Assembly: GCA_009829735.1 (NCBI GenBank)
Contig: CM020619.1
Span: 7,306,375-7,370,374, forward strand
Origin: Pyropia yezoensis
Lineage: Eukaryota; Rhodophyta; Bangiophyceae; Bangiales; Bangiaceae
Direction of reading: 5' to 3'
Length of the DNA stretch: 64,000 bases
The notes beneath the pieces were generated by a model. It was not told where the DNA came from. It saw only the letters and a program-made list of their open reading frames with translations, and searched no databases. Below, in pieces: positions 1-64,000 of this stretch; the stretch's first letter is position 1; the number at the start of each line of letters is the position of its first letter. The position numbers and the translations under genes are program-made.

Positions 1-16
1 CCTGCGGACAGAACTT

Positions 17-811
17 ATGTCCGTCATGCCCAGCTCCTCAAGTGGAGGCGCTGGGGAGGTGACGTCCTATTTGGAGCTCGTCAACTGGTTGTTGAGGGCC
101 ATGGTTGATGAAGCGGCGTTGGCTTCTCAAGTCGAGGAGTTTACGCAAGCCCATCAGGAAGAGGCGGAGGACGAGTTGTCCTTTGCGGAGCGAGTCCGTA
201 AGCTCAACAATCTTTGTGGGTTTCTTCATCCACAAGCTGTGGTGAAGAGTCGGTTTGTGGAAGGACTCCACTGGTCAGTCCGGATGGAGACCCGGGAGCA
301 TAACACTGCCCGGGCGACCCTGGCCGAGTTGGCTAGGTTCGCCTACCGCAGAGGCGAGGCCTACCGCAAGTTGCGGGAGGAACAACGCCAGGAGCGTCAG
401 GCCGAGTTGGCCAAGGAACGGGAAGAGGCGCGCCAGGCCAGAGAGTTGCGAGAGGCACGCCGAATCCGCAAGGAGAGGGTGGTAGCTGCCGTGGGAACTT
501 CCCAAGGTACCTCGTCGTCTTCCCCAGTTGGGAAGACCCCTCCGGGAACTGATCATCGGTGTTGGAACTGCAACTCCGATGGTCACTGGGCATATGATTG
601 CCCCAAGTTGAGTAAACGCATCCAAGAGCTTGTTAGGAATGCGAGTAAGAAGTCGGCTACGAACGAAGTGCGTTCACGCCGCGAGGGTGGGTCTCGACCA
701 GTGGTGGCGGTCGCCACACCCTCGACGGAGGGGGCGGACACGTTGTCCTCGGACTCGTCGTCGTCCCCTTCGCCCTCAGATTCGGACGCCAAGTCGGCGG
801 GAAACGAATGA
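17..811 (+). CDS. gag: Retrotransposon Gag, probably N-terminally partial
   Basis: 264 codons from the first ATG in the window. Residues about 50-110 look like the C-terminal half of a retrotransposon Gag capsid domain, then comes a long charged Glu/Arg-rich helix (about 115-160), a Ser/Pro linker and a CCHC zinc knuckle (Cys-x2-Cys-x4-His-x4-Cys, residues 182-195, bases 560-601), which in this family binds the RNA genome. The tail is Ser/Asp-rich. The capsid domain seems to lack its start, so the true N-terminus is probably upstream of base 1. The stop overlaps the pol start as ATGA. Confidence 0.8.
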   Translation: MSVMPSSSSGGAGEVTSYLELVNWLLRAMVDEAALASQVEEFTQAHQEEAEDELSFAERVRKLNNLCGFLHPQAVVKSRFVEGLHWSVRMETREHNTARATLAELARFAYRRGEAYRKLREEQRQERQAELAKEREEARQARELREARRIRKERVVAAVGTSQGTSSSSPVGKTPPGTDHRCWNCNSDGHWAYDCPKLSKRIQELVRNASKKSATNEVRSRREGGSRPVVAVATPSTEGADTLSSDSSSSPSPSDSDAKSAGNE

Positions 812-3800
812 CCGTTGGAGCTGGTCGTCCGAAGCTCCCAACGGCAGCCTCGGCCAAGTGGGCCAAGAGGACGAACCAACCGTGTCGGATACTGCGGCGA
901 CCTAAGGGAGTCCGCCCACCTCGGGTGGGACTTCCCAAGAACGTAAACCCACGTCGGGTCATCGCGGTGCTGACGGGTGAGAACTTCCAGGTGGCTGGAC
1001 GGGTGCAACTTGCCCCCGGCCGCGCCTGTTGTGTCCGTATCGTACTTGATACCGGGTCAGGAGCCTCCTTGATACGCAAGTCGCTATTACCAAAGGGGAT
1101 GAGGCTCCAACGCTGGAAGTCTAAAGCTGACCATCTGATCGATATCAATGGTGGGGTACTTCCCATCGTTGGTGCCGTGACCCTACCAACTCGGTTGGGG
1201 ACCCATGAGGTCGACGTGACCTATGGAGTAGTTGAGAATATATCGGTACCCCTGCTTCTGGGTACCCCTTATGTCGTAACACAAGTGCCTTTGATTTGTG
1301 GCCCTGAGTACTGGGTCAAGTTGATGAATGGGGAGACTATCCCCATCCTTGGTAAGGGAAAGTCTGTGGCTCCTGTGACAGTTTCACAGTCGAAGCCTGT
1401 TTGTTCTGTGAGGGAAGGGTTTACTGCTACTCTGCGTTTAGCCCGTAAAGTCATGTTGCCCCCCAACTCGGTGGCGCACGTGGATGTTGTAACTGATTAT
1501 GCGGGGAACGGGTTGGTGCACCCTAACCCCCGTCTTGCTCGCAAGCACCAAGTGCATGTTGCCCTTGGCACGATGGACTCCAAAGCCGGAGTCCCGTGGA
1601 GGATCCAGGTGATGAACCTGAGCTCGTCGCCCAAGTTCTTCAAGTCGGGGGCCAAGTTCGGCTATATCGACCAACACGAGGGACCGGTAGTAGCGGTCAC
1701 CCTCAGCGCGGGCGCAAGTAGCGACCCGAAGTCCGGAAAGGAGAAGCATCAAGCCAAGTCGGCCGCCTCTCCTCGGCCCCAGGTAAACATGGAGGGTGTT
1801 CCACCCAGGTTGAGGGTTCAAGTTGAACGCCTCTTGGACCAATATCACAAGTTGTGGGATGGTCAATTGGGACTCATGAGAGCTACCCAACACCGGATCG
1901 AGTTGAAACCCGGTGCGCCCCCTATACGCCAACAACCGTATAGGGGGGGACCCCGTTCAAGGGCCCTCGTTAAGGAGCAAGTTGCTCGCATGGAGGCCCT
2001 CGATGTGATCGAGGCCAGCAACGCCGAGTGGGCGAGTCCGGTGGTGATCGTCCCCAAAGTTGATGGGACCCCCCGGTTCTGTATCGACTACCGTAAGCTC
2101 AACGAGAGCACGGTGAAGGATAGTTATCCCCTACCTCGGATGGATGACTGTCTGGACTCTCTGGGGGAGGCAAACGTGTTCTCTACCCTGGACTGTAACG
2201 CGGGGTACTGGCAAATTCCCATTGCCCCGGAGGACAGGCATAAAACTACCTTTACCTGTCACTGTGGTACCTACCAGTGCAAGCGTCTACCGTTTGGCCT
2301 GTGTAACGCGCCGGCAACTTTCCAGCGCGCTATGGACATGATTCTGGCCGGAGTACGGTGGCAGATCTGTCTCGTGTACCTAGACGATATCATTGTGTTC
2401 TCCCGAAGTCCGGAGGAACACATTGGCCATCTTGGCCAGGTGTTCAAGCTACTTGCTGACGCCGGAGTGTCACTGAAGGCGAGTAAGTGCCACCTCTTCA
2501 CTCAAGAGGTGGAGTACTTGGGACATGTTGTCCGTCCGGGGCGTCTCAGTGTCAACGAGAAAAACTTGAGGGCCATCCGCAAGGCTCAGTACCCCCGGAC
2601 CCAGACCCAGATGAGGAGCTTCCTCGGGATGTGTAACGTGTACCGACGTTTCACTAAGGGCTTCGCCAAAGTGGCGAAGCCGTTGAATGAGTTAGTGAGC
2701 TCAACGCTACCGAAGAACCTGCCTCCCCCAAGTCGGGTGGAGCAGGAATCCTTTGAGACTCTTCGGGACCTTCTGCTGAAGCCCCCTATCCTGGCTATTC
2801 CCAGGTTGGGAGGCCACTACATCCTGGATGTGGACGCTAGCTACGACCAACTTGGTTGTGTGTTGCTTCAGCAACAGCCGGACAAGGAGTACTTGCCGGT
2901 GGGATACTTCAGCAAGGGGCTAAACTCGGCCGAGAAGAACTACGGAGTCACCGAGTTGGAAGGACTCGCAGTGGTATGGGCGGTGACGTCACTTCGTCAC
3001 TACCTAGAGGGTGAGAAGTTCCTCATCCGCTGTGACCACCGCGCGTTGCAGTTCATCTTCAAGACGGACTGTACGAACACTCGTCTCAACCGGTGGAGGG
3101 TGCGACTTGCACCCTTCAACTTTGATATTGAGTACCGACCTGGCAGGCAACATGCCCTTGCCGACGGCCTCTCTCGGGTACCTACCGAGGGACTGGACAC
3201 CACCCCAGTCGATGAGGACATCCCCATCGTGGGGGTAGTCACGCGCTCGGGTCAGGCGTTGAATCCCGAGGCGCCAGGGAACAAGAAGTACTTGCCCCTG
3301 TCCCTGGACGAAGTAGTGAAGGCCCAGGCCGAGGATCCCTTCTGCAAGTCGCAGAGGGATACCCTGGATACAGTGGCGGAGACGCGGTTCTTCCTGGGAG
3401 ACGATGGCCTCCTCATGAGGAGGGGGGTATTCCAGGGGACCGAACAACTTGTCGTCCCCGCATCCCTCAAGGACAGTATCCTTGAGAGGGAGCATAACGC
3501 TCCCACGGGTGGACACCTGGGGTCTAGTAAACTGTACCAGACCCTGAGGACCAGGTACTACTGGCCGTCCATGGTGGTGGACATCTACAGTTGGGTGGCT
3601 GCCTGCACAAGTTGTGCACAGAACCGTCTGATGGAACGGCGGCCTACTACGGCTATGCTATTGTTCCCGGCCAAGGAGCCCTTCGCCGCGTTGGCGATGG
3701 ACATCCTTGGGCCACTGCCAGTGACCGAGGAGGGCAACCAGTACCTCCTGGTCATCTGTGACCGCTTCACGAAACTTACGCGAGCGATCCCACTGGCAGA

Positions 3801-4791
3801 GATCACGGCCATGTCGGTCGTGTCAGCCTTCCTAGATCACTGGGTTGCCGCGTATGGCATTCCGGATAGTACACTATCGGACAATGGACCGCAATTTGCG
3901 TCTGTACTGTTTCAAGGAGTGCTGGATATGTTGGGGGTTAAGGCAAACTATGCCACCCCCTACCACCCACAAACTAATGGGCAGGTGGAGCGCTTCAACA
4001 AAACTATTGTTAGGCAGCTGCGCCATTATGTGAGTGAGCACGTGAAGACGTGGGACCAATACATTTCTATTCTGACCACTGCCTACAATTCGCAGGTTCA
4101 CTCATCTACCGGGGAAGTACCCCTCGCTTTTGTGACCCCCCGTCGCGTGCGGTCTATTGCCGTGCGGCGGCCGCTCCCAACTAGGGAGGATGGTGGCAGT
4201 ACGCCCACTCCTACTGAGAGTAAGGCGGAGTTCGCTGCTAGGCTTGAAAACCTCATCCCTAAAGTCAGGGCTGAGATGGACAAAGCACAAAAGCGCTACA
4301 AGCGTACCTTTGACAAAAAGGTGCGCAACGCCAAGCATGTCCCCGAGCAGGGTGACTGGGTATTGGTCCACTCACACACCCCAACTGGGGGTAAGTTGGT
4401 GTTCCAGACGAAGGGGCCGTACCAGGTCCTTCGTACTGATGGGCGGCGCTTCACCATCGAAAGTGACGATGGGGTCCGCACAGTGAACGGACAGGACGTG
4501 GTCAAAGTTGCACCACCGCCTGCAGGCGACCCAGCTTGGGCGCGTGCTTTGAAAACGTGGCGCCTGCCCTCGCTGCCTGCAGCCAAACAGGGCCCGCAGG
4601 AGTACGTGTTCGACAAGTTCATCGACCACGGCTGGGATGAGGATACTGACCGCCTCATGTTGAGGGTGCGTTGGTTTGGCTACAAAGCCAAGGATGATAC
4701 GTGGGAGTATGTGGAGGACCTTCCTGCTGAGAAGGTCCGGGCGTACTGTGCCCGGAACGAGATAGACCCTAACAGCCCTCCCTCAACGTGA
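808..4791 (+). CDS. pol: Retrotransposon Pol polyprotein (PR-RT-RNaseH-IN-chromodomain)
   Basis: A 1327-residue intact ORF. An aspartic protease has the active site DTGSGA at residues 81-86. The reverse transcriptase carries YLDD at 524-527. RNase H acidic residues are D676, E716 and D743. The integrase has a zinc-binding HHCC region starting at H896 and a catalytic triad D965, D1025, E1061, giving the DD35E spacing. A chromodomain-like module follows at about 1266-1312, which in chromoviruses steers insertion into marked chromatin. The ORF starts in the -1 frame relative to gag at an ATGA overlap (808-811), so expression is by reinitiation or -1 frameshifting; I see no clear slippery site. 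The absence of stops suggests a recent insertion. Confidence 0.95.
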   Translation: MTVGAGRPKLPTAASAKWAKRTNQPCRILRRPKGVRPPRVGLPKNVNPRRVIAVLTGENFQVAGRVQLAPGRACCVRIVLDTGSGASLIRKSLLPKGMRLQRWKSKADHLIDINGGVLPIVGAVTLPTRLGTHEVDVTYGVVENISVPLLLGTPYVVTQVPLICGPEYWVKLMNGETIPILGKGKSVAPVTVSQSKPVCSVREGFTATLRLARKVMLPPNSVAHVDVVTDYAGNGLVHPNPRLARKHQVHVALGTMDSKAGVPWRIQVMNLSSSPKFFKSGAKFGYIDQHEGPVVAVTLSAGASSDPKSGKEKHQAKSAASPRPQVNMEGVPPRLRVQVERLLDQYHKLWDGQLGLMRATQHRIELKPGAPPIRQQPYRGGPRSRALVKEQVARMEALDVIEASNAEWASPVVIVPKVDGTPRFCIDYRKLNESTVKDSYPLPRMDDCLDSLGEANVFSTLDCNAGYWQIPIAPEDRHKTTFTCHCGTYQCKRLPFGLCNAPATFQRAMDMILAGVRWQICLVYLDDIIVFSRSPEEHIGHLGQVFKLLADAGVSLKASKCHLFTQEVEYLGHVVRPGRLSVNEKNLRAIRKAQYPRTQTQMRSFLGMCNVYRRFTKGFAKVAKPLNELVSSTLPKNLPPPSRVEQESFETLRDLLLKPPILAIPRLGGHYILDVDASYDQLGCVLLQQQPDKEYLPVGYFSKGLNSAEKNYGVTELEGLAVVWAVTSLRHYLEGEKFLIRCDHRALQFIFKTDCTNTRLNRWRVRLAPFNFDIEYRPGRQHALADGLSRVPTEGLDTTPVDEDIPIVGVVTRSGQALNPEAPGNKKYLPLSLDEVVKAQAEDPFCKSQRDTLDTVAETRFFLGDDGLLMRRGVFQGTEQLVVPASLKDSILEREHNAPTGGHLGSSKLYQTLRTRYYWPSMVVDIYSWVAACTSCAQNRLMERRPTTAMLLFPAKEPFAALAMDILGPLPVTEEGNQYLLVICDRFTKLTRAIPLAEITAMSVVSAFLDHWVAAYGIPDSTLSDNGPQFASVLFQGVLDMLGVKANYATPYHPQTNGQVERFNKTIVRQLRHYVSEHVKTWDQYISILTTAYNSQVHSSTGEVPLAFVTPRRVRSIAVRRPLPTREDGGSTPTPTESKAEFAARLENLIPKVRAEMDKAQKRYKRTFDKKVRNAKHVPEQGDWVLVHSHTPTGGKLVFQTKGPYQVLRTDGRRFTIESDDGVRTVNGQDVVKVAPPPAGDPAWARALKTWRLPSLPAAKQGPQEYVFDKFIDHGWDEDTDRLMLRVRWFGYKAKDDTWEYVEDLPAEKVRAYCARNEIDPNSPPST

Positions 4792-4880
4792 GGGAAGGCC
4801 GAGCAACAGTGCCAAGAGAGTGCTTCAAGTCGAAGTGGTACGCAGAGTGGCTTTAAACTACAGCCCTAACCCTCACCCTC

Positions 4881-6845
4881 TCACAACAAAGGCAGCTGCC
4901 AACTAGGCACGCATGCTAGACTCTCCCACTCCACGGCCCTCGCCCTCACGTGGAGGCGACGGCGAGACCCACGCCGATAACGGTCTCCACTCGTTGGAAG
5001 GGGCGGCGGCTCCAAGTCGGAACCGTCGCGCCCCTCACGGTCGCGCAAGTGGCGCCGACCGTGGCTACTCTTCTGCCTGGTCTTGCGCGCAAGTTTGCGA
5101 CGCAGACGCTGGACAGACTCCGTCTCCGATGGGGTAGAGGACTCCGAGACGGAGTAAGACAACTCGTCTTCCGACACGGAGGGAGAGCGCCGCGAGTGAC
5201 GGCGACGACGGCGAGGAGGCGAGTATGCCCGGCTCGCACGACGCTTGCCACGCCCAAGTGGGGTTGGCTGGGGCATAATAGCCCCAATGCGAGCCAACTC
5301 GGCCGTCATAAACTCCGCCACCGACTCGCAACTCGCGGTCGCCACTGCAGTACGAACGCGCTCCTCAAGTTGAGGAGTCTCGGAACTTTGGAGGGTTGCG
5401 GTCGACGCGGCCAACCAGGAAATGGTGCGCACCAACGTGGTGATCATCATCTCTGAGGTTAGAGGCGTGGGCGGTAACACCAACTTGGGGTATACCGTCA
5501 GGAGGGTGGCCCCCAAGTTGGGAGACACCGGTGTGGATGACTCCACGGCCACGCTGATCGGGATGTTCCCGTGAGGCTGGAAAGGAACAGGAGGAAGCGG
5601 AGGGGCACGCCGAGGTGGCGGTACCCGGGTGTAACTGCGACCCCGACTTGGGGCCCCCGCAGTAGGTTGAGTCATATGGTCATCATATGAGGGCACAGCC
5701 ATAACTATGGGCTTATCCGGGGGTGGCGCAGTGTGACGATCCACCCCCGGGGCATACGGGTAGTCCCCGATGCCCAACCCCTCTCGTAGGACCACACGGC
5801 CGTCGTGAAGTTCACGAGCGACCCATACGAACTGGCGAAGTGCGCCATCGTCCTTGGGCCCCCGAGTGGGGCGGCGCAACTTGTGCTCAATGCTCTCCCA
5901 CTCGATAAACTTGTGGAGGCGGAGCATCTCCTCAAGTAGAGTGAGTTGTCCTGACGAGCACCCCTCAGCAACTAGCTGAGGGGTGAGCTGTTCCAAACCC
6001 TGGATGAGCCGGAGGGGGAGATGCCAGAGCATCCCCCGCCGCTGAACACATGACACCCAGGTCGACATGACCTCGAGGAGCCACTGGGTGGCCAACATGG
6101 CCCACACCAGATGATCAGGGCCAGCCGTCAACATGACGGAGCCGAAGTGGTCAAGCAACCGTGGCAACAATGCCGGGAACCCGTAGGGGACCTCAACTTG
6201 AGGCCACCACTCGGGCTTCTTCGGGTAGTATTGCTCCTTACTGGCAGCAGACTGCTGAGGAAACTCAAGTTGAGCCGAGGTCACCAAGTAGGGACCTCGC
6301 CGGAAGTCCTTCTCCATCCGCACATCAAAGTGATGAGTGTGCGGATCGGCCTCGTGAAGGTACGGGGGGCGAGTTGCCACCGCGTCCCAAGTGAAGGTCG
6401 GCAAGTCGCCGGGACCCGGGATAGTTCCCCCGCGGTCCACCATGGCCTTGGCCCGCTGCACGTCCTCGACCTCCTCGTCGTCCAGGAAGGCAAACTGGTC
6501 CGTCCTGAAGCCGGCAGGGAACCCGACCCTACGGGGATACTTCTCCCGTAGGCGGTCCCATACCCGACCCATCGCTGCGCCGAGTCGGCCACAGCGAAGA
6601 ACAGTCAACCCCTCCTCATACAGAGGCCAAGCGGGGTAAAACCACCGCCCCAAGGCCTCACGCGGGACAACTTGTCCCGCCTCCGGGGGAGATCCTGCCG
6701 TCAACCCAAAGCCGGGTGACGCGGGAGTCCCACCCCCCGGAGCGATCGCGGAGCCCCCGCCGGAAGTCCCGGCAGGCGCTGCACCGTAGGAGGTGTCCTC
6801 CATACGCTCATCGAGAGAGTCCGTCTCCACTCCCGGAGTCGCCAT
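4881..6845 (-). CDS. Long antisense ORF of the retrotransposon, function unknown
   Basis: 654 residues from an ATG at 6845; the frame stays open a further 57 codons upstream without another ATG. It lies tail-to-tail with pol, 89 bp away. The first two thirds look folded: Trp-rich and helical segments at about 80-360. A Pro/Ser-rich linker follows, then a strongly basic Arg/Ser region (about 545-654) like a nucleic-acid-binding tail. I do not recognise a family. Some plant gypsy elements carry an antisense ORF in this position, but similarity is not shown here. The composition is not low-complexity and the hairpin motifs of gag-pol continue through it, so it belongs to the same element. A capsid-like or regulatory role is only a guess. 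Confidence 0.6.
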   Translation of the reverse strand: MATPGVETDSLDERMEDTSYGAAPAGTSGGGSAIAPGGGTPASPGFGLTAGSPPEAGQVVPREALGRWFYPAWPLYEEGLTVLRCGRLGAAMGRVWDRLREKYPRRVGFPAGFRTDQFAFLDDEEVEDVQRAKAMVDRGGTIPGPGDLPTFTWDAVATRPPYLHEADPHTHHFDVRMEKDFRRGPYLVTSAQLEFPQQSAASKEQYYPKKPEWWPQVEVPYGFPALLPRLLDHFGSVMLTAGPDHLVWAMLATQWLLEVMSTWVSCVQRRGMLWHLPLRLIQGLEQLTPQLVAEGCSSGQLTLLEEMLRLHKFIEWESIEHKLRRPTRGPKDDGALRQFVWVARELHDGRVVLREGLGIGDYPYAPGVDRHTAPPPDKPIVMAVPSYDDHMTQPTAGAPSRGRSYTRVPPPRRAPPLPPVPFQPHGNIPISVAVESSTPVSPNLGATLLTVYPKLVLPPTPLTSEMMITTLVRTISWLAASTATLQSSETPQLEERVRTAVATASCESVAEFMTAELARIGAIMPQPTPLGRGKRRASRAYSPPRRRRRHSRRSPSVSEDELSYSVSESSTPSETESVQRLRRKLARKTRQKSSHGRRHLRDREGRDGSDLEPPPLPTSGDRYRRGSRRRLHVRARAVEWESLACVPSWQLPLL

Positions 6846-7020
6846 GGCTCTCCCCAAGTTGGGGAGAGACGTCCTTGCTATCGCGGCACGAGACCCGCCT
6901 CGAGTTGAGGGGGACTCGGATCGTGGGTAAACGGGTGGCCTCCCCAGCGTGGGGTGGCCCCGTGTAAGGTGAAGGAGAAGTGGTGGTGGTGGTGAGGTGT
7001 GAACCGAGGAGAGCAAGCTG

Positions 7021-7654
7021 CCAAGTGGGCAAGCTTGAGGAGAGGGGCGGCCAACGTGACCGCCTCCACATCCGCGTTACGTACTCAAGGGGGGACAGCA
7101 AGTCGCGTCCCCCCCAACGCCGAGACGTGCGTTTACGCACCCCCTCACAGGGCCGACCGGGTCGGTCGGAACTGAGGAGAGGGGAGTGTGGCAGTATTGA
7201 CCCCCAGGTAGGGGGCAACACGTGCCATGCAAGGGGCGGCAGGCCACTAGCCTGATCCGTTCCTCCCCCTGCATTTGGGTCCATATTCCCTAAGTTCGGG
7301 ATAGTTAGCTTAGTAGTAAATCCAACTTGGATTTGAGGGTGTTCTGCATTTATCGTCTTGAATTTTCGTGTGGCCCGGTGGGCAGGTGCTGGGGTGGGAG
7401 ATTCTGAGTGGGAGATTCTGAGTGGACCCTGGGGGGATAAGGGGAGGGACAGCGGGGCTTGGCCCTGCGTCCCCGTCCCGACCAAGAAACTGTTGGACCA
7501 CACACCATCTTCTTGTTTGTCCGTGGGGGGATTGCCCCACAACAGGGATAGAGTGTGTGCGACTTGCACTTCTTCCGGTTCCCCCGACACGGGAGGCAGC
7601 CCTCGCACACCGCCCCAACTTGGGTATTGTGTGTGCGAGTGGTTTTTGCCACAG
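7021..7654. other. Retroelement 3' spacer, possible LTR region
   Basis: No gene is visible. The stretch holds a purine-rich run (7173-7186), a 15-bp direct repeat of the type GTGGGAGATTCTGA at about 7397-7425, a 17-nt hairpin motif (7318-7334) and a 9-bp inverted repeat (7602-7610 with 7631-7639) enclosing another motif at 7614-7624. Promoter or LTR functions are plausible, but without the 5' LTR they cannot be tested. Confidence 0.4.
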
Positions 7655-10600
7655 TTGTGGCCGCCAACGCCGCCACCCCGCCCACACCCTCCGGCTCCGT
7701 TGCGGCCGCCAAGCCCACCACCCCGCCGGCATCGCCGACGCTGTTGTGGCCGCCAACGCCGCCACCCCGCCCACACCCTCCGGCACCGTTGCGGCCGCCA
7801 AGCCCACCACCCCGCCGGCATCGCCGACGCTGTTGTGGCCGCCAATGCCGCCACCCCGCCCACACCCTCCGGCACCGTTGCGGCCGCCAAGCCGACCACC
7901 CCGCCGGCATCGCCGACGCTGTTGTGGCCGCCAACGCCGCCACCCCGCCCACACCCTCCGGCACCGTTGCGGCCGCCAAGCCCACCACCCCGCCGGCATC
8001 GCCGACGCTGTTGTGGCCGCCAACGCCGCCACCCCGCCCACACCCTCCGGCACCGTTGCGGCCGCCAAGCCCACCACCCCGCCGGCATCGCCGACGCTGT
8101 TGTGGCCGCCAACGCCGCCACCCCGCCCACACCCTCCGGCACCGTTGCGGCCGCCAAGCCCACCACCCCGCCGGCATCGCCGACGCTGTTGTGGCCGCCA
8201 ACGCCGCCACCCCGCCCACACCCTCCGGCTCCGTTGCGGCCGCCAAGCCCACCACCCCGCCGGCATCGCCGACGCTGTTGTGGCCGCCAACACCGCCACA
8301 CCGCCAACACCCTCCGGCACCGTTGCGGCCGCCAAGCCCACCACCCCGCCGGCATCGCCGACGCTGTTGAGGCTGTCTACCCTGCCACCCCGCCCACACC
8401 CTCTGGCACCGTTGCGGCCGCCAAGCCCACCACCCCGCCGGCATCGCCGACGCTGTTGTGGCCGCAAACGCCGCCACCCCACCCACAACCTCCGGCTCCG
8501 TTGCGGCCGCCAAGCCCGCCACCCCGCCGGCATCGCCGACGCTGTTGAGGCTGTCTACCCTGCCACCCCGCCCACACCCTCTGGCACCGTTGCGGCCGCC
8601 AAGCCCACCACCCCGCCGGCATCGCCGACGCTGTTGTGGCCGCCAACGCCGCCTCCCCGCCCACACCCTCCGGCTCCGTTGCGGCCGCCAAGCCCACCAC
8701 CCCGCCGGCATCGCCGACGCTGTTGTGGCCGCCAACGCCGCCACCCCGCCCACACCCTCCGGCACCGTTGCGGCCGCCAAGCCCACCACCCCGCCGGCAT
8801 CGCCGACGCTGTTGAGGCTGTCTACCCTGCCACCCCGCCCACACCCTCCGGCACCGTTGCGGCCGCCAAGCCCACCACCCCGCCGGCATCGCCGACGCTG
8901 TTGTGGCCGCCAACGCCGCCACCCCGCCCACACCCTCCGGCTCCGTTGCGGCCGCCAAGCCCACCACCCCGCCGGCATCGCCGACGCTGTTGTGGCCGCC
9001 AACGCCGCCACCCCGCCCACACCCTCCGGCACCGTTGCGGCCGCCAAGCCCACCACCCCGCCGGCATCGCCGACGCTGTTGTGGCCGCCAACGCCGCCAC
9101 CCCGCCCACACCCTCCGGCACCGTTGCGGCCGCCAAGCCCACCACCCCGCCGGCATCGCCGACGCTGTTGTGGCCGCCAACGCCGCCACCCCGCCCACAC
9201 CCTCCGGCACCGTTGCGGCCGCCAAGCCCACCACCCCGCCGGCATCGCCGACGCTGTTGAGGCTGTCTACCCTGCCACCCCGCCCACACCCTCCGGCACC
9301 GTTGCGGCCGCCAAGCCCACCACCCCGCCGGCATCGCCGACGCTGTTGAGGCTGTCTACCCTGCCACCCCGCCCACACCCTCCGGCACCGTTGCGGCCGC
9401 CAAGCCCACCACCCCGCCGGCATCGCCGACGCTGTTGTGGCCGCCAACGCCGCCACCCCGCCCACACCCTCCGGCTCCGTTGCGGCCGCCAAGCCCACCA
9501 CCCCGCCGGCATCGCCGACGCTGTTGTGGCCGCCAACGCCGCCACCCCGCCCACACCCTCCGGCACCGTTGCGGCCGCCAAGCCCACCACCCCGCCGGCA
9601 TCGCCGACGCTGTTGTGGCCGCCAACGCCGCCACCCCGCCCACACCCTCCGGCACCGTTGCGGCCGCCAAGCCCGCCACCCCGCCGGCATCGCCGACGCT
9701 GTTGTGGCCGCCAACGCCGCCACCCCGCCCACACCCTCCGGCTCCGTTGCGGCCGCCAAGCCCGCCACCCCGCCGGCATCGCCGACGCTGTTGTGGCCGC
9801 CAACGCCGCCACCCCGCCCACACCCTCCGGCACCGTTGCGGCCGCCAAGCCCACCACCCCGCCGGCATCGCCGACGCTGTTGTGGCCGCCAACGCCGCCA
9901 CCCCGCCCACACCCTCCGGCACCGTTGCGGCCGCCAAGCCCACCACCCCGCCGGCATCGCCGACGCTGTTGTGGCCGCCAATGCCGCCACCCCGCCCACA
10001 CCCTCCGGCACCGTTGCGGCCGCCAAGCCCACCACCCCGCCGGCATCGCCGACGCTGTTGTGGCCGCCAACGCCGCCACCCCGCCCACACCCTCCGGCAC
10101 CGTTGCGGCCGCCAAGCCCGCCACCCCGCCGGCATCGCCGACGCTGTTGTGGCCGCCAACGCCGCCACCCCGCCCACACCCTCCGGCACCGTTGCGGCCG
10201 CCAAGCCCACCACCCCGCCGGCATCGCCGACGCTGTTGTGGCCGCCAACGCCGCCACCCCGCCCACACCCTCCGGCACCGTTGCGGCCGCCAAGCCCGCC
10301 ACCCCGCCGGCATCGCCGACGCTGTTGTGGCCGCCAACGCCGCCACCCCGCCCACACCCTCCGGCACCGTTGCGCCCGCCAAGCCCCCCACCCCGCCGGC
10401 ATCGCCGACGCTGTTGAGGCTGTCAACCCTGCCACCCCGCCCACACCCTCTGGCTCCGTTGCGGCCGCCAAGCCCACCACCCCGCCGGCATCGCCCACGC
10501 TGTTGTGGCCGCCAATGCCACCACCCCGCCCACACCCTCCGGCACCGTTGCGGCCGCCAAGCCCACCACCCCGCCGGCATCGCCGACGCTGTTGTGGCCG

Positions 10601-11643
10601 CCAACGCCGCCACCCCGCCCACACCCTCCACCTCCGTTGCGGCCGCCAAGCCCACCACCCAGCCGGCATCGCCGACGCTGTTGTGGCCACCAACGCCGCC
10701 ACCCCGCCCACACCCTCCGGCACCGTTGCGGCCGCCAAGCCCGCCACCCCGCCGGCATCGCCGACGCTGTTGTGGCCGCCAACGCCGCCACCCCGCCCAC
10801 ACCTTCCACCTCCGTTGCGGCCGCCAAGCCCACCACCCCGCCGGCATCGCCGACGCTGTTGAGGCTGTCTACCCCGCCACCCCGCCGGCGTCGTCATGGC
10901 TGTCTACATCGGCAACGCCGCTATCACCCTCCAGCGCGGTTGGTGCCGCCAAGCCCACCACCCCGCCGGCATCGCCGACGCTGTTGTGGCCGCCAACGCC
11001 GCCACCCCGCTCACACCCTCCGGCTCCATTGCGGTCGCCAAGCCCACCACCCCGCCTGCATCGCCGACGCTGTTGTGGCCGCCAACGCCGCCACCCCGCC
11101 AACACTCTCCGGCTTCGTTGCGGCCGCCAAGCCCACCACCCCGCCGGCATCGCCGACGCTGTTGTGGCCGCCAACGCCACCACCCCACCCACACCCTCCG
11201 GCTCCGTTGCGGCCGCCAAGCCCGCCACCCCGCCGGCATCGCCGACGCTGTTGTGGCCACCAACGCCACCACCCCGCCCATACCCTCCGGCACCGTTGCG
11301 GCCGCCAAGCCCGCCACCCCGCCGGCATCGCCGACGCTGTTGTGGCCGCCAACGCCGCCACCCCGCCCACACCCTCCGGCACCGTTGCGGCCGCCAAGCC
11401 CACCACCCCGCCGGCATCGCCGACGCTGTTGTGGCCGCCAACGCCGCCACCCCGCCCACACCTTCCACCTCCGTTGCGGCCGCCAAGCCCACCACCCCGC
11501 CGGCATCGCCGACGCTGTTGAGGCTGTCTACCCCGCCACCCCGCCGGCGTCGTCATGGCTGTCTACATCGGCAACGCCGCTATCACCCTCCGGCGCGGTT
11601 GGTGCCGCCGACCCCACCACCCCGCCGACATCGCCGACGCTGT
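7655..11643. repeat. 89-bp tandem array, about 44 copies
   Basis: The unit starts TTGTGGCCGCCAACGCCGCC and ends GCATCGCCGACGCTG; unit starts at 7741 and 7830 give the exact 89-bp period. Copies are nearly identical, with recurring variants at the same sites (for example GAGGCTGTCTACC in place of GTGGCCGCCAACG) shuffled along the array. Two copies carry a 36-bp insertion with GTCGTCATGGCTGTCTAC (10861 and 11520), 659 bp apart, showing a block duplication of about seven units. Since 89 is not a multiple of 3, translation cycles through all frames; long ORFs on both strands here are by-products of the missing stops. The right edge decays into the 5' flank of the SET gene. Confidence 0.97.
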
Positions 11644-11777
11644 TGCTGCGGCCTACAGCTGTTGCGCCACCCACATTACTGCCGCGCTTGCAGCCGCCTA
11701 TCTTCGCCACGCCACCCGCGTCACCGGCGCCATTGCGGCCACCTACGTCCACCACGCGGCCCACATTTTCGCTTACC

Positions 11778-12599
11778 ATGCCTTTAACCACTCTGGAATG
11801 GGAGCCGCTGGAGGGCATGCCGCCCTACACGCGGCTGTCGTCTGCCGTGGTGAAGGAGTTCTATGACATGTGTGACATGCCAAAGGCGGTTGAGGGCCAC
11901 GATCTCTACCGTCTTCCCCTGCACAAGTGGCCGGTTGAAGCGGTTGACTTGCTTCAGGATCAGGTGCGGGTCCTCGGTGAGATTGGGCAGTCCCGGCTGC
12001 TGGAGGCGGACGCGGAGGCGAGCGGAACGGTGGTGATGCCGTCCTCTGTCCCTGGTGCGGGGCTGGGAGTTTTTGCTACGCGCGAGTTGGCCGTCGACCA
12101 GCACATCCTTCCATTCTTTGGGCAGCTCGTTTATCACGACCTGCAAGTGCCCGCGCGCTCTTCTCGCGTGCGCTCGTACGAGCAAATCTACGGGGCTGAC
12201 GTGCTCCGCCCGTCCCTGACCACCACGGCACGCAACTGGATGCTCACTGGGCTGCAACTGCGGACCAGTACCTCCATGTGGCAGTCTGTCGCGAGCTCGA
12301 CACAGGCGGCCATGGTGCCGACTGCTGTTGTGCACCAACTGGGCCGCAATACCGAGCGGTACGGGCGCCCTGTGTGGATCGTCCCGTCGGACATCTGCGC
12401 TGGTGGTCGAGTGAACGACCCCCGGCCTCATTTGACGGCCAACGTCAAGTACGTGCAGCGCTTTGACCCGGTTTTCTTCCGTGACCAGCTCGTTATGGAG
12501 AGGTGTGGGTTCCCACAAGTCAAGCGCACTATCCATCCGGGGGAAGAGCTGGTGGCGAAGTACGGGCGACGCTATCCGTTGCAAGCGGGCCTTGCTTAG
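11778..12599 (+). CDS. SET-domain-like protein
   Basis: 273 residues from the first ATG after the array; the frame is open far upstream through the repeats, so a longer N-terminus cannot be excluded. SET-like landmarks are a GAGLGVFATREL stretch (from residue about 93) followed by FFGQLVYHD, a GRVNDPRPHLTANVKY stretch resembling the substrate/cofactor knot, and a late IHPGEELVAKYGRRY motif. SET proteins transfer methyl groups from S-adenosylmethionine to lysines of histones or other proteins. The usual NHSC motif is replaced by a VNDP form, as in some divergent plant and algal SET proteins. The promoter would have to lie in or next to the 89-bp array. Confidence 0.7.
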   Translation: MPLTTLEWEPLEGMPPYTRLSSAVVKEFYDMCDMPKAVEGHDLYRLPLHKWPVEAVDLLQDQVRVLGEIGQSRLLEADAEASGTVVMPSSVPGAGLGVFATRELAVDQHILPFFGQLVYHDLQVPARSSRVRSYEQIYGADVLRPSLTTTARNWMLTGLQLRTSTSMWQSVASSTQAAMVPTAVVHQLGRNTERYGRPVWIVPSDICAGGRVNDPRPHLTANVKYVQRFDPVFFRDQLVMERCGFPQVKRTIHPGEELVAKYGRRYPLQAGLA

Positions 12600-13640
12600 T
12601 CCATTCGGCGGCGGGCGGGTGCTATTCTGCAGAGAACGGCGGAGGGCGGTCGATGGGGGGGGGCGTAGTGGGGCTGAGGGTGTGGGGGGGGGGGGGGGGG
12701 GGGGGGAGGGTGGAAGGGAAGGGGGGGCCGTGAAGTTGGTCTCTTGGGAAGAGGCAGCGGGACGTGTAGTTGTCTGCGTATGTGAAAGCTGTAGTGTTGC
12801 TTGATCAATAACAGTGCACAAGAGTGTTATCAAAGGCCGTTTTTCACAATAGCATGATTGCCCGCCTTATGACCGCCTTCCCTCAACCACCGACACCTTT
12901 CTTTGTAGGCGCACGTTGTACATGCATTTGACATGTTGGAAGCCTCCTCCGCTGCCCTTCTCATACGATGGCGGCGAGACGATGGTTGTTGCACTCCCGG
13001 GGTGGTATCTGCGACCACGGCGGCGGCGGGACGGTGGCCGGGAAGGGGGAGCAGGAGGGGCCGGTGGAGGTGTCAATGGAGAGGGCGGTGCAGGTGCCGT
13101 CCAGATCCCAGTGAGGTCGACGCCGCGCGCGTCGGCTGCTGCTACCCATTCGGGAATGAGGTCCGATAGCACCGTGGATGCCATCATGGCGAGTGCCATC
13201 GTTTCGGAGTAGACCGTCACGGTAGCTGGCGCGGTAGCCCCCGCCGTTGCCTCCGTTGCAGCCACGCTAGTCGTTGTCGGGACTGTCGCCGCCGCCGCCG
13301 CCGCCGCCTCAGTAGCACCCACGCCAGTAGCGGGAGTAGGGACTGCCGCCGCCGCCGCCGCCGCCTCCGTAGTTTCGAAGGAAGTGGCGACCATATTGGC
13401 AGCGGATCAGTAAGGTCCGGGGAGCAGTATGACAAAGTGAGCAGGCTGGTCGTGCGACGGAGTGCGTAGGCTGGTCGCTCCCCGGGACGATTGTCGAGGG
13501 AGCAGATCCCACCTGAGGCACGCACAGAGGCGAGGCCAGGCCAAGCCAGGGAGAATTCCGGCCAGTGGCTGTTGTGCTCCTGACAGTGCAAAATCGTCCA
13601 ATCACATTGTCTTCTGCTGGCGCGGTCTCACGATTCTGGA
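12600..13640. other. Intergenic, G tract and Ala-rich minus ORF of doubtful status
   Basis: A run of 23 G lies at 12684-12706. A minus-strand ORF with an ATG (13394-12867, 175 residues) is mostly Ala/Thr/Pro and rests on GCC triplet repeats near 13290-13370; a middle part reading LSDLIPEWVAAADARGVDLTG looks less repetitive. I cannot decide whether it is a gene. Confidence 0.3.
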
Positions 13641-13643
13641 ACT

Positions 13644-13860
13644 CTCCCGAGCTTCTCGGGAAGAGCGCGAGACAAAAGCCCGTCGAGCTCTCGGACGGCT
13701 GCCAAGCCTGCCCCGTCGAGGTCCCATCGAAATAGCGGTTTCGATGGGAACTCGACGGGCTGGAAACGCCCATCGAGGGCCTGTCTCGACGGGCCTCGAC
13801 GGGACCTCGATGGGTCGACGGGCCTCGACGGGCCTCGACGGGAACTCGATGGAGATTCAG
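13644..13860. repeat. Short minisatellite with CTCGA(C/T)GGG units and hairpins
   Basis: About a dozen copies of TCGACGGG or TCGATGGG in both orientations are packed between 13713 and 13855, with a core repeat of about 10 bp (CCTCGACGGG). An 11-bp perfect inverted repeat (13722-13732 with 13739-13749, 6-nt loop) and a 7-bp stem with 3-nt loop (13645-13661) lie in or next to it. Confidence 0.75.
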
Positions 13861-14015
13861 CGGCAACAGACGATCAGTCCCTTGCCGGCCAACCAGAGTC
13901 TACGAGACACCCCCTCATCGGTCGGCCGCTCCTCCTCCCGACATGCTGTCCGTCGTCACCCCCTGTCACGACTCCAGTCCTCCCCTCGGGAGGGTGTGCC
14001 CTTTACGGGTACATA

Positions 14016-14134
14016 TAGTGCGTCCCGTAAAAAGTGGACGTGCTCGTGTCGTGATCATGTCCAATATCGGCCACTGGACCAATCAAACCCACACTGCACG
14101 ACCCGTGCACGTCCACTTGTTGCGGGACGCACAA
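14016..14134 (+). mobile_element. 119-bp TA-flanked MITE, copy A
   Basis: Ends are TAGTGCGTCCCG and CGGGACGCACAA, inverted over about 26 bp, and the element is flanked by TA on both sides (14014-14015, 14135-14136). The inside holds GGCCACTGGACCAATCAAAC. The same element recurs three times at 21373-21697. TA target duplication and no coding capacity point to a non-autonomous Tc1/mariner-type element; the superfamily is inferred. Confidence 0.85.
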
Positions 14135-14139
14135 TAGTG

Positions 14140-15634
14140 TGGCGCCGCCCCCTGCTGCAGCGCTTATGGCCTTTGCGCTGCGGTGGATGCTCACTTCCGC
14201 CCCGCACCCTCCCGTTCCGCCGCTCCCCCACCCCAACCCATGCCCGTGTCGCGCAGAGGACGAAGCGTGGCAGAGTTGGACCATGAAGGCAGAGGCGGAC
14301 TGTCGCCGCCGCCAGCGCCTGGCGTAGCGGAGACGGGGCATTGCGTGCTGCGGCCCGCGTGAGGTGGGGCCCCTGAGACGCCACTTAGCTACAAGGCCTA
14401 GCACCCCGCGTTGGTTGGGTACACAGGAGGGGGAGCAGCGCACGCTGCCGCTGTCGCTGCCGCTGCCGCTGCCGCCGCGGCTCGTCGCTCAAGCCACCCG
14501 TCCCGCCACCAACTCCGTTGTGTGGCGGATCCACCAAGAGGTGCGGGGCGTGGCTGTGAAGGGGAGGGGAGGTAGGGCGCCAAAAGAATTTGGCGGCCGC
14601 GACAGTGGCTGCGGCCAACCCCCCCTCGCCCCGCACTGCCGGGAGCCCCCCCCCCCTCCCCCCCGCACTGCCGGGAGTCCCCCCCCCCCCCCCCCTCCTG
14701 CCGATGCCGCGCTCAGCGTAATGCTCAGAGTGCAACCATGATGGCACCACGTCATCAGCCCCGTGAGGTGGCAGCCGCCTGCCGGCCACCCGGCCTACCC
14801 TCCTGACTGCGTCCTTGTGGGGTGGCGTCCGCGATGTGATTCCCCCCCCCCCGCCTCTTGGGGTGGTGGCCCCCTCCTGGCGGTCCAGATCCGGTGGCGG
14901 CCGCTCGGTCACCCCCACGGGACCGTCCCTGGCGGGGCACACCCCGCAACGGGAGCGTGCCTCTGCAACAGTCGTCGTTCCCTTGCACGCCACACTCCTC
15001 AATCCCCCCAGCGTCGACGGTTGGTAGGTACAGGGCGTGATAGCCGCTGCCAGAGCTCTTCGGCCAAGGCGGGGGGGGCGGGGGGGGGAGTGGAGGGGGG
15101 CGGGGTGAGACGCGGGTTCTTTCCAATTCCACTCCCCGCCGCAGACCGCCGCCACGCCAGGGCCGCTGCTGCCGTGGACCTCTCCTGTCGAGCCTGGTGC
15201 CGTTGGTGAGGGGTCTGCACGGGGTACGCTATATTCTTTTACAACCCCGCTCCCCCCTTTGTTGAGTTGTTGGGATGGCGGGAAGGAGACACAAATGTAC
15301 GCCGACCCGGCGAATCGCGTGGGCGCTGACGGCCAGGTGTTTGCTCGAGAAGGGGGAACAGCAGGCGTTTGGCCGTCGAGGGGTGGTTTGGGGGGGGGGG
15401 GGGGGGGGGGGGCGGCGGGAGTGGAAAGGTGTTGGCCTCAAATTTGGTCACGGTCCGCACTCACGCCGCCCGTCCCACCACCAATCCCCCACACAACATG
15501 CGCCCGCGCCTCTTCATCCCGCCCCACTTGCCCCTCCTGGTTTCCTCTACAGCCTTGCAGGAGCCTGGCGCCGTAGCCGACACGGCGCGGAGAACGCGTC
15601 TCTGTGGCCTTGCCGCACGAAGCCCGCACCCCCG

Positions 15635-15665
<31 letters not shown>

Positions 15666-17514
15666 CGGCTCGAGGTGCGGGGCGCCAATAATGTCGCGTG
15701 CCGCCGCCTGCGTGGCGTTCCGGTTTTGGCGCAGAGTCGCCACCGTCCCGGCGGGGAGCGGGAAACAGGCCACGCCAGGGCCTGTCTGCCCGGCAAGCGA
15801 CTCCTCAGTCCTGGCTCTTGGGAGGGGGGGGGGAGGGGGGGGGGGGGGGGGGGAAAGCGCACACCAGCAGCCGACGGGACGCATAGTGGTGGCTACAAGA
15901 GGGAAAGAGGGTTGCGCCCGCCGCAGCGACAGCCGCCGGCTGCAGCCGGTGCCGCCCGTCCCTTGTGGCTGCCATCCGCCCGATGCTTGCCGCTGGGGGC
16001 GGCCCTCGGCGGCAGCTTTGCCGCTTCCCCACGGCGTGCTTCTCAACCGCCAGCTCGGTCCAAGGGGGTGGGGGGGTGCAGCGCCCTCAGCCCCTCAGAC
16101 ATCATGAGTGGCGTGATTGCGGCCAGTCGGCAGAGAGACAGCTGGCCACTGCAGGTGGTACCCGGCGCTGGAGGGGGTGCCTGGGAAGCGATCCCCGCTT
16201 CCCACTCTTGCGGGCACTGTCTACTGCATAGGGGGAGGTCCCGCTGCCATGGCTGACAATCCCTGGTCTTTCAAGCCCCACCAGTTCCGCGACGTCTTCT
16301 GGGACGAGGGGGGGTGGGTCGTCTGGGGAGGCTGGCCGGGGAAACAGACTCCAATTTCGGGGGGGGAGGCGGGAGGGGGCAAGGCTCGTGGGATGGCCCT
16401 GGCCCACCCCACCAAGAGCGCGACAGCCCCCCTCCCCCCAGGGCCCTGGCCCATCCACCCACCCCCCAGCAAAGCGGGCTGGCCTCCCGCCGCTGCCTCC
16501 ACGCCGCCAATTGCCCGCGCCCCCCCCCCCCCCCCCCCTCAACGACGCGCGCCCGGCTGGCTGCCACGGCCAGCACCCTTTCAACGCCCGAGTAGGCGAG
16601 GCGCCCCCGCCCTCATGTAGGCGTTTGCGAGCCGGCGCGGGCCGGCGGGCCAGCCGCGTGACGGGCGGGCGGCCAGCCGGCGCGGGCGGGCCAGCAAAAG
16701 AGGGACGCGGCCAGCAGGCGGCGGTCGGCCAGCAGTGGCGCGGGCGAGTGCCGGCGCCACACCCCTCACTTACAACCGAGGCGGCACTCACAGGGGATGT
16801 GACGACGCCGCCAATGGCGCCCGCCGCTGACAAGGGCGCCCACCAATGCGTGGGGAGGGCGGGGAGACGAGCGTGCCTCACGGCCCTTGCATGCGCTGCC
16901 GCGCACATCCCGCAGCCGTCCCCACTCTCCACTGGTGGGCCGTTGGCTGTGCGGGGCCCCTGGCTTGGGTCGAGGGAAAGGGCGTCGGAGGAAGCGGGAG
17001 ACGGCGTTGCCGCGGTCGTCGGCTCCTCTCCCACCTAACCTGGTGTGGCGCCCCGTGAGCCACCTCCACTGCTATCCGAGGGCGGCGGAAGGGGGGAGAG
17101 CCCTACTGCTTTGACCGTCACGGGTCACCGGGGGGTGGGGGGCCCGCCACAGCGTCTGTCCTCGGGGCAGGGTACGCGTACCCGCCCAGACGGGGTCACG
17201 CGCGTTGGGGGGGCTCCCACGTGACACAGGGGGAGGAGAAGCGGGGGAATGCCGACGAGAGCGTCAGTCCACTACCACCGCGGGGGGCGGCAGGGGGTTG
17301 AGGGGCAAGGGGGGGGTGCCCGGTGACGACAGTCAGTCGCGGGTGCGCAGGTGGTGGGGGGGGAGGGGGGGACAGATGCCGGTTGCCCAGCAGGAGGTCA
17401 ACGCTTCCAGTGCCTCGACCGCCGTCGCCACCGCACCGACCGCCAAGCGCACCGATCGCATCGGAGAGCACGACGCACTTCACGACGGTGACGGCAGCAA
17501 CCGCAGCAGAAGCA

Positions 17515-17550
<36 letters not shown>

Positions 17551-17600
17551 TAGCAGCAGCAGCAGCAGGTAACCACTGCAGCAACAGCGGCGCAGTGGGC
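14140..17600. other. GC-rich stretch without a supported gene, many G/C tracts
   Basis: Many overlapping ORFs exist on both strands, but none shows a recognisable domain and they follow base composition. Long homopolymers stand out: C17 at 14679-14695, G23 at 15390-15412, C29 at 15635-15663, G19 at 15835-15853, C19 at 16520-16538. Between 16620 and 16740 the motif GGCCAGC recurs about seven times. A CAG run of 11 units lies at 17517-17549 just before the next gene. A spliced gene broken by tract-length errors could be hidden here. Confidence 0.4.
17517..17549 (+). repeat. CAG trinucleotide repeat, 11 units
   Basis: Pure CAG x11, followed after GTAG by five further CAG units. It lies 53 bp upstream of the next start codon, so it is in the 5' UTR or in an unrecognised upstream exon. 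Confidence 0.9.
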
Positions 17601-17601
17601 A

Positions 17602-20600
17602 ATGGACGCCCCCGTGTTGAGCGTTGGCCCTTCCCCTACCCCTCCCCCCGGGCATCCACTCCCATTGAGCGGCCGTCCATCCCCCCACACGTACCCGCAC
17701 CTGCCGCCACCCCCACAGGGGGTTACCGAGCCGTTCCCGTACGCCGCAGCCGCATCGTCCTACGCCGGCTCATCGGCAGAAGATGGGGGGGGCAGCGCCG
17801 CCTCTGCGCCGCAGCGGCCGTCGCTGCCACCAGCGACGCCGTCGCCGCTGCCCCTGGCGGGCACCGCCTACCACACTGCCCCGACACGGCGGCCCCCACC
17901 AACCGGCGGGGGAGCGGGGGCATCCCCGCGAGACACGGAGCCGCCAATACCGTCGCCACACCCGGGCGCCCTGTCCCCCCCACCGTCGGTCGGGGCGCAT
18001 GCGAATGGCCACCCAGTCCACGCTGGGACCGAGTCGCGGCGCTTTGAGCCGTGGTACACGCACCCTATGCACCGGCAGGAGCGACAGGCGGGGTGGGACG
18101 CCCATGTCAGGCCACCCCAACTGCAAGCGGCGGGCGGACACCACGGCGGGTGGGCAGCAGCAGACCGGCACGTCGGCGGCCGCGGCAGCGGCAGCGGCTA
18201 CACGGCGGTGCCAGGCCTCGCCGGCCACGGGCCGATGTCTCACCCCGCGGCCTATGTGTCGCAGGGTACACCACTGGCCGCCGTCGTCGGGAGCGAGCGG
18301 CGTGGAGAGGGTTATGGCCACGAGGGGGACCCCTACGGAGGGGGCGGGGTCATCCACCCCCCAGGCAGCAGCGGCGGCTGGGCCGCCACCCAACACCAAG
18401 TGACCGAAACGACAGAAGCCGCCCGATGGCAAGCCAATGTGGGACGTGTGGGACGTGGTAGCGGTGCCGGCGGCGGCATTGGCGGGGGCGTCGACAACAA
18501 CGATGGGCGGTGGCCTTGCGGGGGCGACGGCGGCAGCGGCCGCGACTGTGGTGGCCGCTGCGCGGGGTGTCCAGAAGTGGCCGCCGCCGTCATGGCCTTG
18601 CGGTTAGAAGTGGAGGCGGCCCGTGCGGACGCGGCAAAGGCGATGGGCACCGCAGCGGTCGCGGCCGCCGAGGCGGCAGCGTGTCACGGCGAGGCCGAGG
18701 CGTTACGGGCCGCCATGATGGCCGAGGTGCAGGAGCTTCACGGGGCGCTGCGAGAGCTCGCGAGCCGCGTCTTGAGAGGGGAAAACGAGGGGATGGCAGC
18801 TGCCCAAGTCCATCTCTCGGGAACGTCTGCGTCGGGAGGGCGGGCTTCGCCGCCCGGTTGGCAAGGAAGGGACCCGGAGAACCCTGCGTTGATAACGATT
18901 GATGAGTACCCCCTCCAGATGAGCCGATGGGTGGCTAGGGAGTCACTGGGACACCCCGCGCCGGTGCCCCATCCGCGGGGCACACCGTCAAGACAGCTTG
19001 TTCTCAACGACAGGGACTGGCCGCAGCCGCCCGCACGCGCCACCCCTACGGTCCGCGACAAGGGCGGCAAGGGTTGCGGCGGCGGCGGCGGCGGCGACCT
19101 AGCAGTCGCCGACGCCGGCCCCCTACCCTTGGCGTCCGCCCCAACCGAGGTGGCCGCGTCGGCGCCCGCCGGCACCCACGCAGACGTAGTCTTGGAGACG
19201 GCCCAGTTCCTCATTGGCCTCGGCGCGGGGCCGCGGCGGGGGCAAGGGGCACCCGGCGTCAAGGCCAGCAGGCCCGAGGACAGTACGGACAGAGGGCAGC
19301 CGCAACGGCTGTCGGAACGAGGCAGTGGCGGTGGCAGTACCGGCGCGGAGCTGCCACCCACCCTCCTGCCGCCACTACCACAGGCTCAGGCGGTGGGCGC
19401 CCGTCAAGGAGCGGCACGTCCCCCCCATGTCGCCGCCTCTGCCGCAGCCGCTACCACCCCCGCTCCCACCCGGGCCGGCCGCAGCGCGGCAACACGGCAG
19501 GGTGCGACTGTATGGGGAGCGTTCGTGGGCGCCCCGCCGCCGCCACAAGCGGCCGGCGGTAGCAGCGATCGTGGCGGCGCCAGGGCTGGCCGTGGCGCCC
19601 GCCCGCCCGCGTCGCGGGCGGCTAAACGGCCGCCCCCCTCCACTGCCACCCCCCCCCGCTCAGGTGGCGCCGGCGCACCGCGCGCCCCGAGGCCGGTTGG
19701 GCAGCGATCTCTCAAGGTGCCTCGCACTAGCTACAGGTCCGTCGGGCCGACGACGCATGAGCCACTGCGGGCCACCAACGGCGGAATGTACACGCGCGTG
19801 AGGGGTAGAGAAGGGGGGGAGGCGGCGGCGTGTGGCGGCAGTGGCGGCGGCGGCGGGGACCGCAGCGTTGGCGGCAGCGGCGGTGGCCGCAGCGTCGGCA
19901 ACGGCGAGGGCCACGGCAGTAACGGTCGTGTCGGCGCGGCAGGAAAGACGACTGGGGCGAGCGGGGACGCCGCGGGAGCGCCCCCTCTGGCCAGCCGACG
20001 CGCAGTCCCACCCGTAAAGGCTGCAGAAGGTGGCTCCCACTCGCGCTCCTCGTCAGTCCTGACCGCCAGCGCCTCTGCAGAAGGCCTGGATTCAGCCGCA
20101 ATGGGTGCATCGGCGCTCACGGACGACAATCAGCGGGTGAAGACAAAGGGGAAGGGGAAGGGCGGTGTCGCCAGCGGCTCTGGCGACGGCGTTAGCCGGT
20201 CAAGGCCAGCTTCGCGGCTGGTGTCAGCGGCTGCAGCGCCGCGCCGAGAACAACGCCGGCGGCCAACCAAGGCGCCGCTAGTGCCGCAAACGCGGTCGGC
20301 CGAGGACACACGCACCTCCTCACGCTCGAATGGTCGCGGGGTGGGGCGCAGCGGCGGTAGCGGCGGCCTTGACCCACTCCCCCCGCTGGAGGTCAACCCC
20401 CACTTGGACGCCGACGGGTGGGCGTCGACTGGTGGTGGCGAGGTAGAGATGGAGCTCGTCACGCCCACGGGGGCCGGTGGCAGTGGCCGAGGCAGAGACG
20501 AGAGGCAGCGGGAAGGGGGGCATGGCCGCACGCTAACAGGAAGCGTCCACAGCGGCGGCGACGGGGGCAACGACAAGGAAGATGAGGCGGCCGCAGGCGG

Positions 20601-21117
20601 TGACACCTGGTCATCACCCACTCGCGGCGCGCATAGCCAGAACGACATCCCACACAGCGATGGAGACGGCGACGACGACGGTCTCAGTGGCAGTGGCAGG
20701 AGCAGCCGCAGAAGCCGCGGCAGGGGCTGTCGGAGTGGCAGCCGCAGTGGCCCCGAAGGATATGGGGATAAGGAGGGAGACGTACATCTGGAAGGGTACG
20801 GGGACGACGACGGGGATGAAGCCGGGGACGGGGGCGACGACGGCGGAGCGCCACGGCCGCGCTACCCCCGCGAACGGGTCGGTGCCAGCGGTAACGCCGG
20901 GATCTGCGGTGAGCGTCGCCGCCGCGACAACTGGACGGACGACGAGAATGACGTATTCATCGAAATGGTCAACGCTCACCTGCATATGGAGGAGATGGAC
21001 CTCCGGCGGATGCTTGCTCGGCACTTCGCGCCCCGCCGGACGCACGAGCAATGCGCCAACCATCTGCGCATTTTGCGCAATACAGGCAAGCTGCCAAAGG
21101 GGAACCCCATTGTGTAA
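17602..21117 (+). CDS. Large low-complexity protein with C-terminal Myb/SANT-like domain
   Basis: 1171 residues from an ATG. Most of it is Gly/Ala/Pro/Ser-rich and probably disordered. Residues about 326-402 form an Ala/Glu/Arg-rich segment likely to be a coiled coil. At about 1106-1166 comes a compact domain: W1111 in DNWTDDENDVFIEMVNAHL, then a helix and a final RTHEQCANHLRILRNTGK, matching the Myb/SANT/trihelix pattern (W-T-x2-E, later RTxxQCxNHL). Such a domain usually binds DNA or histone tails, so a transcription or chromatin role is likely. Only the first tryptophan of the classical Myb set is kept. The N-terminal limit is uncertain because upstream frames are also open. Confidence 0.65.
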   Translation: MDAPVLSVGPSPTPPPGHPLPLSGRPSPHTYPHLPPPPQGVTEPFPYAAAASSYAGSSAEDGGGSAASAPQRPSLPPATPSPLPLAGTAYHTAPTRRPPPTGGGAGASPRDTEPPIPSPHPGALSPPPSVGAHANGHPVHAGTESRRFEPWYTHPMHRQERQAGWDAHVRPPQLQAAGGHHGGWAAADRHVGGRGSGSGYTAVPGLAGHGPMSHPAAYVSQGTPLAAVVGSERRGEGYGHEGDPYGGGGVIHPPGSSGGWAATQHQVTETTEAARWQANVGRVGRGSGAGGGIGGGVDNNDGRWPCGGDGGSGRDCGGRCAGCPEVAAAVMALRLEVEAARADAAKAMGTAAVAAAEAAACHGEAEALRAAMMAEVQELHGALRELASRVLRGENEGMAAAQVHLSGTSASGGRASPPGWQGRDPENPALITIDEYPLQMSRWVARESLGHPAPVPHPRGTPSRQLVLNDRDWPQPPARATPTVRDKGGKGCGGGGGGDLAVADAGPLPLASAPTEVAASAPAGTHADVVLETAQFLIGLGAGPRRGQGAPGVKASRPEDSTDRGQPQRLSERGSGGGSTGAELPPTLLPPLPQAQAVGARQGAARPPHVAASAAAATTPAPTRAGRSAATRQGATVWGAFVGAPPPPQAAGGSSDRGGARAGRGARPPASRAAKRPPPSTATPPRSGGAGAPRAPRPVGQRSLKVPRTSYRSVGPTTHEPLRATNGGMYTRVRGREGGEAAACGGSGGGGGDRSVGGSGGGRSVGNGEGHGSNGRVGAAGKTTGASGDAAGAPPLASRRAVPPVKAAEGGSHSRSSSVLTASASAEGLDSAAMGASALTDDNQRVKTKGKGKGGVASGSGDGVSRSRPASRLVSAAAAPRREQRRRPTKAPLVPQTRSAEDTRTSSRSNGRGVGRSGGSGGLDPLPPLEVNPHLDADGWASTGGGEVEMELVTPTGAGGSGRGRDERQREGGHGRTLTGSVHSGGDGGNDKEDEAAAGGDTWSSPTRGAHSQNDIPHSDGDGDDDGLSGSGRSSRRSRGRGCRSGSRSGPEGYGDKEGDVHLEGYGDDDGDEAGDGGDDGGAPRPRYPRERVGASGNAGICGERRRRDNWTDDENDVFIEMVNAHLHMEEMDLRRMLARHFAPRRTHEQCANHLRILRNTGKLPKGNPIV

Positions 21118-21372
21118 GAGCCAAAGAAAACCTCATTATGAGATAGCGGTGATGGTAAGGAGGGGGGTGAGGAAGAGGGGGAGGTAGGTGGGGGACGAGG
21201 CAGAAGGGTAAGTGGGGAGAGGCTGAAAGGAAGCAATCGCGAAGATGATGAGATTTCAATTAATTGCTCGCAATCAGATGAAGTCTGATTCAGGTATCAC
21301 AGTACACTTGTTAATTGAGCTGGTACACACATACTGTGAGGTACTGTACATTATATTATATTATAATATTGT
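21118..21372. other. AT-rich 3' flank of the Myb-like gene
   Basis: After the stop, composition changes to AT-rich, with an ATCAGA/TCTGAT inverted repeat near 21270-21290 and a run of TATTA units before the MITE cluster. A 3' UTR and polyadenylation region is likely, but no AATAAA is obvious. Confidence 0.4.
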
Positions 21373-21407
21373 GACCTGTGCACGTCCACTTTTTACGGGA
21401 CGCACAA
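21373..21407 (+). mobile_element. Solo right end of the TA-flanked MITE
   Basis: About 35 bp matching the right terminal repeat of the 119-bp element (GACCTGTGCACGTCC to CGCACAA). It shares its flanking TA (21408-21409) with the next copy, which lies in the opposite orientation, making a head-to-head junction CACAATATTGTG. Confidence 0.8.
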
Positions 21408-21409
21408 TA

Positions 21410-21535
21410 TTGTGCGTCCCGTAACAAGTGGACGTGCACGGGTCGTGCAGTGTGGGTTTGATTGGTCCAGTGGCCGATATTTGACATGATCACGACACGA
21501 GCACACGACACGTCCACTTTTTACGGGATGCACTG
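21410..21535 (-). mobile_element. TA-flanked MITE, copy B, reverse orientation
   Basis: Starts TTGTGCGTCCCG and runs through GATTGGTCCAGTGGCCGATATT, the reverse complement of the inside of copy A. The far end is mutated (GGGATGCAC) and a few extra bases lie near it, so this copy is older or rearranged. Confidence 0.8.
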
Positions 21536-21578
21536 TTTACACTGTACTGTACAAGCCCGTTTGAGGCACGCCTAGTTA

Positions 21579-21697
21579 TAGTGCGTCCCGTAAAAAGTGG
21601 ACGTGCACGTGTCGTGATCATGTCAAATATCGGCCACTGGACCAATCAAACCCACACTGCACGACCTGTGCACGTCCACTTTTTACGGGACGCACAA
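21579..21697 (+). mobile_element. 119-bp TA-flanked MITE, copy C
   Basis: Full-length and close to copy A, with TA on both sides (21577-21578 and 21698-21699) and the same ends TAGTGCGTCCCG and CGGGACGCACAA. Confidence 0.88.
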
Positions 21698-21699
21698 TA

Positions 21700-23845
21700 A
21701 GAGGGCGTTTCTAGTGCAGCCTGGGTTTCACGGGCTCCCTCGTCTCCTCATTGGCCGACGAAGATCAATTTGATCGCTCTGAGAGGCAATTCTGTCACCT
21801 CATTGGCTCAAGAGCGAGGTATCAGGTCTCTTGTTCCTTTGGGCCACAGAAAGTTGAAGAATGTACACGTGTTCACCTGCACCAGTTGTCGCGGCCGTGT
21901 GGGGCAGGTGAGAATAGAAAAGATTGGAAAAGATTGCATAGTGGAGAGTCAACCGTTCCTCAAAGAACGGCTGCCGGAACGAAACACCACACCTTGGTGA
22001 AGCGCCACCCACCCCAGCCCATCCCCTCGCACAGCGCCCAAAGGCCACCACCCGCGCCCGGCGCACCCCCCAAAGGCTCACTACCTGCCACACCCGGGGT
22101 TGGCGAGGTCAAACAGGGGTGGGCCCGGCGCAGGGGGCATCTTTTCATGTCTCGGGGGAAGTGCGGTCCCCCCATGACTGTGACTCTACCACCTGTGACG
22201 GATGTACGGTCCTCTGCATCTCGGAGGCTTTTCGACCCTTATAGACACCTGCAGACGCTTCCCCGGGGCATCTCAGAGAGGTCTGAAAGTGCCCGGGGTA
22301 ACAGCGACAGGAATGGAGATATTGATGGGGGAAGGGCTGTCACCTTCAGACCTCGGCGGGGGGGGGGTTGAAGGGGGAGGCGTCAAGGCGACGGGAGGGG
22401 GGGGGAGGGGTGGAAATGTCGTGCTAGGGGTTGGGTAGATTCAATCGCGGGGACACACTCATGCGCAAGATCCGGGTGGCCGGCCTGCGCCCGACCGTCC
22501 CTCACGGCCTCTGTGGCGTGGGGTGAAAATTGGGGTCATGAAAAACCCCAATGTTCTTCTCAGCCACTCACAGGGCTGCACGTTTCTTTGAAAAGGCTAG
22601 TGTAAAGAGACCCAGGCTGCACACCTTAACTTTAGGCGTGGAGGACGGTCGTCCTGCCACGATCTTGCCTGTGGTCGGCTCTGGCGACACACTGGATGGA
22701 GCAGTTCCCAGTCGTCTTGGCGCTGTGCTCCAGGCTCCCCGCGGGTGGCCCCCACCACGAACCCCCCTCCGTCCACTGTGCTCCTCTGTCCCTTCGCAAT
22801 ATGTAGCGCTTGTCCGGCCGTGGCATTCTTCCAGCCACTCTCCACTTCGGGCGTCAACGGGCAGTGTGCCGGCCTTTGCCGTGGCGTGACCGCAGGTCGG
22901 CCCATCATCCTCGCCGGCCATTTGACGGCCGGCGGACGGTGACCGCCACCAGTGAGCAGCTGCCGCGTTGGGGGGGGACTGGTTGGTGATGGAGGCTGGG
23001 TGTGCGCCCGACCGGCTGCCTGCGACCCCCTCCCTCCCTCCCCGGGCCAGTCGTCGTGGCCATCGCTGCGGCAGGAACGTGGGTGGACGCCGCCACGAGA
23101 GAGCATGGCTGCGAGGTCGCGTCCCCCTCTGCCCCCTTCCTATCCCCCTCCGCCCAAGCTCGTCTCGGTACAATCGTGAGCCGGCTGGTGGCTACGGGTC
23201 TGCCTGCCTTGGCTCTGCACTTCCCCCCCCCCCGAACGGTCGGGATTCCCGGTATTGGTGCGTGGTGACGCGGCAGGAGGCGCCCACAGGGAGTCAGAGG
23301 CGGGCCACGATTTCCACGGCGTCGCGGCCGTGGCGCCCTGCGCCCGCCTTGGCCGCCTGGCCCCTCTGCGGAATCCCGGGCGATGGACGCGCGGGCACTG
23401 CCACGGGTCGTGCACGACGTGGGCGTCCCGTGCGGCATCGCGTTGGCTGTGCGCCCATGCCGCGGCTGCCGGCCCCGGCTCGCCATTGAGGTAGCCGTGG
23501 GGGGCGGTGGCGACCTTGGTCGCACAACCGGTAGCCTCCGCCGTCGGTGCGTGCGGGTCGCGCCCGCGGGACGCGGCGAGTATTGGAGTTGTCTGGCTTT
23601 TCTCAGCCTGACGTACCCCTCCCCGCCCCCCCGGTGCGTTTACTCTGCTGTGCCTGGCCGTGACGGCGCCACTACTTCAGGGGCTGCCGTCTTTGTGGGA
23701 GCCAGCTGAGTCTTCCGCTGTGCTTGTCGGGCGTCCTCAGTTTTTAGGCGTTCAGCATCTCGCTGCGGAGCGGGGGGGCAGGGCTCCTTTCCAGGGGTTC
23801 CCCCCGTCGTCGGTACAGCCGCCAGTGCGAAGGGGTGTACGTGCA
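21700..23845. other. Long intergenic stretch without a supported gene
   Basis: No ORF here has a recognisable domain. The part 21700-22000 is less GC-rich. A small hairpin ATTGGGG...CCCCAAT lies at 22529-22552. The 3' end must hold the promoter and 5' UTR of the NAD kinase gene; no TATA box is seen. Confidence 0.4.
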
Positions 23846-25354
23846 ATGGCGTCCCTTTCTTCCGAGGTGGGCGGCCCCCCTGCGACCGGGAAAGGCTGCC
23901 CCACCACGCCCGCGCGGTCTGTGCTGGTTGTGTTTTCTCCCCACTCGGCTACTGCGGCGGCTGCGGCTACCGCCCTCGTCCGCCTCCTTGTCAACGAATT
24001 GTCGCTACCCGTAGCGGTTGAGGTTGCCCCTCACACCCGCCGCCTTCAACGGACGCACCCATCGGGGGTGGTGCGCTTTGGCACTCCTGCGGCCCCCGCG
24101 TGCGGGGTGGTGGTGGCCTTTTGTCTGGGTGGCGATGGGACCGTCCTCCATGTGGCGGGGCTGTTTGCGGGCGCCGTGCCGCCCGTTGTGGCTCTCAGCT
24201 GCGGATCCCTGGGCTTCCTCGCACCCTTCCAACGTGATGCGATGTGGCCCCTGCGGGTGCGCCGTATTGTCATTGCGCTCTGGGCCGACAGCGCCGCACG
24301 TGGGGTGGCCGATGCCAATGGAATGGCTGGGGAAGCGTCAGCTGGAGGTCCCTTCTCCCTGGCGGCGGGCCTAACGTTCACGGCGCGCATGCGACTGGCG
24401 TGTGATGTTGTGTGGGCGGGCGGGGAGGCGTGCCGCGACTGGGCCGACGCGGACCAGGTGCGGGACGGGCGCCCCCCTGCGGCGGGGATGTCTACCTCTT
24501 GCCTATCGTCGACAGGCTCATGGTCCTCGTCATCGTCGGCGTCGTCCATGCCAGCGGCGGCCGTGCCGACTGCTGCTGCCATCACCGGTGCCACTAGCAG
24601 GCTGTCCCTTCGGGGTAGGCCCGCGCCGCTGCTAACGCCCGCTGCCGCCCAGGTGGCCCCGACGTCAATGCAGGTGCTGAACGACGTGGTTATTGACCGT
24701 GGCGCTGCTTCTTCTCTGACGAACCTGGAGGTCTATGCCGACGGCGTCTTTGTGACGCGTGTTCAGGCCGACGGCCTGATCTTGGCCACGCCTACGGGCT
24801 CGACCGCCTACAGCGCCGGCGCGGGCGGAGGGCTTGTCCACCCATCTGTAGCGGCCATCCTGCTCACCCCTGTCTGCCCACACGCCCTGAGTTTTCGCCC
24901 GGCGGTGCTCCCGAGCACTATCCGCCTGCGGGTGGTGGTGGCAGCAGCGTCGCGGGCTTCGGCGGTCGTGTCGTTTGATGGGCGATCGCGGGTGACGCTC
25001 AGTGCGGGCGACGGTCTCGCCGTGACTGCCAGTCGCTGGCCCGTGACAACGGTGGATCTGGCGGGGGGCGCCGCCGACTGGTTCGGTGCCCTCAGCAGCT
25101 GCCTCAGGTGGAACGAGGGGCGCCCGGCGCAAAAGGCGTTAGAGCTGGGCTGCAGCGCGGGGGATGATGTTGGGGAGGAGGCGGAGCTGCCGCTGAGCGA
25201 AGGCGCTGCGGACAGCGAGGCGGAATTCGAGACGGAGGCGCTTCTCCCTGAGCCGCCTGTAGCGCCGACTGCCCCGGTGGAGGGGACTGGAGCAGCCAAA
25301 GCTGACCGTGTGGCGGCCTCACCCGTGGCGGTGACAGGCGTGGACTTTTTTTGA
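23846..25354 (+). CDS. NAD kinase (ATP-NAD kinase family)
   Basis: 502 residues from the ATG at 23846; the same frame is open further upstream but has no earlier ATG. NAD kinase phosphorylates NAD to NADP with ATP. The family's GGDGT nucleotide/metal motif is at 24128-24142 (residues 95-99), followed by a CGSLGFLAPF stretch. The NE-type motif reads LNDVVIDRG, with Asp where Glu is common. The GSTAYS motif (from residue about 319) precedes SAGAGGGLVHP. Between GGDGT and the NE-type motif is a Ser/Ala-rich insertion of roughly 100 residues, and the C-terminus is acidic. The N-terminal ~30 residues could be a targeting sequence but are not clearly one. It converges with the kinase gene downstream. 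Confidence 0.9.
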   Translation: MASLSSEVGGPPATGKGCPTTPARSVLVVFSPHSATAAAAATALVRLLVNELSLPVAVEVAPHTRRLQRTHPSGVVRFGTPAAPACGVVVAFCLGGDGTVLHVAGLFAGAVPPVVALSCGSLGFLAPFQRDAMWPLRVRRIVIALWADSAARGVADANGMAGEASAGGPFSLAAGLTFTARMRLACDVVWAGGEACRDWADADQVRDGRPPAAGMSTSCLSSTGSWSSSSSASSMPAAAVPTAAAITGATSRLSLRGRPAPLLTPAAAQVAPTSMQVLNDVVIDRGAASSLTNLEVYADGVFVTRVQADGLILATPTGSTAYSAGAGGGLVHPSVAAILLTPVCPHALSFRPAVLPSTIRLRVVVAAASRASAVVSFDGRSRVTLSAGDGLAVTASRWPVTTVDLAGGAADWFGALSSCLRWNEGRPAQKALELGCSAGDDVGEEAELPLSEGAADSEAEFETEALLPEPPVAPTAPVEGTGAAKADRVAASPVAVTGVDFF

Positions 25355-26214
25355 GTGTGAGGCGTGGCGCCAGCAGACCGGCCGAGCGTTGTACATAGGT
25401 GCTGTCTGCTTTCTGTGTACTGCCACTTTGTACTGTACAGTCCTGCCGCTCTTTGTGTCGTGTCTTGACCGTCGGCCGCCGAGAAGCGCCTGACGACCTG
25501 CCGCACTGTTGAGTCTCCTTGGACTGCACAGAATACGGGGTCTGCACGTTGGCTGGCAACGGCAAGAAGGGACCCCGCCTGCTGTCACCAGCCAACCTGC
25601 TGGGAGCCCGCTAGCAACCGAGCTCCACCATCGCATTCGTGGCTGCAACGAATGCGCGGCTGTCTACCTCTCACACATACCTCAAGACAGATGCGCGAGC
25701 GGCGGGAAGCACCGCCATTCCTTCTCGTGACGGTCACGAGAAGGTTGGCGCAACGCCACCCGCAACGCGTCGTATCCAGCCAATCAGTACGAGCAATAGA
25801 CAATGGCAACTGGGACAGGTAGCTGCACGGCAGGCAAATATATGTGATATGTGCATGTCAGGCGAGGCAGCACCACACTCAGCGGGCTTACCACAGAAGA
25901 CAAGCAACCTCGCTCCTGCCCCTCCCCACCCAGCCGCGCCAACCCACTGCCCCTACGAAGCAACTAAGGAACGTAACAACAACAAAAAAGAATGGTCAAC
26001 CGCGTCGGTCACCGCCGCTTCTGGCATCGAAAAACCACAGCCAAAGAGTCGGCGCACACGCAAAAATAAAAAACAAGAGATGAGGTACACAAGCAAAGAG
26101 TAGTCACCCTTCTCACCAGCGACCAGCTCGGATTCGCCAGCGGGGAGCGCATCCAATGCACTGCCAACCGCCCAACAGACCACGCCTTGTTCCCCTTCCT
26201 CTGCGTCCACCCAC
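25355..26214. other. Convergent intergenic region with a 25-nt palindrome
   Basis: Lies between the 3' ends of the NAD kinase (+) and the protein kinase (-). A perfect palindrome with a single central base spans 25720-25744 (arms CCTTCTCGTGAC). An A-rich stretch at 25970-26100, including AAAAATAAAAAACAAG, may serve polyadenylation. No gene is seen. Confidence 0.5.
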
Positions 26215-28254
26215 TCACGGCACACCGTCTGTGCTGCCGTCGCCCGAGTCAGACGCCCCCCTCAAGTCAGCCCGCCGCCGGGACAGTGCACGCTGCCCCG
26301 CTGGGCTGCCATCCGCAACGGGCACGGGGCGGCCGTCGCCCTCCTCCCGCTTGCGGCGCACCCCCCGAGCGGCGCCTTGCGTGGAGCCCAAATCGGGCGA
26401 CAAGGACCGCAGAGACACGCTGCGCGTCAAACAGCGGCGGGGTGGACAAGGCCGCCCAGGGGTGGTGGGCGCGGTGTAGAGCGGGCCCAGGCGGCAGGTG
26501 GCAGCCATGAATGCGGCGACCAGGGCAGCGGTGCCAGCGCCAACCGACCGGGCCAGATCTTCGGCAGCGGCAAGCGCGCGGGTCAGACCATTGCCATCCT
26601 CACCATCACAGCCAGACGTGCTGGACGCAGCGTGCCCACCCGGGGGCATCGCGCGTATCACCGCGTCTAGGGTGTCGAGGGCGGCCCGCATCGACAGCCG
26701 ACGGTCAGGATCCTTGCACAGCATGCGACGCAAAAGAGAAACGAGCCCGGCGGGCACAGCCGCCCACTCGCGGCCAGTAAACGTTGGCTCTTCCGTCGTG
26801 ATGCGGCGGCCAAGCGCAGTCATGCCGCCAGGCGTGACGGGTGACCCGAACGGTAGTCGGTGGGCCACCAGCGCGTACACAACAACGCCCGCCGCCCACA
26901 CGTCAGCCGACCGTGGGTCATAGGGCTGTCGCATCACCAGCTCGGGTGCCGCGTAGGCCGCCGTGCCGACGGGGTTGTGCAGCCGAACTCCTGACGTCCG
27001 TGACGAACGCGGTGCGTCGGGCATGGGGGTGGACGGCGCCGACAATACGGGGCTTGCCTCCCCTGCGCTCGGCGCGTGGGCGTACTCCCCGACAACGTCC
27101 GCGGGCGCGCCGCATGCACCCCTTTCGCCTGCGGGCGCTGCGGTCCCACGGTCACCGCAGCCACGCGCAGCGCTCTGTACAAGCGACGGAGCAGCACGTG
27201 GCCCGGTGGGCGGAGTCTGCAGCCCAGAGGGGATCGCCTCGACCGTGATGGCCGCAACCCCATTGGAAGACGAGTCGTCGCACCGACCAGCAGCAACAGG
27301 GGTGTGAGGAGTCGCGCGCGGCCGCCGTCGCCAAAAGCACAGCCCAAAATCAATGAGCCGTACATCCACAACGTCACGGTAAGGGGCAGCTGCTTCGGCT
27401 GAGATATCTGCCACATCCGCCAAATTTACGGGCTCTCGGCATGCCGATGCATCAGGTACTAGGGCATCCGCGGGTGCCATCGCCCCGTCCACCACCGTCG
27501 CACCTACCGGTGGTGGCTCTGGCCGCACCTCGGCATCAGCGGGTGACAGATGCGACCTCGAGCCCAAAACGGCAGCGGCCGACGCATGCTCCTCGCCTAC
27601 CGGCGCAGCGAGCATCACATTCTCCAGCTTCACATCATTGTGGCACACACCCATGGAGTGGCACTCAGCCAGCGCAGCAAGCAGCTGGCGGGCCACCTCC
27701 AGCAAGAGGGGCACCCCCCGCTCCCCCCCGCCCAGCGCCCATTGAAGCAACGTTCCACCTTGCAGCAGCTCTGTCACCAAAAACACGCGCTCCGCATCCT
27801 CCACCACTTCCAGCAGACTGACCGCAACCCCCCCCCCCAACTGCGTCAGGCGCTTGAGCGTCAGCACCTCACGGGCAAGCGCGGCTCGGCCGCGGCCAGA
27901 CAGGCACGCCTTGGCCACCGCCTTGACCGCCACGGGCACCCCGTCCGCGCGACGCACCGCCTCCAGCACGTGGCTGTTGGTGCCCCGCCAGAGGGTGCGG
28001 CCGAGCTGATAGGCATTGGCAAGGACGTCATAGCCAGGGGGCGGGGAGGGCATTGGCGAGCAAGGGCTCCCCCCGCCTCCCCCGCCACGACCTCTCGAAG
28101 CACCGCCCCCGCCGCCGCCGCCACCGCCACCATCACCGCCACCGCCGGTCGGCCCCCGCCAACAGCCACCCAGCGGCGCCGATAGGGTGGCGCTGGTGGC
28201 TTCCTCCGCCTCAGTTAGAGAGCGGGTAAATGGTCGCCGCGCGCTAGCGACCAT
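26215..28254 (-). CDS. Serine/threonine protein kinase with large inserts
   Basis: 679 residues from an ATG. The kinase domain begins near residue 81. Landmarks are the ATP lysine in VAVK (K111), a catalytic loop HNDVKLEN (H205, D207, N212) where HRD is usual, DFG at 302-304, AAPEL at 435-439 and a late KDPDRRLSMRAALD. The glycine loop is poor (GRTLWRGTNSHV). Low-complexity inserts lie between the catalytic loop and DFG (about 215-290) and between DFG and APE (about 310-425), so the activation loop is very long. The N-terminus is Gly-rich. The overall pattern suggests the CAMK/AMPK-like group, which is inference. Asn in place of the HRD arginine would affect control by activation-loop phosphorylation. 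Confidence 0.85.
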   Translation of the reverse strand: MVASARRPFTRSLTEAEEATSATLSAPLGGCWRGPTGGGGDGGGGGGGGGGASRGRGGGGGGSPCSPMPSPPPGYDVLANAYQLGRTLWRGTNSHVLEAVRRADGVPVAVKAVAKACLSGRGRAALAREVLTLKRLTQLGGGVAVSLLEVVEDAERVFLVTELLQGGTLLQWALGGGERGVPLLLEVARQLLAALAECHSMGVCHNDVKLENVMLAAPVGEEHASAAAVLGSRSHLSPADAEVRPEPPPVGATVVDGAMAPADALVPDASACREPVNLADVADISAEAAAPYRDVVDVRLIDFGLCFWRRRPRATPHTPVAAGRCDDSSSNGVAAITVEAIPSGLQTPPTGPRAAPSLVQSAARGCGDRGTAAPAGERGACGAPADVVGEYAHAPSAGEASPVLSAPSTPMPDAPRSSRTSGVRLHNPVGTAAYAAPELVMRQPYDPRSADVWAAGVVVYALVAHRLPFGSPVTPGGMTALGRRITTEEPTFTGREWAAVPAGLVSLLRRMLCKDPDRRLSMRAALDTLDAVIRAMPPGGHAASSTSGCDGEDGNGLTRALAAAEDLARSVGAGTAALVAAFMAATCRLGPLYTAPTTPGRPCPPRRCLTRSVSLRSLSPDLGSTQGAARGVRRKREEGDGRPVPVADGSPAGQRALSRRRADLRGASDSGDGSTDGVP

Positions 28255-31200
28255 GGCGGGCAGAGGCGGGCAGAAGCGGGCAGAGGAGCAACTAAGGGGG
28301 GGCGGTCAGGGCGAGGAGGGGAGGGAGCGACGGCGGCGAACCCCTCGCGCGCCGCGAGCGGCAGCTCAAGCGCGGGCGGGGTGGCGGCCGAGCCTCCCCA
28401 TGCGCACCCGCAAGGACGGCTCCGCGGCGAGGGACACGGCGGCCGTAGCCGCACGTGACAGGGGGGCGGGGAGGAGGGAGGCGGAGAGAGGGCGGGGGGG
28501 GGAGGAGGATGGGGCGCAGCACGGCCAACCCTGCACAGCGGCGCTGCCGCGTCGGATGCGGCACGCCGCCTGCCACCTGCCCCACCTCCCTGCTGCCGAA
28601 GACGCCGGGGGGCCAGGGAGCGAAGCGTCCGCCGAGGCGCGGAGCCGCAGCTCCCGGTTGCCGCGCCCGCGAAGGGCGGGCACGCACGCGCACGCCCAGC
28701 CGCCGCGCTGGTCGCCGACGAGCCCGCCGGCACCGTCGGGAGGGGGGGGCGAGCGACACACAGCCCCGGCGGCAGCCGGGGCACGCACGGCGCCGCTGGC
28801 TGCCTCGGCCGACGTGACAGAGGCGGCCGGCGGGCAACACAGGAAAAGGCTGGGGGGGGGGGTCGTGGCGCGGAATGCCCTGAGGTCCCCCAGTTTACTC
28901 CCGCCGCGCCGGTGCAGTCCCATGGGGGGGGGCGTGACCGCGGCCAGACGGCCAGGCAGATGGGCGGGCTTGTCGGGGGGGTCAGGACGGCGGCGGCATA
29001 ACCCCTCGGGCATGCATTCCGCAGTGCATACACTGTGTTTGAGGTGTGACCCCCCCCCCATCCCCCTCTGGAGCTGGTCCACGCCAGAGACCAACCGACA
29101 TGCATGACAGTTTGGGATTCGCCGCCTCCAGGGGGCCGGCCGGGCGTCCGTCAGGCCACCCCCCCTCGCTGCCCACACCTCTTCCCTGCCGCTTTCCGCT
29201 GTATCTAGTGCGCCCCTCCCTTTCGGTGCTGGAGGACCGTGCACGGCTGCCTGGGCGCCCTCCACACCCCCCTCTCCCCCGTGTCTGCGCGTTTGAAAAG
29301 CATTGATGATGGGCGCTGTCAATGGGAGAGACTGTGAGAGCCTACCTGACGAGGCGGCGGATGGCCAGCAACCAATCACACGGCAGCTACATGCCGTCGT
29401 GACGCAGATGTGGTCGTTTCTCAGACACGTCATACGCTTCGGGCAACTCTCACAGACCATTTTCAGAGACAGATTCTCATTAGCGAAGCTCCTCTGTGAA
29501 GCAGATGCCCTTGTTGTCGCGCTAACGCCAATTGATTGGTCCCCGTGTTTGCAATATCAAATTGCTCCTGGCCACACGTTGATTCGGTTTGGCTTGCGTG
29601 GCTCGATGCGGGACCCGTCCGTGGTGTTCAGGCGGCAGCCTGCTGGCGTAGAGGGGGCGGCCGTCGCAGGGCGGGGGACGGCCGCCAGTGGGTGGGTACG
29701 GCAGCTGCAGGGGTGGCGGCGCGGCCGCCGCGGCGGTGGTGCCTGCTAGTGTCCCGCCGTCGCGGCGGGCATGGTCCGGCTCGCCCCGCCCTGGCCGGCG
29801 GGGCTCTCATTGATTACGTTGTTTCGCGCTGACGGATGTGGTGGTGCTGGCGGCAGCTGCGGCTGCGGCGGCAGCAGCTGCGGCGCTGGCGGCGGTGGAG
29901 ACGGCGGGGGGTAGGGGGAGAGGGGAGCACCCACCACCACTCCAGCCACCACAGCCACGCCCATGCCCACCATGGGCATCCGCACGCAGTAGCCGTAGTT
30001 GCCGCCCTCCGCCCACCCTGCCCGGCCAAGCGCCACAATCGAGCAGTGGCTGCCCCCCCCCCCCCCCCCCCACCCCCGCCCACCCCCCCAAGCAAGCACA
30101 GGCTATCCCGCCGCGACGCCGCCGCCGACTGCGCCGCGACCGACCCGCGGCGGCCCGACCACCGCCACTGCCACGCTAGCCGGCGGGCGGTGGGGGAGGC
30201 GGCGCGGGAGGGGCTCGGGGGGGGGGGGGCCCCCGCCGGTTGCCGCTGCCGCCCGCCGGCGGGCTGCCGGCGCCGTCGTCGCCGCCGGCGCAGCGGGGGG
30301 GGGTTTGGGGGGGAGCGTCCGCCGGCCGCACCCGCCGCCGCTGGGGGTGACGCTGGCGAGCCGCCGGCGGGGGGCGGTGCCGAGCGGCAGGCGGCCGGCC
30401 CCCATGTGGAGCGCAAAGGTGAGCCATGTCTCGGCACGCCGCCTCACCGTCAACACTGTCTGCGCCCGCGGATGTAGGCGCACGCAGGCGACATGGGTCG
30501 CCAGCAGCACCACCTTCTCCGTCAACGCGAAACAATGTCAGAATGTTTCATGGAATATATGAATCATGAGAGGCCAAAATCAAACATTCCAAAAGCCTCT
30601 TAATCAAAACGAAAAACTCGTGTGTGCATGATACCCGGGCCACACGCAAGGCCGCATATGAAAATATTTCGTATAAAACGAAAGAATAAAAAGACTGCTA
30701 GAAAGAGTCCAGTATGTTTTCATGCCTCCACTCGCAAACATTTCCAGGCTCTCGAACAAGTGCCACGCGACAGGTCCTGCCACGGCACACCAGGCCAAGC
30801 CCCCCCTTGGACCTGAGCCCGTCGGAAACCCCCCCCCCCGCACTCCACCGCCGTCGTCGTCGGTACCTGTCCTCACGACGACGCCGCCCGCCGCCCCGCG
30901 TTGGTCGTGCCCCCCCCCGTGTTGGCCGCGGCCCTGCGGACGACGCCGCCCACTATCCCGACGTCACCCTCCGCCTCCCCGTGCCTGCCATCCACCCCTC
31001 CCGTGCTGGCCATCAACCCCCCGTGGCGGCCACCCACCCTCCCGTGTTGGCGCCGGCCCTCCTGACCTCGCCGCCCACCCTCCCGACGTTGCCGCCCGCC
31101 ATCCCGTCGTGCTCGTCGACCCGCCCGATTTGTCGGCGGCCGTGTCGTCCACGCCGCCCACCCTCTCGACGACGCCAGCCGCCACCGCGTGGTGGCCGTC

Positions 31201-31480
31201 CCCCCCCCCGCGTCGGCAGCAGCCCCGCCGACGACGCCACCCACCCTCCCGACCACGCCACGTACATCTTCGCGTTGGCGGCTGTGCTCCCGTCCGGGCC
31301 ACCGCACCCTCGACGAGGGCCTCCCACCCATCCCCCCCGCCGATCAGACGTCCACGTCTTCCTCCCCGTATCCCGTGGTGTGCGAGTCCGTGTGGCGGTG
31401 TGGGTCCGCGTACCTCGCGAAGGAGTTGGTGGGGGCGCGAGCGTGAGCGAGGAGTGTGCGGGGATTACATAACTGCATCT
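28255..31480. other. Intergenic region before the Helitron, no supported gene
   Basis: ORFs at 28290-29100 follow composition. An ATG ORF at 29306-29749 (+, 147 residues) begins with a non-repetitive part (about 29310-29630) but matches nothing I know. On the minus strand at 30525-29746 pieces such as a TM-like VGMGVAVVAGVVVGAPL could be exons, but frames change at C tracts (C19 at 30053-30071). An AT-rich island lies at 30530-30740. From 30870 to 31330 are degenerate repeats of the type CGCCGCCCACCCTCCCGAC. Confidence 0.35.
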
Positions 31481-34400
31481 ATGGATATTCTTCAGCCCCT
31501 GCCGGGAGGTGGTTCTGGGGATGACTGTGAGGGAGTGGCCAGCGCATCTCGGGCATCACCTGAGGTTGGACTGGGTAGATGTCGTACAGGAAGTACGGTC
31601 CGCCTGGACCAGGTAGATGGGTTGCCACCGGGACCTAGCCAGGACCGTGCGGAAGACGCGGTAGTGGACCATGGTGCATATAACGCCAGTGAGCGTTGTA
31701 AGAGTCGCCGCTCCCAGGCCCACGTCATGAAACGATCATGTGACACTCATGCTTTTGATGCCGTACGACCTGCTAGTGACCTTCTCGCAGATGCGGCGTC
31801 TGAGAGCGTCATTGACAGGCAAAGCAACATGACTGCTCGTCGCTCGCGGAAGAGAAAATACACACCACTCAGCGTGGGACCAAGAACAGTAATGGACGTA
31901 AGAAGGTATCGTAGCAAACTAGAGCAGCCACGCAGACCATGCTGCTCGTGTGGGGAAGTGCCCGGCACAGAGGCGTTCTCTACTTGGCCATTTCGGGTGC
32001 CTCAGCCTGGAACGTGCTTATCAGCCGAAGAAAAAGAAACACACCGCGTTCTGGCCGCGCTCACTACCGGAGAACGGTCGTACGACAAGAACTGGCTGTT
32101 CACTGATGCTATAGACACCGAGGAAAACACAGTCCTCATGTGTGCGACATGTAGTGTAGAGCTCCGGCACAACAGGATCCCCAAATTTTCGAAGCGGAAT
32201 GGATTCGAAATGTTTGATCACTACCCGTCTGCAATAACGAACTTAAATGAGCTAGAGATTGCATTGTTAAGCATCGTGATCCCTACAAATCGGATTTTTC
32301 GGAGGAACGGCTACCAGCAGATGCACAGTCTTGGCCAAACCATCACGTACTGGAACTCGGTTATGCGTGTGGCGGGCAGCATTCCACGGGATGCTGGCGA
32401 CCCCAGTATCGTACTAATGCGAAACGAGCACGGGCGCTGTTTGCTGGACGACATGCCATTGCGCTTTGAAGTGATGCTGAACGGCATGAGATATTTAGAG
32501 CAGCACAACCGCCATTACACCCATATACCAACGAACGAGCAGTCTCTGCGACAGTTATGCACAACATCTGCTCCTTTCATCGTTGAGACAGGCGTGGCGG
32601 AGACCGACGGGAGCGTGCATACTGACGAATGGGGAAGCGATGATGAGGCCCAGGAGGGCGCTGTGGAAAAGCACTTTAAGGTTCAATGTGTTGAGAGCGA
32701 CGAAGAAGAAGACAGAACTGATATGAGGCGTGACGGGCACGAGACGGAATCTGAAACGACTCCCCAAAATATTTTCATCATTGATTCAACAGATCAGAAG
32801 CCTCTGCGCCAGATTGCTACAGAAGCGTTTTTAGGAAAGAATTACCCCATGGTGGGAGAGCTAGGGCATGACCCACAACACGGTTCTGGTCTAGACAAGC
32901 GAGCATTTTCCACACTCTACAGCAATGAGGGCCTGTACGAGATGGGGTTTCCTCATTTGTTTTATCGGGGCACAGGAGGACCGTCCCATACTCGACAGCG
33001 CCCAGTGAGTGAGAATGAGCTCGTTTCTCATTTGGTAAAGTTACACCACACGCGATTCAGCCAGGATGCATCGTTTCTTTTCTTCGCGCACTCAGCGATC
33101 CAGAAGCGCACTGTCAACGGGGTGGTATCGTCTCTGGAAGAATCCCAAAATCTGAAGACATTGATAGAAGGGCTCATTGAAAGCATGGATCAATCAGATA
33201 CAACCCGATTGGAAAAGTCTGCTGCATTGGACAAGTGCATTGATTCCATGACACCGCAGTTGACAACAGTGAAAGGATCGCCGGGCTACTGGCGATCAAA
33301 GTGTATGGAAGTACAAGCAATGGTTCGATCTCCTCTCCTGCGCCAGCCAACGTTGTTCATGACTTTAAGTGCGGCCGACTCGCTGTGGCTCGACTTTCTG
33401 AGCCAGTGCCTCCCCAACAAAAAGCTTGATGAAGTAGCAGGGATGACCAAAACCGAGTGCTCCGAGATTCTGGCTGCAAACCCCGACTTGGCAGTCGAAC
33501 ATTTTAACATCCGCTGGACCGCGCTGTGGGATGACATCATCATGGGAGAAGGACGGCCTTTGGGTAACATAGTGGATTATTTCTGGCGAATTGAATTTCA
33601 ACAGCGAGGATCTCCGCATGTCCACATGCTTCTATGGGTAGAAGGCGGGCCGGAATTGTCCTCTCTTTCCGATGGTGTCATTCCTGCCCAACTGCGGGAA
33701 TACGTCGACAGGGTGGTCTCGGCCAAATTAAGCCCGGATGTAAGTGATGTTGACTTGTCCAAAGTGATGCACCCGTGCACGATGCGAGCACCCGTGCACG
33801 AACTGTCTTGTCCTATTGCACAGACACACGTGGCGGTTCTCATACGATGTGTCCAGACTCATCGCTGCAACAAGTACTGCAAGCCGAAGGGCCGATATTC
33901 TACATGCAGGTTCGGATATCCTCGGACAAACAATGAAAACACTTCAGTCGAGCGCGTGTTCCGGAATGGAAAAACAAAACTGGTCGTTTCACCAGCCCGA
34001 AACGACTCTCACGTGAACGCGTACAACCCCAGCATTTTGTCCTGTTGGGGAGCAAACATGGATGTGCAAGTCTTGCTGGATGCGTATGGCGCTGCAATGT
34101 ACACCGCATCATACTTGACAAAGCACGAAAAAAACAAGCACACACCCCGAATTCTGTACCAGCGCTCAAAAAGTGCTTCCAATCAATCGGTAAAACAGAT
34201 GGTTCGGCGCATTATTTTGTCAGTGCTAAATACTCGAGAAGTGAGCGTGCAGGAGGCTTTGTGGATTCGAACAGGAAAACAGTTGTGCAAATCCAGTCGC
34301 GTTTTTGTGACACTGCCCAGTCTGCATTTTTCCATTGGAGAAAATGCCGAGCAGACTCGCGGGCGTAGTGTGTTTGTTTCCACGGACGGATCGGTTTGCC

Positions 34401-35647
34401 ACACGAACGTTCTGGTTCTGTTTTACGTGCAGCGTCCGGATTCTTTGAACCATCTCTCCTTGTTTGAGTACACGACGAAGTACCGCCTGTCTCAAGTCGT
34501 GAGTGAGTCTTTGAAATTGAAATCACCTGTCCGGCAGTACAGATACGCGTCGCGGAGGCGAGACGATGCAATCGTTTTCATTCGCGCTCGAATCGATCAT
34601 GCAGATGTTCAGTCCTTCAGCAAGGCCATGCTCTATCTTCATGTTCCCTGGCGATCACTGGATACCATAGTTCCACATGGACACGACCCTTCCATAGTTC
34701 TGACATTGGCTGCAGAGAGGGGTGATTGCTTGTCGCTACCAGCAATGATGAGACACTATGAGTCGCTGTCCACGCAGGAAGTGCAATTGAAAAACCAGCA
34801 ATCTACGGACAGAGAGCAGGCAGAACACGAGAAAAGTACTTTCCACGTGGATGGCTTCTCAGGAAGTGACAACAGCGATGAGGATGAAGGAGATGAAAAA
34901 TGGGATGCACGTGTAAATGATGTTGACGAGCGAGATATGGACGTGAGATTGGATACAGATCCAACTGGGTTGCCGTCTCTCGAGCAAATGACCATGCCAG
35001 GGACGCGCATCAGCCGCACTCGCCACACACAAACACCACAAGCCCGGCGCGCAATCGAGCTGACGAATAATATTCTCGCCTGCAAAGGCCGTATGGAAAG
35101 CGATGAAGAACAAAATGGTGATGGAATTGAGCCCTCAGCACCTGACCCTTGGGCACTTCTTAGAGACAGGGTCGATTCGTTAAATTCTGAGCAGAGGAAA
35201 GTATACGACACCGTCCACTCTGATCTCATCGGCGGAACGACTTCGAAACGCGTTGTTCTCATAGGCCCCGGAGGCACTGGAAAGTCGTATTTGATCGACA
35301 CAATCGGCATGATGTTAGATATCCGTGCGACTGACAAGGCAGACAAAGACACCAGTATTTTCCGGCCTCGTCACTCCACACTTGTCAAGACTGCATATAC
35401 GGGTGTTGCCGCAGCCAACATCGGCGGTATGACGTTACATAATGCGCTCGAAATAAAGGGGAGGAACATTGAATGTGACATAGCTGACGCGTCCTTGACA
35501 CGGCTCCAGCCGGATTGGCAGGACGTAGCTGTGCTTGTCATAGACGAAATAAGTTTCTATCTCCACAAAATCTGTACGAGATCAGTGCCCGACTGGGCAA
35601 CATATTCCCACACAAAAAGCACGTGCCTTTTGCTGGACTATACGTGA
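31481..35647 (+). CDS. Helitron Rep/helicase, N-terminal part, ended by a frameshift
   Basis: 1388 codons from the ATG at 31481; the same frame is open upstream to 30722 through proline-rich repeats, which I take as non-coding. A Helitron-like N domain covers about residues 440-720. The HUH motif is H713-V-H715 within RGSPHVHMLLW. A Cys/His stretch with TCRFGYP follows. The paired catalytic tyrosines are Y874 and Y878 in YTASYLTK. The helicase has Walker A GPGGTGKS at 1262-1269 and Walker B VLVIDE ending near 1356. The frame is lost at about 35552-35560, just after DEIS, and ends at 35647. The helicase continues in the -1 frame, consistent with one missing base. Confidence 0.88.
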   Translation: MDILQPLPGGGSGDDCEGVASASRASPEVGLGRCRTGSTVRLDQVDGLPPGPSQDRAEDAVVDHGAYNASERCKSRRSQAHVMKRSCDTHAFDAVRPASDLLADAASESVIDRQSNMTARRSRKRKYTPLSVGPRTVMDVRRYRSKLEQPRRPCCSCGEVPGTEAFSTWPFRVPQPGTCLSAEEKETHRVLAALTTGERSYDKNWLFTDAIDTEENTVLMCATCSVELRHNRIPKFSKRNGFEMFDHYPSAITNLNELEIALLSIVIPTNRIFRRNGYQQMHSLGQTITYWNSVMRVAGSIPRDAGDPSIVLMRNEHGRCLLDDMPLRFEVMLNGMRYLEQHNRHYTHIPTNEQSLRQLCTTSAPFIVETGVAETDGSVHTDEWGSDDEAQEGAVEKHFKVQCVESDEEEDRTDMRRDGHETESETTPQNIFIIDSTDQKPLRQIATEAFLGKNYPMVGELGHDPQHGSGLDKRAFSTLYSNEGLYEMGFPHLFYRGTGGPSHTRQRPVSENELVSHLVKLHHTRFSQDASFLFFAHSAIQKRTVNGVVSSLEESQNLKTLIEGLIESMDQSDTTRLEKSAALDKCIDSMTPQLTTVKGSPGYWRSKCMEVQAMVRSPLLRQPTLFMTLSAADSLWLDFLSQCLPNKKLDEVAGMTKTECSEILAANPDLAVEHFNIRWTALWDDIIMGEGRPLGNIVDYFWRIEFQQRGSPHVHMLLWVEGGPELSSLSDGVIPAQLREYVDRVVSAKLSPDVSDVDLSKVMHPCTMRAPVHELSCPIAQTHVAVLIRCVQTHRCNKYCKPKGRYSTCRFGYPRTNNENTSVERVFRNGKTKLVVSPARNDSHVNAYNPSILSCWGANMDVQVLLDAYGAAMYTASYLTKHEKNKHTPRILYQRSKSASNQSVKQMVRRIILSVLNTREVSVQEALWIRTGKQLCKSSRVFVTLPSLHFSIGENAEQTRGRSVFVSTDGSVCHTNVLVLFYVQRPDSLNHLSLFEYTTKYRLSQVVSESLKLKSPVRQYRYASRRRDDAIVFIRARIDHADVQSFSKAMLYLHVPWRSLDTIVPHGHDPSIVLTLAAERGDCLSLPAMMRHYESLSTQEVQLKNQQSTDREQAEHEKSTFHVDGFSGSDNSDEDEGDEKWDARVNDVDERDMDVRLDTDPTGLPSLEQMTMPGTRISRTRHTQTPQARRAIELTNNILACKGRMESDEEQNGDGIEPSAPDPWALLRDRVDSLNSEQRKVYDTVHSDLIGGTTSKRVVLIGPGGTGKSYLIDTIGMMLDIRATDKADKDTSIFRPRHSTLVKTAYTGVAAANIGGMTLHNALEIKGRNIECDIADASLTRLQPDWQDVAVLVIDEISFYLHKICTRSVPDWATYSHTKSTCLLLDYT

Positions 35648-36726
35648 TAATGGCTGGAGATCCATACCAACTGGGTCCAGTTGGAGGCAAGACGTTGTGG
35701 CCAAGGAACAATGAGCGTGGCTTGAGCGTGAAAGAACTTTTCGGACGTGAGTACTACTTGGAGCCTGACGAGTTCTTTGAGCTATCAATTGGCCAAAGAA
35801 ATTTTGGTCCGTTTTATGAAGTTCTATCGCGACTGCGGGTTGGAGAATCCACGCAAGATGATATTGATCTGATAAACAAGAGGGTGCTACAGCCACAAGG
35901 ACATGCCTCCTCTGAGGCGTTCAAAGAGGCGGTCTTAGTCGTGGGGACGAACCGTGAGGCTGTGATGCATAACGAGGCGATGCTGCTGGCTGCATGCCAG
36001 GCAGCCAACAGTAATGCAGAAGAAAAAAGAACGGTCAGGGTGTGGACGCACGTGAAGCTCAGCAGAAAAACAAAAGAGGGCCTGACGAGGGCTGACCAAG
36101 CCCAAATTATTTCCAGGTGCTTGACACGGCATCGGACGGCTGGAGCAAGCGAAAAATTCATTGCGAACGCGTTCTGCACTTTTAAAGGTGATCGAGTACG
36201 CTTGAATGAGAATATTTGTGTGGAACTCAATCTGTACAATGGGGCTTGCGGGACTGTCATGGAGGTGTTCAGTTCGCCCACGGTGGACCCACATGAGAGT
36301 CGTCAAGCCGCCGCCTCTCGCATGGCAGAAAGCTCAGATGTTATCGACCTCCCTGTAATCATCTTGCAATTGGATGAAGGTTGCTACCGCGGTCCTTCCA
36401 TTTCGCAGAAGGCACCTCGAGTGATTGCCATCGAAGCTCGCAAGTTCTACATAGTGAAGCCTTACTCAGCAGTTCTGTGGCAGCTACCACTCGTTCCGGC
36501 ACACGCCTCAACGGTTCATAAAGTACAATCTCTGACTCTGCCAGGGATTGTTATGGACGCCATCCGATTCCGAGCTGCATGTTCTGTGTACGTCGCATTG
36601 TCAAGGGTTCAAGAACTGCGACATCTGGCGCTTGTCCGACCGCTGACGTGGAACGACATTGAGAAACACAAGCGAGAAATCGATATGATTTCAAATCATA
36701 TGGAGCACTTTCGCAACCGTTCATAG
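35552..36726 (+). pseudogene. Helitron helicase, C-terminal part in shifted frame
   Basis: Continues the Pif1-like helicase after the single-base frameshift: LSPQNLYEI, then a GDPYQLGPV motif III-like segment, a region with FKGDRVRLNEN, and the final STVHKVQSLTLPGIV and VYVALSRVQ motifs typical of Pif1 helicases, ending with a stop at 36726. Nothing else is broken, so loss of one base is the only visible lesion. The identical break in the second copy argues against a random sequencing error in one copy. Confidence 0.85.
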
Positions 36727-37524
36727 CGGCACCACGCCTGTACTTTTCCGACCTTCGCCGGCATCGCTCATGGCTGCAGACACTGAACGCTCCGCTCCTG
36801 CCTGCCGTTAACCGACGACGCCAGCCCCGATGCACTCTCACCCGCCAAGGACCATAGCGCTGTCGGACCCTCGGGTCAGCACGTACAGGCTCGCCACGGT
36901 CCCCGCCCAAACTTTTATGATCACCCGGTGGGCAATCCTCGGCACCAGCCACGGTGCGTTCATCCCCCTCATCGCCAACATCTGTACGGTCTTCGGGCGG
37001 GTGCTGCAAGGTTCCGTGAGCCCACTGTGCCGGGCCACCACCCGACCACCAACCAACAGAGTACTTTAGGTCGCCCCAGCTCGTCCCCGTGCTGTCCGCC
37101 ATGTCGCGTTGCCGCGGACACAGCGTGTCGGGCTCAAATCCATCAGCCAATGAGAATTCTTAGAAAACAAATCTCAAATAGTATGCTGTGATTCCTGGCT
37201 TCCACCACTTTAGTGCGAACACTCGGCAACTGGGCACCACGCGGCACCGTGATGCACGATGTCGGCGTTGTCCAATCACAAGCAAACAACGCAGAGACGG
37301 TCGTATGCAATGATGAAAAGCAAAAAAAAAAAAAAACCATGCTTTCGGGCCTTGACAGTTGATTGGCAGCCGAGGCCGGCCGCACGACTCGACCAGATAT
37401 TTTGGTCGGCCCCTCTGTCCGCCCACGACCTCCGCTCCGGTGTCTTCCACAACCCGTTCAGCAGCGCTGCTGTCCAGCTGTGCGCGGCCAGTACGGGTGC
37501 GGTTTTTTCTTCCCCAGGCCGCAC
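36727..37524. other. Helitron 3' flank and promoter region of the next gene
   Basis: No gene is supported. An A15 run lies at about 37321-37336. The Helitron 3' end is probably in the first half, but I found no convincing hairpin followed by CTRR. The same sequence recurs 7703 bp downstream. Confidence 0.4.
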
Positions 37525-37532
37525 TATAAATA
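37525..37532 (+). promoter_or_regulatory. TATA box, TATAAATA
   Basis: A perfect TATAAATA in GC-rich DNA, 130 bp before the ATG at 37655, which fits a start of transcription near 37555 and a 5' UTR of about 100 bases. Confidence 0.7.
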
Positions 37533-37654
37533 GGTTCTCACGGCGGTCAGCGGTGCGGATCCCCCCCACGACCGTAACGTACCGTGCTTTGCGCGCCACT
37601 TCTCGCAGTGATCCACACACTTCTCCTCCACCCGTTTCCACCCTCCTCCCCATC

Positions 37655-39009
37655 ATGGTGACCGGGCCCATCAATAAGTTTCTTGCGCGGGGCTCACAGC
37701 ACCCGCGTTCCCAGGCGTCTCCTGGCCGCGTGTTCACGGCGCCCAAGCTCTCCGCGGTCGCCAGCACCTTCGTCGGCAACCTGTCGTTCTCGGCCTGCCT
37801 TTCATCCGCTTTTCTGCCGCCGGGCATGACAGCACGCTCCCTCGCCGAGTACAGCAAGGGTGGCGCTGTGATTTTTTACGACGCAACCGCGCCACTTAAG
37901 CTGCTTTTGACGCCGGACCAGAATCGTCACTTCCTCGCCTGCATTGAGCGCGGCGTGTGCAAGATCGGAGACGTACGATTTTTTTTTGCTCCCCCGCTGC
38001 GTTTCTATCGACTCGTATTTTATTATTGGTATTGGTATGGATGCCATTGATCATTGGAGGAGACCGTGCCTAACTAATTTTCGATGCATGGATGAATCGC
38101 TACATTGGTATTTTAAGCGGATGTCTTTTTTGGTGCTCTCTCGGCTTGTTCTTTTTTGTCACTCGTCAACCGCTACAGGTCGTCACCGTGAAGGTGCACA
38201 CCGCCATGCTGTCGCAGCCGGAGCCGCACACCCTCCGCGCCGCTAGCAACATGGTGCTGGCGGTGGCGCCGACAGGCTGCCCCGGCATTTTCATGGACTC
38301 CCTTCCCATCCCGCTGGCCTGGGCGAAGTCTTTGCCTCCGTGGTGTGTCTTTTCGTCCGTCCTCACCCTCAACATGCAGACGATCCGGTCCATGGGCGCG
38401 ACATCCTCAGTGCAGGTCGTCGACCGCGTCGGCGAGCACGCCATGCTCACCATGCCGTCGCGGAACCTGTGAAACCTCTTGGGGGAGCTTAACCGCGTCA
38501 CCCTCACCGACGTGCTATTTCCGTCACTCTGCAGCCCGTCCAACGCTTCCCGAGCCTTCCACTTCGGTGACGGGGCGACCGTCGAGGGTGTGTTCAAAGA
38601 GGTCAATTTCACGACAGGCATGACCTTTAACCAGACATACTGGTGGGTCCCTATGGTCTCCACCCCCGTGCCTACCCTGGAGGCAGACCGCATCGCCCGC
38701 GAATGGATGGCATATGCGGAGCCCGGTGCCAACAACGTGTTCTACGACCTCGTGCCCGTGGACGTCGGCGCCGCGGCGGACGCTGTCGTTGACCTCGTGG
38801 CGGACGAAAGCACGGCCTCACCAACTTCCGCACTGCTGGGCGCCGCCGCCCGTCGCGCGGGTGAGGAGGAGGCGGAGGAGGAGGAGGAGGACAGGTCGCC
38901 TGCGGGTGCGCCTGTTGACGCGGCACCTGGCGCCTCCGGTGGTGGCGACATGATTACATCTTATAGTGGGTCGGCCGACACGACCGACGTGTCGGCCCGC
39001 CGTCTGTGA
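37655..39009 (+). CDS. Unrecognised gene with one intron and an in-frame TGA, copy 1
   Basis: Exon 1 is 37655-37972 (106 codons), ending in phase 0 at GAC before GTACGA. The intron (37973-38178, 206 bp) is AT-rich, has a CTAAC branch-like site near 38070 and ends CTACAG. Exon 2 begins GTCGTCACC at 38179 and runs in one frame to TGA at 38470-38472; after it the same frame stays open for 178 codons to 39009, with an acidic Glu-rich run near the end. Composition on both sides of the TGA looks coding. The product matches no family I know. Options are termination at the TGA (203 residues), read-through or selenocysteine, or a decayed gene. A TATA box lies upstream. It could be Helitron cargo or a host gene. 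Confidence 0.6.
37973..38178 (+). other. Spliceosomal intron, copy 1
   Basis: GTACGA at the donor, CTACAG at the acceptor, a CTAAC branch-like sequence about 110 bp before the acceptor, and AT-rich content in contrast to the exons. Removing it joins two frames in phase 0. Confidence 0.75.
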
Positions 39010-39038
39010 TTGTCCTGACACGGTTGTGGTCACGTGAG

Positions 39039-39121
39039 GAGAGAGAGGGGTACACATGCGCGTTGCGAGAGAGAGGGATAACATGTACGTTGCGAGAGAG
39101 AGGGATAAACATGCACGTTGC
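39039..39121 (+). repeat. 28-bp tandem repeat, 3 copies
   Basis: Three units of GAGAGAGAGGGATAAACATG plus about 8 bases ending in CGTTGC, 28, 27 and 28 bp long, just after the uncharacterised gene. Confidence 0.85.
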
Positions 39122-39926
39122 GTTCAAAATACAGGCCCGCAGTGCAGCACTCCCAGCGCCGCGGGCACATGACACAAAATCGACCGCCCCCCGCTGGCCC
39201 CCTCATGGCCGCCTCAGCGCCCGTCGCGGCCGCCCGCGCCGCCGTCGACGGGGAGACGAGCGGCGGCACCACGGCGGCGGCTGGGGCGGAAGTGGCGAGT
39301 GGCGGGCTGCGGCGGCGACGGCAGCCGGCGCGCCGGCCGTACCCGTCGGGGCAACGGAAGCAGGGAGTCGGTGCGTGCGCAGGGAGGGCGGAGGCGGCCG
39401 CATGCTGCTGTCGGGGGGTGGGCAACCACCCCCCGGTGGCCCCCCCACAGCTGCCACGCGCGACGCCACCGCTCTGGGGTGGGAGCGGGCGGCCGCTACC
39501 GGAGAGGGGGCGACCGCAGGCGGTTGCGGCCGGAATGAGGGCGCCCCCGCCGCTGTGGCGGGCGCGCGCGGAGGCGGCCTCCCCTCCCCTGCCGCCGTTG
39601 CAGGGACGACGCACCGGCGCACACCCGCGCCGCTGCTGCCGGCGGCGGCGCCAAGCGCAGGTGCCCAGACGACCGGGCCGCGCCCGCCCGTGGTCTTGAG
39701 CGGGGGCGTCCGCAGCAAAGAAAGGGGCAGCAGGTGCCAGCGCAGGGGGGGGGGGAAGGCAACGGGCGGCGTCGACCGAGGCTGCCCCCGCCACCGACAG
39801 GTCCACGGGCGATGCCCCTCCGGCGGGCCGCGAAGCCGGCCGTCAAGCACCCCCCCATCCCCCTTGGCAGCCCCTCAAGGCGGCTAAGCAGCCTGCGTAG
39901 CCGCGTCGCCACACGCCAGCTGGCCA
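39122..39926. other. GC-rich stretch without a supported gene
   Basis: Open frames on both strands are Ala/Arg/Pro-rich and composition-driven. No domain, start context or splice signal convinces. Confidence 0.4.
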
Positions 39927-40309
39927 CGACCATCCACAGGTGGGGCCGCCGCCGCCGCCACCAGCGCCCCCACCCGCGGGGGCAGGCCGCCGGCCGCCGG
40001 CAACGGGCCGTCCCCCCCCCCCTCCCCCCCCCCCCCCCCCCCCAGCACGACCCCCCGCCGGACGCCCCGCGCAGGGGACAGCCGCCGTCGCCGCCCGCTC
40101 CACAGCCGACGCTTGGGGCACGGCCACCACGGATGGGGCCGCCGCCGCCGCCACCAGCGCCCCACCCGCGGGGGCAGACCGCCGGCTGGCGGCAACGGGC
40201 CGGCCCCCCCCCCTCCCCCCCCCCCCCCGCACGACCCCCCGCGGACGCCCCGCGCAGGGGACAGCCGCCGTCGCCGCCCGCTCCACAGCCGACGCTTGGG
40301 GCGCGGGCC
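39927..40309. repeat. About 187-bp tandem repeat, 2 units (copy 1)
   Basis: Units begin CGACCATCCACAGGTGGGGC or a variant and end GCCGACGCTTGGGGC; starts at 39927 and 40121. Each unit holds two C runs split by a T (for example C20 at 40024-40043). The matching place in the second copy has four units. Confidence 0.85.
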
Positions 40310-40886
40310 ATCCGCGGGCGGGGACGCGCTCGCGGGGATCCTTGTGCTCTCTTGGCAGCAGGGGGAGCGCGCGTGGCAGTGGTCGAGCGCACCGCCCACT
40401 CGCCCGGCCGCCACCGAAGGGGGGGGAGGGGGGGAGGGAGGGGCGCCCCGCCAGCGTCCCCCCTGGCCCGAACCGGGCGAGCCATCCCTGCGGGCTGCCG
40501 CCAGCCCGCGGCGGGTGGGGGTGCCGGTCTGGCCAGCGGGATCCGCCCGCCTGGCCCATCCGCCCGCCGCAGGGACTGGCACAGGCGGAGGCCGACTGCG
40601 CGCCTGGCGGCAGCCACGGCAGCGTCGACGGGGGGCCCCCCCGCGGGGTGCCAGACCGGCGGCTCCTCGCCGTGGACGAGGTCATGCGCCAGCACCACCC
40701 GCCGGCCAGAGGTGACCACGCCCATTGTAGTGAGTATCCGGGTCAATGGGAGCCCCCCCCCGGCCGCAAGGGGAGCTCATAGCGAAGCTCTGTACAAGTC
40801 CAGGGACAGAAAGTCTGAGAGAAATTTAGAACGGGCATGTAATGGTGTTCAAATGGGCGGCCGCTCCCTTGGGGGCGCGCAAGCAA
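40310..40886. other. Unannotated GC-rich stretch up to the gap
   Basis: No supported gene. From about 40734 it contains the left arm of an inverted repeat described at 48814. Confidence 0.4.
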
Positions 40887-41386
40887 NNNNNNNNNNNNNN
40901 NNNNNNNNNNNNNNNNNNNNNNNNNNNNNNNNNNNNNNNNNNNNNNNNNNNNNNNNNNNNNNNNNNNNNNNNNNNNNNNNNNNNNNNNNNNNNNNNNNNN
41001 NNNNNNNNNNNNNNNNNNNNNNNNNNNNNNNNNNNNNNNNNNNNNNNNNNNNNNNNNNNNNNNNNNNNNNNNNNNNNNNNNNNNNNNNNNNNNNNNNNNN
41101 NNNNNNNNNNNNNNNNNNNNNNNNNNNNNNNNNNNNNNNNNNNNNNNNNNNNNNNNNNNNNNNNNNNNNNNNNNNNNNNNNNNNNNNNNNNNNNNNNNNN
41201 NNNNNNNNNNNNNNNNNNNNNNNNNNNNNNNNNNNNNNNNNNNNNNNNNNNNNNNNNNNNNNNNNNNNNNNNNNNNNNNNNNNNNNNNNNNNNNNNNNNN
41301 NNNNNNNNNNNNNNNNNNNNNNNNNNNNNNNNNNNNNNNNNNNNNNNNNNNNNNNNNNNNNNNNNNNNNNNNNNNNNNNNNNNNNN
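40887..41386. other. Assembly gap, 500 N
   Basis: Exactly 500 N, a conventional scaffold gap of unknown true size. ORFs drawn through it have no meaning. Confidence 0.99.
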
Positions 41387-43350
41387 CTGCCCAACTGCGG
41401 GAATACGTCGACAGGGTGGTCTCGGCCAAATTAAGCCCGGATGTAAGTGATGTTGACTTGTCCAAAGTGATGCACCCGTGCACGATGCGAGCACCCGTGC
41501 ACGAACTGTCTTGTCCTATTGCACAGACACACGTGGCGGTTCTCATACGATGTGTCCAGACTCATCGCTGCAACAAGTACTGCAAGCCGAAGGGCCGATA
41601 TTCTACATGCAGGTTCGGATATCCTCGGACAAACAATGAAAACACTTCAGTCGAGCGCGTGTTCCGGAATGGAAAAACAAAACTGGTCGTTTCACCAGCC
41701 CGAAACGACTCTCACGTGAACGCGTACAACCCCAGCATTTTGTCCTGTTGGGGAGCAAACATGGATGTGCAAGTCTTGCTGGATGCGTATGGCGCTGCAA
41801 TGTACACCGCATCATACTTGACAAAGCACGAAAAAAACAAGCACACACCCCGAATTCTGTACCAGCGCTCAAAAAGTGCTTCCAATCAATCGGTAAAACA
41901 GATGGTTCGGCGCATTATTTTGTCAGTGCTAAATACTCGAGAAGTGAGCGTGCAGGAGGCTTTGTGGATTCGAACAGGAAAACAGTTGTGCAAATCCAGT
42001 CGCGTTTTTGTGACACTGCCCAGTCTGCATTTTTCCATTGGAGAAAATGCCGAGCAGACTCGCGGGCGTAGTGTGTTTGTTTCCACGGACGGATCGGTTT
42101 GCCACACGAACGTTCTGGTTCTGTTTTACGTGCAGCGTCCGGATTCTTTGAACCATCTCTCCTTGTTTGAGTACACGACGAAGTACCGCCTGTCTCAAGT
42201 CGTGAGTGAGTCTTTGAAATTGAAATCACCTGTCCGGCAGTACAGATACGCGTCGCGGAGGCGAGACGATGCAATCGTTTTCATTCGCGCTCGAATCGAT
42301 CATGCAGATGTTCAGTCCTTCAGCAAGGCCATGCTCTATCTTCATGTTCCCTGGCGATCACTGGATACCATAGTTCCACATGGACACGACCCTTCCATAG
42401 TTCTGACATTGGCTGCAGAGAGGGGTGATTGCTTGTCGCTACCAGCAATGATGAGACACTATGAGTCGCTGTCCACGCAGGAAGTGCAATTGAAAAACCA
42501 GCAATCTACGGACAGAGAGCAGGCAGAACACGAGAAAAGTACTTTCCACGTGGATGGCTTCTCAGGAAGTGACAACAGCGATGAGGATGAAGGAGATGAA
42601 AAATGGGATGCACGTGTAAATGATGTTGACGAGCGAGATATGGACGTGAGATTGGATACAGATCCAACTGGGTTGCCGTCTCTCGAGCAAATGACCATGC
42701 CAGGGACGCGCATCAGCCGCACTCGCCACACACAAACACCACAAGCCCGGCGCGCAATCGAGCTGACGAATAATATTCTCGCCTGCAAAGGCCGTATGGA
42801 AAGCGATGAAGAACAAAATGGTGATGGAATTGAGCCCTCAGCACCTGACCCTTGGGCACTTCTTAGAGACAGGGTCGATTCGTTAAATTCTGAGCAGAGG
42901 AAAGTATACGACACCGTCCACTCTGATCTCATCGGCGGAACGACTTCGAAACGCGTTGTTCTCATAGGCCCCGGAGGCACTGGAAAGTCGTATTTGATCG
43001 ACACAATCGGCATGATGTTAGATATCCGTGCGACTGACAAGGCAGACAAAGACACCAGTATTTTCCGGCCTCGTCACTCCACACTTGTCAAGACTGCATA
43101 TACGGGTGTTGCCGCAGCCAACATCGGCGGTATGACGTTACATAATGCGCTCGAAATAAAGGGGAGGAACATTGAATGTGACATAGCTGACGCGTCCTTG
43201 ACACGGCTCCAGCCGGATTGGCAGGACGTAGCTGTGCTTGTCATAGACGAAATAAGTTTCTATCTCCACAAAATCTGTACGAGATCAGTGCCCGACTGGG
43301 CAACATATTCCCACACAAAAAGCACGTGCCTTTTGCTGGACTATACGTGA
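41387..43350 (+). pseudogene. Helitron Rep/helicase fragment, copy 2
   Basis: Same reading frame as the N-terminal part in copy 1 from about its residue 736 on; contains the TCRFGYP stretch, the YTASYLTK tyrosines and GPGGTGKS. It has no HUH motif because of the gap and ends at the same frameshift, here at about 43255-43263. Confidence 0.85.
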
Positions 43351-44429
43351 TAATGGCTGGAGATCCATACCAACTGGGTCCAGTTGGAGGCAAGACGTTG
43401 TGGCCAAGGAACAATGAGCGTGGCTTGAGCGTGAAAGAACTTTTCGGACGTGAGTACTACTTGGAGCCTGACGAGTTCTTTGAGCTATCAATTGGCCAAA
43501 GAAATTTTGGTCCGTTTTATGAAGTTCTATCGCGACTGCGGGTTGGAGAATCCACGCAAGATGATATTGATCTGATAAACAAGAGGGTGCTACAGCCACA
43601 AGGACATGCCTCCTCTGAGGCGTTCAAAGAGGCGGTCTTAGTCGTGGGGACGAACCGTGAGGCTGTGATGCATAACGAGGCGATGCTGCTGGCTGCATGC
43701 CAGGCAGCCAACAGTAATGCAGAAGAAAAAAGAACGGTCAGGGTGTGGACGCACGTGAAGCTCAGCAGAAAAACAAAAGAGGGCCTGACGAGGGCTGACC
43801 AAGCCCAAATTATTTCCAGGTGCTTGACACGGCATCGGACGGCTGGAGCAAGCGAAAAATTCATTGCGAACGCGTTCTGCACTTTTAAAGGTGATCGAGT
43901 ACGCTTGAATGAGAATATTTGTGTGGAACTCAATCTGTACAATGGGGCTTGCGGGACTGTCATGGAGGTGTTCAGTTCGCCCACGGTGGACCCACATGAG
44001 AGTCGTCAAGCCGCCGCCTCTCGCATGGCAGAAAGCTCAGATGTTATCGACCTCCCTGTAATCATCTTGCAATTGGATGAAGGTTGCTACCGCGGTCCTT
44101 CCATTTCGCAGAAGGCACCTCGAGTGATTGCCATCGAAGCTCGCAAGTTCTACATAGTGAAGCCTTACTCAGCAGTTCTGTGGCAGCTACCACTCGTTCC
44201 GGCACACGCCTCAACGGTTCATAAAGTACAATCTCTGACTCTGCCAGGGATTGTTATGGACGCCATCCGATTCCGAGCTGCATGTTCTGTGTACGTCGCA
44301 TTGTCAAGGGTTCAAGAACTGCGACATCTGGCGCTTGTCCGACCGCTGACGTGGAACGACATTGAGAAACACAAGCGAGAAATCGATATGATTTCAAATC
44401 ATATGGAGCACTTTCGCAACCGTTCATAG
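43255..44429 (+). pseudogene. Helitron helicase C-terminal part, copy 2
   Basis: Same shifted-frame continuation as in copy 1, from LSPQNLYEI to the stop at 44429, with GDPYQLGPV and VYVALSRVQ. Confidence 0.85.
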
Positions 44430-45227
44430 CGGCACCACGCCTGTACTTTTCCGACCTTCGCCGGCATCGCTCATGGCTGCAGACACTGAACGCTCCGCTC
44501 CTGCCTGCCGTTAACCGACGACGCCAGCCCCGATGCACTCTCACCCGCCAAGGACCATAGCGCTGTCGGACCCTCGGGTCAGCACGTACAGGCTCGCCAC
44601 GGTCCCCGCCCAAACTTTTATGATCACCCGGTGGGCAATCCTCGGCACCAGCCACGGTGCGTTCATCCCCCTCATCGCCAACATCTGTACGGTCTTCGGG
44701 CGGGTGCTGCAAGGTTCCGTGAGCCCACTGTGCCGGGCCACCACCCGACCACCAACCAACAGAGTACTTTAGGTCGCCCCAGCTCGTCCCCGTGCTGTCC
44801 GCCATGTCGCGTTGCCGCGGACACAGCGTGTCGGGCTCAAATCCATCAGCCAATGAGAATTCTTAGAAAACAAATCTCAAATAGTATGCTGTGATTCCTG
44901 GCTTCCACCACTTTAGTGCGAACACTCGGCAACTGGGCACCACGCGGCACCGTGATGCACGATGTCGGCGTTGTCCAATCACAAGCAAACAACGCAGAGA
45001 CGGTCGTATGCAATGATGAAAAGCAAAAAAAAAAAAAAACCATGCTTTCGGGCCTTGACAGTTGATTGGCAGCCGAGGCCGGCCGCACGACTCGACCAGA
45101 TATTTTGGTCGGCCCCTCTGTCCGCCCACGACCTCCGCTCCGGTGTCTTCCACAACCCGTTCAGCAGCGCTGCTGTCCAGCTGTGCGCGGCCAGTACGGG
45201 TGCGGTTTTTTCTTCCCCAGGCCGCAC
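44430..45227. other. Helitron 3' flank, copy 2
   Basis: Repeats 36727-37524; no gene seen. Confidence 0.4.
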
Positions 45228-45235
45228 TATAAATA
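45228..45235 (+). promoter_or_regulatory. TATA box, copy 2
   Basis: TATAAATA, 130 bp before the ATG at 45358, as in copy 1. Confidence 0.7.
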
Positions 45236-45357
45236 GGTTCTCACGGCGGTCAGCGGTGCGGATCCCCCCCACGACCGTAACGTACCGTGCTTTGCGCGCC
45301 ACTTCTCGCAGTGATCCACACACTTCTCCTCCACCCGTTTCCACCCTCCTCCCCATC

Positions 45358-46711
45358 ATGGTGACCGGGCCCATCAATAAGTTTCTTGCGCGGGGCTCAC
45401 AGCACCCGCGTTCCCAGGCGTCTCCTGGCCGCGTGTTCACGGCGCCCAAGCTCTCCGCGGTCGCCAGCACCTTCGTCGGCAACCTGTCGTTCTCGGCCTG
45501 CCTTTCATCCGCTTTTCTGCCGCCGGGCATGACAGCACGCTCCCTCGCCGAGTACAGCAAGGGTGGCGCTGTGATTTTTTACGACGCAACCGCGCCACTT
45601 AAGCTGCTTTTGACGCCGGACCAGAATCGTCACTTCCTCGCCTGCATTGAGCGCGGCGTGTGCAAGATCGGAGACGTACGATTTTTTTTGCTCCCCCGCT
45701 GCGTTTCTATCGACTCGTATTTTATTATTGGTATTGGTATGGATGCCATTGATCATTGGAGGAGACCGTGCCTAACTAATTTTCGATGCATGGATGAATC
45801 GCTACATTGGTATTTTAAGCGGATGTCTTTTTTGGTGCTCTCTCGGCTTGTTCTTTTTTGTCACTCGTCAACCGCTACAGGTCGTCACCGTGAAGGTGCA
45901 CACCGCCATGCTGTCGCAGCCGGAGCCGCACACCCTCCGCGCCGCTAGCAACATGGTGCTGGCGGTGGCGCCGACAGGCTGCCCCGGCATTTTCATGGAC
46001 TCCCTTCCCATCCCGCTGGCCTGGGCGAAGTCTTTGCCTCCGTGGTGTGTCTTTTCGTCCGTCCTCACCCTCAACATGCAGACGATCCGGTCCATGGGCG
46101 CGACATCCTCAGTGCAGGTCGTCGACCGCGTCGGCGAGCACGCCATGCTCACCATGCCGTCGCGGAACCTGTGAAACCTCTTGGGGGAGCTTAACCGCGT
46201 CACCCTCACCGACGTGCTATTTCCGTCACTCTGCAGCCCGTCCAACGCTTCCCGAGCCTTCCACTTCGGTGACGGGGCGACCGTCGAGGGTGTGTTCAAA
46301 GAGGTCAATTTCACGACAGGCATGACCTTTAACCAGACATACTGGTGGGTCCCTATGGTCTCCACCCCCGTGCCTACCCTGGAGGCAGACCGCATCGCCC
46401 GCGAATGGATGGCATATGCGGAGCCCGGTGCCAACAACGTGTTCTACGACCTCGTGCCCGTGGACGTCGGCGCCGCGGCGGACGCTGTCGTTGACCTCGT
46501 GGCGGACGAAAGCACGGCCTCACCAACTTCCGCACTGCTGGGCGCCGCCGCCCGTCGCGCGGGTGAGGAGGAGGCGGAGGAGGAGGAGGAGGACAGGTCG
46601 CCTGCGGGTGCGCCTGTTGACGCGGCACCTGGCGCCTCCGGTGGTGGCGACATGATTACATCTTATAGTGGGTCGGCCGACACGACCGACGTGTCGGCCC
46701 GCCGTCTGTGA
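45358..46711 (+). CDS. Unrecognised gene with one intron and an in-frame TGA, copy 2
   Basis: Exon 1 is 45358-45675, intron 45676-45880 (205 bp, one T shorter than in copy 1), exon 2 from 45881. The in-frame TGA is at 46172-46174 and the frame then stays open to 46711. The exons read as in copy 1. The intron length difference lies in a T run, which supports the non-coding reading of that stretch. Confidence 0.6.
45676..45880 (+). other. Spliceosomal intron, copy 2
   Basis: Same donor, branch-like CTAAC and acceptor as in copy 1; 205 bp. Confidence 0.75.
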
Positions 46712-46740
46712 TTGTCCTGACACGGTTGTGGTCACGTGAG

Positions 46741-46824
46741 GAGAGAGAGGGGTACACATGCGCGTTGCGAGAGAGAGGGATAAACATGTACGTTGCGAGA
46801 GAGAGGGATAAACATGCACGTTGC
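46741..46824 (+). repeat. 28-bp tandem repeat, 3 copies (copy 2)
   Basis: Same as at 39039, but all three units are 28 bp long, since the middle one has an extra A. Confidence 0.85.
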
Positions 46825-47633
46825 GTTCAAAATACAGGCCCGCAGTGCAGCACTCCCAGCGCCGCGGGCACATGACACAAAATCGACCGCCCCCCGCTGG
46901 CCCCCTCATGGCCGCCTCAGCGCCCGTCGCGGCCGCCCGCGCCGCCGTCGACGGGGAGACGAGCGGCGGCACCACGGCGGCGGCTGGGGCGGAAGTGGCG
47001 AGTGGCGGGCTGCGGCGGCGACGGCAGCCGGCGCGCCGGCCGTACCCGTCGGGGCAACGGAAGCAGGGAGTCGGTGCGTGCGCAGGGAGGGCGGAGGCGG
47101 CCGCATGCTGCTGTCGGGGGGTGGGCAACCACCCCCCGGTGGCCCCCCCACAGCTGCCACGCGCGACGCCACCGCTCTGGGGTGGGGAGCGGGCGGCCGC
47201 TACCGGAGAGGGGGCGACCGCAGGCGGTTGCGGCCGGAATGAGGGCGCCCCCGCCGCTGTGGCGGGCGCGCGCGGAGGCGGCCTCCCCTCCCCTGCCGCC
47301 GTTGCAGGGACGACGCACCGGCGCACACCCGCGCCGCTGCTGCCGGCGGCGGCGCCAAGCGCAGGTGCCCAGACGACCGGGCCGCGCCCGCCCGTGGTCT
47401 TGAGCGGGGGCGTCCGCAGCAAAGAAAGGGGCAGCAGGTGCCAGCGCAGGGGGGGGGGGAAGGCAACGGTGCGGCGTCGACCGAGGTTGCCCCCGCCACC
47501 GACAGGTCCACGGGCGATGCCCCGCCGGCGGGCCGCGAAGCCGGCCGTCAAGCACCCCCCCCCATCCCCCTTGGCAGCCCCTCAAGGCGGCTAAGCAGCC
47601 TCCGTAGCCGCGTCGCCACACGCCAGCTGGCCA
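46825..47633. other. GC-rich stretch without a supported gene, copy 2
   Basis: Repeats 39122-39926 with small differences near 47470 and 47490. Nothing recognisable. Confidence 0.4.
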
Positions 47634-48382
47634 CGACCATCCACAGGTGGGGCCGCCGCCGCCGCCACCAGCGCTCCCACCCGCGGGGGCAGGCCGCCGG
47701 CCGCCGGCAACGGGCCGTTCCCCCCCCCTCCCCCCCCCCCCCCCGCACGACCCCCCGCCGGACGCCCCAAGCAGGGGACAGCCGCCGTCGCCGCCCGCTC
47801 CACAGCCGACGCTTGGGGCACGGCCATCCACGGATGGGGTCGCCGCCGCCGCCACCAGCGCCCCCACCCGCGGGGGCAGGCCGCCGGCCGCCGGCAACGG
47901 GCCGTTCCCCCCCCCTCCCCCCCCCCCCCCCCGCACGACCCCCCGCCGGACGCCCCAAGCAGGGGACAGCCGCCGTCGCCGCCCGCTCCACAGCCGACGC
48001 TTGGGGCACGGCCATCCACGGATGGGGTCGCCGCCGCCGCCACCAGCGCCCCCACCCGCGGGGGCAGACCGCCGGCCGCCGGCAACGGGCCGTCCCCCCC
48101 CCCTCCCCCCCCCCCCCCCGCGCGACCCCGCGCCGGACGCCCCGCGCAGGGGACAGCCGCCGTCACCGCCCGCTCCACAGCCGACGCTTGGGGCACGGCC
48201 ATCCACGGATGGGGCCGCCGCCGCCGCCACCAGCGCCCCCACCCGCGGGGGCAGACCGCCGGCTGGCGGCAACGGGCCGTCCCCCCCCCCTCCCCCCCCG
48301 CCCCCCGCACGACCCCCCGCCGGACGCCCCGCGCAGGGGACAGCCGCCGTCGCCGCCCGCTCCACAGCCGACGCTTGGGGCG
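47634..48382. repeat. About 187-bp tandem repeat, 4 units (copy 2)
   Basis: Units start at 47634, 47821, 48009 and 48196, so the period is 187-188 bp. Each holds C runs of variable length. Copy 1 has only two units. Confidence 0.88.
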
Positions 48383-48813
48383 CGACCATCCGCGGGCGGG
48401 GACGCCGCTCGCGGGGATCCTTGTGCTCTCTTGGCAGCAGGGGGGAGCGCGCGTGGCAGTGGTCGAGCGCACCGCCCACTCGCCCGGCCGCCACCGAAGG
48501 GGGGGGAGGGGGGGAGGGAGGGGCGCCCCGCCAGCGTCCCCGCTGGCCCGAACCGGGCGAGCCATCCCTGCGGGCTGCCGCCAGCCCCCGGCGGGCGGGG
48601 GTGCCGGTCTGGCCAGCGGGATCCGCCCGCCTGGCCCATCCGCCCGCCGCAGGGACTGGCACAGGCGGAGGCCGACTGCGCGCCCGGCGGCAGCCACGGC
48701 AGCGTCGACGGGGGGCCCCCCCGCGGGGTGCCAAACCGGCGGCGCCTCGCCGTGGACGAGGTCATGCGCCAGCACCACCCGCCGGCCAGAGGTGACCACG
48801 CCCATTGTAGTGA

Positions 48814-49650
48814 GTATCCGGGTCAATGGGAGCCCCCCCCCGGCCGCAAGGGGAGCTCATAGCGAAGCTCTGTACAAGTCCAGGGACAGAAAGTCTGAGA
48901 GAAATGTAGAACGGGCATGTAATGGTGTTCAAATGGGCGGCCGCTCCCTTGGGGGCGCGCAATCAAGAAGAACAACACAGCGGCGCGGCCTTCTGTTTTC
49001 ACTCGTTCTTCCTCTTTCGTCTGCCTCGTACATCTGTACGAATTTACTCCAATACATCGCCCCGGCTGGCCATTGCCAGCCGGTCGCCAACGCCCCTGGG
49101 TGCGCGGCTGCAACAGCCCGTGGCCGACGTCTCCTTCAGCAGCAGGCTACCTCCCCACGTAGTATTGATACTCCCCCACCCCCCCGCCGACAACCCGCCC
49201 CACCAGGCACCGGCAGCCGCCAGCAGGACGCCCCGTGGAATGCTATACCTGTCCCCCCCCCGCCGCCCCGAAGCACCCTCCGTCACTACTCACCCAGCCA
49301 CACCCGCCCTTCACTTGGATCGAAGCCGCACCACACCGCTTCACCCAGCCACCACGCAAGGCAGCGATCGCCTGCCCCCCGTCAGAAGCTGACCTCTCGC
49401 GCGACTACAGCCGCCCCCCCCCAGACGGCGGCTGCCAGCCCGCGGCGCCCATCAAACACCCCCGCGGCGCCAACCACCGAGCCGGTTCGTGTTCCACGTT
49501 GCCTCTACCACGTGGCTTTCTCGAGGAGGGAGTTGGGTATTTGCGATTGCCATTTCAGTACAGTGGTATCGATGACGAAGTCCTGCTCTGTGTGCAAAGC
49601 TTCGCTATTAGCCCCCCCTCTCGCCCTGGGGGGGGCTTCCATTGATATAC
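48814..49650. mobile_element. Possible 0.84-kb element with imperfect inverted ends
   Basis: The left part 48814-48885 (GTATCCGGGTCAATGGGAGC, a C run, GGCCGCAAGGGG, CATAGCGAAGCTCTG) recurs inverted at about 49576-49650 (CTTCGCTATTAGCCCCC, a G run, CTTCCATTGATATAC). Identity is moderate. No target duplication or transposase ORF is seen. Two insertions of one short repeat in opposite directions would look the same. Confidence 0.4.
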
Positions 49651-52260
49651 AATTATCCCAGACAGCTCTGAGAGGCAGTTGCGAATGGTTGCCGCTGCAC
49701 TGCCTTGTCGGTCGTTAAGTGGATGAACCGGCCACAATTCCCTGACAGAGCCTGTGCGCACGGCGCTGCAAGACGTACTGCAGCTACAGGGGTTTCTAAT
49801 ACAATTGTTCTACATCAGAAATCTTATCATGGATATTTAGCACGACCCTGAGAGAAAAGCCACCTCAGGACGATGGATTGTATAAATACATGTACCTCTG
49901 TAGTGTCCTGTCAGTGAGCAAAATTATCCGTACGTTTTTGCAACACTTTTTCCATCCCGGATCAAGTCTCCCCACCCGCCTCCGTGCAACAGCGCGCGCG
50001 GGCCGACGAAAAGCTTCATCACCTACACGGCTTGGGTGGTGCACACGACGGAAAGCGCTGGCAGGGTGGACAAGAGGGGCCGGCTGAATGTCATGACGGG
50101 GCCCTCCCTGCGCTCCCTGCGCCGAGAGTTGGATCAAAACGGCTCTACCTCCATCGGTGCCTTGACGAAGACTGTCAATCAGACGCGCACTCAGGGGGGT
50201 GGGTGCTCCGAGAAGGGTCCTGTGTCAACCCGGACGATCCGATGGGCCGTCAAGGCCATGGTGTTTGAGTCCCGGGTGTCCGCTAACACACCCTACCTGT
50301 CGGATCAGAACGAGGCCAAGCGCCTTGTATTGTGCTGTGGGCGGCGGGGGTGGACAATGGAGTCCTCACGTCTTTTTTAAGGCGCTAGTGGAGTCGATGC
50401 CTCAACGGGTGCAGAACGTGATCGAAGTGGGGGGTGCCAGCAGCAAGTACTGACAAGCCCATGGCGTAGAATGGATGATAGGATAGTAGCAAAAAGAACC
50501 GCACGAATCTCGATTGTTGCCGTACGGATAAATTTGCTCACTGACTGTACATGTAGTAGATCGACCGGCCCGTCGTCGCTCACCTCCAGCAATCGCGAGG
50601 GTGTCGGTACGTCCCCTCTGGTGGCGTGGCCGACATGTGCGCCGGTGCGGGCGCCTGCGGTTCAAGATATGTACCCTCGGGCTGGCAGCCGGCAGCCGCG
50701 TGCGCCGCGACAGGGTGGGTGCAGCGCACGCCAGCGGGGGCGCGTGTGTAGGTCTGCCGACGAAAACTATTAGTATTAGGCCATCAGGTTGGGTCATTTA
50801 CGTACCCCTCAGGATGGACCCAAAGTGTCCCGTTGGCCCCAGGCGCGGGATCAAGGCCCGCACCCGCCGAAAAGAACGGGTAGAATGAGGAGTGTGCCCC
50901 CGCCAGCGTAGCAGACAAGAGAGGAGGGCCATTCGTACCGGCAGACGCCAGGGTGGTAGGAGGGGCGCGAGGGAGCGCCAGCTTGTCGCCCGATGGGCGG
51001 CCTGCTGAGCGCGATCCTCCCACCATCCGCTTATTTGGAAATGACCTGGCCAACCTCGCACCCGCGACGCACCCCACCCCGTGTCTCCGCCCCTCGCCCC
51101 GCCGACTGCTGCCCATCTCGCAGATCACGGGGTCGAGGCCCTCGGCCTTGATGAGACGCACAGCATGATGGCTCTTGTCAAGAGCATTGAGCGGGACGGC
51201 GTCGGCGGGCGGGCTACTGATGGCAGTTGCCACGACGCTCGCGGGTGAGTACGTACAAGAGGTCACGCCGTCCGGAGTTGCCGCTGTGGCGTCGATTAGT
51301 CCGTCAGTGCCGGCGTGTGAGCTTCCGGAGCTTCGGATGCTTCGGCACGAAGTCTAGCGCAGTGGCGTTGGCAAGTGGCAGCTGGCGAGCAAACCGCTGG
51401 TGCCCAGTGCGACGGCAGGCGGGTAGGCGCCGGTCGGTGCGCCGTCTGCTGCGGGCGAGGCGTCTGTGCGGCGGTGGAGATGACGGTACGTGTCGTGGCC
51501 ATGGCCGCGCTATTGATGGGTGATAGGCCGGGCCCCGCTTTTCTAGTGAGCTTGTGGGGAGTTATGGGTGGGAAGTGATGTCATGTGGGGGCTGACGGGG
51601 GGGGGGGATGATGGATTGCGGGTGGTGACGGGGGGGGAGGGCGCAAGCTTTTGCAGCGGGTGGCTGGCGGGGGTGCGCGAGGGGAGGGCGCGACGAGACG
51701 GAAGTCGTCTACAACTGTTGAGAGGCTAAAAACGAACTGCGCCACATGACCGGTGTGACCGGCCTGGGGAACTGAAAATCTCCAGTTCAACAATAACGTG
51801 GGCACTAGATGACCAACGGCAGCTGCCGGGTGGTGATGGTGCGTCGTGTGGCTGGTGGAGTGCGTCGGGCCGGACAGTGGCCGGGTGGTCGTCGAAGGCG
51901 AGCTGATGGCCGCTCGCAGTAAAACCTATCAACCCGATTCTATATGAAGGAATACGAAAAAAGAAAACCTTTAGGATTAAGAACTAGTTCTTCAACTAAA
52001 AATACCGGCGGTGGTGGCTACGGCGGTACAACCCCGGCCGGATGCGGGGGTGGGACAAGGGGCTGCTGATACACTGCGGAGGAGACAACCGCTGGGTGGC
52101 AGAGGGACTGGGTCAGGCATGATCTATTGCACCCTCTCTTGCCCCCAGTATGTAGGGGATAACAGCACACGGTGGGTGACAGACAGCACAATCCAGAAAC
52201 CCCGCCCCGCCTCCCATTTCCCCCTCCTCTCCCATACCCCCCTCGCTGCCGGTCGCGTAC
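49651..52260. other. Intergenic stretch with possible gene fragments
   Basis: No complete gene is supported. At 49990-50380 (+) a frame without ATG reads like coding sequence (RLNVMTGPSLRSLRREL, GSTSIGALTKTVNQTRT) and may be an exon or gene relic. On the minus strand at 51266-50784 another frame without ATG contains NALDKSHHAVRLIKAEGLD and may be an exon. Neither belongs to a family I can name. The part 51930-52010 is AT-rich. Confidence 0.35.
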
Positions 52261-53517
52261 TTAGGCGCCGCCTCGAAAGACGACCCGGAAGCCATTGGAG
52301 TAGTTTGGAAACAGGTCGCTGTTGTGCGCGCACCGCGCCTTGGGCTGCCGGAACGGGTTGAGGGACACGTTCGACCAAGTCCCTCCTCCCCGCACCCGCA
52401 GTGGGTACTGCATCCGTGGCAGCTCCGCACTAAACTCAATGTAGTCTGTGGCGATGAGCACCAACCGCCGATCGGCCATCAGCTGCACCGTCGGCGCCCA
52501 GGTCGGGTACGCACACAGCCCGGCGTTGAGGGCTACCACCACCGTCGGGCGGGTCCACCCGGCGGTCGCAGCGTACGTGTGGTAGAGTCCGCGCACCAGG
52601 CGGACCGTCTCCTTGGGCGTCAGGCGCACCACCTTCCCGTCGCGCGACGCGGGCACGGCAGGGCCAATGACCACCAGCGACAAATCTGTCATCGGTAGCA
52701 GGTGGGACACCTCGGCAAACAGGGGGAGGGCGTCCAGCTCGGCTTCGGCGCCCAGCAGGTGCACCACCGCCGCCGCCGGCTCGGACAGTCCGCCGCCGCC
52801 GGCCGACCCGGCGGTCGCCGTCGCCTCCGTCGCGCCTGCCGCCAGCGCCTCGGCCAGCGCAGCGTAGACGGTCCGCGCCGGGTGGAGAAGCAGCGGCGCC
52901 AGGCTGGACCGTGGCATACCCCGCGCGTCGAGGTAGTCGGCCCAAGAGGCGAGCGGCGACGGTGGCGGCACGTCCAGCGGGGTGGACGGCGGCCGCGCCG
53001 CAGCGGCCATTCCCCCCCACGCATCCGCGGCGGACCGGGGGGCGGGCAGCGTACCGTACGGCCGACGTGGGTGGGCGCCCACCGCTCGCCGCCAGTAACC
53101 GTCGGGCCGCACACCCGCGGAGGCCAGCGTTGCCGCCAGCGCTTGGCCACACGCGCCCGCCCCGTGGGCATCATCGAGGAGAGCGGCCGCCCAGGGGAGT
53201 GCATCCACCCACGCCGACGGCTCACATTCCTCGCGGCGACGGACGCGGCGGGTGAGGGGACACTCCACCGCCTGGTGGCCCATGTCCGACGCTGCACACG
53301 ACCGCCCACAGTAGGTGAGCATCTGGCAATCGGGGCAGACCGTCTTCGCGGGCGCCTTACACTCGGCGCACACCTTGACCGACAAGTCAGGGCGGCCGGC
53401 CAGTGAAGAGGCGAGCGTGCGGAGGTCCCCCTTTTCCACACACCCCCGTGCGTCGCCGCCGCGGGCGGTGATGTAGGCACGAAGCTGACGGACGGTGAGG
53501 GTGTTGATGTCCACCAT
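52261..53517 (-). CDS. MYND zinc-finger protein with MSS51-like C-terminus
   Basis: 418 residues from an ATG. Residues 1-40 resemble a SAP-like helix pair (TVRQLRAYITARGGDARGCVEKGDL). A MYND zinc finger follows: C50, C53, C61, C64, C70, C74, H81, C86. The C-terminal part has a run of features seen in MSS51/zinc-finger MYND proteins: LSLVVIGPAVP, VVALNAGLCAYPTWAPT, LIATDYIEFSAE and LNPFRQPK ... PNYSNGF. Yeast Mss51 controls translation of mitochondrial Cox1; many algal and plant homologues are of unknown role, so only the domain family is claimed. The middle is Ala-rich. Intronless. Confidence 0.8.
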   Translation of the reverse strand: MVDINTLTVRQLRAYITARGGDARGCVEKGDLRTLASSLAGRPDLSVKVCAECKAPAKTVCPDCQMLTYCGRSCAASDMGHQAVECPLTRRVRRREECEPSAWVDALPWAAALLDDAHGAGACGQALAATLASAGVRPDGYWRRAVGAHPRRPYGTLPAPRSAADAWGGMAAAARPPSTPLDVPPPSPLASWADYLDARGMPRSSLAPLLLHPARTVYAALAEALAAGATEATATAGSAGGGGLSEPAAAVVHLLGAEAELDALPLFAEVSHLLPMTDLSLVVIGPAVPASRDGKVVRLTPKETVRLVRGLYHTYAATAGWTRPTVVVALNAGLCAYPTWAPTVQLMADRRLVLIATDYIEFSAELPRMQYPLRVRGGGTWSNVSLNPFRQPKARCAHNSDLFPNYSNGFRVVFRGGA

Positions 53518-53969
53518 TGTGGCGTACGTGCAAGGGCGAAGGACGTGAGGGGCAGAGATACAGAAAGGGGAGGAGAGGTGCAGCGGGAGCTGGGGGAAGG
53601 GGGGTCGGGAGGGGTGGCTATGAGAGAAGAGGGGTAAGACCCACGCGGGGAACGGAAACGCGGGTGGGGGGACGTCAGCAAGAAAAGAAATACGGTCGTT
53701 GGGCGGCGAGGCTGCGTAGAGGGAACGACTCGGCGAGGGGCAGCCGGGAAGGGCCGCTGTCGTTCAGGCGGGGTGGCCTGCTGCTGCTGCCAAATACAGG
53801 CCTCTACAAATCATACGTCCTGTCATACGTATACGTACCTACCCCCTCGAGGCCCTCCGCCGACACCAGCAGGGGGCTCGAACCAGGCGACTCCTTCGGT
53901 TCAGGGGGTATGTATCATCCGGGGCTCCGAGGATAGGCACTCTTAAAAAAAATGTATGTTTGTGCAGAC
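53518..53969. other. Intergenic region upstream of the MYND gene
   Basis: Must hold the promoter of the minus-strand MYND gene; no TATA box is visible. A purine-rich part lies at 53530-53620. No gene is seen. Confidence 0.4.
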
Positions 53970-54576
53970 TGAGTCACGGTGATAAATTCTGAGGATCTGT
54001 GATAAAGTCTGACCTGTGGGACCCCTCTTGAAAGGCCATTGGGGAGGGCAATCTGCCTCGTTGGGCGTGCAGACGCAGATTTCCCAGGCGGCACTTCTGC
54101 ACATGGTGCTCATGATACATAGAAGCAAAAAACGGAGCGAATGATACGAGAGGAAAGAAGAGCTCATCAGCATGCCGCTCATACGACTCAAGGTCGTACT
54201 AAACGTCGTGATCGGGGCTTTACAGGCTATCGAAGAAAAAAAAACAACCGCCAATCGACCTCTCTTAGTTGGACCGGGAGCGGCAGCACTCTGGCTCTCG
54301 TTCTTCTTCTCGTCAACAGCCTATAAAGCCCCGATCACGACGCTTAATACAACCTTGAGTGGTATGGGCGGCATGCTGATGAGCTCTTCTTTCCTCTCGG
54401 ATCATTCGCTCCGTTTTTTGCTTCTATGTATCATGAGCACCATGTGCAGAAGTGCCGCCTGGGAAATCTGCGTCTGCACGCCCAACGAGGCAGATTGCCC
54501 TCCCCAATGGCCTTTCAAGAGGGGTCCCACAGGTCAGACTTTATCACAGATCCTCAGAATTTATCACCGTGACTCA
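53970..54576. mobile_element. 607-bp foldback element with 260-bp inverted arms
   Basis: Left arm 53970-54229 and right arm 54317-54576 are near-perfect inverted copies (a few mismatches, such as GATACGAGAGG against GATCCGAGAGG), with an 87-bp loop. Ends are TGAGTCACGG and CCGTGACTCA. No transposase is encoded, so it is a foldback/MITE-like element, and its transcript would form a long hairpin. It lies directly 5' of the bZIP-like gene. Confidence 0.9.
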
Positions 54577-54729
54577 CTGCTTTGTGCGGGATCGAGAAGT
54601 CCTTTGAGGTGCGGGCTTACAGTCGCGCACCACGTCAGCATCTCTGCTGGCGCTTCCACAATCCAGCCATCCTCCGTCCCACCATCTTTCTGCGTACATG
54701 CCATCTCCGTGCTCTCTGGCGGCGCCCCC

Positions 54730-56328
54730 ATGGACGGCGGGGGCATTGCAGCGGCCATTAACGCCATCGATTCCGCCCTCCGCCGCTGTGTGTCGGTCCC
54801 CATCCGGTCTGAGGCGGCCCTCGATGGGCACCCCGAGCGTGCCCTGTGCGGCGCGTCGACTACGGCCGCCACCTGGATGAGCGCCTTTTCGCCCTTTGCT
54901 TTGGCGCTGCCCCCCATCACGCCGTCGGCGGTTGTGGCTGCCCCCGGGGGGGTGCCTTCTGCAGCCCTACACGGCGTGGACCGGGCGGTGACGGTCGACC
55001 GGGTTTGGAAGATGATGCGCGCTGGGGCGCCCGGCGAGCGGGAAGGTGGCGGGGGGGACGAGACTGGCGACGCCATGGCGGGCGTGTGTCCTTTCCTTTC
55101 CTCGTCGCTTGTGCGGACGGCGCCGTTGCCTTCATCGCTTGGCGGCTGCCCTGTCCGGTCGCCCGTTGCCGCCTTCCACCCACCCACTACCCCCCCTCGT
55201 GTCGCATCGCTCGGCCCCGTTGTGGTGGCGAGCTCCCAAATGTACGTACCCACGATTGTGGACGAGTCGACCGTCGCGGGGCTCACCCTATGGGATGTGA
55301 GCGTTGACAAGGTACACCCGCCGGAAATGCGCGGTGGCGGCCCGGTCGGCGGGCACCACACCCGCTGGGGCCGGTTTGTGTACGACCTCTCGTCGGGGGT
55401 GCTGCTCACGGCGTCTTCGCATGATGGGGGCGGCAGCGTCTACTTCAACACATTTCGTGAGGGCGGGGAGGACTCTACGTGGACGTCATCTACGGTTATC
55501 TATGAGCGACCGAAAAAGGTGGGCGCGCCGCCACTTACGCTCCCGCGCATGTCGACGGTGTGGCACAAGGGGGGGGGGACGGACGCCCCGGTTCCTCCGC
55601 CTGACTCGACGCCAACGATGGTGTCGGTGGTGGCTGCGGCTGCGGCGGCCACCCCTGATGGTCGGCCGTCAGGGGCGAGGTCCCCTCTGGACGCTTTTCG
55701 GGCCGCGGTGATGGCGCAAGTCGGCACGTATGGGGTCGGCACCTTCATCGTTGCGGAGCCGCCGAATGTGGCAGCTGCCACGGACTTGGGCGTTCTGAGC
55801 CTGTCTGCCCGCGTTGAGGAATCCTCCGCCGCCGTGGTGGCTCGCCTGCAAACCGCCCTGTTGTCGTCATCTGTCGTGTCGGCATCGGCGCTGCGGGTGG
55901 GCACCGCCCGCGGGTGCAGCGGCGGCAATCGCGGTAACGGCGGCGGCGCCGTCGACGACGACGACGACGGCGGCGGCGGTGGCAGCGGCGGCAGCGGCGG
56001 CAGCGTTGGCGTCGGCGTCGGCGCGGGTGGAGACGGCGGCGCTGCTGGTGGCGCTGGCGGCGCGGGGACCCCAGCTGCCACAGCCGGGTCGGTGCATCGG
56101 CTAGTGCGGCGGCCTAAAGAGCGCATCCGCCTCGACGATGTGGCCGACGAGGCCACCCGCCGGCGGGTGGTGCGCAACCGGGAGAGTGCGCGGCGGAGCA
56201 ACGAGCGGCGGCGGCTGGCGCGTCTGGCAGCCCGTGCCAGCGGTGCGGCATCCGCCGCTGCCGCCACCACCCCCGCACTTGTGGGGGGAGCACCCGCAGA
56301 CGCGGGGGCGTCTGGGGGTGACGGCTGA
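54730..56328 (+). CDS. bZIP-like protein with basic region but no clear zipper
   Basis: 532 residues from the ATG at 54730. The frame is open further upstream to an ATG at 54172 inside the foldback element; I prefer the first ATG after the element. The middle (about residues 155-290) is a non-repetitive region with conserved-looking Trp and Tyr residues (SQMYVPTIVDESTVAGLTLW, GRFVYDLSSGVLL), not recognised. An Asp/Gly-rich run follows. Near residue 483 comes VVRNRESARRSNERRR, close to the bZIP basic consensus, with Asn where Arg usually follows the Ser. Leucine heptads are not evident afterwards; the tail is Ala-rich. DNA binding is plausible, dimerisation through a zipper doubtful. Confidence 0.6.
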   Translation: MDGGGIAAAINAIDSALRRCVSVPIRSEAALDGHPERALCGASTTAATWMSAFSPFALALPPITPSAVVAAPGGVPSAALHGVDRAVTVDRVWKMMRAGAPGEREGGGGDETGDAMAGVCPFLSSSLVRTAPLPSSLGGCPVRSPVAAFHPPTTPPRVASLGPVVVASSQMYVPTIVDESTVAGLTLWDVSVDKVHPPEMRGGGPVGGHHTRWGRFVYDLSSGVLLTASSHDGGGSVYFNTFREGGEDSTWTSSTVIYERPKKVGAPPLTLPRMSTVWHKGGGTDAPVPPPDSTPTMVSVVAAAAAATPDGRPSGARSPLDAFRAAVMAQVGTYGVGTFIVAEPPNVAAATDLGVLSLSARVEESSAAVVARLQTALLSSSVVSASALRVGTARGCSGGNRGNGGGAVDDDDDGGGGGSGGSGGSVGVGVGAGGDGGAAGGAGGAGTPAATAGSVHRLVRRPKERIRLDDVADEATRRRVVRNRESARRSNERRRLARLAARASGAASAAAATTPALVGGAPADAGASGGDG

Positions 56329-57560
56329 CCGTGCAGGGCCAAAACAGAGGGGGGTGGGGGCGAGACTCCCTTCCGCGCCCCTTGTCCCATCCTGGGGAGG
56401 GGGGCGGGTGAGAGTGTTGCGCCAAGCTCGGGACTGGTGCGTGCGTGAGTGGGGTGCTGGGGCATGAGCGGGATGCTGTGGTACGTGCGGGGTGCTGATG
56501 CATGTACGGGATGCTGGGGCATGAGCAGCTGCTCAGGCTCTGCAGGGCCTGGGTCAATAGATCGACCTGCTGCAAGGGAGGGCGCCTTCTTGGAGAGGGA
56601 GGGGCGGCTGACACGCCGGTAACCGCCGCTGATGGCGAGTTGTGTGATCGAGCTGGAGGGAGAGGGGGTGCGGAAGACGGACGTCCGCCCGTCGTCTGGC
56701 CGACGGCGACACCAGACGGCCGTGACGGGAGCCCCGGTGGGCCCCCCGCGCCACCGCCCCATCCCATCCGGCCGGCCGTCCCCAAGGGGCTAGCAGCGGC
56801 CACGACGGCGGAGGCGCCTGCTGCCGGCCGCCGCGGCTGTTTGCCGCTTCCGCGAATGTCCCCCGCGACGGGCGGTGGGCAAGGGCAAGGGACCTGTGTA
56901 GTAGGGGGGGAGGGCGCAGCGTCGCCCCCTTTTCCGCTCCGCCCCCCCTCTTTTCCGGCGGGGCGGCCGACGCTCGCCACCGCCGCCCGCACCACGTGCC
57001 GCGCCGTAGCGGAGGCAGCGGCGCCGGCGGCGGAGGTGTTTGCAGGGGCCGCGGCAACAGCTAGCGGCGACTATGAAGGCGACAGTGGCGACGGTGGCGG
57101 CGGCCAAGAGGGGCGCGCGCACCATTACGTGCGGCGACATACGGTACACACATAGAGTACGTCCCAACAGCACGCAACCCCCTTTTTTGTGGCGCACCGA
57201 AAAAGAAACGTGCGAACACGGGCGGGACGCCGCGGCCGGCCGGGGCACCGCCCCGCACCAGCGCTGGCCCCGCGCGGCGAGGGGGGAGGCGCCGACGAGC
57301 GTCCTCTCCCCCCCCCCCCGCCCCACCACACTTAACATCGCCATTACCCCCCCCCCCTCCCGGCAGTACTCTACCCCGCAGTACTACACCGTCGCCCCCA
57401 TCCCAACCGACCAGCGGTCGCTCCCACCCACCGCCCCCTCCCCCACCCCTCCACCAACGGCGGGAACACCCTCCCCACCTCCCCGCGCCACCCCCCCCCC
57501 CCACCCCCCAAACTCCATCATACCCCAATCGGCCGCCGACCGGCTGGCCAGCAGTCATGC
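56329..57560. other. Intergenic stretch between convergent genes
   Basis: Lies between the 3' ends of the bZIP-like (+) and membrane protein (-) genes. At 56400-56530 the words GGGGTGCTGGGGCATG and GGGATGCTGG recur, a small degenerate repeat. No gene is supported. Confidence 0.4.
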
Positions 57561-58865
57561 TCACGCGGGATTCCCCCCCCCCGGCCCGTCCTCGTCTGCG
57601 TCCCGGCTGGCGGCGACAACAAAGTAGGGGCCGATAAAGGTGGCCACCAGCGTCAGCCCCGCGTGGACGGCGGCGGCATACGCAAGGCGCCCCTGCCCGA
57701 CGCCCATCCCCGCCGGCCCCACCGCTGCAATCTGCACCAAACTAAAGTTGAGCAGCAGCACCACCCACACCAGCGGCGTCGCGTGGACGTGCAACGACAC
57801 CACACCGCGGGCGGGGCGGCCCGTCCCCGCCGCAGCGACCGCGGCGGCCAGCCCCAACAGGCCGTGCGCGACCATCACCCCGCCCGTCACGATGGTCTGG
57901 ATGGGGAATACTCCCACATGGGGGGGGAAGTCGAAGAAGAAGGGGGCCGCCAGGCGGCCGCCGCCAACGGCAATGGTCAGCACAATGCCCGCCGCGAGCG
58001 TGCCGCCCCCGCCGAGTGCCATGAGCGCCGACCAAAAGACCGCCCGCAGCCGGTTGTAGCCGAGGCCGACGGTGAGGAGCGCCGGCGGCGCCTCCACCGC
58101 CTGCTGCGCCTGAAAGGCCAGCAGCCGCAGGCCAAACACAAACTGCCCGCCCTGCAGCGCCGCGCAAAACGCCGACGACGTGACAATCCCCGTCGCGATG
58201 AGGCCGTGCGTGCGTGCGACGGAGACGACCTCCCCCACGCCCAGCACGGTCGGCTCGTCCAGCCGCCAACGGTACGCGGGCATCAGAAACACCCACACAA
58301 TGTAGGTGAACCAGCTGAGCGGCACGTGGAGGACGAGGAACACGAGCGTCGGCACCACCCCGCCACTCGCAAACGCCAGCTCCACCACCGCCACCATCAG
58401 GCCGCACACGCCAAAGACCACCTCAAAGAGGGCGCCCAGGAAGGGCAGCAGCGGCGGCACCACCGTCGATGGCCGGTTGTTTGGGAGGAGCTCCCGCGTC
58501 GCGTCGGAAGTCACAAACCGGACGAGGCCCTCGACGACGACCGCGGCAGACCACAGCGCCAGCAGGCCCGCCGCCTCGGTCCGCCGCCGCGACACCTCCG
58601 CCGCGTACACCGAGCCCGTGGTGTAGCGGGACCAGACGCTGGTGCGCTTCTTGGACGGCGCCGACCGGGAACCGCTGCTGCTGCTGGCATCGTCGGCGGC
58701 CGTGGGGGTGGGGATGTAAGCCGCCACGGGTACGGGCGCGGGCGCCGGCGCGGGAGCGGGCACGGGTGCCGGCACGGTCGGCGGGGGGGGGGGGGGGGGG
58801 GGGGGGGCCTCCCCGGGAGCCGCCGGGACCGTCGGGGGAGGGGCGGACGGCGCCACCTCTGCCAT
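57561..58865 (-). CDS. Multi-pass membrane protein, family unknown
   Basis: 434 residues from the ATG at 58865; the frame is open upstream to 59189 without an ATG. The first 75 residues are Pro/Ala-rich, coded over a G25 tract on the plus strand (58783-58807), so their length may vary. About eight hydrophobic spans follow, near 99-118, 137-165, 171-197, 221-245, 275-300, 318-347, 358-385 and 393-419. The N-terminal region has a basic cluster (SKKRTSVWSR) before the first span. I see no transporter or enzyme signature. Confidence 0.75.
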   Translation of the reverse strand: MAEVAPSAPPPTVPAAPGEAPPPPPPPPPTVPAPVPAPAPAPAPVPVAAYIPTPTAADDASSSSGSRSAPSKKRTSVWSRYTTGSVYAAEVSRRRTEAAGLLALWSAAVVVEGLVRFVTSDATRELLPNNRPSTVVPPLLPFLGALFEVVFGVCGLMVAVVELAFASGGVVPTLVFLVLHVPLSWFTYIVWVFLMPAYRWRLDEPTVLGVGEVVSVARTHGLIATGIVTSSAFCAALQGGQFVFGLRLLAFQAQQAVEAPPALLTVGLGYNRLRAVFWSALMALGGGGTLAAGIVLTIAVGGGRLAAPFFFDFPPHVGVFPIQTIVTGGVMVAHGLLGLAAAVAAAGTGRPARGVVSLHVHATPLVWVVLLLNFSLVQIAAVGPAGMGVGQGRLAYAAAVHAGLTLVATFIGPYFVVAASRDADEDGPGGGNPA

Positions 58866-61707
58866 CGTCGGCCGCTGCAGGAACACGGACCCGCAGGGCC
58901 AAAGGGGAACCGGCAGAGCGCTGAGGGAGACGGCAGACGAGCCGGCAGCGGAGTAGCTCGGTGGGCGGCGCGCGGCGCGCGCACCGCGACAAAGAGGCGC
59001 ACGACCAAGCCGAGGCGGGGTGGCACCCAAGCGCCGCACGCGCGTCGAGGTGGCGACGCAGGCGCGTAACGGTGGGCGGGGAAGAGCCGTCGAGGACGGT
59101 CCCGGCGGGGTGGCACACGCGGCGTGCGGTCCAACACACGCGCGGGGGGGGTGCGAACGCCACGACGCCCCGCCGCGGCGAACGTTCACCCACCCTCTTC
59201 CTTTTTAAGTGCGCCGCTGGAGCGGCAAGGTCTGCGGGAGGTACGTCTGCGGATTCAAGCGCCACCGGCAGAGGGGTGTGGAGGCTACGGGGCTGCCGCG
59301 GTGCTCACACCCCCGCGTGCTGCCCTACATACAGATCCCCCCTGTCCTCCTGTGGGGGGCCGGCCGCCGATGGGCAGTGGGGGCGGCCTCGGGCGGCGGC
59401 GGCCTCAGGCGGCCCCCCCCACCGACAACCCGCGCTAAGTGGGCGGAGCACACCTCCGACTGGGCTCTGTGGGCACCCCCCAAGCGTGCACTACGTATGT
59501 ATAGCGCGGCCAGTCGTCTGCTCTGTGCCCGCGGACAGGAGCTGGACACCGAAAACACAAACAAAAAGAGAACGGCGGCGGGCGTCGCGGAGCGGAGGCC
59601 ACACCAATGTCGTGTTGGAGGGCCTCCAGGGCGGGCAAGTGCAACCTGCTCGACTGCGTCCTGCGATTCAACCCTGCCCTCCAACGCCTTCTTGAAGGTC
59701 GTCTTGAAGAGCTCACAGGCTCGCGACCAACCAACGGCTGTGACACCCTGGGGGTGCAAAACGAGCACGCTAGCGGAGCGCTGGAGGGGGTTGTGCAGGG
59801 AGACAGGCGCCAGATCAACCGCGCGAGCGCCTACACCCAGGGGTTCCCCCCGTCCCCGCCCGGGGGTGGCTGTCCAACACCAGCCGCAACGGTCGATTGG
59901 AGGCGGGCGGCTGTGGGATCTCCTTCCGGAGCGCGCCGGTTCCAACACCCAGCCGACGAGGCGCGAGTCGCAGCGGACGGCAGCTGGGGAGGGCGTGGGA
60001 CGGGGGGCCGGGAGGGAGGCGAGGCGGGGTGCATGCCGCCTTGATGATCAAGGATGATGCGGTGCGGGCGTTGGCTGGCGGGCCTCCCCGCGTTTTTTTT
60101 TTGTCCGCCTTCCTGCGCCCACGGCGAGCCAGCGCCCGCTACGATTGCATTTTTGTGTTGGTTGGCCTCTGCTGCTCTCTTCCTGATGTGAACGGAAAGA
60201 GGGAGAGAGCCTCTCTGAGAGGGGGGAGAGCGCGCCATGCAGCTGGCACCGTCCCCGCCGCCTCGCGCGTCCCCTTCCCATATGCTTCATCTATGATAGG
60301 GAGGCGAGCGCCGTGTGGACGCCCGACCTGCCCGCCGGTCACGCAAATCTGCAGCCCCCGCCCCCCCTCGCTGCCTCCCCTGTGCATGACGCACAAACCC
60401 ATGGATCAAGACAGCCCCCAGCCGCGTGGCGGCGGCTAGCTAGCGCCACCTCCACTCTCCTGCGACCGTTTCGTCCAGACCACCTCGGAGATTTGTGTTC
60501 CTTGTGCGGACAGGACAGAATCTTGTGTGCGTACAGTAATTCTGCCCCGCGCTGCAACTGCCCCAGTCGAGGGAGGTTGTTCGCAGACCCCGCTGGGACC
60601 CTGCAGGCAAGGGCGCCTTTGCCATACCGCCCCAGCGCGTCGCCCGTTCGAGCTCCCTGGTGTTTGCAAACAGTGGCGAACGAGGCGGGGAGGGGGCGTG
60701 CCACGCCTCGTGGAGCTCCTCCGCTGGCAACAGGCCTGAGAGAGCAAGATGCCCTGTGGCATTTGTCGTTGACGACCTCAGCGCCACGCACCGTCCTCAG
60801 GGCTACACACAAATATACTGTCTGAATTTTTACTGCTCTCGGTCCGAATCTGTTGTTTTGTATTTTTGAAACAAGTTAAATACTGTGGTTAGAGGGATTT
60901 CTTCCTATGAATTTATCAGGGGCGGGACCGCCATCCTTGTCAGCCCAGCTCCCTCCACCCGTCGTCTGCGCCGCGTTGCCGACACTCGCGGGCTTGGCGG
61001 TGCGTCGTCGGGGCACGCTCCCTTGGCCGGGGTGGCGCCCCCGCTTCAACCCCGCCACCGACAGCCGCGCCGGCGCGGCTGGCGCGACAGCCGCTGCTTC
61101 CGGTGTGGCCCCGACGGCCCGCACGCCCGTCGGCCGCCCTGGGCACCCCGCGGCGGCGGCGGCGGTGGCGGCCACGCCTCCCGCGGCCGCCGGCGGCGGT
61201 GGCGGCAGCGGCAACCGCGGCCGCCGGCGGCGGTGGCGGCAGCGGCAACCGCAGCGGTCACACGCGGTCGCTGGGGGCTTTTTTCGCGCTCCTGCCGGGG
61301 GGGGGGGGAAGGGGGCTCACCCTCACCCCCCACCCCCCCTCCCTGGAGCAGCACCTGTGGTCGACGGCGCTGCTGGTGAGCATGGCGGGCGCGTAGAGGG
61401 GATACACCCCCCCCCCTGCGCTCCCCCCATCTGCGTCGCGCTCGCCGCCCATGTCGGTCAACGACAGGGGGGTTGACAGGCCACGGCGGTGCGGGTGCCG
61501 CCGGCGGTGCGGGGTGCGCACAACGACGCAGCAGCGCCCCGCTGTGTCCCCGCCTCGCCGCCCACGACCCGGCCAGAGTCCCCCCCTGCCCGAGCCGATC
61601 CCCGACTTCCGCCCCCCCCGCTGTCGACCTCCTGCTCCCCTCTGTGCGCTGACGCTCCCGTCTCCCCCACTCGTCACCCCCCCCCTCCCCCCCGCCGGTG
61701 CTCGATC
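58866..61707. other. Divergent intergenic region, one short doubtful ORF
   Basis: Between the membrane protein (-) and the glycosyltransferase (+), so it holds both promoters. An ATG ORF at 59607-60044 (+, 145 residues) begins CNLLDCVLRFNPALQRLLEGRLEEL, which looks coding, but the rest is composition-driven. A TATGTATAGCG sequence near 59496 is a weak TATA candidate for it. The AT-rich spot at 60850-60890 is the only one near the next gene. Confidence 0.35.
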
Positions 61708-62181
61708 ATGGCGTCTCCGCCAGGGGCTTTGGTGGACGTCCCCCTCCCCCCCCCCCTTCAGCCCCCTGCTCTGCCCCCCTCCCCCCCCGCCGCCGACCGC
61801 ATTCCCGCGGCGGTCGCCGGCGGGCGTCCACGGGCTGCCTTGTCCGCCGTTGCCTCGCCCTCATGGCGGGGTGTCAAGGGCGCCGCCGGCGGTGCGGCCA
61901 CCACCGCCGCACGGGTGGCGCTCGCCGCCGTGGCGGCCGGCTGGCTGCTGTGGCTGTCGGCTTCGGCGCCGGGGGGGGCGGGGGGCGGGGGGGGGGGGAC
62001 CCCGCCGTTCAACCCGCTCGCCGCGTCGGCGCCCGCCGCAGCGACGGTGGCGCCACCGCCTCTGGCGGCGGCGGCGGCGGCGGCGCCCGTGTCCCCGCCG
62101 CTGGTGTGGTCACTGGGGCGGGGCGGCGGCCGCCCCGTGGCGGTGCTGTCGGCAGCCCACCCCACCGCGTGTGGGCCTGGC

Positions 62182-62231
<50 letters not shown>

Positions 62232-63840
62232 GGCGGACGACGGGTCAGGGGTGCGGGCAGCGGCGACGGCGGCAGCGGCGGCGGGCGCCGTGGACGTGGC
62301 CTACGGAGCAGGTGGGCCCGACGTGGACGCACCGCTGGGGGTGGTGCTGCGGTTCCCCCCCCCCCCCCCCCGGTCGGGGGCGGTGCAGACGGGACGGCGC
62401 GCCCTCCCGGCGGCGTGGCCGACTACCCCGACGACGGGACGGGTCTGCCGCCGCCGCCGGCGGGTGCCCACGCGGCCGACGTGGCAGCAGGGCGCTGCGT
62501 GTGGGGGGCGTGCGCCGCCAGTGGCGGCGGCCCCGTCGGTGACACCCGCGGCGGCGGCGGCGGCGGCGACGGCGGCGGCAGTGTGGGGACGTGTGGCCCT
62601 CTGGCAGCGACCACCCCCCCCATGGGCGTGGCGTACGCGGCGCACGCAGACGAGCGGTTGGCGGCCGACGGCTACCGCACGCTCTTTATCAACGGGTCCG
62701 AGCCCCTGCCAGCCGGGGTGGCGGTGGTGCGCCTCCGCGGCAGCAGCGGCGGCAGCGGCAGCGGCGGCGGAGGCAGCATTATCGGCGTGAACGGTGGCAA
62801 CAGCGGCGGCGAGCGCAGTGGTGGCGGCGGCGGCGGTGGCGGCGACGGCGGCCACCGCGGGTGGACGGTGGGGAAGCCCACCTGCGGGGGCCCGACGCCC
62901 CATCTGGTGGTCATTGACGATGCGTACGTGGGGGCGGACGGGGAGGTGGCGGCGGCCGACGGCCGCGTCACCGCCGCGGTGGCCGGCGGGTGCTGCACCC
63001 AAGACTGGAGACGCCTGGCGGGCCGCCCCCTGCCGGGGGGGGGGACCGTCGCGCTCGGCACGGTGTTTGTGGTGGCCCAGCCACACGGATCCACCTACTA
63101 CCACGTGCTCAATTCGGTAAGGACGGGGGGCGAGCGAGTGTGGGAGGGGGGGGGGGGGGGGGAGGAGGAGGAGGAGGAGGGGGGGGGGGTGAGGGGGGAG
63201 GAGAGGGGGAGGAGGCGGCGGCGCAGTCGGAACGTCGGGAGTGGTGGGGGGATGGACGGCAGCGCGGGTGGCCGCGTCCACCGCCTTTGCAGGTGGGGGG
63301 CAGCGGCGGCTGCCGCAGCGGGGTGGCCAGGACAGGCGGCAGCGTCGCGGCAGCCGTGGCCGTGTTGCGGCCGCACCCGTCGCGGCAGCCAGTCGATGCG
63401 GAGGACTGACGGCGTACCGGATGCTCATTTCGTCCTCCCCAACCCCCCTCATTCCCCCCCCCCCCCCCCCCCACCGCCTTCCTTGCACCCTTTCCGACGC
63501 CCATCTGCCCCCCTGTGCACGTGTGTGTGTGTATATGGACGTCCACCCCCCTCCATTCCCCCCCCCCCAGGTACTCCCCCGGCTGCTGCCCTTCCTCCCC
63601 TACCTCCGCGCCCACCCCCGCATCCTCATTGGCATTGCCGACAGCGCGGCCGCGCGGGAGGCGCTGGCCCTCCTCCGCCTCCCCCCCCACCGGGTGCTGC
63701 CGCTGCCGGCCGGGTCATGGAGCCACGCGCGGCGGCTGCTGCTGCCGCCCCCCGCCGAGGGCAACGGCGCCTCCTTCCACGGCTGCTACACCCACCGCGC
63801 CGCGGCGGTGCTGGCCGCGTACGTGCCTCGGTCGGGGGGG

Positions 63841-63872
<32 letters not shown>

Positions 63873-64000
63873 CGCCGACGCGGCCGCCGACGCGTGGATG
63901 GACGCGGCGGTGCCCGCGGCGGCAGCGGCAGCGGCGGCGCTGCCGCCCCTGCGCCCGCCGCCGCCGCCGGCGGCGCCGCCACCCCCTCCGCCGCCGCCGC
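61708..64000 (+). CDS. GT61-like glycosyltransferase, partial, with apparent frameshift
   Basis: Starts at the ATG at 61708. A Pro/Ala-rich cytosolic part is followed by a signal anchor at residues about 66-86 (RVALAAVAAGWLLWLSAS), fitting a type II Golgi protein. The frame changes at a run of 17 C (62355-62371): before it codons are in one frame, after it in the -1 frame, as if one base were missing or two were extra. The later frame has LVVIDDAYVGADGE and GSTYYHVLNS, then an intron (63117-63570), then VLPRLLPFLPYLRAHPRILIGI. The YYH...VLPRL block is typical of GT61 (DUF563-type) enzymes, which transfer sugars such as xylose or GlcNAc onto glycans or proteins. The C-terminal part is outside the window. 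Confidence 0.65.
62355..62371 (+). repeat. C17 tract at the GT61 frameshift
   Basis: Seventeen C in a row inside the coding region; the reading frame differs on the two sides, so its length is probably miscalled or polymorphic. Confidence 0.7.
63117..63570 (+). other. Intron of the GT61-like gene
   Basis: 454 bp, donor GTAAGG, acceptor CCCCCCAG after a long pyrimidine stretch. Phase 0 on both sides, joining YYHVLNS to VLPRLL. It contains G16 (63147-63162), GAGGAG repeats and C19 (63454-63472). Confidence 0.8.

Follow-up and report, generated by a model that had tools for sequence, protein, structure and literature searches.

Dispersed hairpins with a common loop core in a Ty3/gypsy retrotransposon of Pyropia yezoensis: candidate RNA signals for Gag

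Dispersed RNA packaging signals have so far been argued mainly for RNA viruses (MS2, STNV, parechovirus) and for hepatitis B virus, with its RGAG loops; they consist of many short stem-loops, spread genome-wide, that share one recognition motif and overlap coding sequence. Genome-scale ordered RNA structure (GORS) is the term for a feature of RNA viruses in which folding energy lies far under that of shuffled sequences along the coding region. Ty3/gypsy elements with an antisense ORF are a known type that combines Gag-Pol order and LTRs with an extra minus-strand ORF, and how an LTR retrotransposon selects its own RNA is, to our knowledge, poorly understood. Correction of quasi-palindromes by template-switch mutation yields perfect stems and paired changes, and a report on Nematomorpha mitochondrial genes (PMC6649704) describes perfect inverted repeats that are actively maintained within coding genes. 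Here we describe an array of hairpins in a retrotransposon of Pyropia yezoensis that has points of likeness with each of these systems; neither an array of this type nor dispersed packaging signals in an LTR retrotransposon were found described in the open-access literature searched.

The part of the element seen here lies in positions 1-7657 of the window, the stretch of 64,000 nucleotides that was analysed (Table 1). It is a Ty3/gypsy LTR retrotransposon, with the RT-RNase H-integrase order, a CCHC Gag and an LTR; a Chromo domain match in pol (PF00385, E 0.00096, 19.5 bits) is below the cut-off of 25.1. The antisense ORF protein has no Pfam match in a profile search and a single match (97%) among 7996 scored candidates.

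Table 1. Features of the element. For the AASTT sites the basis is the palindrome check or scan, strand is given as ".", and x/y is the number of copies that keep a perfect stem.
Feature	Position	Strand	Basis or copies
gag, C-terminal part, CCHC zinc knuckle	17..811	+	PF00098, 26.1 bits (cut-off 20.8)
gag frame, continuing left beyond window			upstream sequence found in locus L041
pol: RT, RNase H, integrase	808..4791	+	PF00078, PF17917, PF17921, PF00665 above cut-off
antisense ORF, 711 aa	4881..7016	-	open reading frame
3' LTR, TGTGGCA...TGCCACA	7187..7653	+	second LTR in locus L008 matches; LTR ends in several loci
CCGC-AAGTT-GCGG	364..376	.	4/4
TGGG-AACTT-CCCA	492..504	.	2/4, weakest site
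GTTC-AAGTT-GAAC	1816..1828	.	34/34
CAC-AAGTT-GTG	1846..1856	.	33/34
GAGC-AAGTT-GCTC	1975..1987	.	33/34
ACC-AACTT-GGT	2846..2856	.	33/34
TGCAC-AAGTT-GTGCA	3604..3618	.	31/32
CTCCTC-AAGTT-GAGGAG	5361..5377	.	9/10
CCC-AAGTT-GGG	5512..5522	.	10/10
TCGTG-AAGTT-CACGA (TCGTGAAGTTCACGA)	5803..5817	.	10/10; 16th site, absent from earlier list
CCTC-AACTT-GAGG	6191..6203	.	8/8
CTC-AAGTT-GAG	6264..6274	.	8/8
GCGGGAC-AACTT-GTCCCGC	6662..6680	.	7/7
CTCTCCCC-AAGTT-GGGGAGAG	6848..6868	.	7/7
AAATCC-AACTT-GGATTT, in LTR	7318..7334	.	7/7
CCC-AACTT-GGG, in LTR, within larger stem 7602-7639	7614..7624	.	7/7
46 asymmetric-core A-S-T hairpins (33 AAST-notT, 13 notA-ASTT)	36..7624	+	at least 3 perfect pairs
example, CCTC-AAGTG-GAGG	36-48		
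example, AGGAC-GAGTT-GTCCT	168-182		
example, GTCTTCCC-CAGTT-GGGAAGAC	517-537		
example, AGGGTGC-GACTT-GCACCCT	3097-3115		
example, CACCCCTCAGC-AACTA-GCTGAGGGGTG	5959-5985		

A preliminary description of this DNA had listed 15 odd palindromes centred on AAGTT or AACTT. All 15 are exact, the centre base excepted, and a sixteenth had been overlooked: a scan for odd palindromes with arms of at least 5 finds 26 in positions 1-7700, 16 of them with such a centre, and, as had been claimed, none of the AASTT kind in the remaining 56.3 kb. Real as they are, these palindromes are merely a subset of a wider class that we call A-S-T hairpins, defined by an A-S-T core whose stem begins at offset 3 and has at least 3 perfect pairs (offsets 3-5). 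Positions 1-7657 contain 62 such hairpins, each with a perfect stem of arbitrary sequence and a loop N-A-S-T-N in which A occupies -2 or T occupies +2; the kilobase that precedes the window on its left adds 5 more. Cores that are asymmetric, such as AAGTC, AAGTG and AACTA, had escaped the earlier description, as had the other loop classes of sister families. A stands at -2 in 49 of the 62, both loop orientations are present, the cores are partly reverse-complement symmetric, and the arms have no common sequence. Cores with A at -2 or T at +2 are paired in 62 of 145 cases, those with neither more weakly (11/134), and the palindromic cores GAGTC, TAGTA and CAGTG in 1 of 53. Perfect pairs at offsets 3-5 flank 73 of the 279 A-S-T trinucleotides of the element, as against 10 of 791 from 10.8 kb on; for the wider class from 7.7 kb on, 5 of 278 cores have 3 perfect pairs, about the chance level. 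The hairpins are dispersed across gag, pol, the antisense ORF and the LTR (10 in the gag part, 25 in pol and 22 in the antisense ORF), with those in pol spread over the three reading frames (9, 8 and 8).

That chance, codon usage or base composition makes the hairpins has practically no probability. Over 5-base loops we count 108 stems of at least 4 pairs, where dinucleotide shuffles give 34 +- 6, and the 25 A-S-T hairpins of pol compare with 1.9 in codon-shuffled pol. When AASTT palindromes with arms of at least 5 were counted in 500 codon-preserving shuffles per region, pol (5 observed; mean 0.17, maximum 2) and the antisense ORF (7 observed; mean 0.32, maximum 2) lay outside the reach of codon usage, and only the 2 of the short gag part (mean 0.18) were equalled by the shuffle maximum of 2. 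Similar numbers are thus not obtained over the element, and the earlier view that chance is improbable is borne out by scan and shuffles alike. Protein constraint can likewise be set aside as the cause: hairpin stems favour variable residues, with 7.4% for variable and 2.1% for conserved codons, and departure of the element protein from its relatives at conserved columns is not raised (2/17 against 58/531), although these figures do not separate selection from mutation.

The paired structure is maintained between copies. Symmetry is kept in 243 of 250 site-by-copy observations (16 sites, 4 to 34 copies each), and, in counts summed over eight family loci and hence over related, non-independent copies, 19 of 2176 stem sites differ (0.87%), as against 1208 of 31655 outside (3.8%). 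At third codon positions of pol, in copies that are about 4% diverged, the figures are 2 of 459 in stems and 613 of 8223 outside; this strong constraint at synonymous sites upholds the suggestion that what is kept is symmetry rather than any fixed sequence. In the same eight loci the outer A and T of AASTT never differ (0/118) and the free loop base differs in 16 of 207 comparisons. Asymmetric cores have one outer base (A at -2 or T at +2) that our loop rule requires; it differs at 12 of 210, which is no lower than background. Compensatory change could be followed in two settings. Within the family one pair has changed on both sides, with loss of pairing; in the L076-L080 group, the difference is 3.4% in stems and 7.9% elsewhere, and of 26 pairs altered at both bases, 18 are still Watson-Crick. 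A search of viral_contigs and genome_contigs for DNA of the relatives P0003-P0012 (about 55-68%) found none.

Maintained stems could also arise without function. In template-switch conversion, the growing strand would fold back during DNA synthesis, probably by the element's own reverse transcriptase, and serve as its own template; quasi-palindromes would thereby become perfect hairpins and be repaired later, and the geometry and sequence preference of each family's RT would set the loop class. We regard this as the main rival, given the absence of a preference for G-U pairs and the prevalence of perfect stems. Across offsets 3-6 of the element's stems G-U and A-C occur 38 and 40 times, single internal mismatches are G-U in 3 cases and A-C in 5, and changes in the L076 group give 131 G-U against 191 A-C; perfect six-pair stems in that group number 28, against 3-5 at control loop sizes, and single-mismatch stems 29, against 13-18. 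We note that stems of 4-6 pairs leave small scope for G-U. The occurrence of both loop orientations also fits conversion, as does the restriction of arrays, so far, to reverse-transcribing elements, with no AASTT palindrome elsewhere in the window (for whose genes there are counts without shuffles). PMC8794818 describes template switching as able to generate and maintain stems, and the Nematomorpha source applies the same reasoning to its coding palindromes. Nevertheless, the A-S-T core has about 3.5 times fewer changes in hairpins than outside them (9/798 against 36/911), a difference that is not significant when counted as distinct columns (9/150 against 509/5506, p 0.2); low change in the loop would count against conversion, because conversion of the arms does not predict constraint on the loop. 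Inversion of the loop, which PMC8604942 gives as an established outcome of template switches that cross the centre, is missing within the L076-L080 group, where the 3 of 382 differing comparisons that could show it come from a single site and can be put down to one substitution, and several loci with related RTs have no hairpins. Conversion thus stays a serious candidate, if on balance an unlikely one; were it correct, template switching would shape coding sequence strongly and regularly, with a family-specific signature.

The array has a counterpart in folding energy, which in the initial 4.2 kb of the window is -5.4 +- 0.7 kcal/mol per 100 nt relative to dinucleotide shuffles and is equal on both strands; some stems are embedded in larger structures. 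Other loci of the genome fold at 4.6 to 7.9 (L075, L076, L078, L084), 2.8 to 3.4 (L082) and, with a larger error, about 2 kcal/mol per 100 nt (L085) below shuffles, and L070, L074, L083 and L011 are within about 1 of zero. So is the Helitron in the window, whose lack of a folding excess is also in keeping with conversion. So large an excess along the folded region, together with the larger structures and the GYRA-like tetraloops of one family, could mean that ordered structure without a specific reader protects the RNA against small RNAs, nucleases or the sensing of dsRNA, with loop preferences as by-products of hairpin stability. We think this distinctly less probable than conversion, as the A-S-T core, the scarcity of TAGTA, CAGTG and GAGTC hairpins and the loop class peculiar to each family go beyond stability, and we know of no special stability of TA-centred tetraloops.

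The asymmetric cores have a strand polarity, AAST-notT outnumbering notA-ASTT by 33 to 13 (binomial p 0.0045). The bias is shared by gag-pol (19 to 9, p 0.09) and by the region of the antisense ORF (12 to 3, p 0.035); non-hairpin cores are skewed too (40 to 21; Fisher p 0.54). This plus-strand polarity may point to genomic rather than antisense RNA as the acting strand, and an mRNA of the antisense ORF is not favoured, the polarity there being the same as in gag-pol. The polarity would also argue against hairpins that act as single-stranded cDNA, perhaps by serving nucleocapsid, RT or the transfer of strands, nor do we know why cDNA should need about 60 of them. The partial reverse-complement symmetry of the cores, the equal folding of both strands and the tendency of DNA hairpins to reject G-T pairs too would suit such a role, which we nonetheless consider improbable.

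A protein that reads sequence cannot account for arms that are arbitrary yet symmetric; with no common sequence in the arms, a site for a double-stranded DNA protein was rejected as well. Protein target sites, as proposed in the preliminary description, fare no better in the form of integrase self-targets, where the loop would correspond to the target-site duplication and the arms would form a palindromic target. Loops of 5 bases here and 4 in other families resemble duplication lengths, self-nesting occurs in 3 of 7 flanks, and PMC6911290 reports a weak palindrome preference of LTR elements; against this, none of the 11 right flanks of the family begins with NASTN, few as the flanks are, and arms without a common sequence fit a target poorly. 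We give this explanation hardly any credence.

We find comparable arrays with loops of their own in other Ty3/gypsy families of the genome: TA-centred tetraloops, G-RYRH-C tetraloops in the L076 group, and longer loops. Most other Ty3/gypsy loci examined in the genome have no array of this element's type, and some have no hairpin array at all. Loop-loop kissing between AGT and ACT loops was considered and dropped, as it would not appear to extend to the RYRH tetraloops.

The best explanation, which we put forward tentatively and with somewhat less than even confidence, is that the hairpins are selected in the plus-strand genomic RNA as dispersed assembly signals read by Gag. Some 62 perfect stems with N-A-S-T-N pentaloops would form in that RNA, and an RNA-binding protein encoded by the element, most likely Gag through its CCHC knuckle, would read the loop as presented by a stem of any sequence; many weak sites could then mark the RNA as self for assembly or packaging, in the manner of the dispersed packaging signals of some RNA viruses. 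Among the interpretations offered earlier, stem-loops with five-base loops thus fit best, and template-switch scars retain their weight as an alternative. Judging from the sequences, it is possible, though doubtful, that co-resident families use distinct loops as a code by which each Gag packages its own RNA, with dozens of hairpins per genome in A-S-T pentaloop, TA-centred tetraloop, G-RYRH-C tetraloop and ACTC/AGTT classes, and with some families that lack the code or have lost it. The loop would differ per family because many elements compete within the same nucleus and each Gag reads the RNA of its own kind. Since one genome supplies natural replicates, in related families with differing loop classes or none, the question is directly testable; either outcome would be informative, and hairpin arrays would aid the sorting of element families.

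Set beside the known systems, the element departs from dispersed packaging signals in its perfect stems, its lack of a G-U preference and the separate loop class of each family within one genome, and its protein reader is putative. It differs from GORS in the regularity of its hairpins, built in each family around one predominant loop size and core, and from other Ty3/gypsy elements with an antisense ORF in its hairpin array and in an antisense protein with one near-identical match only. From quasi-palindrome correction it differs in a loop core that seems conserved, and loop inversion is not seen here beyond the single site of the L076-L080 group. Finally, Nematomorpha repeats reach 284 bp, whereas the stems of the element have 3-11 pairs, enclose a loop core and lie in retrotransposons.

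We have found that the palindromes centred on AAGTT or AACTT in the Ty3/gypsy element at the start of the window (positions 1-7657) are a special case of a wider class, here called A-S-T hairpins, in which a pentaloop N-A-S-T-N (S is G or C) is carried on a perfect stem of arbitrary sequence. All 15 palindromes of the preliminary description proved exact on re-checking, a sixteenth had been overlooked, and its observation that none lies in the remaining 56 kb of the window also held. Three perfect pairs at offsets 3-5 from the S base flank 73 of the 279 A-S-T trinucleotides in the element, whereas of the 791 such trinucleotides located beyond 10.8 kb in the window 10 are so flanked. The effect is strong when A stands at offset -2 or T at +2 (62 of 145 cores) and weaker when neither does (11 of 134), and the palindromic cores GAGTC, TAGTA and CAGTG form a hairpin in 1 of 53 cases. 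The 62 hairpins, which become 67 under a less strict rule, comprise 16 with AASTT, 33 with AAST followed by a base other than T and 13 with ASTT preceded by a base other than A; their closing pair is C-G in 47, G-C in 11 and A-T in 4. Five more, among 18 cores, lie in the 1 kb to the left of the window.

It had been proposed that the encoded protein does not explain the hairpins, and a codon control bears this out. Hairpins of at least 3 pairs were counted in 500 shuffles that exchanged codons only between synonymous positions: against the numbers in the table, shuffled pol averaged 1.9 (at most 6), the shuffled gag part 1.3 (at most 5) and the shuffled antisense ORF 1.2 (at most 5); over the three pol frames the S base is distributed 9, 8 and 8.

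Features of the Ty3/gypsy element and the A-S-T hairpins they carry
Feature	Window position	Strand	A-S-T hairpins
gag, C-terminal part, CCHC knuckle	17-811	+	10
pol: RT, RNase H, integrase	808-4791	+	25
antisense ORF, 711 aa	4881-7016	-	22
3' LTR, ends TGTGGCA...TGCCACA	7187-7653		

The window begins within the element. Because adjacent LTR ends are spaced 8906 and 8909 bases apart at two places, the full element is probably about 9.4 kb long, with roughly its first 1.7 kb outside the window. The family is abundant and recent: at least 150 places match a 170-aa RT query at 100% identity, most fetched copies are >99% identical to the window, and the LTR-end pattern has 1660 matching places. A Pfam search with the antisense ORF returned no match; its protein has an arginine/serine-rich stretch in the C-terminal part, and of 7996 scored candidates one matched it, at 97% identity. 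Among the matches listed, TTTGGTGGAGCAGCAGGGGA lies 3' of the LTR in 7 of 10 places and is a probable primer-binding site region. Another copy of the same family forms the right flank in three of seven copies (L003, L005 and L008 among L002-L008), and nested self-insertion may be common. In the window the LTR is directly followed by an 89-bp tandem satellite (7654 to beyond 10500); over the 12 kb examined it has 45 register copies, of which the ones listed, from 7672, are 91-100% alike.

The hairpins are maintained among eight copies of the family (L040, L041, L043, L065, L069, L071, L072 and L081) that are about 96-97% identical to the window in DNA where measured (L081, 95% at the protein level). 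Summed over these related copies, differences affect 19 of 2176 stem sites, 9 of 798 A-S-T core sites, none of 118 outer A/T sites of AASTT and 16 of 207 free loop bases, compared with 1208 of 31655 sites outside hairpins; at pol third codon positions the figures are 2 of 459 in stems and 613 of 8223 outside. The single A/T of asymmetric cores differs at 12 of 210 sites, which runs against a strict core rule. As distinct columns, stems differ in 17 of 415 and outside sites in 509 of 5506 (p = 0.00015). The earlier claim that symmetry is kept in other copies was borne out at the 16 palindromes, with 243 of 250 site-by-copy observations perfect, the palindrome at 492-504 being so in 2 of 4 copies. 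Stemless A-S-T cores change at 36 of 911 sites, more than hairpin cores, which argues against the alternative that conversion by template switching makes the perfect stems, the main rival explanation, which we rate as less likely than a reader; as distinct columns, however, the core gives 9 of 150, a reduction that is not significant.

Several other Ty3/gypsy families carry arrays of their own. The loci compared were hand-picked, with one or a few taken for each motif variant or domain hit; they are neither a census nor a count of independent families. Identities are tblastn values against our pol for the fetched parts. Each of the 30 loci L009-L038 has at most one A-S-T hairpin. L010 has 10 pentaloop stems without the A-S-T core vs 2.5 expected, possibly a further loop class. 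L075 (61%) has 31 tetraloop stems of at least 5 pairs in 4 kb vs 5, with A as third base in 21 and T as second in 15. Within the group L073/L076-L080 (about 40-53% for the main pieces), L076 has 50 stems and L078 has 37, vs about 3.6; in L076 a G-C pair closes 38 of 50 and loops tend to R-Y-R-H. L084 (65%) uses loops of 3-8, with ACTC 8 times and AGTT 3 times among 42 listed, and since some of its centres are A-S-T, our family is not strictly alone in having this core. Loop sizes are 3 and 5 in L085 (59%) and broadly spread in L082 (44%). Stems of at least 5 on loops of 3-9 are not in excess in L070 and L074 (45%) or L083 (51%); L070 has 4 stems of at least 7 on loops of 3-5 vs 1.2. We regard the existence of dense, family-specific, maintained hairpin arrays as shown.

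Each sequence was folded as RNA in 100-nt windows covering no more than its first 4.2 kb. Relative to shuffles, this gave plus-strand energies of -5.4 ± 0.7 kcal/mol for our element, -6.3 for L084, -7.9 for L075, -6.1 for L076, -4.8 for L078, -3.4 for L082 and -1.9 ± 0.9 for L085; L070, L074, L083, L011 and the Helitron gave about -1 to +1. In array-bearing families the two strands agree within error. Longer stems enclose some A-S-T hairpins, for example at 7602-7639 (LTR) and 5480-5521. Positions 30722-46711 hold the Helitron (Helitron_like_N, PIF1) and, about 7.7 kb further downstream, an apparent second copy that is partial and is suggested by matching ORF lengths. Host-type genes encoding NAD kinase and protein kinase lie at 23660-25354 and 26215-28254. 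In the GC-rich stretch 57000-64000, stems of 5 are, as raw numbers, more frequent on loops of 1 and 3 (35 and 36) than on most other loop sizes.

We tentatively read the hairpins as an RNA array read by an element-encoded reader, most likely Gag, with somewhat less than even confidence. In favour of a reader of the single-stranded plus strand, asymmetric cores are polarized 33:13, with the same sign in gag-pol (19:9) and the antisense region (12:3), but non-hairpin cores are also skewed (40:21). Stems show no G-U preference, which counts against simple RNA selection and favours conversion, as does the predominance of perfect stems in the sister group: relative to control loop sizes, L076 has 28 perfect stems vs 3-5 and 29 single-mismatch stems vs 13-18. 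Loop inversion, on the other hand, is lacking in the L076-L080 group, where 3 of 382 differing loop comparisons fit it, all at one site and accountable for by one substitution; this speaks against conversion. In the L076 group every class of change is about 2-fold lower in stems, and a Watson-Crick pair is kept in 18 of 26 double changes, where one-third would be expected if random, the copies being related and the events non-independent. A reader and conversion may also be combined, conversion supplying perfect stems and selection keeping the right loops.

Among known systems, published work concerns dispersed packaging signals (PMC6281560), template switching (PMC8794818, PMC8604942) and palindromes targeted by LTR elements (PMC6911290); the palindromes in Nematomorpha (PMC6649704) offer a parallel that favours conversion.
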